A stretch of 64,000 bases of DNA from Diospyros lotus (Eukaryota; Streptophyta; Magnoliopsida; Ericales; Ebenaceae). A program made the position numbers and the translations under genes. Location: NCBI RefSeq assembly GCF_014633365.1, contig NC_068346.1:12731030-12795029 (forward strand), given 5' to 3'. The notes under the pieces are model-generated. The model was not told the DNA's origin, made no database searches, and saw only the letters and a list, made by a program, of their open reading frames with translations. Within the stretch, counting starts at the first letter, position 1. Every line of letters starts with the position of its first letter. This document shows positions 1 through 64,000 of this stretch, in pieces.

Positions 1-1450
1 AGGGGATATCTTCAGGGGGTTTGGTTGAGATGAGAGAAGAAGAAGAAGAAGAAGAAGAAGAAGAAGAAGAAATTCAGGAAGAAGAAGAAGAAGAAGAAAT
101 TCAGGAAAAAGAATAAGGGTTTGGGCCGAGCTTCTGAGGTTTGACTTCAGGTAAGTTCCCTTTCCTCTTCCTTTTGCATATGCAAGTTCTTTTCCCTTCT
201 TGCCTTCATAACCACCTATATCCAATTGAGAGAGTTTTCATCACTGCCATACTCGGGTTATCGTTACTATTAAGTTGCCAACGAAAGGCAGGTGGTTGTT
301 TTACTTCTAGTAAGTGGGTCTTCTCTTGTGTGCCTTGAAGGGTTTGATTACCCTTCTGTTTTGTGGTCGAAATGAAGATAGGTTACTATGTGGGTAGGTT
401 TCAATTGTGGGTGGTTCATATGGTTTATGTAACTCCCAGTTCTTTATCATTTCAAGAGCATCCAGGGGCTTGGGATTATGCATTTGGGAGGAATCCATGT
501 GACATGTGTGCTCGACCATAGGCATGCTAGGTTGTTTTAATACCTAGGTTAGCTAGACATGAGCACTGCATCATATATGTTTTCCTATGTGGGCGAGCGT
601 AGCCTGATGCATGGCTTATGGGAGCTATGTATCACGATTATGCTCATATGTCACTGCATTATATATGTGCATTGTGTGATTTCTGGCACCATGTGGGTGT
701 GTACATCTACTTACGAATGCGATTAGCGTGCCAGCTCGGGTTTTGATAGTGCCAGCCCAAAAGAGCTTTGGCTCGGTGAGTTGCTCTTGTTGTTTTCAAG
801 GCAACGACAAGTTTGTGACAGGGACTTGGGTACCGTTGTGTCATATGTGGGCCCCAATGACCAGCATGTGCATATCTTATTATGCAGCGTTTCTTCATAT
901 CTGTTATGTAATTCATGGACATGTCATGTATGAATGTTATACGTGGGGTGCAGAGCTTCCATACTCATGTCAGTTTTCTTTTCGTATATGCTTGCTGAGT
1001 CTTGTGACTCATTTTTGCTTATCTTCATTTCAGGTAAGTGCAAGGACAAGGTTGAGGGGCGTGCATAGCAGTGTTTGACCTATCCCGATAGACGGAGTAC
1101 AAGGTATTTCTAACGGATCCTGTTTTGATATGTATCTGGTAGTGTAGTGCTATGATTGCTTGTCTTTTGAGTTTTTGGCACTTTGTGTATATATATACCA
1201 TGTAATCCTGTGGGCCAGATATTTTTCGTATGCAAGTCTAGGGTGTGAGTTGCGCTTCCATTGCTTGTTTCTCTTGTATGTGTTCAGGTGACCCTAGTTA
1301 AGCATGCATATTAGCCCAGGGTGATACTTCTGATCCATTTTCCTTTTTGGGCCTCTTACTCCGGTTCTTCAGCTTAGCTAGGGTATTTGGGTAGAGGTTT
1401 TACAAATTAGTTTATAATTTATATGATATACATAGTATTGTAATAGTTGT
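1..1450 (+). mobile_element. Partial chromovirus-type LTR, cut by the window edge
   Basis: This stretch has no credible gene. It shares landmarks, in the same order, with the better defined LTRs further on: a part describing a GTGGGC...GCATGG block, a block around 815-860 (gacttgggtacc, then gtgggccccaatga), and the motif CTTGCTGAGTCTTGTGACTC at 991-1010, followed by an AGGTAAGTGC-like segment. The same blocks recur at 3240-3480 (+), 4270-4500 (-), 9520-9750 (-) and 57080-57330 (+). I infer a diverged plus-strand LTR. The left end lies outside the window and the right end is only approximate, because no TG...CA end with a target duplication could be fixed. Confidence 0.5.
35..100. repeat. (GAA)n microsatellite
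   Basis: Two runs of AGA/GAA triplets, about 35-70 and 78-98, separated by the short unit attcagg, which occurs again right after the second run. It is a simple sequence repeat. Polypurine tracts of this kind also occur, in the other orientation, inside the LTRs at 5420-5620 and 10670-10865, so it may belong to the same LTR family. Confidence 0.85.
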
Positions 1451-1598
1451 TATAAACCCTAATTGATCCATTTGAGTTGCAAATTTGCAATTGTAGCTTG
1501 TTGTTAGGATTGGGAAGAAAGAAACGAAGAGATTAAAGGCCCATCACTACCACCATCGCTCTCGTTGCCACTTCTTGCAGCCACGTTCACAGCTCTGG
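1451..1598. other. Short host spacer before the solo LTR
   Basis: No coding potential. The end of this stretch (ctctcgttgcc...) and the DNA at 3858-3892 and 11333 onward look like one original sequence now separated by insertions. Confidence 0.3.
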
Positions 1599-3852
1599 TG
1601 TAGCGACCCGTAAATTGCGATTTAATTTAATTATTCATTATTGAGGTAATTTAATTTAAAAGGAATATTAAAATAACTTGTTGTTATAAATAATAATAAA
1701 TTATGTGATTTTAAGGAAATAAGAAATTAGGGTAATTAATTATTTATTTTAAAATATTTTCTGGAATAAGAAAAAAATTGAAATAAATTAAATTGTGTGA
1801 TTTTTGGGTAGTTTTGAGCGTTAGTGTAATTGATAAAGGGGGTGTGTGTGTAAATAATGGAATTTAGAGGGGGTTGGCGATTTTAGAAAAGGGACCAAAG
1901 ATCCGTTTAAATTTAATGGGGCACGGTATAGGTTGAAGGTGGCGTGCGGGCGCGAGCGGTCGCGCGCGAGGGCAGCCGTGGGCGAGGCGCGGGTTTGAAT
2001 CCGAGGGCAGACGTGCGAGGTTGGAAAATTAACTGATTTTTAATCAGCCAATTGGCGTCCGAAATAATGCCGTTTCGGTTGAGGCGGTGGCCTCCCAGCA
2101 GCTGCTCTAGCGGCTGCCATGTGGCTCCTCCTCCTCTACTCATTTTTGCTTCAAATTAAGCCCAAATCAGGCACTTCAAATTGCATCAGAACAGCAAATA
2201 AATTGGGAGAAAAGCAGTGCGCGTGTGAGCGAGAAAATTTGAAGATTTTAGTGGAAAAATCAGGATTAAATCAAGTTTAATCGAAGATTTAATTTGCCAG
2301 GTATGTAGAGAAGCTAGTAATAAATATTTTGTACGGTCGAAATTTCGTTTAGAGTCCAATTTTGTTAATTTTGGCGAATTATTGGGGTGTTGCAGTTAGT
2401 ATAATTTTTACTGTGTTGGGTCGAAACAAGCCTAAGAATATCTTCGTAAAGGCAAGTTCTTTACACCCTTTACAACGTTCCTTTCGTTGTCAATTTATTT
2501 GACCTCCCTTCGTCTATTTCGGCCGTCAATTAATTATGGAATTTTGAATAGTTTGTTTTAAAATTTGATTTATTAAACTGGTCGCGTGGATTTTATTCGT
2601 TGGTTGCCTACATGGGTTTGTGCCACCCCCCATGCCTATGGAAATGATGTCGTACTCTCCCGGGGATAGGTTCTTAGTTGATTGAGTATTATTATGGATT
2701 TTGTTTGTTCATAGGCTAGAGCGGTTGGGCCGTGGGGGCAAGGATCGGCTGTTCGGTGACGGAATGACTATTGTACGGTCTATCTTAGGCCGTCGGCTGG
2801 TCACTCCTATTAACTAGCTCTGCCGTTAGGTGATTATATCTTGACTGGTTACATTTTATTCTTGTTGCATGGTTTGGTGTGCACATGGGTACGGGCTGCA
2901 TGTTGGGGTTTTCATGATCTGGTTATGCTTGGTCACGGACATTCTAGCTTGGTTATGTTGCATCCAGCATGGGCATAGGTATCGCGTGTGGTTTACAATG
3001 TGGGCGGAGCATGGCCTGATGCCTGGATGTATGGGCGCCATTGTATCACATTGATGCTCACTACACCATTGCATTTTTATGTGCATTGCATGGTTACTGG
3101 AAGATATTAGTTCTCAGACGGGAGGATCGTTCCGAGGGAGCCTATGGCTCGGGTGTCGGGAGTACCGACACGGACACACGGGTGATAGGAGTACCGACCC
3201 GGGACAGCGCGCGCAGGTTTGTTGAAGACTTATGTTGCCTCTCAGGGCAGCGACAGGTTGGTATGGGACTTGGGTGCCGGGTGTCTTGTGTGGACCCCAA
3301 GAACCAGTTTGTGCTTTTATTATGCTACACTATTGTATTGTTGCGTCTCATGGCTTGTGTGTATGTGTGGGACGGTGTCTGGGGTGACCTTCTCCTCTAT
3401 TTACTGTATAGCCTTCATTTTCTTATAACTTGCTGAGTCTTGCGACTCACCTTGCTTTTCATCATTCCAGGTAAGGGTAAAGCGAAGTCCGAGAGCGAGG
3501 ATCGTTCCACCTAGCAGCCAGCCGTGTCGGTAGAGTGTACATTTGGCTTGCCCCCATTGTCTCTGATATTTTGTTAAGACTTATGTCTCTCATTTTTTAC
3601 TGTGTCGGCTTGTTCCTTGTATTTTTTATTTGTTGGCACAGGTGTCTGTATATATTTTTATATACTCCGTGACCGCTGTTCCAGTGGGGTACTCGTGGGC
3701 GTGCATGTATATCGTTTTGCTACCGCTGTTGTATTTTTTTGTATGTATGCATGCCAAGGTATTTTTGTCTTGTATTTATTTCTCTTCCCTTATGTAAGCT
3801 CTTTCATTCGAATAGACCGGATGGTTGGGATATCCGAGCAGGGATGCTTACA
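1599..3852 (+). mobile_element. Solo LTR, chromovirus-like (Ty3/gypsy), TSD tctgg
   Basis: The unit starts TGTAGCGACCCG and ends GGGATGCTTACA, so it has the TG...CA ends of an LTR. The 5 bases before it (1594-1598) and after it (3853-3857) are both tctgg, a perfect target-site duplication. Length is 2254 bp. Its 3' part is homologous to the reverse complement of the LTRs of the adjacent minus-strand element: the block CTTGCTGAGTCTTGCGACTC at about 3430, and the end GGATATCCGAGCAGGG beside GGATATCCGGGCGGGG. No internal region or second LTR is attached, so it is best read as the product of LTR-LTR recombination. The open frames inside it (for example 3041-3436) are by-products of the LTR sequence, not genes. 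Confidence 0.85.
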
Positions 3853-3894
3853 TCTGGCCCCCACTCTCATTGTCGCCTTTTGTCGCCGCTCTTA

Positions 3895-6087
3895 TGAGCA
3901 CCCCCACCCAGATATCCCCAACCACTTTAGACCACCCGAACGAGAGCCCCTACGGGAGGAGAAAAAATGAACCACAAGTCAAAACCACCCTGGCATGCAT
4001 ACTCAAAAATGAGAGCAATGGAAGCAAAGTTAAACACATGCATGCACTACGGGAACACTGTTGGCACAACAGTCAAAAGATTAATAAATGAAAACAAACT
4101 CCTGTGCCGACATACACGAGACTCAAGGAAAGACCTGGCATAGTACAAAATAATAGAGTAAATCCTACTCAACTATCAGAGTTGACCGAGACTGATAGGA
4201 CTGTCTGTACACCGTACCGACTCTGCCGCTAGAAGCTGACTCCCTTGCCATGGCCCACGCTGCCTCTACCTGGAATGATGGAAAGCAAGGTGAGTTGAGA
4301 GACTCAGCAAGCATAAAGAAAGAAAGGCTGAAGGCTACACAAAGCTAATAAACTTCTCCCAAAATAAACCCCCAGGCACACACAAGCCATGAGACGCTAC
4401 AACACAGTAGCATAGCATAATAAAAACACATACCAGTCCTTGGGGCCCACACAAGACACCTGGCACCCAAGTCCCATACAAACCTGCCGCTGTCCTGAAA
4501 GGCAACATGTAACTGCAACAAACCTGCGCGCACTGTCCCGGGTCGGTACTCCCGTCACCCGTCCATGTCGGTATTCCCAACATCCGAGCCAGAGGCTCCC
4601 TCGGAACGGTACTCCCATCCGAGAACTAAATACTACCAGTAACCATGCAATGCACATAACAATGTAATGGCGTAGTGAGCATCAACATGATACACCGGCA
4701 CCCATACATCCAAGCATCAGGCTATGCTCTGCCCACATAGTAAACCACACGCGATGCATATGCCCGTGCCAGATGCAACCTAACCAAACTAGAATGTTCG
4801 TGTCCAAGCATACTCAATAAATGAATACCCCAACATGCAACCCGTACCCATGTGCATATCAAATCATGAACAGTAATATAATAAATCTAAACGCGCAGTA
4901 AATCACATACTGGTAGAGCTAGTCAGCAGTGTCCGGCACCGGTCAACGGCCAGTGACTAGGAGTGTCCACCCGACGGTCCACTTCAAGGCCGTACAATAG
5001 TCTACCCCAACGTCACCAACAACCGACCCCTGCCCTACTGCTCGATAGCTCTAACCGAATCATAAATAAATCCGAAAAAAACTGTAAATAAACCCGATAA
5101 AATTGTAAATAAACCCGCACGTCTAGGAACCTAGTTCCCAGGCTGGTTCAGCATCATTTCCAAAAGGAGTGGGGGCGATACAAACCCCCTATAGGCACTC
5201 AACGAATAAAACTCTAGAAGTCTCGGATTTATTTAAATTAAAACAAATGAATAATAACTCAACAAATAAGGCTAGGTGCCGAATTAAAGTAAGGGAGAGG
5301 ATAAAATACAGGAAATCACGAGGTCTATCACGGGAATTAAAGATCATGAAGAGAGGGTTAGGAGCTTGCCTGAAAATAGCTGCTTTCAGCCTCTCTTGCG
5401 CTCCCGATGCGAATTAAATCATTTCCTTGTTTTCTTTTCTTTCTTCTCTTTTCTTTTCTTTTCTTTTCTTTCTTTCCTCCCTTTTCTTCTTCTTCCTTTC
5501 TTCTCCTCCCTCCCGCGCCCACTGCTCCCTGCGCGCCTGTATCTCCTTCTTCTCTTTTCTTCTTCCTCATCTTTTTCTTTCTTCTTCTTCTTCTTCTTCT
5601 TCTTCTTCTTCTCCTTCTTTTTCCCGCGGCCGAACCAGCACCCTGTGCACAGCCACCTCGTGGCCATGCCCAGCCGCCTCCGCGGCTGCTCTTCCCGACG
5701 CCTGCCATCGCGACAGTCTTCCCCGGCCGCCACCAGACGCAGCCTGCTGCACTGCCTTCGCCACCGTTGTTGGTTGCTCGGCTGCCATGGCCGAGCTTCA
5801 CTCGGAGCTTCCATGGCTGCCACCTCCCTCTCTCCCTCGTTCCATCTCTCTTTTTCACTCTCTCAATCTCGATCTCTCCCTCTCGACTGAGCTCTCTCCT
5901 TCGCAATCTCTCGCGAGCTCTCTCTGCTCGCTCCCTCTATCTCTCACTCTCTGTTTCTTCATCTCGCCATAAGCTTCAGGAAGCTTCAATTTCTTTTGAT
6001 GCATAACACATGCGCACCGCCTCAAATTTTAAACAAATTAATTAATTTAATTAATTTCATTTCATTTAATTAATTGGGGGTATTACA
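3895..6087 (-). repeat. 3' LTR of the 3895-11332 element
   Basis: In element sense it starts TGTAATACCCCC (plus-strand end at 6087) and ends GGGGGTGCTCA (plus-strand 3895). It matches 9138-11332 almost base for base apart from small indels, mostly within the pyrimidine-rich tract. The long open frames in this LTR (about 5358-6006, both strands) are products of CTT/TTC low-complexity sequence. Confidence 0.85.
5420..5620. repeat. Pyrimidine-rich (TTCTT/CTT)n low-complexity tract in LTR
   Basis: Runs of ttttc and ctt on the plus strand. The partner tract in the other LTR (10670-10865) has different repeat numbers, as expected for slippage after insertion. Open frames here encode poly-Phe/Ser/Leu or poly-Lys/Arg/Glu and are not credible proteins. 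Confidence 0.85.
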
Positions 6088-9000
6088 ATTCTCCCCTCCT
6101 CATTAGAATTTCATCCTCGAAATTCGCGTCTAGTCTATGTCCTCAAGATACGCTCACAATTCCCTTGATATTACCCAATATCTCTTCCAGGACATTCCAT
6201 ATCATCATTTTATAGTATTCCCACAACTCCCTAATCTATCACCTCTATTGCATCACGTTATGGCCACTGATACCTCAACCGATGTAAAGAACGTCATCAA
6301 TCATAACTTAACATGGTTCGCCTATTATAATATCATAATCCCACCGTCACCCTGAGGCTATCTCGGGTTCTCAGTACACTTCCGTTTGATACTATCTCGA
6401 CCACGTATCAGTCTCAATAATAAACCGATTCATAGCACAAAGCTCAATTGCAACTAACTTCAAATGCTATCGGTAACGATAGGAGTAGGGCCACCCTCTT
6501 GCATGACGAGAGGCTAATACTCGGTAACGTGACTGGGACCCGCCACGTACCTACGAGACATAAAGAGCATGAAAATGACACGACATACTCAATCAAAAAT
6601 TCAACAGCAATATCCTTTAGTCTGACTTTTTCAACTGATTCTTAACCCGATACACAACATTTTCTCGGCAGTACTTTTTCCCACAATTTGCCGCGAATGC
6701 TCGGGGTCCTGTCAATAAATAGGGGTAATCATCTAGTCAGGACTATCAAGGAATAAACATTCTCCACCCAATACATCTCGAGATCTAAAACGTCACCAGA
6801 TCTCTCCTCCTAAGGAATCGACATACCCAATTGTCGGTTCCTACTATAACTTATTCGGCGATCACCAACCCTCAGTCTTGTCCTGCTACTGATTTTAACT
6901 CCCTATAGCTAATTGGGCACACCTTATCTCGATCGCTAAGTACAAATCTTGACCTCCTCAAGGCTTTATACGGTAGCTGGGACTCGATCTTTAGAACCGG
7001 TGTTATCTGCTCTGAAGTCTGCTCGACTAAAAGCAACTCACCGTACCAGTAGCTATCTAGTCCACAAGGTATCTCATAGGCCTCCTAAAAAACGAAGAGC
7101 AACTTAAAGATGTGGGTTAAGTATTTTTTTGACTGGCATAACATGCCATCTGATACTTTCGTCGCTAAACCACTTGACCAACACCCAGAGAGGTCTCATC
7201 CCCTCAACCGATCAATAATCGACCCTAGGGTATGTGGTTCGTGATCAGTACCGAGCGTACTCATAGCAACCACTATCCTTACAACAGAACCCAACAGCTA
7301 CTTAGGTATACAACTAACTCCGGTCCTGACCATACACCCCGGGTATCTCCCACAACATCAAACGTAAAGGGGTTTTCTTATTTCTAATTCACTTTACTCC
7401 ACGGATGCTCCACGATGGCCAAAAACATCAATTACCACCTTTGCCTTACCCATTAATTACAGCATCTCACAACCTTAGTCCTTCGTCATGCCAACCGCGA
7501 CGCCGCCTGTACTCCACTCCACCTGTGAGAACTAAACACCTATACCAAATCTAGGTAATGATGATAAATCTCCAAACAGCATAACCGCTGTAAACTCCAA
7601 GTCCACAATTCCGTAATAATCCCTCAATAAATTTCCATCATAGATCTCTCTTGGGGTAAGCTCGACCCCAAACTTATCATAAATACATTTGCACCAGGCA
7701 CACATCTCGATACCTATAGATCTACCATTAACCATCGAACTACTACAGCACATTCCCACATGGGGGGACCTTTCCGTACCACTCCTGGTAAAATCCAATC
7801 ATGGACCTCCAGCTTACATGCTACCACGACCTCATCTCTTATGAAATTAACACAAGCTTTTTGTAGGGCATCTGCAACGCTTGGCGAGACTAAGGAAGCT
7901 CCAAACCTATATCTCTGTCATCGGTCCCGACCAAATCATAAATACTCCGAAGGTGTCGGTTAGCCCCAAATGGCATGGCCACAAACTTATAGCGGTCGTA
8001 CAAGTACGACAAGCAATAATTAAAAAACATCCCAAAGTTAGCCTGACAAATCATCTAGCTATACACACCCTTATCATGAGCAACGTACGCCCTAAATGCA
8101 GCTTTAAAAGTTCCCTTAATTACTTTCCTCAAACGAGGTACGTGTCATCTCTAATTCGCATCACTAATAGATAATGATTAGGGACCCAACAAGTCCATCA
8201 CAAATCAGGTGTTCGGTCTACTCGGCCTTAGCGAACACAGTTCGCAACCGAATGTCCATCGCAGGTCAAACCTGTGACTTCCCAGGTCATACTCTTCTTC
8301 ACATCAGGTCACTAGGACACTCTTTGCTAATGGCAACAACTACTTGATTCCTAAGGTCCCAAAGCTCATAAGTTTACGAAATACATCTCATTACATAATA
8401 CCTTTCAACATTGCACATGATGCTTCTCACGCAATTCTCATCCTTACAAAACTCATAATTTACAACCACACATTTGCATTATGACCCCCTCCTAATCATA
8501 CTAACTAGAACTCACCTCATCACCCCTGACAACCGAGGTAGCTTCATCTACTAGGTAAGTTAAGTCCTCAAAGCTAGTTACGCTAGAGCTGGGTCCAACA
8601 GGTCTCTCCAGTGGCTATAACGACACCCTCACAGTAGCTTGGAAGGATTGAGTGTCAAGTAGTGCTCCAATCCTAAGCACATCCTATACCGATCCCTGGC
8701 AAGGCTCCCAAATGGCAACTTGTTACCTCATAGCCCTGGCAAAAATATCATAATGGAAATGAAGACTCACATCATTCATCATTACTTCAGTCAACTGCCT
8801 TCACATGTCATTCATGTGCTCACGAGCGAACAGGACTTGTCTCTCCGACAATCCCCAAAAGATCTCATGAATCGACTCTTGAAATAACTCGTCAAGCCTA
8901 TACATATAACTCACTAGGTACTCCTCTTCGTCTTGCCTGCCTCCCCATCCTAACGTGCACTTATCACCCTTGCACGAACATAAATTAGGACACAATCTCT

Positions 9001-9137
9001 CACACGAATCAGCAACTCAACTTGACACAGCCTGACCCTATTCGATTTACCAAGTCTTCACTAACTCTACCCGACAACCTTCGTGTACAGGAACTTGTCC
9101 CACAAAATTGACTTAAACTACGCTCTGATACCAACAA
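6088..9137 (-). pseudogene. Degenerate interior (gag/pol remnants) of chromovirus element
   Basis: No frame is open for more than about 90 codons. On the minus strand the peptide DRYKFVAMPFG at 8010-7970 fits the reverse transcriptase segment that normally precedes the catalytic motif in chromoviruses. The minus-strand end near 6120 (cgaggatgaaattc followed by the polypurine tract) fits the usual pol C-terminus just before the 3' LTR. The rest is too decayed, or deleted, to assign. I see no host gene in it. Confidence 0.6.
9122..9133 (-). other. Primer-binding site, tRNA-iMet type
   Basis: The plus strand reads gctctgatacca, the reverse complement of TGGTATCAGAGC, which pairs with the 3' end of initiator tRNA-Met in many plant gypsy and copia elements. 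It lies 4 bases inside the LTR boundary at 9138 and fixes the minus-strand orientation of the element. Confidence 0.85.
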
Positions 9138-11332
9138 TGTAAGCACCCCGCCCGGATATCCCCAACTACCCGGACCACCCGAACGAGAGCCCCTACGGGA
9201 GGAGAAAAAATGAACCACAAGTCAAAACCACCCTGGCATGCATACTCAAAAATGAGAGCAACGGAAGCAAAGTTAAACACATGCATGCACTACGGGAACA
9301 CCGCTGGCACAGCGGTCAAAAGATTAATAAATGAAAACAGACTCCTGTGCCGACATACACGAGACTCAAGGAAAGACCTGGCACAGTACAAAATAATAGA
9401 GTAAATCCTACTCAACTATCAGAGTTGACCGAGACTGACAAGATTGTCTGTACACCGTACCGACTCTGCCACTAGAAGCTAACTCCCTTGCCATGGCCCA
9501 CGCTGCCTCTACCTGGAATGATGGAAGGCAAGGTGAGTCGAGAGACTCAGCAAGCATAAAGAAAGAAAGTCTGAAGGCTACACAAAGCCAATAAACTTCT
9601 CCCAGAATAAACCCCCAGGCACACACAAGCCATGAGACGCTACAACACAATAGCATAGCATAATAAAAACACATACCAGTCCTTGGGACCCACACAAGAC
9701 ACCTGGCACCCAAGTCCCATACCAACCTGCCGCTGCCCTGAAAGGCAACATGTAACTCCAACAAACCTGCGCGCGCTGTCCCGGGTCGGTACTCCCGTCC
9801 CCCGTCCATGTCGGTACTCCTGACATCCGAGCCAAAGGCACCCTCGGAACGGTACTCCCGTCTGAGAACTAAATACTACCAGTAACCATGCAATGCACAT
9901 AACAATGCAATGGCGTAGTGAGCATCAACATGATACACCGGCACCCATACATCCAGGCATCAGGCTATGCTCTGCCCACATAGTAAACCACACGCGATAC
10001 ATATGCTCGTGCCAGATGCAACCTAACCAAACTAGAATGTCCGTGTCCAAGCATACTCAATAAATGAATACCCCAACATGCAACCCGCACCCATGTGCAT
10101 ATCAAATCATGAACAGTAATATAATAAATCTAAACACGTAGTAAATCACATACTGGTAGAGCTAGTCAGCAGTGTCCGGCACCGGTCAACAGCCAGTGAC
10201 TAGGAGTGTCCACCCGACGGTCCACTTCAGGGCTGTACAATAGTCTACCCCAACGTCACCAACAACCGACCCTTACCCTACTGCTCGATAGCTCTAATCG
10301 AACCATAAATAAATCCGAAAAAAACTGTAAATAAACTCGATAAAATCGTAAATAAACCCGCACGTCTAGGAACCTAGTTCCCAGGCTGGTTCAGCATCAT
10401 TCCCAAAAGGAGTGGGGGCAATACAAACCCCCATAGGCACTCAACGAATAAAACTCTAGAAGTCTCGGATTTATTTAAATTAAAATAAATGAATAATAAC
10501 TCAACAAATAAGACTAGGTGCCGAATTAAAGTAAGAGAGAGGATAAAATACAGGAAATCACGAGGTCTATCACGGGAATTAAAGATCATGAAGAGAGGGT
10601 TAGGAGCTTGCCTGAAAATAGCTGCTTTCAGCCTCTCTTACGCTCCCGATGCGAATTAAATCATTTCCTTGTTTTCTTTTCTTTCTTCTCTTTTCTTTTC
10701 TTTATTTCCTCCCTTTTCTTCTTCTTCTTCTTCTTCTTCCTTTCTTCTCCTCCTTCTCGCGCCCATTGTTCCCTGCGCGCCTGCATCTCCTTCTTCTCTT
10801 TTCTTCTTCCTCATCTTTTTCTTTCTTTTGCTTCTTCTTCTTCTTCTTCTTCTTCTTCTTCTCGCGGCTAAACCAGCACCCTATGCACAGCCACCTCGCG
10901 GCCATGCCCAGCCGCCTCTGCGGCTGCTCTTCCCGACGCCGGCCATCGCGGCCGTCTTCCCCGACCGCCACCGAGCCACGGACGCAGCCCGCTGCACTGC
11001 CTTTGCCACCGCTGTTGGTTGCTCGGCTGCCATGGCCGAGCTTCACTCGGAGCTTCCATGGCTGCCACCTTCCTCTCTCCCTCGTTCCATCTCTCTTTTT
11101 CACTCTCTCAATCTCGATCTCTCCCTCTCGACTGAGCTCTCTCCTTCGCAATCTCTCGCGAGCTCTCTTTGCTCGCTCCCTCTATCTCTCACTCTCTGTT
11201 TCTTCATCTCGCCAGAAGCTTCAAGAAGCTTCAATTTCTTTTGATGCATAGCACACGCGCACTACCTCAAATTTTAAACAAATTAATTAATTTAATTAAT
11301 TTCATTTCATTTAATTAATTGGGGATATTACA
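9138..11332 (-). repeat. 5' LTR of the 3895-11332 element
   Basis: Element-sense ends are TGTAATATCCCC (plus-strand 11332) and GGGGTGCTTACA (plus-strand 9138). It is adjacent to the primer-binding site and collinear with 3895-6087. It contains a CTT-rich tract at 10670-10865. Confidence 0.85.
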
Positions 11333-12180
11333 ACTCTCGCCATTCTCACAGCCCTCACCTCTATTACTCTAAAGTATAGCCAAAATACACATCTTTGTAA
11401 ATAAATACAAATCTATCTTATTTACTATTTACATGAAAGAATGAACTTGTTGTCATCTACAACCCATTTCTCAAATTTGGTGCTACTTTCACACCATCTT
11501 AAAAATCATTGCTAATCCACTGCATCAAATTTGGTGCAAAGTAACACTGTTTACACTGTTTTCATCCTTTTTTTATTTTTGTAATTCTCAAGAATCTCAA
11601 CTATTGTTTAATTTAAAAGTTTATTTATTTCTTATTCTATTTGACTACTAAAATTAATAAGTACAAATTACATATTTTTAACGAAAAGATATCTAGTAGT
11701 AAATGTTAAAAAAAGAAAAATTATTAATAATCACGATTGTGACGATTGTATTTTATTTTTAATGACTAATTTTATTTAAGTGTGTTGAGTAGTTATTAAT
11801 TATTGTTTGATAATTATATGTGTTAGGTAATTTCATAATTTATTACAAGCATTAAAAATATTGGTAATTAAACGATATGAGATGTAAATATATAAAAAGG
11901 GATAAAATAAGAATTAAGTTTTTTTTTATCATTACATTTAAAAGATTAAATTTTTATCATTAAGGTAAAAGAGTAAATTTTTAATCATAAAATTAAAAGG
12001 TTTGTAAAAATATAGAATGTGTTATGAAAGGAATTACAATTTTTGGGTAGTTGAAATTTAGGGACAAATTGGGAAAAAAAGTTTTGCACAAAAAATGGGC
12101 CAAATGACCAGAACACTATTCACAATTCCAAATTTGGTGCCGAAAATAGTGTTGGGTTGGAGATGTAGTGGTGCAAGTTT
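11333..12180. other. AT-rich spacer, no gene seen
   Basis: No coding region. The phrase caaatttggtgc occurs near 11474, 11526 and 12128, and gttttgcac near 12080 and 12178, which suggests an old non-autonomous DNA transposon, but ends and a target duplication could not be found. Confidence 0.4.
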
Positions 12181-12184
12181 TGCA

Positions 12185-12410
12185 CCAAGAACAATGCTTC
12201 TTGTACACTGAGGGTTACACATTAGGCTACACCTAAGGGCACGAATGACCAAAATGTCTTCACAAAAATTGCAAATTTGTTTCCGCTGCCTTTGTCTACT
12301 TTCTCTCTCCCATTCTTCCCATGGTTGCCCTCTGCAGTCGTCGATTGCCACCTTCACCTCGCCTCTCGTCGATCGTTGTGTTGCCTCACCTTCTGTTGAC
12401 CACTGCCTCG
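12185..12410. repeat. Left arm of a diverged inverted repeat (partner 14260-14500)
   Basis: Read against the reverse complement of 14260-14500 the order of matching words is the same: cttgtacactgagg, ggctacacctaagggcac, caaaaattgcaaatttg, cattcttcccatgg and ttcacctcgcc. Identity is partial. The arms enclose about 1.8 kb of copia-like LTR sequence. This fits a foldback or TIR-type DNA element later split by an LTR insertion. No target duplication was identified. Confidence 0.55.
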
Positions 12411-12413
12411 CCT

Positions 12414-14215
12414 TGATAGGTTTGAAATCCTATGGCGCACACCAAAGATGAGGGGTGAATTGGGTAATTTAAAAACTTAATAGAATTTGAAAAACTTTTT
12501 GATACAAATTAGGGTTTTAGTGATTTAAAACATAAAGCACATAAAATGATAAATGTAAATTTACAAAGATGAATATGTGAATCAAGTGAGGAATAATGAA
12601 ATGCTTGGAAAGATAAATAGATCAAAAAATATAAGCACAAGAGAGCACAAGGATTTATAGTGGTTCGGCTTAACCAAGCTTAGTCCATTACCTTAGCTCA
12701 TCACTAAAGATTTTGCAAACAATCCACTAAAACCTCCTACTTAACCAAGTAAGCCCTCTAGTCCAAGACTAGAAAATTCCAAACATCTTGCTTATACAAG
12801 CAAGCCCTCTAACACCTAGCTAGGTATTTCAACCCCTTACTTTAAAGAGCAAGTCCTCTAGTACAACAAGTTAAGAAAATAAGAATGATACAAATGAAAG
12901 AGAGAAACTAAGAGTTAACACTCTTAGTTACAAGTTCTCTCACAATGAAAACAAGACTTAAGAATAACTTTACAAGGATAGAACGAAGCCTTGGAGAGAA
13001 ATATATAACAATGAAAGCCCAAACTCTTGTAAGCTCGAATAAAAAGATTTGTAATTTTCAGATCAACTCATTCCCATCCATTAGCTTTTTATTGATCATC
13101 CTCGAGTTGTATTTATAGGCATTCCAAAAGATCTAAGAGAAAACTAGCCGTTTAAAGTTTTCTGCGAAACAAACTGTCGATAGAAGAAACGAGTTAGTCG
13201 ACAGATTGAGCATTAATACAAGACTTAGTCGATAAATTCAATCATTCTGTCAACAGAATCAATTGATTGATTCTGTTAGTCGACAAATTAAAGAAGTTAG
13301 TTGACAGAGTAAGGCTTAGAAAGATTTCCAAGAAAACCGAAGAATGAAGATAGTTAACAGAATTAAGTTTTTATACTCTGATAGTCGACAAAATGAAGCA
13401 TTAGTCGACAGAAGCAATAGAGATAGTTGACATATGCAATGCATATAGTCGACAGATGAAGCGCTTAGTCGACAGTTTGAAGAGGTTTTGTTGATAGATG
13501 AAGACTTGAAGATACAATACATTACAACGTATTTACATTTCTTTAATTTATATTTTACCTTCCATCTACTTTAATCCATAAATGTAAATAAAAAAGTACA
13601 CCTTATTTGGATTCAATAAAAATATTTAAAAAATCAAAATTCATAACCATAAGAAAATAAAATTTTGGTTTTATTACAAACTCAGGTTTTAGCAAATTTA
13701 TCACTCTCAAGATACATACCTTTTATTTATTGAAAAATTCATTAAAAATCGTTTTAACAATAATGAATATTAGTTGTCAAAATATCGGGAGATAGCTTTT
13801 CAAAATGAAAACATTTTCTTATATGTCTCCTTATAATGTGTTAATCTTTTAAACTTAGAGAAATAACATTTCTTAGTTCATTTTGATACACAAAATACTA
13901 TAATACTTAAAATATGTTTTTCCAGCTAATATGATACAAAAGAAAAAACTATAATACACATATTTTTATCCAATGATTTAAAACCAATTTGTAAAAATCA
14001 TTTAGGAGATTTGTTTAAATCTTAATATTTATTTGTGCAAATCTCCATCTATAGAAAATTATAGATCATTTGGTTTTCATTTTCACAAAGGTACTTGAAA
14101 TTACTTGAAATTGATTTTTGTTTCCAAGTCATATACTTTAATTTAGAGTATAAAACCATTTGATATTTTTCATCAAAAAAACTAAATACAAGAGAAAAAC
14201 AAGAGTAAAACATCA
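12414..14215 (+). mobile_element. Long-LTR (copia-like) fragment or solo LTR, approximate ends
   Basis: The segment begins near tgataggtttgaaatcc followed by aggggtgaattgggtaat, and contains ggatttatagtggttcgg at about 12650. The latter phrase also occurs in the solo LTR at 15838-17427 and is typical of large plant copia-type LTRs. The part at about 13545-13640 is the reverse complement of 25570-25660, so this is a dispersed family. It sits between the two arms of the inverted repeat described above. Exact ends and a target duplication could not be settled. Confidence 0.45.
13175..13495. repeat. Interspersed TAGTCGACAGA-type short motif cluster
   Basis: About ten close variants of agtcgacaga (agttgacaga, agtcgacaaa, agttaacaga and similar) lie within 320 bp at irregular spacing of about 20-40 bp. 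Many contain the palindrome GTCGAC. It is a degenerate minisatellite-like tract inside the LTR-like segment. Confidence 0.6.
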
Positions 14216-14259
14216 ATCTCTCCTTGCACAGACCATCACGGATGGTCTGAGCAAGGAGA

Positions 14260-14500
14260 GGCGAGGCGATGGTTGGCCTGAGGAAATGCGACCCAGTGGT
14301 CAACGCGAGGCGAAGGCGACGATCAACGATTGCAACGAGCGACTATGGGAAGAAGGGGAGAGAGATGAGAGAAAAGGCAGCTAAGGGCAGAGGAAGCAAA
14401 TTTGTAATTTTTGTGAGGGCATTTTAGTCATTTGTGTGTCTAGGTGTAGCCCAAGGTGAAAACCTCAATGTACAAGTAGCATGGTGCTAGTTGGAGATGC
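14260..14500. repeat. Right arm of the diverged inverted repeat
   Basis: Reverse complement of the 12185-12410 arm with partial identity. It ends near ttggagatgccctta (14491-14505). Confidence 0.55.
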
Positions 14501-14505
14501 CCTTA

Positions 14506-15837
14506 GAATGGTAGACCCATGACAACAAGAAATGAAAAAAGTAGGAAACAACGAAAAAACAAATGAAACAAATCTGGGAACTCTAGCAAAAAAATAGTAA
14601 TCAAATGAAGGATCCATTCAGTCGTTCCCATCATAAAATGCAAAATAGGAAACAACATGCTCAGAATAGATGAAGCGACAAGAAATAAAAAAGAAAGAAA
14701 GAAAGAAAGAACTAAATCAACGCCAAAGATAGAACAAGATAGAGGGAAACTTTAGCAAGTATATTCAATTTAAGAAACAAAACCTACATTATATATACAA
14801 CTATATATTGATTCTTGGAGGCATTTTAATTATAGGTTGATATATGTGATTTGATATATAATTGTGATTACTAATTAATTTTGCAATTTCAAATTATAGG
14901 TTGATATTTGGAGCAACTAGTTTGAAGTTAAATTGAAAACATCTTTGTTGTTTTGTAATTCTGATTATGTTTGTATTTTGAAAACAATTAGACAAGTAAT
15001 TTGATTATGTTATTGCATGGTGAACCAATTATGTTTGTTATAATTTGTGAAATTATTATTATTTGATTATTATGTTGATATTATATTTATTGATTATCAG
15101 GTTGACATTTGTTGATATTCTTATTGCACATCAGTTTATTAAGTTTTTGTTTTAAATAAAAATTTGACAAATTTGAACTTGAGCCCGAGCTCGAGTTCAG
15201 GCTTGTTAGGCTTTAGCGAGCTCGAGCACGAGGGTGACCCCAAACTCGGCCCGTCAACTGAATTAATGAGTTAAGCTTAAGCTTGAGCTCATATTTGTTG
15301 AGTCTAGCCAAGCTTAGCAAAGTTCGACTCAATTGTAACCCTAAACTCATGACATAACATTGAAGGGCTTGCCATTATCATTTATCATGTGTTTTTTTCA
15401 AATATCTCAAATGATACAATTTAAAATTCTTTTATCTTTACAAAACTTATCTATTTTTGTTGTGGAGAAAAAACAAAGGCATTAACTCCTATGCACAAAA
15501 ACGAATCGGAGACCTTATTTTAGAGTTTCCAAACGTTTCTTGATTTGAACATGTTAAAAATGGCTAGAAATATTTTTTGGGTCGTTTCTATAATTTTAGA
15601 AACATTTCGGGGTGTTTCGCAATTAATGAAAACTATTGAAAAGCAATGCTGGTGATCAAATCTAGTTAGAGACAAAAGCAATTCTATCTCTAACTAGCAA
15701 ATATATATATACATATATATAATATTCTTAACTTTTCTCCTTCTCTTCACTAACTCACACCTCGCCTTTAGCCTTAATTTCTCTCAACTTTGAGGTCAAG
15801 AATCTGAATCTTACTTGTCGTCGACGTCATTCCCTCT
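14506..15837. other. AT-rich intergenic spacer
   Basis: No coding region. It contains a short (GAAA)n run at about 14693-14710, a GC-richer patch with gagctcgag words at 15180-15235, and a 20-bp perfect palindrome-like word (gtttctataattttagaaac) near 15583. I see no gene or complete element. Confidence 0.5.
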
Positions 15838-17427
15838 TGTTGAGCCAACTTGCTCATATTAATTAAGTTTTGACGATTAACAAAAATATTTTTATGATAT
15901 AAATGTATTTCTTTCTCATATAAAAAAAATAAATTTATTTTGAATTAAAAGTTGGTACAAAGAGTAAATTTATTTTGAATTAAAGGTGGATTGTCTTTAA
16001 ATATGTTTCCTTCTTTTGATCATTTATGTTTCAAAAGTTTATGTTTGAATTTTTATTTATTGATAAATATTTTTATTATTCATAAAAAAAATATATTTAT
16101 TTTGAATTAAAGGAGAATTACTTTTAGACACGTTATTATTGATTAATTATTTTCTCTAAGAATATATATAAATTATTTTCTTGTAATTAAATTCTTGTTA
16201 TTTAATTTTAAACAAATTAAGATTTTATAACTATGTATATGTAAGTTTGAGATTAATAAATTTCAAGCCACAAGATATAGCAAGAATAAATAAATGAGGC
16301 ATAAGACAATTTATAGTGGTTCGGTGTCTCTACACATACCTACTCCACTCTCCCAAGGTCTCAACCACTCTTGGGGTTCCACTAATCTCACCAAGGTTTT
16401 CACACTAGCTCACTTGAAAATTAGATATACTCCTAGATTACAATGGGTTTTAGGAAAACCACCAACACCAAGGTTTTCTCCATAGCTTACTTTGAAAACT
16501 AGATTCATCTAGATTTTAACGGTTTTAGAAAACCTATACAATCCACAATAGTAATTTAAATGTTACAAATAATTTGTCCATACTCGAACACAAATAAGCA
16601 ATTAAGAATAAATTATACAAGATAATAATATTTAAATAAATAAATAAACAGTGACCTCGGTTTGAATGGAGAAGATTGGATTCAGTTTTGCGATCTCTTT
16701 TTCTTTTCTTACCTTGTGGCTCTTCGGTAGATGAACAATGAATCTTTGAAAGCCTTGGAATGCTTGAAAATTAGCTTGAGAGTTTTGGGGAGATTTTGAT
16801 GTGCAATATGTGCAATGGATATGGATACTCAAAAAATGAGTTTGAGGGGTATTTATAAGCATTTTAGCCACTAAAGAAATGGTTAATATGAAGTTTGAAA
16901 TTTAAAAAAATGTTTAGACTTTCTCAAATAATAAAAAAAACATGTCTTACATTTAATTCAAAATAAATTTACTTTTTGCATGAGAAATCAAGATTTGAAA
17001 ATTCAAATATAAGTTTTTGAGACATAAATGATTAAAACAAGAAAACATGTCTCAAAGCAATTTCCTTTAATTCAAAATAAATTTACTTTTGCATAAGTAA
17101 GAGAAAACATGTCTAAAATCAATTATCTTTAATTCAAAATAAATTTATTTTTTGTATGAGAAAAAGAAAACATATCTAAAAGTAATTCTTCTTTAATTCA
17201 AAATAAATATACTTTTTGTATAAGTAATAAAAATATTTATCAATAAATGAAAATTCAAACATAAACTTTTGAAACATAAATGATCAAAAAAAGGAAATAT
17301 GTTTAAAGACAATCCACCTTTAATTCAAAATAAATTTATTTTTTTATATGAAAAAAATACATTTATATCATAAAAATATTTTTGTTAATCATCAAAACTT
17401 AATTAATATAAGCAAGTTGGCTCAACA
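15838..17427. mobile_element. 1.6-kb solo LTR-like unit with long terminal inverted repeats, TSD cctct
   Basis: The unit starts TGTTGAGCCAACTTGC and ends with its exact reverse complement GCAAGTTGGCTCAACA. The flanking 5-mers 15833-15837 and 17428-17432 are both cctct. The left 330 bp and right 330+ bp are inverted copies of each other, built from repeated TTTATTTTGAATTAAA words. The middle carries tttatagtggttcgg (16309). TG...CA ends plus a 5-bp duplication fit an LTR (probably copia, SIRE/Maximus-like), but the long inverted repeats also fit a foldback element. It encodes nothing. Confidence 0.7.
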
Positions 17428-19135
17428 CCTCTCATGGCCAATTGCTCCATGCTCGGTGCTTGTGTTGCCGTCGATTTGGTTGTTTGGTAATTGGTGCTCA
17501 GTTGCTCCCTCTTATTGCTATCAATTTGATTACTCAGTGCTCAGCTTGTCGTGATTTTTATCTATAATTGTAAGTTCATGCTTTTATTTCTAGTGTGATG
17601 TTGCATTATGGAAGTTAAATTTATGTTTGTTTGAATGTATTATGAAAGTTATATTTATGTTTGTTTGAATGTATTATGAATTTTATATTTATGTTTACTT
17701 GAATGCATTATGGAAATAATCTATGTTTACTTTTAGATTGAATAACTATTTTTTATATTAAAAATATATTTACAAAAAAATATTTATATTTTTTCTATAC
17801 TTTATCTCGCATTTTTATTTCTTACTTTTGGGGAAAAATGTTATTTCTCCATTTCAATTTTTGTATTGAAAATATTTTTTATTTTTATTTTCGTGCAACC
17901 TAGGACATTAATATGAAAATAAGAGAAAACATGAGATAATTTTTGACATTAATAGGAAGATGAGAGAGAACATGAGATAATTTTTTAAGCAATTGTATTG
18001 TTATACTAATTATTATATTAATGTAATACCACAATTCAATCCTGCATTACTTTCAAATACATGACAGTAAATAAATAGATTTTATTTTTATCTTTAAATG
18101 ACTAAAATCTCTCAAAATTTGTAATTTGGAAGATTTAACCTCTTTATAGTTTTATTTTTAACCAATAATCACATTTGACAGAATTTTCTAATAAAAAACT
18201 AAATTTACATGTCTGAAAAAAAAAAAAAAACAAAATGTCTGTATTAAGTTTAAACAATTACACTTAAGTCTATTATTATAAACCAATTAAAAGAAAATGC
18301 CAAACTTACTTTTAAATGGAGAAAAGTGAAGTTAGTTGATGATTTGAGAAATAAAAGTTAAAGGGAAAGTGTGAAAATATAATCATTAACTTTAATTAGT
18401 CTTTAAAGTCTAATAAACTCTCAATATATCTTCAAAGAAGTACAAAAATCAATTAGTATATAATTTTAGCCAAATTTAATTTATTTTTGAATTACAAAAG
18501 TAAATTAGTCTTTCTATCTTTGAATTATGAAAGCAAAACAATCTCAAAAGAATTCCATTTTCTTTTTTTTCTCAATAAATATGATTTTTAAATGAATTTT
18601 CAAATACATAATTATTTAAATTTTTTTCTCAATAAATACAATATTTGTTTGAATTTTCAAACATTATATTTATGCTTCTAATTTCAATTAGTTATATTTA
18701 TGCTTCTATTTTTCCTCTTATATCACTAATTGCGACACTTTCTTTCACTTAAAAGCAAGTTTTTTATTTTTATTTTTAAATTATTTGTAATAATAAAATT
18801 ATGTATAATTATTTAAGATTATTTATAATTATGGTTATTTTTTTCAACTTTTAAATATAATTTTTTGATAAAATAAAGTCATAAGAGATTATCGATTAAA
18901 GATAAAATTATAAAAGAATTAAATATTATAAACTATAAATTTTGAAGGGTTGAATGAATTTTAACCTCTTTAAATTTGTTAGAAACAATCAACTGTTAAG
19001 ACTTGAGAATTCACATAAATGGCAACCCGTAATTTTTTATTGGTGTTTGCATTGAATAAGTAGGGCTGTTTTGGTAAATGCGCCTCAAAAACGGAAAATG
19101 CAACAGCCCGCCTGAACTAACAAATAGTGAAGATC
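17428..19135. other. AT-rich intergenic spacer upstream of the fasciclin-like gene
   Basis: No credible ORF. Apart from a 34-bp tandem repeat at 17605-17706 and several A/T runs, I see nothing that supports a gene or a complete element. Confidence 0.5.
17605..17706. repeat. 34-bp tandem repeat, three copies
   Basis: The word attatg recurs at 17605, 17639, 17673 and 17707, each followed by a version of a(a/t)atttatgtttgtttgaatg. It is a short AT-rich minisatellite. Confidence 0.75.
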
Positions 19136-19179
19136 CACGTGTCTGTGCTTCCCGCAAACACCAACACCACGTATAATTA
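19136..19179 (+). promoter_or_regulatory. Putative core promoter of the fasciclin-like gene (G-box and TATA-like)
   Basis: A G-box core CACGTG lies at 19136-19141 and a TATA-like tataatta at 19172-19179, about 65-70 bases before the ATG at 19245. The spacing fits a plant promoter with a short 5' UTR. This is inferred from motif and position only. Confidence 0.4.
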
Positions 19180-19244
19180 ACCACCGTCTCTGTTCTCCTG
19201 CTGAGGAGCAGTAGTCATACACAGAGAGTGACTTGGTGCCATCA

Positions 19245-20291
19245 ATGGCGAAACGGACTCAACTTCTTCTTCTCCTCTCTCTCATCGTCCTGCTTCTGTT
19301 TCCTATATCCTCTGCGCTGTCCTCGAACGCCGTGATCAACGCCGCCGAGATCCTCTCTAACTCCGGCTTCGTCTCCATGGCGTTAACACTGGAACTCGTC
19401 TCGCCGACCATCCTGACCCCGCAGCAGCAGTCTGCCACCATATTCTCTCCCTCCGACGCCGCTTTCGCCCAATCTGGACAGCCGTCGCTCTCTCTCCTTC
19501 AGTTCCACTTCGCTCCGCTCGCCTTCTCCCTTGAAAGCCTCCGCTCCCTGCCCTTCGGCACCAAGATCCCCACCTTGTCCCCCGGAAACTCCTTGATCGT
19601 CACCACGATCGATAACAGCCAGCAAGTTTTGCTCAACAATGTCACAATTAATGGATCGCCAATATTCGATGATGGATCGTTGGTCGTGTTCGGGATTGAC
19701 ATGTTCTTCGATCCGAATTTCAAGGTTTCGTCGCCGGCTCAGAGCCCTAGCCCTGATCTCCGATGCGTGGTCTCTGAAGCTGCTGAAATTACTTCGTCTG
19801 GCGGTTATTCGTTTGATGAAGCGTCTAGAATGATGAGAACCAGAGGCTACTCTGTTATGGCGTCGTTTCTCGATATGCAGTTACTAGGTTTTCTTGATCG
19901 GTCGGAGCTGACAGTGTTTGCCCCTATAGATGATGTGATGCTTGAATTTGCCGGTAATTTTAGTGCATACTCGTCGCTGCTTCTTCGACATGTTGTTCCT
20001 TGCAAGCTCACCTGGACAGATCTGAATAATTTCCAAGACGGGACAGTATTGAGGACGTTTTTGGACGGATTTACCATCAGAATTTCAAAATTCAATGATC
20101 TACTGATGTTAAATGAAGTTCCGCTGACATTTCCGGACATGTATTTTAGTGATTGGCTTGTTGTTCACGGCGTTCATGAAGTCATCGAGCAACCAGAAAC
20201 ACCAGAGCAAGTACCGCAAGCCTCATCTGAATTTGGCCTCGAGGAGGAGGAGAAGGAAGAGAAGCTCACTCCCGACCGTACCGAGTTTTGA
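19245..20291 (+). CDS. Fasciclin-like protein (FLA19/20/21-type), two FAS1 domains
   Basis: This intact single-exon gene encodes 348 residues. I start at the ATG at 19245; the open frame extends 4 codons further only through a TTG. Residues 1-25 form a hydrophobic signal peptide. Two FAS1 domains follow, about 30-155 and 195-315. Each has an H1-type motif (TIFSPSDAAF at 65-74, TVFAPIDDVM at 223-232), and the second ends with an H2-type LVVHGVHEV. Sequons are at N132 and N238. The linker has a short SPAQSPSP stretch that could carry arabinogalactan. The C-terminus is acidic (EEEEKEEK) and lacks a hydrophobic tail, so there is no sign of a GPI anchor. Length and layout match the small Arabidopsis FLA19-21 group. 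These proteins are secreted wall or surface glycoproteins thought to act in adhesion; the exact role is unknown. It is convergent with the PPR gene. Confidence 0.92.
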   Translation: MAKRTQLLLLLSLIVLLLFPISSALSSNAVINAAEILSNSGFVSMALTLELVSPTILTPQQQSATIFSPSDAAFAQSGQPSLSLLQFHFAPLAFSLESLRSLPFGTKIPTLSPGNSLIVTTIDNSQQVLLNNVTINGSPIFDDGSLVVFGIDMFFDPNFKVSSPAQSPSPDLRCVVSEAAEITSSGGYSFDEASRMMRTRGYSVMASFLDMQLLGFLDRSELTVFAPIDDVMLEFAGNFSAYSSLLLRHVVPCKLTWTDLNNFQDGTVLRTFLDGFTIRISKFNDLLMLNEVPLTFPDMYFSDWLVVHGVHEVIEQPETPEQVPQASSEFGLEEEEKEEKLTPDRTEF

Positions 20292-21850
20292 GCACATAAT
20301 GGCTACGATGCTGCCTGTAAGTTCTCTGAATTAGAATTCTGCAACCTATTATTTCCTTTTATGCCCCACCGAGTGAATGGGTGTATGGAGATCCTCTTTC
20401 TGGTAAATAGCGTCATAGCTAGTTCTATTTCTTCGTTTCACCGTATCATACCTTACCGAAATTTGGACATGCTTTAGAGACATGGATGTTATCAGTAGTC
20501 TCACTTGACCGTATTCTCTTTTGGAACTGCTTGTGATTTTGTAGCAGCCTATTTTAGCTGTATATCAGATGTATATGGGGGAGGAAAAGTGAAAGAATCG
20601 TTAAATCGAAGTCTGTTCCACTTCTCAAATTTCTAAGAACTCGTGTTGCTTTAAGTTTGCTCCTATTATTAGTTTGAAGAACCATTCAGCTGATAAATAA
20701 GGAAAACTGCAATTATGATTCAGAAGTTTTATCGATGCAGATTATTACAAGAAAATCATTTTAAACTTGCAATTTATCTCCACATAACCAGGAGCCTATT
20801 ACATCACCTTGTCGTATTGAATTCATAAGGTTCAATTCTGTGTAATAGATGATCTAACACCAGTGAAGCCACATACTCCTGCTAGCAACTTGTTGGAGAA
20901 TAAAAGAGAGATTAGTTTGACTGAATGGCCTTGCAAAAATACCACTTACCCCTATAAAGGGGGATGAAAGAAGTTCGTCTTAATAAACATACTACTCGCA
21001 TTTTTGTTTTTCTAGGTGCATACTACTTGCTCTTCACATGCAACTGTATGCATATTCGTTGGTTTCCTCCTTTAGAGCGGTATCTTCTCAAATCTCCTTG
21101 TTTAAGACACTTGCAGTTTAAGATCTTTCAAAAAGTTACATTATGTGGATAAACTTTGCTGTTGTCAACTAGTGCCATACTGTTTAATTAGTATGTAACT
21201 CTGCAACACACCACCAATCTTTGGCCAAAGTCTTGTTCAACATTACAGGATAGCCTTTGACATTAATCACTTCATAGAAGCTGTTCTGAAACTTTTCGCA
21301 ATTGGAATAAGATTGTGACTTCCCCAGTAAAAAACATTCACTATTTTTAAGATATTAGTTGTCTCAGCAAACTAACTGCAAAACACCAACACTAGTAGAA
21401 AACAAAACTTTATTATTGTTATTTTCTACCGGCAAATTATAAACTACTTAAACTCACAACGGTTAATTTTCCCTTTTTTATTTGCATTTTAACAGTGCAA
21501 ATTTGCTTATAAAAGATAAAAAACAGTCGAACTATCTACTTATGCCAAAAAAAATAAAAAAATTAAAAAGCAGTGCAAACTATCCCCTATAGAAGCTACC
21601 GAGTGCCTGACGCTCCTGAAACCGTGAGCTCCATAAAATGGTAAACAAACTGGATTATCAAAAATATCTTCAACACAGTTGAAAGAAAGGAGGGAGAAAG
21701 TAGATGTTAATACCACTTTGGATTGTTAAAACATAGTGCTTCCTACCTGCTCTTTGGCGTCAATGAGTAGTGAGTACCCAAAATTCTTGTAGATGACGCA
21801 CTTGGGGGACATGTCTAGTAATTACCAAAATTCAATATTATCACATCACC
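20292..21850. other. Intergenic spacer between convergent genes
   Basis: This must contain the 3' UTRs of both neighbouring genes. No further gene is supported. A CACTA-type terminal word (cactagtagaaaacaaaa, from 21391) is present without a matching opposite end, so it is at most a transposon relic. Confidence 0.5.
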
Positions 21851-23554
21851 TCAAGAATCGATTGTTATTGGAGTTTTTCTCAGCTTGTCCATCTTCTGAA
21901 CCAACATAAGAACGGTGTCCTTCCTACCCTCATCATGTAGAGACTTTTTCAGATTACTGAACATATAGGCAGGAGGCCTAATGCCCAGATCCAACATCTC
22001 CTCAAAATATTTGCAGGCTCCATCCAGTTTGTCCTCATGGCACAACGCGTTTATCAGTGTCGAGAACATATGCATCCCGGGAAGGACTCCCTTGGCTTTC
22101 ATCTGATCCCAAACCCTCACCGCCATATCAGTTCGCTCCTCATTGCAGAACATCCTAACCATGATCTCATATGTACACACAGTCGGCTCACATCCCTCAG
22201 TGCTCATCCTCTGGAAAACAGAGTAAGCTTCTTTTGTCCTTCGAGTCTTCACAAGGTGATGCAAAATTATATCGAATGTTCGGGAATTTGGACCGACCCC
22301 AAACTGTCTCATCTCATCCACCACCTTATATGCATCATACATCCGCTCTGACCAGCAATACGATCCCACAAGCGCATTATAAGTGGGCGCCTCTGGGGTG
22401 AAACCGCTAGACTTGGAGAGCTCAAAATACCTGAGAGCTTCACTCAGCCTCTTCTCAGAACCCAACCCATAGATCAGAGTACAGTATATATGGGGAGTGG
22501 GCTCGACCCTCTTCCTTCCCATCTCATCAAACACCCGAATTGCATCATCATATTTCTTAGCCTTGCAATAAGCATTGATGAGGATTCCATAAGTCACCAC
22601 GTCCGGCTCAAACCCATCATCCCTCATCTCTCGATAAACTTCATCCAATCTCAGCAAATTCTGTTTCTGCCCCCACCCTTCCAACAGTATCGTGTAGGAC
22701 TTGATATCGGGCTTGAACTTTCTGTTATTCCATTTATCAAACACCTGGTGCGCACGCTCAACGTGTCTGGACTTGCTCAGTATATCGAGCAGTCTGTTAA
22801 AATCTTGCAATTCTAGTTTCATTCCAAACTTCTCCATCTTCTCAAACGCCTCAATGGCTTCTTTCACCTTCCTCGCCCTGGCGTACCTCCGAGAAATCAA
22901 AGCAAAGGTCTCCCTTGTCAGCAGGCCCTTCTGTTTCATCTCGTGCACCAAATCCCAAGCCATCTTGAACTGCTTGATCTTCCCTAGTGCTTCGATCAGA
23001 GCATTATAGCTCTCTGTGCCATGCTTGAAACCCCTCTGCTTCTCGGCCCATCGGAAAAAGGCTAGCGCCAGAACGCCGGCGTTGCTGAGCTTTTTCAGAA
23101 CTTGCAGAACTAACTCCGGCGTGATCTCAACGCCGGTGCCATCCAAAGAAGATTCAACGCCGGAAGAACTGAGGTGGTTCGATAGTACTCTGCAGAGTTT
23201 CTCCGCGTCTTCAGCAGCAATTGGACCGCTTTTGACATGTGGGTTTTGCTCATCGGCATCAATGGTAGATTGGATGTTGGCCGGATGTTCGAGGATTGAT
23301 CTGTGGAAGCTGAAATTTCTATAAACCAGAAGAACTGAACTTGGGTGAGAGGAAACTGAATCTTGGACGTGAATCTTTGAAGGGGAAGTCGGTATTTGGT
23401 TTCTACGCGGGCTGAGTGAGGAAACTTCACTGCTGGATGTGATACGGAGAAGAGAGGAATGGGGGAAGACGGTATTGTTGAGTTTAGCTTTCTGAATCAG
23501 AAGACAGTTTCTTCTAAACGAAGTTGCTACCCGACGACTGTGGAAAAGAACCAT
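21851..23554 (-). CDS. Mitochondrial-type pentatricopeptide repeat (PPR) protein, At1g71060-like
   Basis: One uninterrupted exon of 567 codons begins at an ATG (complement of 23552-23554). The N-terminus is rich in Arg, Ser and hydrophobic residues with few acids (MVLFHSRRVATSFRRN...), typical of a mitochondrial transit peptide. From about residue 182 to 530 there are about ten P-type 35-residue repeats, with phrases such as SYNALIEAL, SYTILLEGW, TYGILINAYC and TYNALVGSYC at regular spacing. There is no E, E+ or DYW tail, so it is a P-class PPR, a class that binds organellar RNA to stabilise, process or help translate it. The order of motifs and several exact phrases fit Arabidopsis At1g71060, named from recollection and not from a search. 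Its RNA target is unknown. It is intact, with no frameshift. Confidence 0.93.
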   Translation of the reverse strand: MVLFHSRRVATSFRRNCLLIQKAKLNNTVFPHSSLLRITSSSEVSSLSPRRNQIPTSPSKIHVQDSVSSHPSSVLLVYRNFSFHRSILEHPANIQSTIDADEQNPHVKSGPIAAEDAEKLCRVLSNHLSSSGVESSLDGTGVEITPELVLQVLKKLSNAGVLALAFFRWAEKQRGFKHGTESYNALIEALGKIKQFKMAWDLVHEMKQKGLLTRETFALISRRYARARKVKEAIEAFEKMEKFGMKLELQDFNRLLDILSKSRHVERAHQVFDKWNNRKFKPDIKSYTILLEGWGQKQNLLRLDEVYREMRDDGFEPDVVTYGILINAYCKAKKYDDAIRVFDEMGRKRVEPTPHIYCTLIYGLGSEKRLSEALRYFELSKSSGFTPEAPTYNALVGSYCWSERMYDAYKVVDEMRQFGVGPNSRTFDIILHHLVKTRRTKEAYSVFQRMSTEGCEPTVCTYEIMVRMFCNEERTDMAVRVWDQMKAKGVLPGMHMFSTLINALCHEDKLDGACKYFEEMLDLGIRPPAYMFSNLKKSLHDEGRKDTVLMLVQKMDKLRKTPITIDS

Positions 23555-24101
23555 TTGGAAATTGGAAGTGACAGATACTCAAATCGGACCCAAATTGATA
23601 CTGAGGTTTGAAGGAAAGGGTCAAAATTGATACACGGACTAAGCGTTGGGAGGGACAAATTTGGGTTTCATTTCCAGTGTGCTGCGGGTGAAGGGGCCAG
23701 TTACTACAACGAAAATGAATAGACGTGATTTTTGTCCTTTTTTCTTTTTCAAAATAAAGAACATTGAATATAATAAGAATTTATAAAAATCTTATTTTTT
23801 TATATTGATAATATTAGTCTTAATAACTTTATAAATATTTAAGGTTGTCACTAGTTTAACTAAACACTATCTTTTTATTAAGTATAAAAGGGTATTAATT
23901 GTCAATGTGGTTAATATTTTTCATTTCATATATTTTTACAACTTTTTTTAATAATAATAATATTTTTTATTCCCTTCACACCAACATAAAAGAAAAGGTA
24001 ATTTAAACTTTCTCAAAAATAATAATATTTTTTATTCCCTTCGAGTATCATTAGTATGCATTTTGCCTCATATGCCTTGTTTTTTTCTAATTTTTTAATT
24101 G
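23555..24101. other. Upstream region of the PPR gene
   Basis: It holds the presumed 5' UTR and promoter of the minus-strand PPR gene. The phrase aataatattttttattccctt occurs twice, near 23955 and 24021, as a 66-bp spaced direct repeat. No other feature is supported. Confidence 0.4.
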
Positions 24102-25872
24102 TGGCCCAAGTGATAATTTTAGGAGAGAGGTGAATTGTGTATGGCCCGTTTCTGAATGCTCGAAAGAAGATCCTTACATAGATGATATAAAATAAAATTA
24201 AACTTAACTCATTTCATTTTTAACAGTGAAAATTTAAATAAGATTTAATTACATTCCCAACATCTTATAACTCTAGGCTCAATGGCCATACAAAATAATA
24301 AGAGCCTTAAATGCCCACAACATAACAAATTCTCGTTGTTACAAACCTCCCTAAATCACTAATTAGAATCTTTAAAGTTAGGACGCGTCTCCGTACACCA
24401 CTATCCCTGGCTGCAGTCTTACTGGACTCACCCCCAATAACTGTCTTTCCTTTACTTGGAATGGCAAAGAAGATCAAGTGAGCCACAAGATTCAGCAAGT
24501 TCGAGAAACAATAAACAATATATAGAATCCAAGAACATGATGACCCCAAGAAAAGTAATCAAAGACTCCACAATTATATACAAGATTCATAATTCATGAA
24601 TTTATTAATTCAACTCAATATATCATGTTACCATGTATCACTATGCAAATATGCATAAAATTCCAATATTATTATCAATTCTCAAAGGCTCGCAAGCCAT
24701 CATTCAATACATGCAAGAGTGCATCATTTCATTACCAATATCAATTTTCCCGGCTCTCAAGCCATAAATCAATGCATGCGAAAGTGCATAAGTTTCATAA
24801 AATCTCACAAATAAATATGGAGCCAACCTGCCGGGCTATGACCACCTCGTCCTGTGCCAAGTGCTCTATGGTACCCTTTCTTCCTTCGCGCAAAATAATA
24901 GGTGCACAAAACATATATATATGTAACATGTACATGTATGCATCATGTATGCATTTGCCAACCACATGTATTTAAATTCTTGTTTCTGCGATATTCATAC
25001 TTTCAACATTACTTACCCATACCGGGTATTTTTTCATCATCAGATAAATTCAACATATCTTACTTCATAACGTTTACCATATTCAAGATTTAATTTATGA
25101 CATAGAAATGCTTGATGTAATTTATAACACAAGAATAGTTTTTGAGACAAGCTATTCAATATCAAGTCTCGATTCACCAGCAGATGAGTATTATAAATTT
25201 AATAACTATTTTTTCCATCATATGATTGTTGTGATTTCATTTAACTAGTGGTAGTATGCATTTACTTGCATTCGTGCTCATAGTTCAAATTCATGATTAG
25301 TCCCCATGCGATCAAATGACCACACCATGCGAAATTGTTGACCAAACATAAATCTGAAATTTTTCTAAGGCAATGGACCAAATAGAACATTTTTGAAAAT
25401 GTCTTCATTTTAAAAAACTAACTTCCAGTAATTTGATAACTAGCATTCATTGTTGTAAAAATGATTTTTAATGAATTTTTTAAGAAACGGAAACTATGTA
25501 TTTCGATGGTGGTAAAATTGCAAATTCGTGGATTTGTACTAAAACCAAAATTCTAACTTTTTATTTTTATGAATTTTGATTTTTTTTTATATTTTTATTG
25601 AATCCAAATAGGGGTACTTTCTTATTTACATTTATGTATTAAAGTAAATGAAAGTAAAATATAAATTAAAGAAAATGCAAACATTTACTTAAGTTAAGGA
25701 AAGGTAAATAAATAAGGTGAGAGCTGATAGCTCTCATTCAAAGGCATATGGGATGAGCTCGGGACCAGCTCGTGGTCATGAGCTCGCGGCTTACAGAGAG
25801 AGCTCGGGAGGGCTCGCAAGAAGGACAAGCGAACGAGCTCGAGGTCATGAGGTGAGCATCAATTCGCTGAAC

Positions 25873-26160
25873 GAGCTCGCGGTTAAGGGGTTGGGTAAGA
25901 GCTCGCTGGATGAGCTTGAGGTCAGGCGCGTGGCAAGAGCTCGTGGCCAAGAGCTTGAGAAATGAGCTCGCGGTCAAGGGGTTGGGCAAGAGCTCGCTGG
26001 ACGAGTTTGAGGTTAGGCGCGCAGCAAGAGCTCGCGACTAAAAGCTTGAGAAATGAGCTCGCGAGAACAAGCTCGTGATTAAGCTTATGGTCAGGAAGCA
26101 TATAGGTGTGAGCTCGCGGCAAAGAGCTGGAACAAGCTCGCGGAAAGAACTAGAACTAGC
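25873..26160. repeat. 91-bp tandem repeat rich in GAGCTCG
   Basis: A 91-bp unit beginning gagctcgcgg is at 25873-25963 and again at 25964-26054, with a partial third after that. The palindrome gagctc (SacI site) occurs more than fifteen times between 25750 and 26140. The GC-rich patch contrasts with the AT-rich surroundings. Open frames across it are by-products of the repeat. Confidence 0.75.
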
Positions 26161-26379
26161 TTGCTAGAACATCAATGAAGCTGAACGTGTATATATATAA
26201 CTGGGTTTGCCGAACAGAACAAAACAGGGGTATTCGAATGACTGTTTAAGCATGAATATATGGTGGATTAGCTAGGCAGGGCATACTCTAATAAGTTTTA
26301 CAAATCTCTAAGGGTTATCAGCTCGTTATGCATGTTGTATATATGCATTTACAAGTGGGTCTCATATATGGGTGAACAA

Positions 26380-26402
26380 CATATATATATATATATATAT
26401 TT
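26380..26402. repeat. (TA)n microsatellite
   Basis: A run of tatata at about 26380-26402. A second, shorter run is at 26562-26577. Confidence 0.8.
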
Positions 26403-27694
26403 TTAGTTCAGCTTTTACTGTTTGATGTAAGACCTTCGAATACCTCAATAAAATCATTCGAATGAGTGGCATATAACTTAGTATTTTACATTCCGACATA
26501 GCACATACAACTATGAGATGCATTTGGAACAGCGAGCTCATACAGAGGTGATATACACACAGATATATATATATATACATACATTTAACACTGCTTCTTT
26601 GAATGCAGAACGAGCAGAGGTTCTCATCCTCACCTAGCTATATAAAATGCCATTCACGAAGAAAGCTTGGGGTGAAAACAAGCCCTATTTCGAGACCACA
26701 AGGAAACCCATAAAGAGATACAGAATCAAAATGTTGAACACAGTGAGCTAAAATGAATAACACAACGAGCTAAAATGAATTGGAATGAACACAGTGAACC
26801 ATCATGTACACCTCAATCGCATTAGCAGAAGATGATGTATAAAAGAACTTGCAGCATGAAGTTAAAGTAGAAGGTAAAAATCAAGGAAGCTTGCACTGAA
26901 AATGGATATATCTATATAGGAGAGCTCGCACTAAAAATAAGTGGAAATGTGTGAAGAACTTGCAGAACAGTAAATGAGAAGGCAGGAAATCAAGGAAGTG
27001 AAATACTGAATGTATAAACGAGCTTGCACTGAAAATGAAGAGGAAGTGCAAGAAGAATTTGCCTAATGACTTCGCTGTGTAGAAGAATCCTTTCTTCCTG
27101 AAGCTCCTCTCAGCCAAAAGGAAAATAAGACCAAAAGGCAGAAAGGAAAGAAGAAGAAGAAAAAGAGAGTTGCAGAAAGGGAAAGGCAGGCACACAACAA
27201 TTAAAGGTCGCCGCTGTAGTTAAAGCATGAAGAGGGAAATGCATAGTCTGCACCTGCAATTTGATCAAAATGACCTGATTGCCCTTCACCTTTACAATGA
27301 TCAAATGGAAGACCAAGGGCACTATTGACATTTGACGACTAATTTAATTTATTATTATTTTCTTTCAAAAATTTCAAATCTCATTTCCCAATTGGGCTCA
27401 GCCCATACCATGGGCCATTCCATCGCCCAACTCATTAACCCAAATAAATTATCATAATCCAAGCCAATTCATAATATAATTAGAAATTTTGAACACATCA
27501 CAATGGCCTAATTTATTTGAACTTTCCCCACATTTTTGGATTCCATTTAGATGGGCTACCAAATTCTCATTTTCACTTACTCTTCATTCCATAAGTAAAG
27601 AAAAATATTTTCAACCCTCAATTAATTAAAGCAAAAATTTTTGAACCAAAATAAAATACCTGAAAACGTCTAGACCCCCTAACAGATCGTTACA

Positions 27695-30600
27695 GTTTCT
27701 CCCCCCTTCAAAGAATTTGGTCCCCAAATTCGCATCTAACCACACAAACAACTGGAAAGGAAATGCCTCTACTCATTCTCAATTTTTGCAAGCAACCTCG
27801 CCCTGATTATGACATTGCCACCGGTCATTACAAAAGGATTTGATCTACATTCCCATTCCTTCTCCCATCGTTCTGAAATGTTTAATGACATTTTCTCTTA
27901 TCACACATTGTTCATAACCTTTTTGGTCTAAAGAAAAATCACCCTTATGCTAGGAATCTAGCACCTACTTTCTTAATGTTGATATGTGCCACACCGAGTG
28001 CACATCGGCCACACAAGGCTAATTTATACACCAAAGGTCCAATTCACACTAGGATTCTTGAAAGAGTCAATAGGACAAGGGCTACTTTTCCCTGAGCTCC
28101 AACCATCGCACACACCTCATGGCATCATCCTTGGCCATACATGGCCTCACATCTCAAATTCTAAATCCCAGTGTTTCTGGTCTACATAACTTTCCTATCT
28201 ATCTTGGGTCGCCTCCACCTAGGCCCTAGCAGTTCTGATTCTTCGAACGTTTTCTCAATAACTTGGGTCCCAACAAGGTCCGATATCCATCATCCTCCTA
28301 ACACGCTGGTGTCGTACGTAGACTACTATAAAATGCCTTATAAGGTGGTGTCCCAATACTGGTATGGTAACTGTTGTCGTAACAACTTCACTAATGGAAG
28401 ATGATCGCCCTAACTACCAAGGGGATACAACACACGTGCCAGCATCACCTCCTCCAATGCTTAAAGAGTTCTCTTTGTCTATTTGCCAACCTGCAGACGA
28501 AATGTAGTGCTGAACTTCCATCTGGTCCCCGAGGCAACATGCAACATTTCACAAATACTTGACGGAATACCATGCAGCCTTACTATTTCTTCATTATACA
28601 TTTCTGCCCAATGATTTAGGGAAAACGTTTTTCTTAAGTAGCCAAGAGGGGCTGATGTAGCCATCTCGACTACTAGTACCCCAAACAACCTCATTCCCTT
28701 TGCCATCCTAGGCAATCTCTACGTAAGGTCCATGGGAGCATTATCCTACTTTCCACTTTGAGCTAATAACAATTGCCATGATTCTGCGAGTTTCTGACGT
28801 TCAGCCTTAACTTGCTGACACACTAGACATTACAAAACAAATCTTGCCACATCTCTCCTTAAATCGTTCCAAGTGACTAATATAATGCACCTTACAAGCC
28901 TCAGATAGGGTCCACAAGGAAACCATTTCCTTCAATCAAATTTGCATTTGCTAGCCATAGCATACATTATGAAATTTCCCAATTTGTACAAGTAACCCTT
29001 AGGTACTCCCAATGAGTCTCTTCACTCGGCAAGTATATTTCCATTCCGTCGATAGCACTATAATACCCTTTTTGAAATGACTTATTTTCCCATCTTACCA
29101 TCCATTGCTATCATCTTGACCACATGCCAATCTTAAGGATACATCACCTCAACACCCAATCCAACAAATTATCCACTTACGGCGGGGGTTCTCACTCATT
29201 ATAGCTATTTACTTCAAGTGTTGCGGTCTACACATGTTCTAAATCTCCCACGTTTCCTCCTCATAGAATCATTAAGACTCACCCCTAATGAATACACTTG
29301 AGCGAGCACTATCCTTGTCTCGAAACATAGAGTATTAGGACTCTCTCTTAATGAATACACTTGAGCGAGCACTATCCTTGTCTCGGAATAATTTCACCAT
29401 GAGCTCCTGCAACTTAATTTCTCCCACTATATAATTCTCATTTAATATGTTTACTTATCCGATTTGATCGTAGATCCTTCACTTCCAGAGTCACTATAGG
29501 TTGTCACCTAACGTTTGTATTTACTTTTCCTTAAGTTAACAATGGTGGTTTTCTTCTTAATTATGCATTACTATATGTTGACCCATGTAAAATCGATACA
29601 TTACAATATCGCGAACCACATGAACTCGTATATATATATATATATAGATAACTTTATTACAATAATTATTATTTCCCATGGTATTAGAAAACCAAGTCCA
29701 GCATCAACACAGTCACCAAACGAAAGGGCACTGGCGACCATTCGTGACCGGTCGACAACTCCTTACCATCTGTTGACAGCTGCTATGCTAAATAAGGCTC
29801 TCACCTCATTGCTTATTTCCCCTTAGCCACGCACTAGCCTACCGTTTTATATTACATTTTTCCTCTTATTATAGGCTAACCTATATTTTACATATATACA
29901 TAATCGTATGCGTACGTACTCTCGATCCAAAATCCCAATTAGTTATTTCCATAAGTAATTACACGAGCCACTCCTAGGGTCCCAATCCTAGCTTTTCATT
30001 AATATAGCTATGTACTCGCCCTGGTAATTCACTTCTGGGTACTATACTTCCCTCAACTTCATTATTTATTACCGAAATATCTCCTACTCACATGCTTCAC
30101 AAGTATTTACACTTCTAACTGATTACACTTATACTGTCCATATGTCGCGTCCATTAACCCATGATAATAATTCGGTGACACTCGATTCGTCAAGCTCCAT
30201 TTCTCATGAGGGCGATCCTTTCCCTTTTTAAGGCCTCGAGAGTTAACATGCCACCCTTAGGTTGTGCATGCTCCAATACATACCAGTTAACCAAAATATA
30301 ATCTATCCAATTCAACATCATGACATACCATTCATTCACCCTACCATACATGTATGATAATTTCTACACAACTAATATTCATAAATTGTCTTAGTTGCGA
30401 CAAAACAAAGTTTTGGGCATATTTCGCTTCCTTATTCAATACATTCCATTCATATTTCCATTACTACATAGATTCAAGCTAACAATTACAACTTTTTCGG
30501 TACAGCACTGCTACTAAACAATGCTCTCTGCTTCCGCCTCAGCACGGGATGTGGCCTCATCTACCTAGCAATCTAAATACCCATCAATGCCTACACTTGA

Positions 30601-30741
30601 TTCAGGTCTAGCAATTTCCTTCCTTTGATAAATCGGTCCCCATTCCACGGCCTCTGAAGGAATGTCCCCACAAATGGTCTTGCCTTCAGCTGAGTCATAA
30701 GGTAGGGTCTGACATGGTTCCCATAGCTTAACTTGCTGCCT
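27695..30741 (-). pseudogene. Degenerate interior of the 24102-31857 element, with integrase remnant
   Basis: On the minus strand, 28715-28400 reads through an integrase core fragment: the phrase EEIVRLHGIPSSI, then GTRWKFSTTFRLQ after a short gap, corresponds to the chromovirus integrase region around the second catalytic Asp (itself lost here). Stops and deletions break it. The minus-strand end near 27715 (caaattctttgaaggggggag) fits the pol C-terminus joined to the polypurine tract. The minus-strand ORF at 30786-30565 (73 codons) has no clear identity. No host gene is seen. Confidence 0.6.
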
Positions 30742-31857
30742 CACTGCTTCTTTGGATGCAGAACAAGTAGAGGTTCTCATTCTCACCTAGCTATATAAAA
30801 TGCCATTCACGAAGAAAGCTTGGGGTGAAAACAAGCCCCATTTCGAGACCACAAGGAGACCCACAAAGAGATACAGAAACAAAATGTTGAACATAGTGAG
30901 CTAAAATGAATAACACAGCGAGCTAAAATGAATTGGAATGAACACAGTGAACCATCATGTACACCTCAATCGCATTAGCAGAAGATGATGTATAAAAGAA
31001 CTTGCAGCATGAAGTTAAAGTAGAAGGTAAAAATCAAGGAAGCTTGCACTGAAAATGGATATATCTATATAGGAGAGCTCGCACTAAAAATAAGTGGAAA
31101 TGTGTGAAGAACTTGCAGAACAGTAAATGAGAAGGCAGGAAATCAAGGAAGTGAAATACTGAATGTATAAACAAGCTTGCACTGAAAATGAAGAGGAAGT
31201 GCAAGAAGAACTTGCCTGATGACTTCGCTGTTTAGAAGAATCCTTTCTTCCTGAAGCTCCTCTCAGCCAAAATGAAAATGAGACTAGAAGGCAGAAAGGA
31301 AAGAAGAAAAAGAAGAAGAAGAAAGAGAAAGTTGCAGAAAGGGAAAGGCAGGCACACAACAATTAAAGGTTACCGTTGCAGCTGAAGCATGAAGAGTGAC
31401 ATGCACAGTCTGCACTTGCAACTTGATTGAAATGACCTGATTGCCCTTCACCTTTACAATGGTCAAATGGAAGACCAAGGGTACTATTGACATTTGACGG
31501 CCAATTTAATTTATTATTATTTTCTTTCAAAAATTTCAAATCTCATTTCCCAATTAGGCTCAGCCCATACCATGGGCCATTCCATGGCCCAACTCATTAA
31601 CCCAAATAAATTATCATAATCCAAGCCAATTCATAATATAATTAGAAATTTTAAACACATCACAATGGCCCAATTTATTTGGACTTTCCTCACATTTTTG
31701 GATTCCATTTAGATGGGCTACCAAATTCTCATTTTCAGTTACTCTTCATTCCATAAGCAAAGAAAAATATTTTCAACCCTCAATTAATTAAAGCAAAAAT
31801 TTTTGAAGCCAAAATAAAATACCCGAAAACATCTAGACCCCTTAACGGGTCATTACA
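30742..31857 (-). repeat. Partial 5' LTR of the 24102-31857 element
   Basis: It aligns to 26589-27694 with scattered substitutions and a few small indels; the homology stops abruptly at 30742. The LTR portion that should lie further left is missing. Confidence 0.75.
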
Positions 31858-32263
31858 AATTGGGTTTTAATACAAAAGAAATATTTACTTCAAAAAATTT
31901 TAAGTTGATGTGCATAATAACTAAAAAAGGATCAAAAAACATAACTAAAATAAGAAAATAAACAAAGAAAATGAGGTAAAAGACTAGTTCAAAGGACTCA
32001 ATAGAGCTTCTTGGGCAAGGGAGAATCTTCAAGAGGTCCCCTTGTGTTGGCCCTCTAAATCACCTCCTTGGGAGTCAAAAAACCTTTCTTGACTAGTTTC
32101 CTAGGAAAGTATCTTGAGTGACCAATCATGGGCATCTCAAGGAGAAACTTGCAATTTTATTTTTGATGCCCATTTTGAAAATCTCTGAACAAATAAGTCT
32201 TATATGATAATAATCCTTATCCAACAACAACAAGAAGTCTTGTTTCTTTCAATAAACCATTCC

Positions 32264-32271
32264 TATAAATA
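32264..32271 (+). promoter_or_regulatory. TATA box in LTR-like region of the old Tat-like element
   Basis: tataaata, followed 10-40 bases later by a pyrimidine-rich start region. The position ahead of the gag remnant fits a 5' LTR promoter. The stretch 31858-32980 otherwise has no gene. Confidence 0.45.
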
Positions 32272-32984
32272 GAGAATGACTCATATCCCCTAAGTAAGTC
32301 ATTCTTTCAAATATCAAGCACTTTGTAAGTTCTTCAACAATATGTTATCTATTGACTTAAGCATCAAAGTGTCTACGTAGAGATTGCCTTGTGCCCTTTG
32401 ACGATGTCCTTGCAAGAAGTTCCAGGCTTGAAGATGGATTTGTCAAGATTTTAAATATTATTATTATATTTAAGCAACAATAATTGACACTCCATCCATG
32501 AGAATCACTTCAAAAAGCCTAAATACATTAACGATGGTTTGTACATAATCTCAAGTTGCCAACAACCAAAGGCAAGGGAGTCTTGATGTTAATAGTCCCC
32601 AAACTCTTTTAAGAAATTAGGGACTCTCTCAGAAGGATAGCTTGGAGCCTCTGGAATAACTTCACCCATGTATCTTTAAGTGACTATGAGGCCATGTAAA
32701 AACAACACAATGAAACCACTAGGCACTTAGATAGATAAATCCTTTCTTTAGAATCTCATGCCTTCTGCTTTACTTCCACCAAACTTCAAAATTATCCAAT
32801 GCTACTCGAAAACACCTGAAAAATCCCCTTGAAAACTCGTTGGAGACTCATGCCCTCCAGATTGTAATTTAATAACTATAGTCTAATTATAGAGCCACTA
32901 TCATCTATATTAGTAGCCATTAAGGGTGTAAGATTGGTGAGATTTCATAGAAAAATGATCGACCTATGAGAAAAGACAAGGATG

Positions 32985-33710
32985 CCTTCTGTAGATTCCA
33001 TAAAGCCTATGGCCATTTAACTAACAACTGTCGATAATTAATGAACCAAATTGAGATGCTAATAAGAGAAGGAAAGCTCATAAGATATGTTTGTGTTTAA
33101 AGCAAGAAGACAACACGACAAAGACAAGATGAAATACCAAAGAGACAAGAAAGACAATAACGACTATAAGAAGATAGAAAGAGAGATAACTAGAGAACTC
33201 TTCTTGATAATGAGCCCACTCTCTAAGTTATACACATCATCTTTGGTGGAGAAACTTTGGTAAGAGATATATCATTCGCCCAAAAACCTTATGCTAGACA
33301 AGCCTATCACGTGAACTCCGTCATAAAATAACAAGATAATGAAGAGCCCATTACTTTTACCTTAGAGGATAGGGGGAATATCATTATGCCACAAGATGAC
33401 ATTATGGTGATCTCAGCTATCATAGCTAAACATCCCATAGGGAGGATATTAGTGGACAATGGAAGTTTAGTGAACTTGATTTATTAGAATTGTTTTGAAA
33501 AGTTGGACTTTTCTTTAGATAGACTAAATTTGGTATCCTCATCCATATATATATTTACTAAGGAAGCAATACTAGTTGTCAGATCAATACAACTAGCAAT
33601 AACACTAGGCACTAAGCCTCAAAGCATTACTCGATAGACAAATTTTATTGTGGTTAAATTTTTTTCATTAACATTATACTTGGATGATCACTATTTAATG
33701 ACATGAAGGC
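32985..33710 (+). pseudogene. Gag C-terminal and protease remnants (Tat-like)
   Basis: At 32985-33050 the plus strand reads CRFHKAYGHLTNNC, the zinc-knuckle-like tail of Tat-type gag, then a stop. At 33441-33483 it reads ILVDNGSLVNLI, a protease active-site segment with DNGS in place of the usual D-T/S-G-S/A. Frames are broken before, between and after. The frame is cut at 33710 by a hAT-like insertion. Confidence 0.65.
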
Positions 33711-34465
33711 AAGGCCGACTCAAGGGTTGGTGGGGCCCTAGGCGATAAGCCTCACCATTACCAAGGGCTAAAGATTTAAACCTTGTTGTATTGGATTTTA
33801 CTCATGTCTAAGCTTGTTTGAGAGAGATCAGGGAATCGTTGCTTCAAGGAAAGCAAGAGGCTTTCGGCTCTTTCTACGAGCATCTCTATCTTTTCTGTGT
33901 CAATAATCAGCTCCTTCACCATCTCCCATGATGACTTGGAGGTGGTCCAGCTCATGCTATTCAAGGGCCTTGGATTGGTTCTTCGATGCCACAAATAGAT
34001 GGACACCTCCACCTGGTTGACAATCTCAAGCGCTTGATGCTTGAAGGAAAAATCGAGGCAGTTAAGTAGACACTCGAGATACAATTGTTTAGATGTCATG
34101 TCCTGGTAGACTAGGTCGCTAACAATGGACTGTCAGGTCTGTAAACAAGCACAACCAAAACAAATAATAAATTAAGCAAGGATGGCTGGTACACCCATGC
34201 CATTAACCAGAATTTAAGCTTTCATGGCACTTACATATATTGTACCTTTGGAAGGCTCTCAAAGTATGCCTCCGGGACTTCCATATCAGTCAAAGCAACG
34301 CTACTAATAGCCATGGTTGCTTTTAGAATTTGATTTGTGCAATTGCATTTGTGTTGCAATTGCTTTCTCGAATTCTCACCAAGTCTACCAAGACTCGATG
34401 ACCGACTGCTACAAATTTTTGCCCCCACTTTTTGGGGGCCCTAGGCATAGGCTAAGTCAGCCTTG
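33710..34465. mobile_element. Non-autonomous hAT-like element carrying a RopGEF gene fragment
   Basis: Terminal inverted repeats: CAAGGCCGACT at 33710-33720 and agtcagccttg at 34455-34465 (10 of 11 pairing). Inside them is a subterminal GGGGCCCTAGG at both ends (33732-33742, 34435-34445). The flanking 8-mers catgaagg and catgagga agree at 6 of 8 positions, as expected for an aged 8-bp hAT target duplication. It encodes no transposase. It splits the pol frame of the old Tat-like element. Its 756 bp are mostly occupied by a host gene fragment on the minus strand. Confidence 0.75.
33775..34330 (-). pseudogene. Captured RopGEF (PRONE domain) gene fragment with intron
   Basis: Minus strand. The first exon piece (34330-34246) reads [21 protein letters not shown]...AG intron fits 34245-34139 (107 bp, donor gtacaatata, acceptor tttgtttacag). 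The second piece (34138-33775) reads [45 protein letters not shown] and [19 protein letters not shown], ending DMSKIQYNK. These are phrases of the PRONE catalytic domain of plant RopGEFs, which load GTP onto ROP GTPases in polar growth. All three frames stop soon after the intron, so the fragment is broken. The retained intron implies capture as DNA, not through mRNA. Only the middle of the PRONE domain is present, so no function is expected. Confidence 0.8.
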
Positions 34466-34474
34466 CATGAGGAT

Positions 34475-35140
34475 CGTGATTTCGTTAAGATACCTTTTTA
34501 TGAAATTCGCTACTTCACATGGAGTAGGCTAAGACTCCAAGTTAGTGAAGACCGAAAGAAGGCTAGAAACTACTACATTTCCTTAAACAAAGGAAAAACT
34601 CAAGGAGAAACACAAGCCATAATAGAACAATTCATATATAAGCCTCAAGCCATAGAGAAATTGGAGGTTATATAGCTGAAGGATAGAGAGACAAAAAAAT
34701 TGGTATATGTAGGAAGTTAGCTACCAATGGAAACTAAAAAAGAAATTATGGAATGCCTAAAATCCAACCTTGACATATTTGCTTGGTCACTAGCTAACAT
34801 ACTGGGAATTAATCTAGAAATAATTTACCATCAACTAAATGTCAACCCTAAAATGAGGCCAATTAAATAAAAGAAAAGAAATATTATGTCAGATAGACAA
34901 TAAACATTATAAGAAAAGATTGACAAATTACTGAAGATTGATTTTATATAAGAAGTGTATTATCCTGAATTGTTGGCCAATGTTGTAATGGTTAAGAAAG
35001 TTAATGGAAAGCGGAAAGCATGTGTGGACTTTACTAATCCCAACAAATCTTGTCTAAAGGACTCTTATCCTCTCCCACATATTGATAAATTGGTAGGCGT
35101 GACTTTAGGATATAAACTTCTAAGTTTCTTAGATGCCTTT
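34475..35140 (+). pseudogene. Reverse transcriptase, first part (old Tat-like element)
   Basis: After the hAT-like element the plus strand resumes pol. At 34955-35140 it reads VVMVKKVNGKRKACVDFTN, SYPLPHIDKLV and LLSFLDAF, the conserved start of gypsy RT up to the block holding the first catalytic Asp. Several stops lie upstream (34674, 34720, 34870). The frame is cut at 35140 by a reversed solo LTR and resumes at 36988. Confidence 0.75.
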
Positions 35141-36982
35141 TGGCTGCACTCTTACCCTGCAATTAAAACACAATAAAAATACATTAAAACTTTTATATTT
35201 TTTTTCTTTATTTTGGTGAGAGGTTTATACTCGTCAGTATACGAGTGCAGTTATAGTTCAAATTTAAATTTATATTTTTTGGATGAGTCCAAGTCGTCTA
35301 CTGAGAGATTTATTTATGGAAAAAGATGTCACAACCACGCACACGCATTTGGATGAATTGGTAATAAGATTTTTTCTTATGATTTTTTTAGATAATAGAT
35401 ACTAGGAAATAAAGTAAGGCAGAAGTTGAAATATACGCTTAATGTGAGGATATGAAATTGGATAGCACTTGAGTTAAGACAATTTCAACACCAACCCGTT
35501 GATTCTCAAATTTTAGCAGAAAAGATTAGCAACATTAATTTAATTTCAGATTTAAGGGTTTGTTATTAAATGCAATTAGAGATGATGATAGTTCTAGTTT
35601 AAGTAATCCCCATACATGATATGCGGGATTCTAGTTTAAGCAACTACCATAAATCCGATTGCAATTAATACACGAAACAACTAAATTAATCATCCGGATT
35701 TGGGTATGATAGCGTTTCCAGTTCTAGTAACTCCCATACATGGCATGAACTCTCTAAATTAGGCTTACGCTCCAATCCAAACCTAGTGATTTCTCAATAA
35801 TTACTACACACCCATACTGAAATTTTAATTAATGTCACTCATTTAAAGCGCAGCTTTTTTTGGAAATCATTGGTGTTGGACACTGTCCTTGTCTTAACCT
35901 AAAATTGGATTTAGCTACTCATCTCCATTTAAAAGTTTAATTGACAGGAATTTAAATAGCATAATTTAAATAACAGAATTTAAATGACAAGAATTAAAAT
36001 AGCAAAAATTAATCGGCCATTTAGGCGGTGGATAATTAAAAGACTAGAATTAAAATTGCAGAAATTTAAAAATAGAAATTAACTGGTCATTTAGGCGGTG
36101 AATAATAAAGTAACAATAAATGACGTAAGAATTTAAAAGAAGAAAAAAAGAAAGTAAGATCACAAGAGAAAACAATAGAGAAAATAAGAGAGAACAAAAG
36201 CAATTCTCAAAGAGAGAATTCTAAGAAAACAACTAAGGTTTGATTCAAGAATAATAATCACCCTTACAAATGCAATCAAGTGAGCTATTTATTAGCCCAC
36301 AAGATGCAATATAAACCACACAATTTCAATTATTCAACTAGACATAATTATATCTAATGGGCACTCACACACTTAAAGTTAAATAGATTTTAGTTATAAT
36401 ACACACATAAAGTTAAATGGATTTTAGTTAAAATACACACCTAATAAAGCACTCATAAAGTTAAATGGATTTTAGCTAAAATACATACCTAATAAAGCAC
36501 TCAAAAAAATTAATATTAAAAAAAATAAAAATAGATTTCTACAATTGAGTTTTTAATCTTCATTAGGATTAAAAATAATGTTTGGGCCTTCTCCAAATGA
36601 TGTCTTCCATGGGCTTGCTCAAGTTGGGCCTTAATTCTTCATGGGCTAGGTTTGAATTCTTCATTCTTCAATCCAATTTGAGTCGCCAAATCCACTTCTT
36701 CACGCCTACAAACAAGCAATTGAGTGTTATTAATAAATTATATATTATATATATGATATATTATATGGTATATTATATACTTATATATTATATAGATGCT
36801 CCATGCATGCACTCCATTGAGTATATGTATTATGTTATAATATATATATATTATATTTATATGTTTATTATAATATATTATATTATATATATATATTACA
36901 CATAACTATTCAATTAAACCAATTTAAAATCAAAATAGGGGTTATAATTATAACAAAATTTTACAAAATTAACCACTAATCA
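35141..36982 (-). mobile_element. Solo LTR of the Athila-like family, reversed, TSD ccttt
   Basis: It is the reverse complement of the LTRs at 38058-40002 and 49710-51714, with more divergence and indels. In plus sense it begins TGGCTGCACTCTTACCCTGC and ends AACCACTAATCA. The 5-mers 35136-35140 and 36983-36987 are both ccttt. At 1842 bp it is nearly full length. It lies inside the RT of the old Tat-like element, 1.1 kb from the full-length family member in the opposite orientation. The open frames inside it (for example 36582-36905) are not genes. Confidence 0.92.
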
Positions 36983-36987
36983 CCTTT

Positions 36988-37990
36988 TCAAGATACCATC
37001 AAATTATGATATATCACCCAGATAAAGAAAAAAACGACTTTCATCGCTGAAAATGGTACTTATTGCTACAATATTATGTTTTCTGGCTTAAAGATTGCTA
37101 GAACAACCTATCAACAATTGATCAACAAAGTATTAAAAGTATTATTGGGGACATGATGGAAGCTTCGTGGATGACATTATAGTTGAGAGCAAAAAAAATT
37201 GAATCATATGTTATTAAGCTCTCTCAAGTGTTTGAAGTACTCAGAAAGTATGACATGAGGCCTAATCCCAGGATTTCATCTAGGGTACAGTTTGAAAATT
37301 TTTTGGGGTACATGATTATGTAGCAAGGTATTAAAGAAAACCTAGAAAAGATTCAGGCCATCCTATACATGAAATCCCTTACTTTAATAAGAGAGGTTCA
37401 GAGATTAACAAGAAGAATAGTTACATTGAATAGATTCTTATCTAAATTAGCAGAAAAAAAAAAATCTTCCTTTTTCCAAAACTCAAGAGCAAGAAAGAGC
37501 TTCAAATGGATATGAAAATGTAAAAAAATCTTTTGAAGTATCTTAAAAAATATTTAAAATAGGTTTCACTTTCACTCTTAACTAGATGGGGAGCCGCTTT
37601 TCATGTATCTAAGAGTAAGCAATACAGTGGTCAATAGTTATGCTACAAAAAGATAATTTAGTAGACCGATCTATGTATTATGTTAGCAAGGTGTTACATG
37701 GAGCAAAATGTAAGTACTCCCGTACTAAAAAAGTTGCACTAGCACTGATCATGGCTTTAAGAAAACTAAGGCTGTATTTTCAAGGTCACTCTATTATCAT
37801 CCTAATAGATGAACCCTTTAGGAAAATATTGCGAAGAATAGAGTGTTCAAGATGACTCACTAAATGAGCTATAAAATTAGGAGAATATGATATCTATTTT
37901 CAGCCACGATAAACAATAAAGGGCAAAGCTTTGACAAACTTTGTTGTAGAGTGTACACATGAAAAAGAGTCATCTCAAGACAAAAGTCAA
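36988..37990 (+). pseudogene. Reverse transcriptase end and RNase H remnant (old Tat-like element)
   Basis: The frame continues from 35140: the region near 37015-37140 reads like the PFGL-type block of RT with substitutions (EKTTFI, then TYQQLINKVL). At 37640-37855 the longest open piece reads RSMYYVSKVLHGAKCKYS, then KKVALALIMALRKLRLYFQGHSI, which is the RNase H region with its TEKE-like motif altered. Stops are frequent. Confidence 0.7.
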
Positions 37991-38009
37991 CTTGGAAATT
38001 ATTTGTTGA

Positions 38010-38057
38010 TAGAGCATTAAACTCATTAGGAAGTACAACTCGGATAGTACTAATATC
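38010..38057 (+). pseudogene. Second RNase H-like domain, first part (cut by the Athila-like insertion)
   Basis: The open frame up to the target site atatc (38053-38057) continues without a shift at 51715 after the inserted element, in a sequence that matches the additional RNase H domain of Tat elements (phrase EYEALI at about 51782-51799). This confirms that the insertion split a single domain. Confidence 0.65.
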
Positions 38058-38383
38058 TGATTAGTGGTTAATTTTATAAAAATTTTGTTATAATTATACC
38101 CTTCTTTTGATCTTAAAAATAGTTTAAATTATATATTAATATATATTTTATGGTTATATGCAAGTTTAAATTGAAAAATGAATGAAATGAAATTTTAAAG
38201 TAAAATTTAATAATAATAATAATAATAATATATAAAATTATATATAATACATATACATCATTATATGCATTCATGTAAAATATATATAATATAATATAAT
38301 ATATATTTATGTGCCATGTGTAATACATATATATAATATATAATTTATTAATAATATTAAATTATTTTTATTTTTTTTTTAGG

Positions 38384-38502
38384 CATGAAGAATTAAAGCC
38401 CATGAAGACTTAAAGTCCATGAAGAATTCAAGTCCATGAAGAAATCAAGCACATGAAAAATTAAAGTCCATGAAGAATTCAAGCCCATGAAGAATTAAGG
38501 CC
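38384..38502 (+). repeat. 17-bp tandem repeat in the 5' LTR, 7 copies
   Basis: Units are variants of catgaagaattaaagcc. The 3' LTR has 10 copies at 50035-50204. The 51-bp difference accounts for most of the LTR length difference. Confidence 0.9.
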
Positions 38503-38855
38503 CAATTTGAGCAACCCATGGAAGATATTATTTGGAGAAGGCCCAAGGATTATTTTTAATCCTAATGAAGATTAAAAACCAATTTATAGAAATCTATTTT
38601 TATTTTTTATGTGAGAGCTTTATTAGGTGTGTTTTTTAGCTAAAATCCATTTAACTATTAGGTGGATATTATAGCTAAAATCCATTTAACTTTATGAATG
38701 CTTTATTAGGTATGTATTTTAGCTAAAATCCATTTAATATTAGGTGTGTATTATAGCTAAAATCCATTTAACTTTAAGTGTGTGAGTGCCCATTAGATAT
38801 AATTATGTCTAGTTGAATAATTGAAATTGTGTGGTTTGTACTGCATCTTGTGGCC

Positions 38856-38863
38856 TATAAATA
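38856..38863 (+). promoter_or_regulatory. TATA box of the Athila-like 5' LTR
   Basis: tataaata preceded by a GGCC word; the same box is in the 3' LTR at 50558-50565. The position about 1.1 kb before the LTR end fits a U3 promoter. Confidence 0.6.
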
Positions 38864-40007
38864 GATCACTTGATTGCATTTGTAAGTGTGATTATTATTC
38901 TTGAATCAAAGTTTAATTGTTTCCTTATAATTCTCTCTTTGAGAATTGTTCTTGTTCTTTCCCCTTTTCTTTAGTATTCTCTCTTGTGATCTTACTTCCT
39001 TCATTTCTTCTTTTAAATTCTTATGTCATTTATTATTACTTTATTATTCACCGCCTAAATGGCCGGTTAATTTGTGCCTTTAAATTTCTTGTCATTTTAA
39101 TTCTTGTTATTTAATTATTCACCGCCTAAATGGCCGGTTAGTTTATGCCTTTAAAATTTCTTGTCATTTAAATTCTGTTATTTAAATTACGTCGTTTAAA
39201 TTCATGTCAATTAACTTTTAAATGGAAATGAGTAGCTAAATCTAATCTTGGGTTAAGGTAAGGACAGTGTCCAACGCCAATGATTCCCAAAGAAAGCTGC
39301 GCTTTAAATAAGTAACATTAATTTAAATTTCAGTATGAGTGTATCTTAATTATTGAGAAATCACTAGGTTTGGATTGGAGCGTAAGCCTAACTTAGAGCT
39401 TTCATGCCATGTATGAGAGTTACTAGAACTGGAAACGCTATCATACCCAAACTCGGATGATTAATTTAGTTGTTTTGTGTATTAATTGCAATTGAATTTA
39501 TGGTGGTTGCTTAAATTAGAATCTCGCATATCATGTATGGGGATTGCTTAACCTAGAACTATCATCATCTCTAATTGCATTTAATAACAAACCCTCATAT
39601 CTGAAATTAAATTAATGTTGCTAATCTTTTATGCTAAAATTTGGGAATCAACGGGTTGGCACTGAAATTGTCTTAACTCAAGTACTATCCAATTTTATAT
39701 TCTCACTTAAAGTATTTATTTCAATTACTGCCTTAATTTATTTCCTAGTATCTGTTGTTTAAAAAACCTTGTTGCCAATTTATCCAAATGCGTGTGTGCT
39801 TGTGTGATATTCTTTTTATTTTGCCATAAATAAATCTCTCAGTGGACGACCTAGACTCATTCAGAAAATATAAATTTAAATTTGGACTACAACTGCACTC
39901 GTACACTGACGAGTATAAACCTCTCACCTAAACAAAGAAAAAAATATAAAATTTTTATTGTGTTTTGTTTTGTGTTTTAATTGCAGGGTGGGAGTGCAGT
40001 CAAATTT

Positions 40008-40025
40008 TGACGCCGTTGCCGGGGA
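40008..40025 (+). other. Primer-binding site, tRNA-Asp type
   Basis: TGACGCCGTTGCCGGGGA begins 5 bases after the 5' LTR. It fits the primer site complementary to the 3' end of tRNA-Asp that is common in Athila elements, with one mismatch at the third position. Confidence 0.8.
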
Positions 40026-40130
40026 GATTGAGGCAAAAACAAAAAGAAAAAAAAAATATAAGAAGAAGCATCTCCTGATAAATTCGGTAACTCTGTTTCT
40101 TTTTACTTTATTTTTATTTGTGCATAGTGT

Positions 40131-42230
40131 ATGATACTTAGGTCAGGTAAAACTGTAGAAATTCAGTCACTCATGTCTCAACACAATGAGAACATGCCAC
40201 TTCCACAGAACATGTCTGCACGTGGTAGTGACCACGGTGACCCTGATCCCATTGATCAGGAGATGATCAGACCCCTTAGGGAGTATCTTCATCCTCCTAG
40301 GCAGACAACCCCCTCATGCATTATTCTTCCCATCAATCATCATAGGTTTAACTTCAAACCTGGCACAATCCAATTGTTGCCAACTTTTCATGGCATGGAT
40401 TCTGAAAATCCATATACTCATATGAAAGAATTTGAGGAAGTATGTAGCACTTACATGGACCATACAGCAAATGAGGATGTCATAAGATTAAAACTCTTTC
40501 CATTCTCACTGAAAGATAAGGCAAAAATATGGTTAAGCACTCTCCCACCTAGATCTATAGGAACTTGGAGAGAAATCCAAACAACTTTCTTAAAAAAATA
40601 CTTCCCTGCCAACAGAACTGCTACTCTTCAAAGACAAATCATGAACTTTGCCTGTAAACCAAATGAGAATTTTGCGCAAGCGTGGGAAAGGTTTAAAGAC
40701 CTTCTTCACACTTGTCCGCACCATGCTTTTGAGCAATGGAGAGTGGTCAGTTTCTTTCATGATTCACTCACTCCCCAATTGAAAATGCTAGTTTCTACAA
40801 TGTGCAATGGAGAATTCTATGAGAAGACTCCAGAAGAAGCTTTCCACTTCTTTGACACATTGGCTGAGAATACAAGGAACTGGGAAGTTGGTCCAACATC
40901 TGCTCTTGATTCAAGAGAAAATCCACAACCTAGAGGGAGATACCAACTGAGTGAGAGTGACGATTTAAATGCAAGACTAACTGCTTTAACAAAGAAAGTT
41001 GAAAACATGCAACCCAAAAAGGTGCAATCTGTTAATCAAGTGGAAGTAAAGTGTGCTGTGTGTGATGCAACAGATCATTCAACTGAAGAATGTCCTACCC
41101 TACCTGCTTTCAAGGAGGTATTGTATGGGCAGACTAATAACAATCATTCACACAACTTTGAGGGGAGACAAAATCAAAATCAGAGTGGAGCCTATTATGG
41201 GAATAATCAGAACTACAATTCATACCATCCCAATAATAGAAATCACCCCAATTTTTCTTGGAGAAATGATTCTGGAAATCATTCTCAACCTCCCTTCCCT
41301 ACACAACAACATAACTTTCAACAAAATCAAGGTTCTTCATCCAATACTTACCAACCTCCTCATAGGAGATCTTTGGAAGATACCTTGCACCAGTTCATCC
41401 AAAGTCAAACAGGTATCAATAATCAGGTTGCTCAGCTTGTCAAAAATCAAGACCAAACAAACAGAGCCATAGAAGACATTAGGAGCCAGTTGACCAAGAT
41501 AACACAAACATTGAGTGTGAGAGAACCCGGGAGGTTTCCATCCCAAACTAATCCTAACCCAATTAGGCAAACCAACCAGGTAGAAGCTTCAAATAGTGAA
41601 ACCAACACTCATGAACAAGTGCAAGCAGTGACTGCCCTAAGAAGTGGAAGAATAATTGAGAAACTAACTGATCCTAGGATAAACCAACATGTTGATGAAG
41701 AAAAAGAACCAAAAGATCATGAATCCACAGTGGAAAAAAATGAAAAAAATGAGAAAAATGAAAAACAAAAAGAAGATGAGAAAGAAATTCAATACAGGCC
41801 CAAACCACCTTTTCCACAAAGGTTGAATCATTTGAAAAAAGAGCAACAAAATGCAGATATATATGAAGTGTTTAAGCAAGTGAGAATCAACATCCCGCTG
41901 TTGGATGCAATCAAACAAACACCTTCATATGCAAAATTTTTGAAAGATCTGTGCACTGTCAAAAGGAAAACAAATGTGCATGAAAAGGCATTCTTGACTG
42001 AACAAGTCAGCGCCATTCTCCAATTGAAAACTCCTCCCAAATACAAAGATCCAGGCTGTCCAACCATTACATGCATCATAGGAAGTCAAAAGGTTGATCG
42101 GGCACTCTTGGATTTAGGAGCTAGTGTCAATTTGTTGCCATACAGTGTGTATCAACAGTTGGGATTAGGTGAGCTTAAACCCACTAGAGTGACCCTTCAG
42201 CTGGCTGATCGATCAGTCAAAGTTTCATGA
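40131..42230 (+). pseudogene. Gag and start of protease (Athila-like polyprotein, ends at premature stop)
   Basis: It opens at the ATG at 40131 (MILRSGK...). Gag core spans about residues 70-255, with conserved words such as RLKLFPFSLKDKAKIWL and AWERFKDLL. A zinc knuckle C-x2-C-x4-H-x4-C is at 308-321. A Gln/Asn-rich linker follows, then a Lys/Glu-rich stretch near 555-590. Protease starts near 645, with active-site DLGAS at about 661. A TGA at 42228-42230 ends it inside the protease, but the same frame stays open afterwards, so the stop is a later mutation. Gag would package the RNA and form the particle. Confidence 0.9.
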
Positions 42231-44456
42231 GGAATTGTGGAGGATGTTCTGGTACAAATCGATAAGTTCTACTTTCCAGTGGACTTCATCGTTTTGGACA
42301 CCCAGCCGCATCAGGGGCCTCAACCTCCTGTGCCAGTCATCTTAGGTTGACCATTCCTTGCCACATCAAATGTCATCATCAACTGTAGGAATGGTGTGTT
42401 AAAGCTATCTTTTGGGAACATGATTGTAGAAATGAATATCTTCAGGGTAGCCAAACATCAGGACACTGAGAGTGAAGTGGAGGAGGTAGACTTGATCCAA
42501 ACACTGACCAATGACTGTTTTGAAGAGTTCATGAGAAGACCCAAAGAAGGAAATCAAGATCTTGAAGAAATAAAAGAAGTGGAAGTCATAAGCAAAGAAA
42601 GTGAGAAGCCTACATGGATGCCTGGTTTAGAGCCATTAAGGAACTTGGACAGTAAGCTCATGGCTCTTGATAGCCATCAGTCCACGCCTGAGAGAAAGCC
42701 ATTGCCTAGTGATTTGAAGTATGTCTTTCTAGGAGAAGGGGAAGCATTCCCAGTGGTGATCTCTTCAAGTTTGACACCTCAGCAAGAGCAACAACTGATA
42801 GAAGTTCTAAAAGCACACAGGAAGTCATTAGGATGGACCATTTCAGATTTGCAAGGTATTAGCCCTTTGATCTGTACTCATAAGATATTATTGGAAGAAA
42901 GAGCAAAACCAGTTAAGCAAATGCAAAGGAGATTAAATCCCAACATGAAAGAAGTTCTCAGAAAAGAAGTGCTTAAGCTATTGGATGCTGAAATAATTTA
43001 CCCAATCTCTGATTCTAAGTGGGTAAGTCCAACACAGGTAGTACCCAAAAAGTCTGGAGTCACTGTTGTAAAAAATGAGAACAATGAACTGATTCCCACG
43101 CGCATCCAGACAGGATGGCGTATGTGCATTGATTATAGAAAGCTCAATTCTGTGACAAGGAAAGATCATTTTCCTTTGCCTTTCTTGGATCAAGTTCTGG
43201 AGAGAATAGCAGGCCAAGCCTACTATTGTTTCTTAGATGGCTACTCAGGGTACAATCAGATAGAAATTGCACTAGAAGATCAAGAGAAGACAACTTTCAC
43301 ATGTCCATTTGGGACATTTGCATACAGGCGCATGCCATTTGGGTTATGCAATGCTCCAGCCACCTTTCAAAGGTGTATGATGAGCATTTTCAGTGAAATG
43401 GTTGAGCAGATTGTTGAAGTATTTATGGATGACTTTTCTGTTTATGGAAGTAACTTTGAGGCCTGTTTGGAGAATCTGAAAAAGGTTTTAGCAAGATGTG
43501 AGGAAACAAATCTGATACTCAATTGGGAAAAATGTCACTTCATGGTGAAACAGGGCATAGTCTTGGGGCACATCGTTTCATCTAGGGGGATGGAGGTAGA
43601 CGGGTTAAAAATTGAAACAATTCAAAAACTCCCCATCCCTAGGAATGTGAAAGACATCAGAAGTTTTTTGGGACATGCAGGGTTTTATAGGAGATTCATT
43701 GCTTCCTTTAGCACCATAACAAGACCCTTGTGCCATTTGTTGTCTCAAGATGTTCCGTTTGAATGGAGTCCTGCCTGTCAAAATGCTTTTGATAAATTGA
43801 AAGATGCACTCATTTCAGCACCTATCATTCAGTCCCCTGATTGGTCCCTCCCGTTTGAACTTATGTGCGATGCTAGTGATTACGCGGTAGGAGCTGTGTT
43901 AGGGCAGAGGAAGGATAAGAAACCTCATGTGATATATTATGCTAGCAAAACTCTTAATGAGGCACAAAAGAATTACACCACTACAGAGAAAGAGTTACTA
44001 GCAGTTGTCTTTGCCCTGGATAAGTTTCGATCTTACCTCGTAGGGTCACTAGTGATCATTTTTACTGATCACGCTGCTTTGAAGTATTTGTTCACAAAGC
44101 AAGATGCAAAACCCCGTCTGCTCCGATGGACCTTACTCCTACAAGAGTTCAACATTGAAATCAGAGACAAGAAGGGAGTAGAAAATGTGGTGGCTGACCA
44201 TTTGTCAAGGATTCCAAGTCAAGATCTCACACAATTTGATGAACCAATTCATGACAATTTCCCTGATGAGCAACTGTTTAAAGTAAATGTTATTCGTGCA
44301 TCATCTGTTGTCCCTTGGTATGCCGACATTGCGAACTACCTGGCAACTGGTCTGATCCCAGACCATTGGAGTAAGCAAGATAGGCATAAATTCTTCAGAA
44401 AAGTCAGAACCTTCTTTTGGGATGAGCCCTACCTCTTCAAGTATTGTCCTGACTAA
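42231..44456 (+). pseudogene. Protease end, reverse transcriptase and RNase H (Athila-like polyprotein)
   Basis: It continues in the frame of the gag part. A second TGA at 42348-42350 lies 40 codons after the first. RT has WRMCIDYRKLN (about 43114), the FLDGYSGYNQI block, PFGLCNAPATFQ, and the catalytic FMDD at 43422-43433. RNase H follows with Asp in MCDAS (about 43867), Glu in TEKELLAV and Asp in FTDHAALK. A TAA at 44454-44456 ends this part at the boundary to integrase. Apart from the stops the catalytic residues are all in place, so decay is slight. Confidence 0.92.
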
Positions 44457-45611
44457 ATCATCCGTAGATGCATACCTGATCATGAGCAACAAAGTGTCAT
44501 CAATTTCAGTCATACTCTTGCATGTGGAGGCCATTTTTCTGTCAAGAAAACAGTTGCAAAAATTTTTCAGAGTGGATTTTATTGGCCGACACTGTTCAAG
44601 GATGTGTACAAGTTCTGTTCAAATTGCGATCGATGTCAAAGGTTAGGAAGTCTGTCAAGGAGAAACATGATGCCATTACATCCGATCCAAGTGTTAGAAG
44701 TTTTTGACTGTTGGGGTATGGATTTTATGGGCCCATTTGTCAATTCATTTGGTCATGAATATATCTTACTTGCTGTTGACTATGTGTCCAAATGGGTAGA
44801 AGCAATCCCGGCCAGAACAAATGACCATAGGACTGTCGTGAAATTTTTGAAAGAAAACATATTCAGTCGATTTGGGATGCCACGAGCAATCATCAGTGAT
44901 GGGGGTTCCCATTTTTGTAATAAAGTTGTGGCAGGATTAATGAAGAAATATGGTGTACTGCATAAGGTTGCAACACCATACCATCCCCAAACCAATGGTC
45001 AAGCCGAGCTAGCCAATAGGGAGATTAAGCGCATATTGGAAAAGACTGTTGCTGCTAATCGTAAGGATTGGTCCTTAAGACTAGTAGACGCTCTTTGGGC
45101 GTACAGGACAGCTTACAAAACAATTTTGGGAATGTCTCCCTATAGGCTAGTATACGGTAAATCTTGTCATCTGCCGGTGAAAATTAAGCATAAAGCATAT
45201 TGGGCAATTCATAAGATCAACAAGAGTCTAACTGAAGCAGGCTTATCCAGGAAGCTCCAATTGAATGAACTTGAGGAAATTCGGAATGAAGCATTTGAAA
45301 ATGCACGATTGGCCAAGGTTCGCACGAAAGAGTTACATAATCGGCACATCATTCGAAAAAGCTTTCAGGTAGGGCAACGGGTACTCTTGTATGATTCTCG
45401 ATTGCACCTATTCCCAGGAAAATTGAAGTCTCGATGGGTCGGCCCCTTTGTAATCAAGTCCATCTCAGGATATGGGGCATTTGAGATAGAAAATCCGGAG
45501 TCAGGACAGCTTCTAACAGTCAATGGTCATAGGTTGAAACCATACCAGGGTAGTGTTGAGGAGAATGAAGGAGTTGTGGATTTGGATGATCCATCATCAT
45601 CTGATGAGTAG
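44457..45611 (+). pseudogene. Integrase (Athila-like polyprotein), still in the gag-pol frame
   Basis: The frame reopens straight after the TAA. An HHCC zinc domain (H...H then C-x2-C in FCSNCDRCQ, about 44613-44640) precedes the core. Catalytic DD35E is complete: Asp in GMDFMGPF, Asp in IISDGGSHF and Glu in [10 protein letters not shown], with 35 residues between the last two. A GPF-type C-terminal motif ([12 protein letters not shown]) follows. The ORF ends at 45609-45611 with an acidic tail. Without readthrough of three upstream stops it would not be made from the polyprotein. Confidence 0.9.
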
Positions 45612-46514
45612 GAAAAGTTTCCTATCGTCTGGGAATCTGACGTTAAAAGACCACCTTTCCATTTAGGTTAAATGGATGTTTATAGATCTGAAAAGAAATA
45701 ATAAAAATAATAAAAAATTAAATAAAAAAAAGAAAAAATTAAAATAAAATAAAATAAAATAATAAAGAATTATATATGTAAGTTGTTCATTTTCTGCATT
45801 ACTTAATTAACTTTGATTCAAATAGTATTTCTTTGTGTGCAGTCTAAATAAAATTTTTTTGCATACGAGTTCATGCATTGAAGACCACCAGGTATGCCTA
45901 TCTTCTATCCTTTTATTGTCGATTGAGGACAATGTAAGGTGTACTTGATTTTATTGGTGTTTGAAACTGATCCATTGTGCAAATAATTTTGTTAGACTCG
46001 ATAATATTGTCTTGTGTGGTATGTATGATTTTATTGGGCCCCTAAAACAAAACATTTATTAAAAAAAAAATCAAAAAAAAATAAAATAATTAATAATAAG
46101 AATAAGAATAAGAATAAGAATAAAAAAATTAAAAAAAAAACAATAAAATAATAATATAAAAAAAATTTGAATTGAGAGAGACAGAATTGACGCTGGTGGT
46201 AGCTATCTTTTCTTGGGCAGTGCAATCACACTGCCCTATAAAGGATAAGGCACACTGCCAAATGTTGAAAAATGAGGCACCAAGCGTTGAAAAAGAGACG
46301 CCAAGCCTGACCCTGTAATCATGGCATGCCTCGAGCCGAGTGTAAAATAGTGATGGTCATTGCTCTATAAGAGACTCCATATCTGTATAAGGCAAGCCAC
46401 CCTTCTTGAGCTCAGTCTTCTCTCCTTTGTGTTATTCTCCGATCAGGTACTCTAATCCCTTTTGTAAAGTTTATAGTTCTTTACTTTCTTCTTAGTATAG
46501 TTAAAAAAAAAAAA
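45612..46514 (+). other. Leader region ahead of the extra ORFs
   Basis: No ORF. It contains A-rich low-complexity runs (45690-45770, 46050-46160), a hairpin with TATA at 46215-46244, and a second TATA-like tataagag near 46361, followed by tataaggca and a pyrimidine-rich stretch. This layout resembles a plant promoter and 5' UTR placed just before the 46515 ATG. It could allow the extra ORFs to be transcribed separately from gag-pol, or it could be a relic of the captured sequence. Confidence 0.4.
46215..46244 (+). promoter_or_regulatory. Perfect hairpin followed at once by a TATA box
   Basis: GGGCAGTG (46215-46222), loop caatca, CACTGCCC (46229-46236), then tataaagg at 46237-46244. The 8-bp stem is perfect. 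Confidence 0.5.
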
Positions 46515-47060
46515 ATGGATCTTTATCTCTCAAAAATTTACAAGTACTATCCATCTCTCCCGCAGAATGATTTGAAAAAAATTTATGTTGCTAGGTGTGA
46601 AAGACTTAGGTTGTTGATGCTTAATAACATCCCTGAAGATATTCGTTGGCTGATCGAAGCAAAAGTTCGATTAGCTGGTGAAACTTCACCTAGTTTTAAG
46701 CATTTTCCAGGCTTAGGGAAGAGTAGTTTTGCGAAGAAAAGAAGAGCGAAAAGAGTGAATGGTTGTTACAAATGTGCTCGATGGACCTGTAACACACGAT
46801 GCAAATCTGTGGGGTTTACGTCCATAAATCGAGAAGATAAAATTAGTTTCATAAAGGATGGACTGAGTAAGAAGTCTCTGGATGATATCCGATTGACTCT
46901 TGAGACGCATCCATGTGGAATAGTGCAAAGAGAACTTCTTGCTTTATGGACCCAGTTCAGAAGTGACCACCAACGCTATAGTCTTGGGAATCTGACTAAA
47001 AAAGACCCTGTTTGCCAATCTATAAGAAAATTAGATGGGAAGCTTATCCCCGCTTCATAG
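46515..47060 (+). CDS. Basic cysteine-rich protein of unknown function (extra ORF 1)
   Basis: An intact ORF of 181 codons starts at an ATG after a poly-A run. I do not recognise it as a host gene or as env. Residues about 73-82 are strongly basic (KKRRAKR) and are followed by C-x2-C-x4-C-x3-C (CYKCARWTCNTRC), which could bind one zinc ion. A second part (about 105-165) is predicted helical with mixed charge. No signal peptide or membrane segment is present, which argues against an env-like role. The layout of a basic stretch plus a four-Cys finger recalls small nucleic-acid-binding proteins of some filamentous plant RNA viruses, but this rests on pattern alone. It lies 167 bp before the LOG-like ORF. 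Unlike gag-pol and the LOG-like ORF it has no stop. Confidence 0.6.
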   Translation: MDLYLSKIYKYYPSLPQNDLKKIYVARCERLRLLMLNNIPEDIRWLIEAKVRLAGETSPSFKHFPGLGKSSFAKKRRAKRVNGCYKCARWTCNTRCKSVGFTSINREDKISFIKDGLSKKSLDDIRLTLETHPCGIVQRELLALWTQFRSDHQRYSLGNLTKKDPVCQSIRKLDGKLIPAS

Positions 47061-47227
47061 AAAGTGTTTAAGCCGTTTCTGGACGTAAAACCAGAGGAAG
47101 ATGTGAGCCACAATCACAACTACTTATACATACGCATGATTTTTGTTTGTATTTATTTCTTGTTGAATTGTTGTATAGCTACTTTTGATCGCCAAACTTC
47201 TTTTCAGGACATACAAAAGGAACAAAC
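47061..47227 (+). other. Spacer between extra ORF 1 and the LOG-like ORF
   Basis: 167 bp with no coding content, T-rich towards the end (ttgtttgtatttatttcttg), ending with cttcttttcagg at 47198-47209, a good splice-acceptor-like signal 19 bp before the LOG ATG. Confidence 0.35.
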
Positions 47228-47887
47228 ATGGAAGGCCAGTTAGTTCGTCGAATCAATACCATATGTGTACTTTGTGGCTCTCAACTTGGGAGCGATATTT
47301 GTTACGCACTTGCAGCGAGCGAACTTGGTAAAAAATTAGGAGAGAAAAAAATTAATTTGGTATATGGAGGGGGAAGTCGTGGATTGAATGGTTATGTTTC
47401 ATAAGCTGTACATCTTGGAAATTCATCTGTGGTAGGTATAATGCCAATCCCTTTAGCTGAATCACATATTTCCGAAATTACACGCGGTCAACTTATAGAA
47501 ACGACTTCTATGTCTGAGCGCATGACTTGTAAGATTTATCAGTCAGATGCCTTCATTGCTTTACCAGGAGGTTTTGGAACACTTGAAGAAATCTTTTGTA
47601 TAATCTCCTGGGCCAAGAGTAATCTCCATACCAAACCTATTGAACTTTTAAATGTTAATCATTTTTTCGATGGGTTACTCTCTTTTCTTGATCAGGCTGT
47701 GGACCAACAGTTCATTTCTCGTTCAGCAAGAAAGATTCTCATTTCTGCATCCACCATTGATAAGCTGCTAGAGAAATTACATGCTTATGTTCCACAGTAC
47801 GATCCTCATGAGCCTCGGATAGACTGGTCTAAGGCAATTAGTAACAAGCGCCAAAGGGGTCCGATTAATTTAGATTTATCACTGTGA
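47228..47887 (+). pseudogene. LOG-like (cytokinin riboside 5'-monophosphate phosphoribohydrolase) ORF with one premature stop
   Basis: The frame runs from ATG 47228 to TGA 47887 (219 codons) and is broken only by TAA at 47402-47404 (codon 59). Family signatures: start INTICVLCGS, then LVYGGGSRGLNG (usual GGGS-x-GLMG), and the nucleotide-site motif LPGGFGTLEE (usual PGGYGTLEE), with the preceding Arg in MSERM. LOG enzymes release active cytokinin bases from their riboside monophosphates in the cytosol and nucleus. The copy is intronless, although plant LOG genes have several introns, so it was probably captured from spliced mRNA. It is clearly diverged from canonical plant LOG. The premature stop should remove the catalytic half unless translation restarts downstream. 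It sits on the element's coding strand, just 5' of the 3' untranslated part. Confidence 0.88.
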
Positions 47888-47894
47888 GAAATGC

Positions 47895-47946
47895 TCTTTG
47901 ATAAGATGGCTGAGTAAGGAGTACTTTTTGTACTCTTGAGACGCAT
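47895..47946 (+). repeat. 52-bp direct repeat, copy 1, with gagtac-ttttt-gtactc hairpin
   Basis: Starts tctttgataagatggctgag and ends gagacgcat; identical to 48043-48094. Each copy contains the inverted repeat GAGTAC...GTACTC around a T5 loop. Confidence 0.9.
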
Positions 47947-48042
47947 CTAGTTATTGTACAACTCGCAGAATTTTTCTTGATTGTGTTCTTTAAAAAAAAA
48001 AAAAAAAAAACAAAACAAAATTGTGGAATGTTGTTAGCAAAG

Positions 48043-48094
48043 TCTTTGATAAGATGGCTGAGTAAGGAGTACTTTTTGTACTCTTGAGACGCAT
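48043..48094 (+). repeat. 52-bp direct repeat, copy 2
   Basis: Same sequence as 47895-47946, 148 bp further on, separated by an A-rich run. Confidence 0.9.
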
Positions 48095-48263
48095 TTTGCT
48101 TATCTTATGACTTGCATGAAATTTTTATTTTGGTGTGAAAATATAAATATATATATATATATGGTGTGCTCATTTGTTGTTTAAGTTTTAGCAGTTCACA
48201 GCAAATCTATAGACTTGTGGAGTTACAGGTATTCCTAACAACCCTGATTTATTACTGCAATTC

Positions 48264-48274
48264 AAGTTGGGGGG
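48264..48274 (+). other. Internal polypurine tract copy
   Basis: aagttggggggt occurs here (about 48264-48275) and again at the 3' polypurine tract (49697-49708). It could prime a second plus strand, as central polypurine tracts do in lentiviruses and some retrotransposons. Confidence 0.45.
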
Positions 48275-49696
48275 TGTAAGGTCTAGTCATGAATCATCTG
48301 GTTTATATTTAACTGTGAGTTTGTAATTACTAGTTTGTAGTCTTGTGGGAATTGATTGTCTTTATCTGCTCTTATAAAAAAAAAAAAAAAATTATTATGT
48401 GTTTTAAATAATGCTATTCCTAAAGCTTTAAAGTTATGCACTGATAGCCAGTTAAGTTTGCAATACGAAACATGAATGCATTGATTTCTCATTTGAAAAT
48501 GTTTATGCATGAGAATAAGTAATTTACATTCATCAGGGATTCAAAATTTAAAAATTGGTTATCGGTCATAAAGTCAAAGGTAACAGTAATTAGCTGATTA
48601 GTACACTGTATGATCCCTCAACAGAAGTGGAGACTATTACCCAAGTGAGTGTTTGAGCCTAATAACCGTTAATTCTGAGTGAAATAACACTTACTCTAAA
48701 TATGCTCTCTTGTTTATCTTATCTTTTCAATGGCTTCAAAATATCAATTCGCTTTGAATGTCTAGTATGATAGCGGATGAATTTGACTGGTTTCAAACTA
48801 TGAATTAGATGACTGAGAAGCATGATAGGGGGATCAATTTCTTTCATTTTGAGCCTATTTTTTTTTCTTTAAATCAACCTCTTGTTAGCCCATTTGAGCC
48901 ATTTGTAGTACAACTTCTTTCGTTACCCTCGTTTAACCCATAACCATATGAATTTTATCCAACCTGGTGTGATTTTGGGAATTAGTCTGTTTATCTATTT
49001 TCATATTTAAAAAGAAAAAGAAAAAAAAAAGAGAAAAAAAAAAGAAGAAAAAAAAAGTGAAAAAAAGGGGGCAAATTCTCTTAGTTATTCAGCATAACTG
49101 TTTCAAAATGAATGCTAAAAAAAAAAAAAATCCCAACACACCCTTTGCACACTCTACCTTTTCTTTGACAACCCGTATTAACCTTATAGCCCCATTACAA
49201 CCCAGTCTGGTCCCTTTTGATGCTATAAATCATGTGATCTCAGAATTCGAGTTTGGAGTAGGGAATCATGTTTAAATTCAGAAGTTACTCATCTAAAGCA
49301 TTATTCCAATCATGAAGCTATGTCAATTTCCTTGTTCTTTCATGAAAATACGTTCCTTGTATTTGGGATGGCACCGAGTTTTGAACTTGTTCTGCATTTA
49401 CTCTTATAACGGTGCACCCCCTTGTGTGTACACCTGAGGAATCTTTTTTATTGGAGAGAAAATCCATAGTAAGATTTGAAGTCAAAACTTTGAGGGAGTA
49501 AGTCTGTGTGTTGGTTATCCTAATTTCCATTCCTGAGATTATATGACCTTTAACCAAAAATCTGATTTAGAATGCTAAATTATTTATTTAATTTTATGCA
49601 TTTCGGTTTCGAATTTGAAATTTTTACATTCATACAGTTATTGTGAATAAAGTTTGGCAGGTGTATAATCTGATTGCTAAGGGACTAGCAATGTTT

Positions 49697-49709
49697 AAGT
49701 TGGGGGGTA
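49697..49709 (+). other. 3' polypurine tract
   Basis: taagttggggggta directly before the TG of the 3' LTR at 49710. Confidence 0.85.
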
Positions 49710-51714
49710 TGATTAGTAGTTAATTTTATAAAAATTTTGTTATAATTATACCCTTCTTTTGATCTTAAAAATAGTTTAAATTAGATATTAATATATATTT
49801 TATGGTTATATGCAAGTTTAAATTGAAAAATGAATGAAATGAAATTTTAAAGTAAAATTTAATAATAATAATAATAATATATAAAATTATATATAACACA
49901 TATACATCATTATATACATTCATGTAAAATATATATAATATAATATAATATATATATATGTGTGCCATGTGTAATACATATATATAATATATAATTTATT
50001 AATAACATTAAATTATTTTTATTTTTTTTTTAGGCATGAAGAATTAAAGCCCATGAAGACTTAAAGTCCATGAAGAATTCAAGTCCATGAAGAAATCAAA
50101 CCCATGGAGAAATCAAGCCCATGAAGAATTCAAGTCCATGAAGAAATCAAGCACATGAAAAATTAAAGTCCATGAAGAATTCAAGCCCATGAAGAATTAA
50201 GGCCCAATTTGAGCAACCCATGGAAGATATTATTTGGAGAAGGCCCAAGGATTATTTTTAATCCTAATGAAGATTAAAAACCAATTTATAGAAATCTATT
50301 TTTATTTTTTATGTGAGAGCTTTATTAGGTGTGTTTTTTAGCTAAAATCCATTTAATTATTAGGTGGATATTATAGCTAAAATCCATTTAACTTTATGAA
50401 TGCTTTATTAGGTATGTATTTTAGCTAAAATCCATTTAATATTAGGTGTGTATTATAGCTAAAATCCATTTAACTTTAAGTGTGTGAGTGCCCATTAGAT
50501 ATAATTATGTCTAGTTGAATAATTGAAATTGTGTGGTTTGTATTGCATCTTGTGGCCTATAAATAGATCACTTGATTGCATTTGTAAGTGTGATTATTAT
50601 TCTTGAATCAAAGTTTAGTTGTTTCCTTATAATTCTCTCTTTGAGAATTGTTCTTGTTCTTTCCCCTTTTCTTTAGTATTCTCTCTTGTGATCTTACTTC
50701 CTTCATTTCTTCTTTTAAATTCTTATGTCATTTATTATTACTTTATTATTCACCGCCTAAATGGCCGGTTAATTTGTGCCTTTAAATTTCTTGTCATTTT
50801 AATTCTTGTTATTTAATTATTCACCGCCTAAATGGCCGGTTAGTTTATGCCTTTAAAATTTCTTGTCATTTAAATTCTGTTATTTAAATTACGTCGTTTA
50901 AATTCATGTCAATTAACTTTTAAATGAAAATGAGTAGCTAAATCTAATCTTGGGTTAAGGCAAGGACAGTGTCCAACGCCAATGATTCCCAAAGAAAGCT
51001 GCGCTTTAAATAAGTAACATTAATTTAAATTTCAGTATGAGTGTATCTTAATTATTGAGAAATCACTAGGTTTGGATTGGAGCGTAAGCCTAACTTAGAG
51101 CTTTCATGCCATGTATGAGAGTTACTAGAACTGGAAACGCTATCATACCCAAACCCGGATGATTAATTTAGTTGTTTTGTGTATTAATTGCAATTGAATT
51201 TATGGTGGTTGCTTAAATTAGAATCCCGCATATCATGTATGGGGATTGCTTAACCTAGAACTATCATCATCTCTAATTGCATTTAATAACAAACCCTCAT
51301 ATCTGAAATTAAATTAATGTTGCTAATCTTTTATGCTAAAATTTGGGAATCAACGGGTTGGCACTGAAATTGTCTTAACTCAAGTACTATCCAATTTTAT
51401 ATTCTCACTTAAAGTATTTATTTCAATTATTGCCTTAATTTATTTCCTAGTATCTGTTGTTTAAAAAATCATAAAAAACCTTGTTGCCAATTTATCCAAA
51501 TGCGTGTGTGCTTGTGTGACATTCTTTTTATTTTGCCATAAATAAATCTCTCAGTGGACGACCTGGACTCATTCAGAAAATATAAATTTAAATTTGGACT
51601 ACAACTGCACTCGTACACTGACGAGTATAAACCTCTCACCTAAACAAAGAAAAAAATATAAAATTTTTATTGTGTTTTGTTTTGTGTTTTAATTGCAGGG
51701 TGGGAGTGCAGTCA
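49710..51714 (+). repeat. 3' LTR of the Athila-like element
   Basis: Nearly identical to 38058-40002, with three more 17-bp units (50035-50204, 10 copies) and a few small changes such as an extra catgaagaa-like block and an inserted atcataaaaa word near 51465. TATA box at 50558-50565. Followed by target duplication atatc (51715-51719). Confidence 0.93.
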
Positions 51715-52010
51715 ATATCTCCAGTAGAAGAGATCTTGGAATATTCATTACCTTTTGTTCCAAGCTCAATCAATATTTCAGAATATGAAGCTTTAATTAC
51801 AAGCACGAAAATAGCCAAAAAACTTGAGGCTGATAAATTAATTGCTCATAGCAATTCTCAACTAGCTGTCAGCAATTCTAAGGCCAATATAAGACGAGAG
51901 AGCCGTTCATGCCCCAAATATTTACAAAAGGTCAAAATACTAGGTATAATCATTCAAAGATTTCTAGCTTATACAAATCAATAGGTCTTTGAATAGTCAC
52001 ACTGATGTAC
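51715..52010 (+). pseudogene. Second RNase H-like domain, remainder (old Tat-like element)
   Basis: Continues the frame of 38010-38057 after the Athila-like insertion. Reads SPVEEILEYSLPF, then EYEALI and a segment AHSNSQLAV that corresponds to the HSDSQL-type motif of this domain. The frame stops at 51982. Confidence 0.7.
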
Positions 52011-52149
52011 TATCCAAACTAGTCTCGACAAAGAATACCCTGGGAAGGATAGTACATGTTGCAGCTAGTCCTCTAACAACCCAACATCGAGGGAAAAGAG
52101 GTATTAAGTGTTGATATAGTCAATGACTGACAAACCCCAGTTCAAAATT

Positions 52150-53060
52150 TTTTTATTACAAGAGAACCCTCTGATCTTGTAGAAGCTAGATATATGAAGC
52201 TTAGGGAAGCCATGATTACACTCATTGATGGGATACTATACAAAAAAAGTTTTACTATGCCACTAGTCAAATGCTTAGATCCTGAAGAAGCTAAGTTTGC
52301 TCTTACAAAGGTGCATAAAGGAATTTGCAAAGAACATATGGGATTAAGAGTTGTCAAAGTACTTTGGGCAGGATTTTTCTAGCCAACACTTCAAAGTGAT
52401 GCCTTAAGAAAGGTTAAAAAGTGTGACAAATGCCAAAGACATTAGCTTATTTACTCTGCACCTATATTTGTCATACAAAGTATTTTTCAACCAACCCCCT
52501 TTGCATAATGGGGATGGATGTCTTAGACTCCTTTCCCCGAGTATCAAGCTAGCACAAATTTCTATTAGTAGCCATAGACTACTTTACAAAATGGGTGAAA
52601 GCAAAAACACTTGCAACTATTACAAAAAGAAAAGTAGAGACAATGGTATGAAAAGACATCTTTTGTTAAATCAGTATTCCTAGAATTATCAATACATATC
52701 ACAACAAACAATTTAATTGTGAAGGCTTCTGAATCTTCTATGAAAATTTGGGAATATAGTTGCAAATAGATTCAATCTCATATCAACAAACAAATGGGTC
52801 AGATCTACTTGAGTAAGAATGTTTGACGAACAAATAAATTTTAAGGCCTTGAGAGAAAACTTAGATCTCATAGAAAAACAAAGAGATAAAGCTTGCATTA
52901 GATTGATAGCTTATCAAAAAAGAATAGCAAATTATTACAACAATAGAATACAAAACATGCCACTAAAAGACGAAGATCTTGTCTTAAGGAAATCAACAAA
53001 CACTGACAACATCAGCAAGACTTGGAATAGAAGTTATTTAAAGGTTTATTATTCATCGAA
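52150..53060 (+). pseudogene. Integrase remnant (old Tat-like element)
   Basis: Pieces of a Tat-type integrase: a zinc-domain region around 52310-52440 (CKEHMG, then KKCDKCQ), the core near 52565 (VAIDYFTKWVKAKT) and later segments to about 53060 (ISKTWNRSYLKVYY). Broken by at least seven stops and frameshifts. Confidence 0.7.
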
Positions 53061-53348
53061 TATGTAAAAAACTTTTCAACATAATAAAAAAGAACCCCAA
53101 GTAGGGGTCATAGACGTAGGCATCTTTTGTCGAACCACGTAAAATCTTGTTTTGTGAGCATGTGCCATCTTTTTGCAACTCTATTGCTCTTAAAAACTTT
53201 TTCAAAACAAGCACTAACACTATATCTTTCAAAGCCCATTTTTCATATATTCTATTTGGTAAGATAATAAATACACGTGAAAGGATCATGAAAATGGTGG
53301 ATATGCAAACCTAACATCTAGAATGCAAAAGATCTAGGGTTTGTCATT

Positions 53349-53945
53349 TCAAACAAAAGACCATAAGTTGTTAAGACAGCAATGGGCTTAAAGAGCCATT
53401 ACAACACATGCAGTATAACACTGTTAAGATGTGCAATGACCAAAAAAGACCCATTGTGATGCACATAACATGAAAATCATAAGTTGTTAAGACATCAATG
53501 GGCTTAAAGAGCTACTATGACATGCAACATAACATTGTTAAGATGTGCAATATTGGCTAAAAAAGACCCATTGTGATGCATGTAGTATGAAGACCATAAG
53601 CTGTTAAGACACCAATGGGCTTAAAAAGCCATTGTAACACATGCAACATAACACTATTAAGATGTGCAATGGCTAAAAAAGACTTATTGTGATGCACATA
53701 ACATGAAGACCATAAGCTATTAAGATATCAATGGGCTTAAAGAGCCATTGTGACATATGCAACATAGCACTATTAAGATATCCAATGGCTAAAACAGACC
53801 CATTGTGATGCACACAATATGAAGACTATAAGCTGTTAAGACAACAATATGCTTAAAGAGCCATTGTAACCCATGCAATATAGCGTTGTTAAGATGTGCA
53901 AGGGCCAAAAAAGACCTATTGTGACGCAAGCAACATAAAGACCTT
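53349..53945 (+). repeat. 116-bp tandem repeat, five copies
   Basis: The phrase cataag(t/c)tgttaagac recurs at 53363, 53478, 53595, 53711 and 53827 (periods 115, 117, 116, 116), each followed by variants of atgggcttaaagagccat and gacccattgtgatgca. It lies 3' of the integrase remnant, where Tat and Ogre elements often have tandem repeats. Confidence 0.9.
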
Positions 53946-54130
53946 GGCACAAACAAGCTGTCTCAAAAAGACCAAGGCATAAATGTGATACCATTTTCCT
54001 AAGAACAAGTATGTATCAAAGCAAGCAAGGTAAACCATAAAAGGTTTTAAACAATACTTATTGAATATCAAAGTCAATTACTTGAAACATTTATGTACAC
54101 ATGTATCACTATCCGAACATGCAGACAAAT

Positions 54131-54688
54131 AAAAAGAATTATTCAACAAAACATAGTTATCCTAAAGAATTTGGGAGCAACATTAATGTTAGCGCTAGTA
54201 CTCTAAATGCTAGATTTACACTCATATGATGTTTGTGTTTGGCACGAATGATGTAATCTTGTAATATATATAATTTTATATATGACGTCATATCTTCATT
54301 CATACTCTCCATTTTCATTTATAAATGAGTCCTTAAATTTTTTGGTAGAGATATGATTCTTTAAGTGTTAAGAATGATATGACACAGATTTCTAGTTTAG
54401 GATTACTTTAAGAGATTTCTAGTTCTAAGATTTTTCAGAAGCGGAATATGATTTATCCATTATGAACTAGCATGTGTGCTACTACCACTATCTAGTATGA
54501 GATGCTAATGAGGATGAGTAGTATCTCATATATCATCATGCATGAGATGTAGATAGTAGACATGTGGGTAGGTGATAGTCAAACATCTACAGAATGTGAC
54601 GTTTGCGATAGATCATATGGCTTTAAGGATTAATGATCTGTTGTTGGTTCTCAATTGTGTATCTAGTCTTTTAACCGGAGGCAACAAA
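54131..54688. other. Spacer between old Tat-like element and the next LTR unit
   Basis: No gene. The end (54640-54688) and the start of 61727-61925 appear to be one sequence (a ...accggaggcaac... / ...cagagttgtc... join) separated by the LTR unit between them. Confidence 0.4.
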
Positions 54689-55162
54689 TGTAAGGTCCCT
54701 GATTTGTTTATTACAGTTTAATATATTTTCTTTTTTTTTTTTAGAGACCAAATGCCAGCCCAGTTACCAGAACTCATGGCGGCTTCTTCCTTGGAAACCC
54801 CGATCGAGGAATACAAGGGGAAACGTCCGGAGGAATGGCACATGCCGAAGTTTAAGGGAAACACCATAGCTAGCACACAATTCGGATGTCAGGGCTTTAT
54901 TAACGTCACATACATAATTGTTTTCCCATTCTTATACACCATGGTCAATTACACTGAGAAATACAAAAGTTGACATCTGACCCTATTACCAAAATATCTG
55001 CAATGGGATGTCACCACCAGGACTTTGTAGTTGGGACCGTTTTGTACACGTCTAAGCCTCCGCCTCGAGCATTGCTTGGCTCGTCATCGACCGTACGTCG
55101 CCCGCTTGGCATGGCAACACACGCTTATCCTGCCTGGATGTCACCGATACAGTGATAGCAAT

Positions 55163-55353
55163 TGTAACATCCCAAAAATTTGGAGACAAGTAAAAATAAT
55201 TAATTTGGGTATTTGAGGATATTTTAGAATATTTGGAGATTTTTGAGAAAATACTTATTTATGATATTTTGAAGAAATAGGAAATTAAGGTGATTAATTA
55301 AATTAATTGGATGTATTCATGAAGATAATAAAATAAAATATAATAAAAATAAC

Positions 55354-55417
<64 letters not shown>

Positions 55418-57679
55418 GAGTTAATCAAATTAAATTAAATTAAACTAATTAGTTAATATATATATATATATACTTGTTTGTGTGTGTGTGCGTGGCCATT
55501 TCTTGGCCTTCCCTTTGTATGGCTTAAAAGCCACTCAAATGTGATATAAATTGATGGAGGCTTGGGCAGTAAGCATGGGGGCCTTTAAAGGCCTTAAACG
55601 AGGGCGCTCTGGAGCCATTTGGAGAGGAAAAAAAATTGGAGAAAGAAGATGGAACGGCCAGCAGCGCGCGGGGAAGAAAATTGAATGAAAATGGGGGGAA
55701 AATCTTGTTAATTAGCATTTTAAGTAGTCAGGTAAGTTAAATAAATTATTAGAATATTATACACATAGAGATATTAATTTTATACGGTCGAAATTAATTA
55801 ATTGGGGTTCGAGAACTCATTATTTATTTTAACTGTATTACTTCGCAGTAGGAGTGCGAGAGAAGCTAGGATCGGCTATTTGCAGGCAAGCTCCTAATCC
55901 TCTCCTCATGTTCTTCATTTCCTGCGAGAGTCTTCGTTTTTTTTTTTTTCATATTTTAAACCCTCCCTCACCGTGACTCAGTTCCACGCATTAATAAAAA
56001 TAATCCGCGTGGTAACCACCATATGACTTATGTTTTATTAAATGAGATTATTATTAATGGAATGAGTTAAGAAAATAATGATTTGGTGTTATTCTTTATG
56101 TCCGTCATGGAGCTTCATACCGCTCCGCTTCCCTTGGGAATGATGCCGAACCCACTGGGGCTAGGTTCTTAGAAAATGATATGGAATCATGGAAATATGT
56201 TAAAAGTCTATCAGGTGTGTTAAGATGGTTTTCTGTGAATGAGAAGGAATGAGAATGGTGTCATGATGTTATGTGGTTATGTACATGAAGAGTTATGGAG
56301 AAATATTGTGTAATGTTAAGTTCAAAAGATATAAAGTTAATAGTGTCAATAAATGTGTCTAAGGGTATGTGGTATAAAGCCACTGACTGTCGACTGTAGG
56401 TCGTGGCAGTTGATGGCTGGATGTATGAGCGCTAGTCATCGACTGTTACGATAAGTGTTGGACGGGCCAGAAGAGCTGGTATTGTCAGATTCCCGCATTG
56501 GTTTGTGCATATCATGATGTGTGTGCTACAAGGGGCTGAGTTACATTCACTTGGGGACATGCTTTGTGTGTGATGGGATGTGTGAGCATTTGCACGACCC
56601 AGTTGGTCTAAGAGCCAATTTGGGTACCCTAGGTGAACATGTGCATTTAGAGCATGTCGCATGTGTGTATTCCCATGTGAGCGTAGCAGGGCCTGATGCT
56701 TGGTTTATGGGGGCCTTGTCATCATGTTTATGCTACAGAAGCCATTGCATTTCTTATGTGTTGCATTGCATGGTTCTATTGTTGTTGTTATTCTGGGCGG
56801 GAGTACCGTGCCAGTCCGGGTGTCGGGAGTACCGACTAGGGTGAGCTTCGGCTCGGCTTAGAGATTAGCTCGGGGGTAGCCTGAGGGAAGACCAAGATAG
56901 CGAAAGTATATGATAATGTGATGGATGACAGGAAGAACACATGAGGGTATGATGGGTATCAGGAAGAGCATGTAACAAGTATCAAGAAAAGCTAAACGTT
57001 GAATGTCAGGAAAAGCCGACCATGGTCAGGAAAAGGTAGGTCCTATTGAATGATGAAATGGTAGCCTATGTTAGGCTGTAACAGGTTTGTATGCGAGACT
57101 TGGGTGCCAATGTGTGGCTTATGTGGGCCCCAAGAACCCTTTATGTGTAGTTGATTTTATGCTATGCATTTAGAAGTAAGGCACGTATGGATCATGACAC
57201 GATGTGGTTGCATTGGCATGAATTGTATGGGATGTTGGGAAGAGTCCTATCTTAAACCTATAGCTTTCCTTTCATGAGCTTGCTAAGTCTCACGACTCAC
57301 GTTTGTTTTCTATCATTCCTGGTTAGGGATTCGTCTGTGACAGCAGGTACGTTCAGCGGGGTTTGGGTCCAGACTATTGAGTCATGGTAGCAAGTGCAGA
57401 ATTCTCCCGAGACTAGGTCATGGGTGTCTTTGTGCCTATGTTAAGATTAATGTTCATGTTCTTGAGATTGACGTATGTTAAGTAGGCCCAGGTGGGTCAA
57501 GTGGTGAATGATTATGTAAAGACGGTTATGCAATGTTACAAGATGAAAATAAAAAATATGGTTTCTAAAAGAGTTATGTGAGAGGTTTAGTTTATGTTGT
57601 TGTTCGGTATCATTTTGGTAATGACCATCTCATGGATCCTCTTTGTGCACGGGGAGGCTCCGGGAGGCGGGCCGTTACA
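55163..57679 (+). mobile_element. Solo LTR, chromovirus-like, imperfect TSD
   Basis: Begins TGTAACATCCC and ends GGCGGGCCGTTACA. The flanks gcaat (55158-55162) and ggaat (57680-57684) differ at one base. The block gcttgctaagtctcacgactcac (57270-57300) and gggccccaagaaccc (57125) tie it to the LTRs of 1-11 kb. It carries an (AAT)n microsatellite. It lies within the 54689-61726 unit. Confidence 0.8.
55345..55415. repeat. (AAT)n microsatellite
   Basis: About 22 near-perfect ataataata units in the LTR at 55163-57679. Confidence 0.95.
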
Positions 57680-57849
57680 GGAATTCCCTTACTCAGCAGT
57701 CAAGGGGATAAATACTATCATATAGAACGTTATACATAAACACATGCTTCCACACATTTTATGCTACAACCCATATATTTCCTTACGAGTGACTAGTAGT
57801 ATCAGCTTCCCTAGAGTGTCTACAGTTTATCATAACAGCTAATAGTTGG

Positions 57850-60513
57850 TGTAACACCCCGCCTTCCCAGGGCGTTAGGTAACGTAAGATTTTGGGTATA
57901 TATTTTTCCTTCCAACGGATACTCAACACAAAAACGGTTCCCTAAAGATCCCGTTACACTTTCTCAGAATATTAACTTAGAAACATTAATAAACTAAGAC
58001 AGGTAAATCACCTCAAATGCGGAAGCTAGATCGAAACCTCAATAGACATAATTGAACCCACTTTATTTATAACATAAAGTTAAACCAACGTTTACATGAC
58101 ATCCTAAAAATAAACAACATAATTGAAAGCGACATATTATAAGCTATCCACTAATCGTCGTCACTTCTCGACAATTCATTTTCCCTTCGCACCGCTGCCT
58201 TCACCTAGAACGTTTGAATATTCTAGGGACAAAGTCTATATTAGATGATGAATCATCTAAGTGAGAGTTCAAAATCACATTTTCATTAATGAATGCAAGA
58301 CATGAAATAAACCAACACAACTTGATAAACCCTAGCCCAAGAGAATCCCACAATGTTTAACCCTACCATGGGGAAAAAACAATCTCTCTAAAGGCCATGC
58401 CACCATACAGACACATTGACATAACGCGGTTCTAGCTTAAGAGGGGCAAGGTCAATGCATCTCTCCAACATCTCAGGAACAATCGTTACTAACTCCCGGC
58501 CTAGGAGGTTCACATCAACGCAGAATTGAACCTAGCTCACCACATTTACGTCAGAGATTACATTTCCACTCTAAGCATCCAGGAACCACTATCCAGTCCC
58601 AACTCAAATCTCATATGGACCACCTAGTCATCCTAGTGCAACTTTCTTGACCAAACGACCTGACACAGAAACCAAGGTGGCTATCTCGACTTGCACACCA
58701 GCACAAGATACCCCTATTATTCCGTCACACCCTTGGAGAATTATGGCTAAACTATCTAGACAACATTTTAGGCTGACATTCCATCTGAACAACACAAACG
58801 CAAGATAATACCACATTTCACAATTCAATGCATCATATAAATAACATTTTATAAAATGCAATGCACCAGTACAAAACATTTAGGGACGAACTCCCTCATT
58901 AAACCAACCGTCATTGGTTACCGTTTGCATGCAACAAAACCATTTTGCATGAAATCATGACACATTTAAATAGAATAAACACGAAGTTTTTAGGGTAGAA
59001 GCACCCATAGTAAATCAAGTTTTGGGTAAACTACTCACGAGTTAAAACCAAATTCCTGGGTAGAACACTCACCTCGAACATATTTAGAATGCCTTTATCC
59101 ACGTGCATGACCTTGGTTTGCGTGCCAAATCACAAATACCAGAACTCATACTCAACCTCAAGCCACAATACTCCCTAAACACCTTATTTAATTAAAGAGC
59201 ATCAAAATCTATTTTTCCTCAATTTTTCATAATTTTCTCTAATTTTCTTCCAATTTTCACCTTGATAATTCAAAAATAATTATCTCCTCAAACTTTTTCC
59301 TAAACTTTTCAACATGATAAATCCTAAAATAAATTTAGAAAAATACTAAAGCAAAGTTCCAAGTTTACCCCTGTCGCACGTGCCCAGCGCGTGTTTGCGT
59401 GTGAAGTGTGCCGTATGCAGCTCACGCGCCACATTCTTCCTCGATTTCCAGCCGTCGGAAAATGCTTCGATGGAAGATCTAAACCCATCCTATTGAAGCC
59501 TTCACTTAATCGATCCTAGGGGTACCACTTGCCGGCTAAAAGACCATCGGAAAAGACCCTAAATGGCTAGTTGCAGGTCGACAGAGGCAGACCGTCTCGA
59601 GTTTTTTGGCGAGCTTCGAACAGCCTTTAAACGCACTCCAAACGCCACCAAATGCTCTAGATCTCTTCCTCCTAATTCAATGATCAAAAGCCCTCTATCC
59701 ACTCTCTTCGATTCACACCAAAACACGGTCGATTTAATGCCAAAAATGTTGAAACCCTCGGCCCCTTTTATAGCCAAAATCTGGCCACTTCTCGGCCAAT
59801 CACCGGCCAGGGCTTAGCCCCCAAGTAACCCCACGCTGTATACTTTCTCCCCTAGGTCTCCCTCGATCGTCCCATCGCCAAAAACAGCAGCCACGTGCGG
59901 TGGATTTCGGTGGCTGACTTCCTATTGCGTTCACATTGCAATTTCATTTTATTACACTTTGCTCCCTTATTTCTTCCAATGCCATTTTGGCCTTTTCCAA
60001 AGAACCCCTAATCTATCCAACTATACCACTAAGGCCCACAAGTCTAGTACTCTTCATTTCATCCTCGAACTTTCCGAAAAACCATCATTTTGACCTCCCT
60101 CGGGCAATAGTAGAAAATTACACTTTGGCCTAATTGGTTATTTTGACCCTAAGTCCTTTTGTTTTAACCCGAGTTCGCTAGAAGGTTGTTTCATATATAA
60201 AATCTAAGTCCTCAAGACATTTCGTTGACTTTTCAGATATTCCCTACTTCGATTCAATTTTCTCAGCCCGATCGACAGTTGTACCGAAAACTGTTCCCTA
60301 TCCAATTTCTTTTGACACCTAAAATCATGCCTCGAATCACCCATTGGTACCATTCCATTTTCCTTAGCTATCTAGGGTCCGGGGTACTCCCTTTGGTCAA
60401 TTCGGTCTCTTAAAACTGCAATAGTGTACCCTATAGTCTTGTTCTTTCAAAAATTCCACTTATACCCTTCATTAAATTCCATTTATAACCTCAATAATTT
60501 CTCGAGTATTACA
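57850..60513 (-). mobile_element. Solo LTR, chromovirus-like, TSD gttgg
   Basis: In plus sense begins TGTAACACCCCGCC and ends CGAGTATTACA; the flanks 57845-57849 and 60514-60518 are both gttgg. It is 2664 bp long. Reads on the minus strand. No interior or partner LTR is attached. Short ORFs inside are not genes. Confidence 0.88.
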
Positions 60514-61726
60514 GTTGGTGCCCATACATCCAACCATCGAATGCCATGACTCAAAGGTCAATAATTAATAGCTTTGTACCCCACACTCTTCGACACATAT
60601 AACACCCATTTGCAAGGAGATACAAATCCTTGCATAATCTGAATCTAACAATAATGCATCATTTCTTTGGAACTTTAGGGCGATTCAAGACCCTCGTTAA
60701 GATTACGAACATGGCTCAGCTAGAATTTACAAGACCCACAACTTACAATTCAAGTAATTAAATCGGATCAAATCATTTAATACCGATGAAAATAGTGCAA
60801 GAAGGACTTGCAACCGTAACCAAAGAAAAGTAGAACAACTTAGAACTTGTAAGAGTGTTAGGAGCTTTCCTTTTATAGAAGATTTAAACTTTCTGGCCAC
60901 ATGCTGCAAAATCATATTTTTACCCAAAAATAGTAAGATCACAATGTAAAAATTAAATATAGCTGTGCGGAATTTTCAATAAGTATTTTCTCACTCACTT
61001 GGCTACTTTAAACTTCAATTACACATATTTTTCCTCTAATTTCTTGAGTTTTCCCCCAATTTCTTTTCTTCTCCAACTGTTGTTCGCGCCCCTTCTTCTC
61101 CTTCAATTTCTCTTCTATTGTTGCTTGAGTTATGTCTGAATTGAGGCTTAAAAGAGGCAAAAAAAGAAAAAAAAAAATGAACGGTTGGAGGCTGGCCGTG
61201 TGGCAGCCTAACAGCACCACCGCCTAAGTGAAACGTTGTTTTGGTGCTAAGAAGGTTGTAAATTAATTCTAGCAAAATTCTCCCAGTGAATGCCCATTTG
61301 CAGGATTGAATCCACGTCACCTGGCCAACCACCCCCACACGCGACCGCCCATGCTATAAGCTCCCTCAATTATAATATACCCATTTTTAATTTAAAGAGA
61401 CTCGCAATCAATTACCCAAAATTACACCAAAATCCCCGAATTTCTAAAGATTAACACTTATGCCCCATATCAAAACTACCACTTATTCCACTTATACCCC
61501 AAAAATTTAGAAATCACTTAATTTAATTAATTATTTATATATATATATATATATATTTGGACGAGACAAGTTAACATTTTCCAACTTTCATATACACACA
61601 AATTTCATTCATTTGGACTCTTTACAACATACTAAATATTCTCAGCATGTATATCACTTATGCCTCAAAATATAATGCGTAGAAATTAATACCAAAATAA
61701 GCTAGACCTATTATCGGGTCGTTACA

Positions 61727-61925
61727 ACAGAGTTGTCTTATGCATCGGTGTCGGAGATTTGCCGTTGAGCAGAACCATCCAAAGTAAAAGGTGGGAATGC
61801 TCTCTATGTGGTCTTCGGGTAGTGGTGTATGGAGGAAAATGTTCACTAATGGGATCCATTATTCTCCATCAGATGGGAATGAACATTCTATGTGGTCTTA
61901 GTTGGTTGTTGTTGACACACATTTT
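61727..61925. other. Spacer between LTR units
   Basis: About 200 bp with no gene. It starts right after the solo LTR end and looks contiguous with 54640-54688 before insertion. Confidence 0.35.
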
Positions 61926-62151
61926 TGTAACACCCCGCATCGAGCGATAGGAAGGTCTGGGATAACTTACCCTGATGAACCTACACGAACTTCCCGGGGG
62001 GTCACCCATCCTTGGATTACCCCAGGTCAAGCATGCTTAACTTGGGAGTTCTTTGCCTATATTTAGCCCAAAAGGTATCCAGCTGGTGTTGTTTCATTTC
62101 TTACTTATTCTTGATATATACTACCCTCATCTGGGCTCTTGGGGTATTACA
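61926..62151 (-). mobile_element. Cassandra-like TRIM solo LTR with 5S rRNA-derived sequence
   Basis: In plus sense begins TGTAACACCCCGC and ends GGGGTATTACA, 226 bp, and encloses a reverse-strand 5S-like segment (61985-62052). Small LTRs that carry 5S rRNA sequence are the mark of Cassandra retrotransposons. I see only one LTR and no clean target duplication, so it is a solo LTR or fragment. Confidence 0.7.
61985..62052 (-). ncRNA. 5S rRNA-derived segment (pseudo-5S) in the Cassandra-like LTR
   Basis: On the minus strand it reads agaactcccaagttaagc, then gcttgacctgg, then ggatgggtgac and gggaagttcgtg. These match the plant 5S A box (AAGTTAAGCATGC, complement of 62031-62043) and C box (GGATGGGTGAC, complement of 62001-62011). 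The 5' third of 5S is strongly altered, so it is not a functional 5S gene, but its internal pol III promoter boxes look well kept. Confidence 0.75.
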
Positions 62152-64000
62152 TACATTGTGTCATCATCATGGGGCCCCCAGCTGCGGGTTAGCTCTCAGC
62201 TATCGCTCTTCAACGACCAGGAGGCCCACCGCACTTACGAGCTCCTTTGTGGTTGCCCTTTGGGCGACCTGATGTGGGATCGAGAATTGATACTTATAGC
62301 ACCACCTCTTAACCCTCAGGTTGGTAAACCCTTAACTATGGTGAGCATGATCGGTAAAGTGTTACTGATGTCGGAAGTCGTTCCGAGATGCTATCTCGAT
62401 CACACCATACTAGATTTGACATAGTTACCGAGTCTTGTGAGTTTAATTAGTCCATGACTCTCACTCAGTAGGGATGCTAAACAATGGAATGATTAAAATA
62501 CACGGTAATCGAAGAAGATTAATAGGTTCATCTGAAGTTCAAAACTTCATTACCATTAAGATCGTCCTGAGTCCTGGCTAAGGGATACTCAAGATCTTTT
62601 AGGATGCTATGGAGATTTGGAGAGATCTTCTTAGTAAGTCAAAGCATTCGATCGACATTAAAGAGTTGACTTGTCTTGTCTGCTGCATGGCTATGAACTT
62701 AGAAAGTCACACGCATATTGAGTGTTGTGCCAATTAATGATCCATCGCTGTAAGCGTGTTCCTTTTCATTAAAGTGTTAATGATATCGGTTGCGATTATG
62801 TGTCATCCAGTGAGATCCGATTATATGGGAGTCCACTAAAGAATTAACGAGGCCTTGGTTTCACTAAGTGTTAGTGAAAAGGCTATTATTGGATAATAGC
62901 GGGGCAAAGTGTAATATATACATATTTCTAAGTGGCTGCACGAATGACTGTCGACTGGTTGTTAAGAGATTGTTAACATTTTCTAATATACTGTCGACCG
63001 TTTCTACCAGGCACAACCTCCCATGAAATGCGTATATATATATATATATTTGAGTGGAGATGGTGGAACTTCTACTTGGATGTCTGGAAGAATTGAGAAG
63101 CTTGGAGAGATTTCCAACTCCCTCTCAGCCACTTCTTCTTCTTCTTTCTTGCTCTATGATTGCTCCCTCTCGATTCTTCATGAGTGAAAACTCTTGGGTT
63201 AGTTCTTGCTCCTAGCCTTGCTGTTTGCTTCTCCTATTTTGGGTTTTTATTGTTGGACAACTTCTTGGAATCCTTAGAACCGCACTAGCCTTGTGTCACC
63301 TTCACCAAGAGGGTGCTAGTTGTGCTCTAGTGAGGGGTTCGGTGGCAGCTTGGGCGTAGACGAACTAGGTCCTCTTTGTTTGCAGAGGCAGGTTGGTCAC
63401 CTGATTTGCAAGTACGTGAAGGTCCTTTGGAGCAGCTTTGATCATGCATAACTGGAAACAACAAAATGTCCTAGAGGTATTTCTGTAAAACCACTTATGG
63501 ATGGTTTGTTTTTAGAGCGTGTAGATGGCTTATACCAGGTAATGCAAGGGTTGTTTTGCTTCCATTGTGCATTTGTCTTTAAAAAGTTTTAAAACCTCAT
63601 ATCCCATTGCATTAATCCACCAAGTGTTGGTCTTTTGGGCCTCACCCTTTCAATTAACATACAGGAAAAATGGTACATGACAAGAAGATAAAGATAAAAA
63701 AAGAACAACTTTTATTAAAATAAGATAACAAATACAAAGTAGAAATACATCATCAAAAGAAAAAGAACAAAAACCTATACTACTCTCTCAAGTTAGGAGG
63801 ATTCTCCACTCGGGGTAGAGCAAAAGAAGAAAAATAAATCAAAGCTAAGAGGAAGTAGTGCAAGCCTCAATAGTAGATGGCAGCTCCATAATCTCTAAGG
63901 AAGATGTAAGAGAATCATTAGTAGAAGGTGCCAGCTCCTAGACCCCATCTGGTATGCCCATCCAAACTCGTGAGCACGTCAATTACCTCCAGGTCTACTG
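62152..64000. other. Unresolved repetitive-looking DNA to the window end
   Basis: No credible long ORF. Contains a (TA)n run (63034-63048), a (TTC)n run (63131-63152), and stretches that read like an LTR with leader (for example a TATA-rich part near 63030 followed by a pyrimidine-rich part). The last 300 bp (about 63660-64000) are AT- and A-rich. I could not identify a gene or element. Confidence 0.4.

Follow-up and report, generated by a model that had tools for sequence, protein, structure and literature searches.

The window, a stretch of 64,000 nucleotides from the Diospyros lotus genome (NC_068346.1, positions 12,731,030 to 12,795,029), contains an LTR retrotransposon at positions 38058-51714, which has TG...CA ends and is flanked on both outer sides by a perfect ATATC target-site duplication (38053-38057 and 51715-51719, neither assigned to a strand). 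All features of the element given below lie on the plus strand. The 5' LTR (TGATTAG...GCAGTCA, 38058-40002, 1945 nt) and the 3' LTR (49710-51714, 2005 nt) show 16 mismatches in 1942 aligned columns, corresponding to a divergence of 0.8%. A primer-binding-site-like sequence, TTGACGCCGTTGCCGGGGA (40007-40025), which presumably corresponds to tRNA-Asp, lies just inside the 5' LTR, and a polypurine-tract-like sequence, AAGTTGGGGGGTA (49697-49709), adjoins the 3' LTR. Pfam recognised the gag, RT-RNase H, and integrase domains: gag (PF03732) together with the start of the protease at 40131-42230, RT-RNase H at 42396-44456, both terminating at an internal stop, and integrase (PF00665) at 44604-45611. 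These domains belong to a single gag-pol frame that is interrupted by three internal stops (42228, 42348, and 44454), which mark this young copy as defective. With its LTRs, target-site duplication, gag, polypurine tract, and RT-RNase H ahead of integrase, the element is a member of the Ty3/gypsy group. We take it to be Athila-like from the resemblance of gag, the integrase end, and the primer binding site. Just upstream, at 35139-36647, there is an inverted LTR-like stretch of the same family that is 87% identical and represents a solo LTR or a fragment.

Downstream of integrase, two further genes precede the 3' LTR. The first is an intact ORF of 181 residues (46515-47060) encoding a viral-type nucleic-acid-binding protein (NABP), which matches Viral_NABP (PF05515; E 1.1e-8, 35.8 bits, cut-off 23) and Carla_C4 (PF01623; E 4.5e-5, 23.8 bits, cut-off 20.9) and contains a basic patch, KKRRAKR, as well as the zinc-finger cysteines CYKCARWTCNTRC. 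The second is a LOG-type gene (47228-47887), which contains the motifs GGGSRGLNG and PGGFGTLEE but is interrupted by a single in-frame stop at position 47402. The 152-residue piece downstream of this stop matches PF03641 (E 9.9e-31) and Arabidopsis At2g37210 (PDB 2a33), which we take to be LOG3 (E 2.7e-30); both matches are far beyond chance. A first-pass annotation of this DNA had described a LOG-like frame with the glycine and PGGxGTLEE motifs and a stop at 47402, located in a retrotransposon after integrase and before the 3' LTR, and our analysis bears out each of these points: the stop is present and single, and the frame lies on the same strand as integrase within the limits of the LTRs and the target-site duplication, which rule out a position outside the element. 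Absent from that annotation were the neighboring NABP gene, an LxLxL tail on the LOG-type protein, and the prior print record of LOG in gypsy elements, all of which are described below. The LOG frame is intronless, which fits capture through a spliced RNA.

Relatives of NABP and the LOG-type protein

Of 568 candidates in a protein search, 511 qualified as NABP homologues with an E-value no higher than 0.001. The best 120 of these 511 share 59-91% identity with the window protein and have precomputed PF01623 assignments; Populus, Orobanche, Xanthoceras, Acer, and Rhamnella are named among the matches listed. Within the same best 120, the cysteine pattern CxxCx4Cx3C is found in 101 and a KKRRAKR-like patch in 86 proteins, and the NABP alignment was built from the window protein and 43 of them. 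When six NABP-bearing homologues were rescanned, PF01623 was above cut-off in all six and PF05515 in four. Judged by these profile matches, the kinship of NABP with the viral cysteine-rich family appears real but modest in score. The predicted NABP structure is poor (pLDDT 64.6), and the best viral match in a fold search with this model was the silencing suppressor of chrysanthemum virus B at a non-significant E of 0.43; of the top seven viral fold matches, four are proteins of plant flexuous viruses that are named as suppressors of silencing or as binding nucleic acids. The element protein shares with the cysteine-rich proteins of carlaviruses, vitiviruses, and allexiviruses (Viral_NABP, Carla_C4; Pfam above cut-off) the arrangement of a basic patch followed by zinc-finger cysteines, but differs from them in being encoded by a retrotransposon and in its size of about 181 residues; the CxxCx4Cx3C spacing was counted on the element side only. 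None of 89 pattern matches in viral contigs was confirmed as NABP, and in genome contigs one of 430 was confirmed (L021, discussed below). In the open-access literature surveyed, including the accessible text of PMC6338049, we found no report of a viral-type NABP in plant retrotransposons.

The corresponding search with the LOG-type protein gave 2217 candidates, 2191 of which had an E-value of 0.001 or lower. The closest among the matches listed is P0121 from Diospyros lotus itself, an intact protein of 219 residues with 95.4% identity over the frame; its model (mean pLDDT 86) adopts the LOG fold, as shown by a Foldseek match to 2a33 (E 6.5e-23). Reevesia pubescens contributes 25 of the best 120 of 2191 matches; these bear 12 different chromosome labels, and such a scatter of copies resembles that of a mobile element. 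We call such proteins element-type by sequence relation, the location in an element being individually established for a minority of the matches. In viral contigs, 20 candidate LOG loci with 27-47% identity were found.

That gypsy elements can carry a LOG domain is already known. As accessible in PMC9289625, which cites Steinbauerova 2011, consensus sequences of gypsy elements from two Citrus species contain a YgdH/LOG domain, as do those of Populus trichocarpa when no filter is applied. These elements are like the one in the window in having a LOG-type domain in a gypsy element of a flowering plant, whereas the account given there makes no mention of a viral-type partner, an LxLxL tail, or active-site changes. 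The NABP partner, the tail, and the active-site changes are what is added here.

Several observations link the two genes. The Orobanche gracilis models P0047, P0068, and P0103, from three contigs of differing sizes, each contain NABP followed by LOG sequence, and P0004 (NABP) and P0136 (LOG) come from contigs of the same listed size, 8723. Matches to NABP or LOG were found in at least six orders (Ericales, Lamiales, Malvales, Rosales, Malpighiales, and Sapindales), a count that rests on the named organisms among the matches listed that have one or both genes. The two-gene set thus spread looks like a long-standing toolkit and no accident.

In a phylogenetic tree, the LOG matches separate from the host LOGs with a support of 100/98; the tree comprised 40 of the 84 full-length matches (thinned), 24 of 120 host LOGs, and a single long-branched bacterial outgroup. 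The long divergence from canonical LOG that had been proposed at the outset is thus upheld. On the element side, the earliest branch is formed by P0225 and P0232 from Xanthoceras, which lack LxLxL and retain the host-like lysine and glutamate at two positions that most element-type proteins have replaced (see below). These two proteins may be host genes near the source or degraded element genes. As a side observation, they are a possible clue to the cellular source of the element LOG.

The confirmed genome contig, L021, encodes within positions 1-3330 a plant-type retrotransposon integrase followed by NABP. It is filed under a bacterial (Nomurabacteria) MAG and is probably plant contamination of that MAG. 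No LOG is present in the 983 nt after NABP in L021, which indicates that not every NABP element carries LOG. The earlier suggestion that LOG may be a standing part of this element family therefore holds as far as its standing presence is concerned but not as a rule for every member. L021 is the only second DNA sequence for the NABP comparison. Between the window and L021, we obtained a dN of 0.235 and a dS of 0.92 for NABP and a pN of 0.223 and a pS of 0.81 for integrase, so that, for this one sequence pair, the constraint on NABP is about as strong as that on integrase.

Tail and active site of the element-type LOG proteins

The LOG frame ends with the codons of a basic tail (47840-47884) that terminates in NLDLSL, an LxLxL sequence. 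LxLxL occurs within the last 14 residues of 103 of the best 120 of 2191 LOG matches and of 73 of the 84 full-length proteins, against an expectation of 1.6% in shuffled sequences. It was found in 0/120 host proteins (best 120 of 7958), a set collected with two Arabidopsis LOGs that holds LOG1/3/4/8-like proteins only, so that the contrast is firm only against this type. Of the 84 full-length matches, 71 have a basic patch within their last 18 residues, vs two of 120 host proteins, and patch and LxLxL are combined in 65/84 vs 0/120. The three leucines of the tail are conserved at 0.91, 0.97, and 0.99, the linker ahead of them is largely variable, and in the P0121 model the tail is a low-confidence, flexible segment. 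In its sequence, the tail resembles an EAR-type LxLxL motif and would be repressor-like. LxLxL is one of two EAR consensus patterns according to the accessible text of PMC9956375. In a downy-mildew effector, a C-terminal LxLxL binds and recruits TOPLESS, but LxLxL alone was insufficient for TOPLESS binding in other effectors, as far as described in the accessible part of PMC7446885.

The active site was compared in those 84 of the 120 listed LOG matches that are 190 residues or longer. Arg98, which we take to be the catalytic arginine, is kept in 82/84 and Glu121 in 83/84; the AMP-bound Pseudomonas LOG entry 5zbk has an alanine at the Glu121 position. The motif PGGxGTxEE is present in 76 of the 84 vs 114 of 120 host proteins, and the frame in the window itself has PGGFGTLEE and the arginine. 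The positions K99 and E124 (P0121 numbering) are lysine and glutamate in 120/120 host proteins, and element-type LOGs mostly have M, L, or I at the former and Q, H, or C at the latter; given these replacements, cytokinin activity may be lost. Across 82 element-type LOGs (the 84 full-length proteins with P0225 and P0232 left out), 53 of 94 host-invariant columns are kept at 90% or more. Taken by sequence and model, the element LOG group keeps the fold and most of the active-site motif and has a tail that is absent from the sampled host LOGs. Compared with the plant LONELY GUY phosphoribohydrolases (LOG1/3/4/8 sampled), it has the fold, the glycine motifs, and the catalytic Arg/Glu in common and differs in forming a separate clade, in the intronless frame, in the replacement of K99 and E124, and in the basic LxLxL tail.

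Conserved noncoding stretches and candidate splicing

The end of the NABP frame and the 70 nt beyond it (46985-47130) form a stretch that is conserved between the window and L021. The pS of NABP, 0.53 over the entire gene, drops to 0.23 for codons 151-180, and past the stop 61 of 70 noncoding positions are identical, with integrase synonymous sites near saturation. A short hairpin past the NABP stop shows, by eye, one compensated base pair (CTGG/CCAG vs CTAG/CTAG), and its fold z-scores are -2.08 and -1.41. A second, hairpin-like motif consists of CTGAGTA ... CTCTTGAGACGCAT around a variable stem; it occurs within the NABP frame of the window (46845-46915) and of L021 and twice after LOG (47893-47955 and 48041-48103). 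The copies share their flanks and differ in their stems, and the four z-scores of -0.63, -2.94, -1.68, and -1.20 place one copy well below its shuffles. A search for Rfam families in 45600-49800 gave three weak matches, none near cut-off, and the two conserved DNA patterns had 0 and 0 matches in viral contigs.

Acceptor-like sequences precede both NABP and LOG; the latter, TTCTTTTCAG, ends at 47207 and would close a candidate small intron (GTGAGC...TTCTTTTCAG, 47103-47207). These sites suggest that spliced accessory RNAs may be produced, and subgenomic RNAs generated by splicing are probably the templates for the translation of NABP and LOG. A second polypurine-tract-like sequence, AAGTTGGGGGG, is located at 48264-48274, about 1.4 kb ahead of the one at the 3' LTR, and the same motif recurs in L021 downstream of the L021 NABP.

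A possible host-directed module

LOG enzymes release active cytokinin, and the viral cysteine-rich proteins related to NABP act as suppressors of silencing. The one from chrysanthemum virus B is described, in the accessible text of PMC12172455, as a weak silencing suppressor and a transcription factor that induces hyperplasia. Host cell proliferation and defense are a shared theme, on which we read NABP and LOG as a selected host-manipulating module. With moderate confidence, we favor the view that the two proteins, both probably nuclear, form an accessory module that would adjust silencing and the state of the host cell. In an Athila-like Ty3/gypsy lineage of eudicots, this module would be located after integrase and ahead of the 3' LTR, its LOG-type protein bearing the added basic tail that ends in LxLxL. 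Both proteins would enter the nucleus, where NABP, like the carlavirus cysteine-rich proteins, could bind nucleic acid and weaken RNA silencing or alter host transcription. The LOG-type protein could act on cytokinin or a related nucleotide, and its tail could recruit TOPLESS-type corepressors. Together, the two proteins would keep expressing cells division-competent and weakly silenced, favoring new insertions. A bolder form of this proposal goes further: a widespread plant retrotransposon lineage would have a two-gene host-reprogramming module, pairing a flexivirus-type silencing suppressor/transcription factor with a LOG enzyme that is nuclear and recruits corepressors, and this module would act jointly on RNA silencing and hormone-driven proliferation; the gene family would also have been exchanged between retrotransposons and RNA viruses, so that the carlavirus-type cysteine-rich proteins may share their origin with the retrotransposon gene. 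We put this forward tentatively and consider it somewhat unlikely as a whole.

Other explanations read one or the other gene differently. The element LOG may work just as a host LOG does and raise active cytokinin, with a tail that only directs the protein or is idle. The retained fold, the catalytic Arg/Glu, and a PGGxGTxEE motif nearly as frequent as in the host set (76/84 and 114/120) agree with such a plain activator, but the replacement of K99 and E124, which are invariant in 120 host proteins, and the conservation of the tail in 103 of the best 120 of 2191 matches make it improbable in our view. We are equally doubtful about the opposite reading, in which the LOG domain no longer acts on cytokinins and has become a platform, binding nucleotides or dimerizing, for a corepressor-recruiting basic LxLxL tail. 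It would account for the active-site substitutions alongside the conserved tail, yet the glutamate is kept in 83/84 and the arginine in 82/84 proteins, which would be unexpected with the chemistry gone.

NABP could instead play no anti-silencing role and bind the RNA of the element, perhaps at the conserved stretch at its own 3' end, thereby controlling the export of unspliced RNA or splicing in the manner of Rev or CERV. The CERV protein of the Caenorhabditis elegans element Cer1 is a precedent, likewise an accessory protein of an LTR retrotransposon and there made from a spliced RNA (accessible text of PMC10309623); the likeness to NABP is by description, and we claim no sequence relation. 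The 61 of 70 identical noncoding positions and the acceptor-like sites ahead of NABP and LOG point the same way, but the family resemblance of NABP is to viral silencing suppressors and the RNA folds are weak in most copies, and we give this reading little credence. A one-off capture, with LOG as a dead passenger in the window copy, could explain the stop at 47402 and the lack of LOG in L021; it is very improbable in view of the intact, 95% identical relative P0121, the abundance and spread of relatives in which motifs and tail are conserved, and the NABP-LOG adjacency in O. gracilis.

The favored reading, that of a module adjusting silencing and host cell state, has a parallel in gypsy elements that encode an AlkB-type RNA demethylase and that PMC9289625, in its accessible text, reports for two Phalaenopsis species in its screen. 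These likewise have an extra ORF possibly countering host RNA control, but the enzyme is a different one. Extra genes of plant LTR retrotransposons are mostly without a known role, according to the accessible part of PMC7264820, and for the two genes described here, the proteins that they resemble have a biochemistry that is known or can be tested: a viral-type silencing suppressor in one case and, in the other, an enzyme that activates a hormone and bears a repressor-like tail. Whether plant retrotransposons actively suppress silencing and alter the state of host cells to gain copies is now testable, and the data suggest that genes have passed between retrotransposons and the RNA viruses of plants. 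They also provide a warning for annotation, since some plant LOG genes, such as P0121, the LOGL10 of Diospyros lotus, are probably element genes.

Elsewhere in the window, two further ORFs were noticed by eye: a pentatricopeptide-repeat-like ORF of 567 residues at 21851-23554 on the minus strand and a fasciclin-like ORF of 352 residues at 19233-20291.
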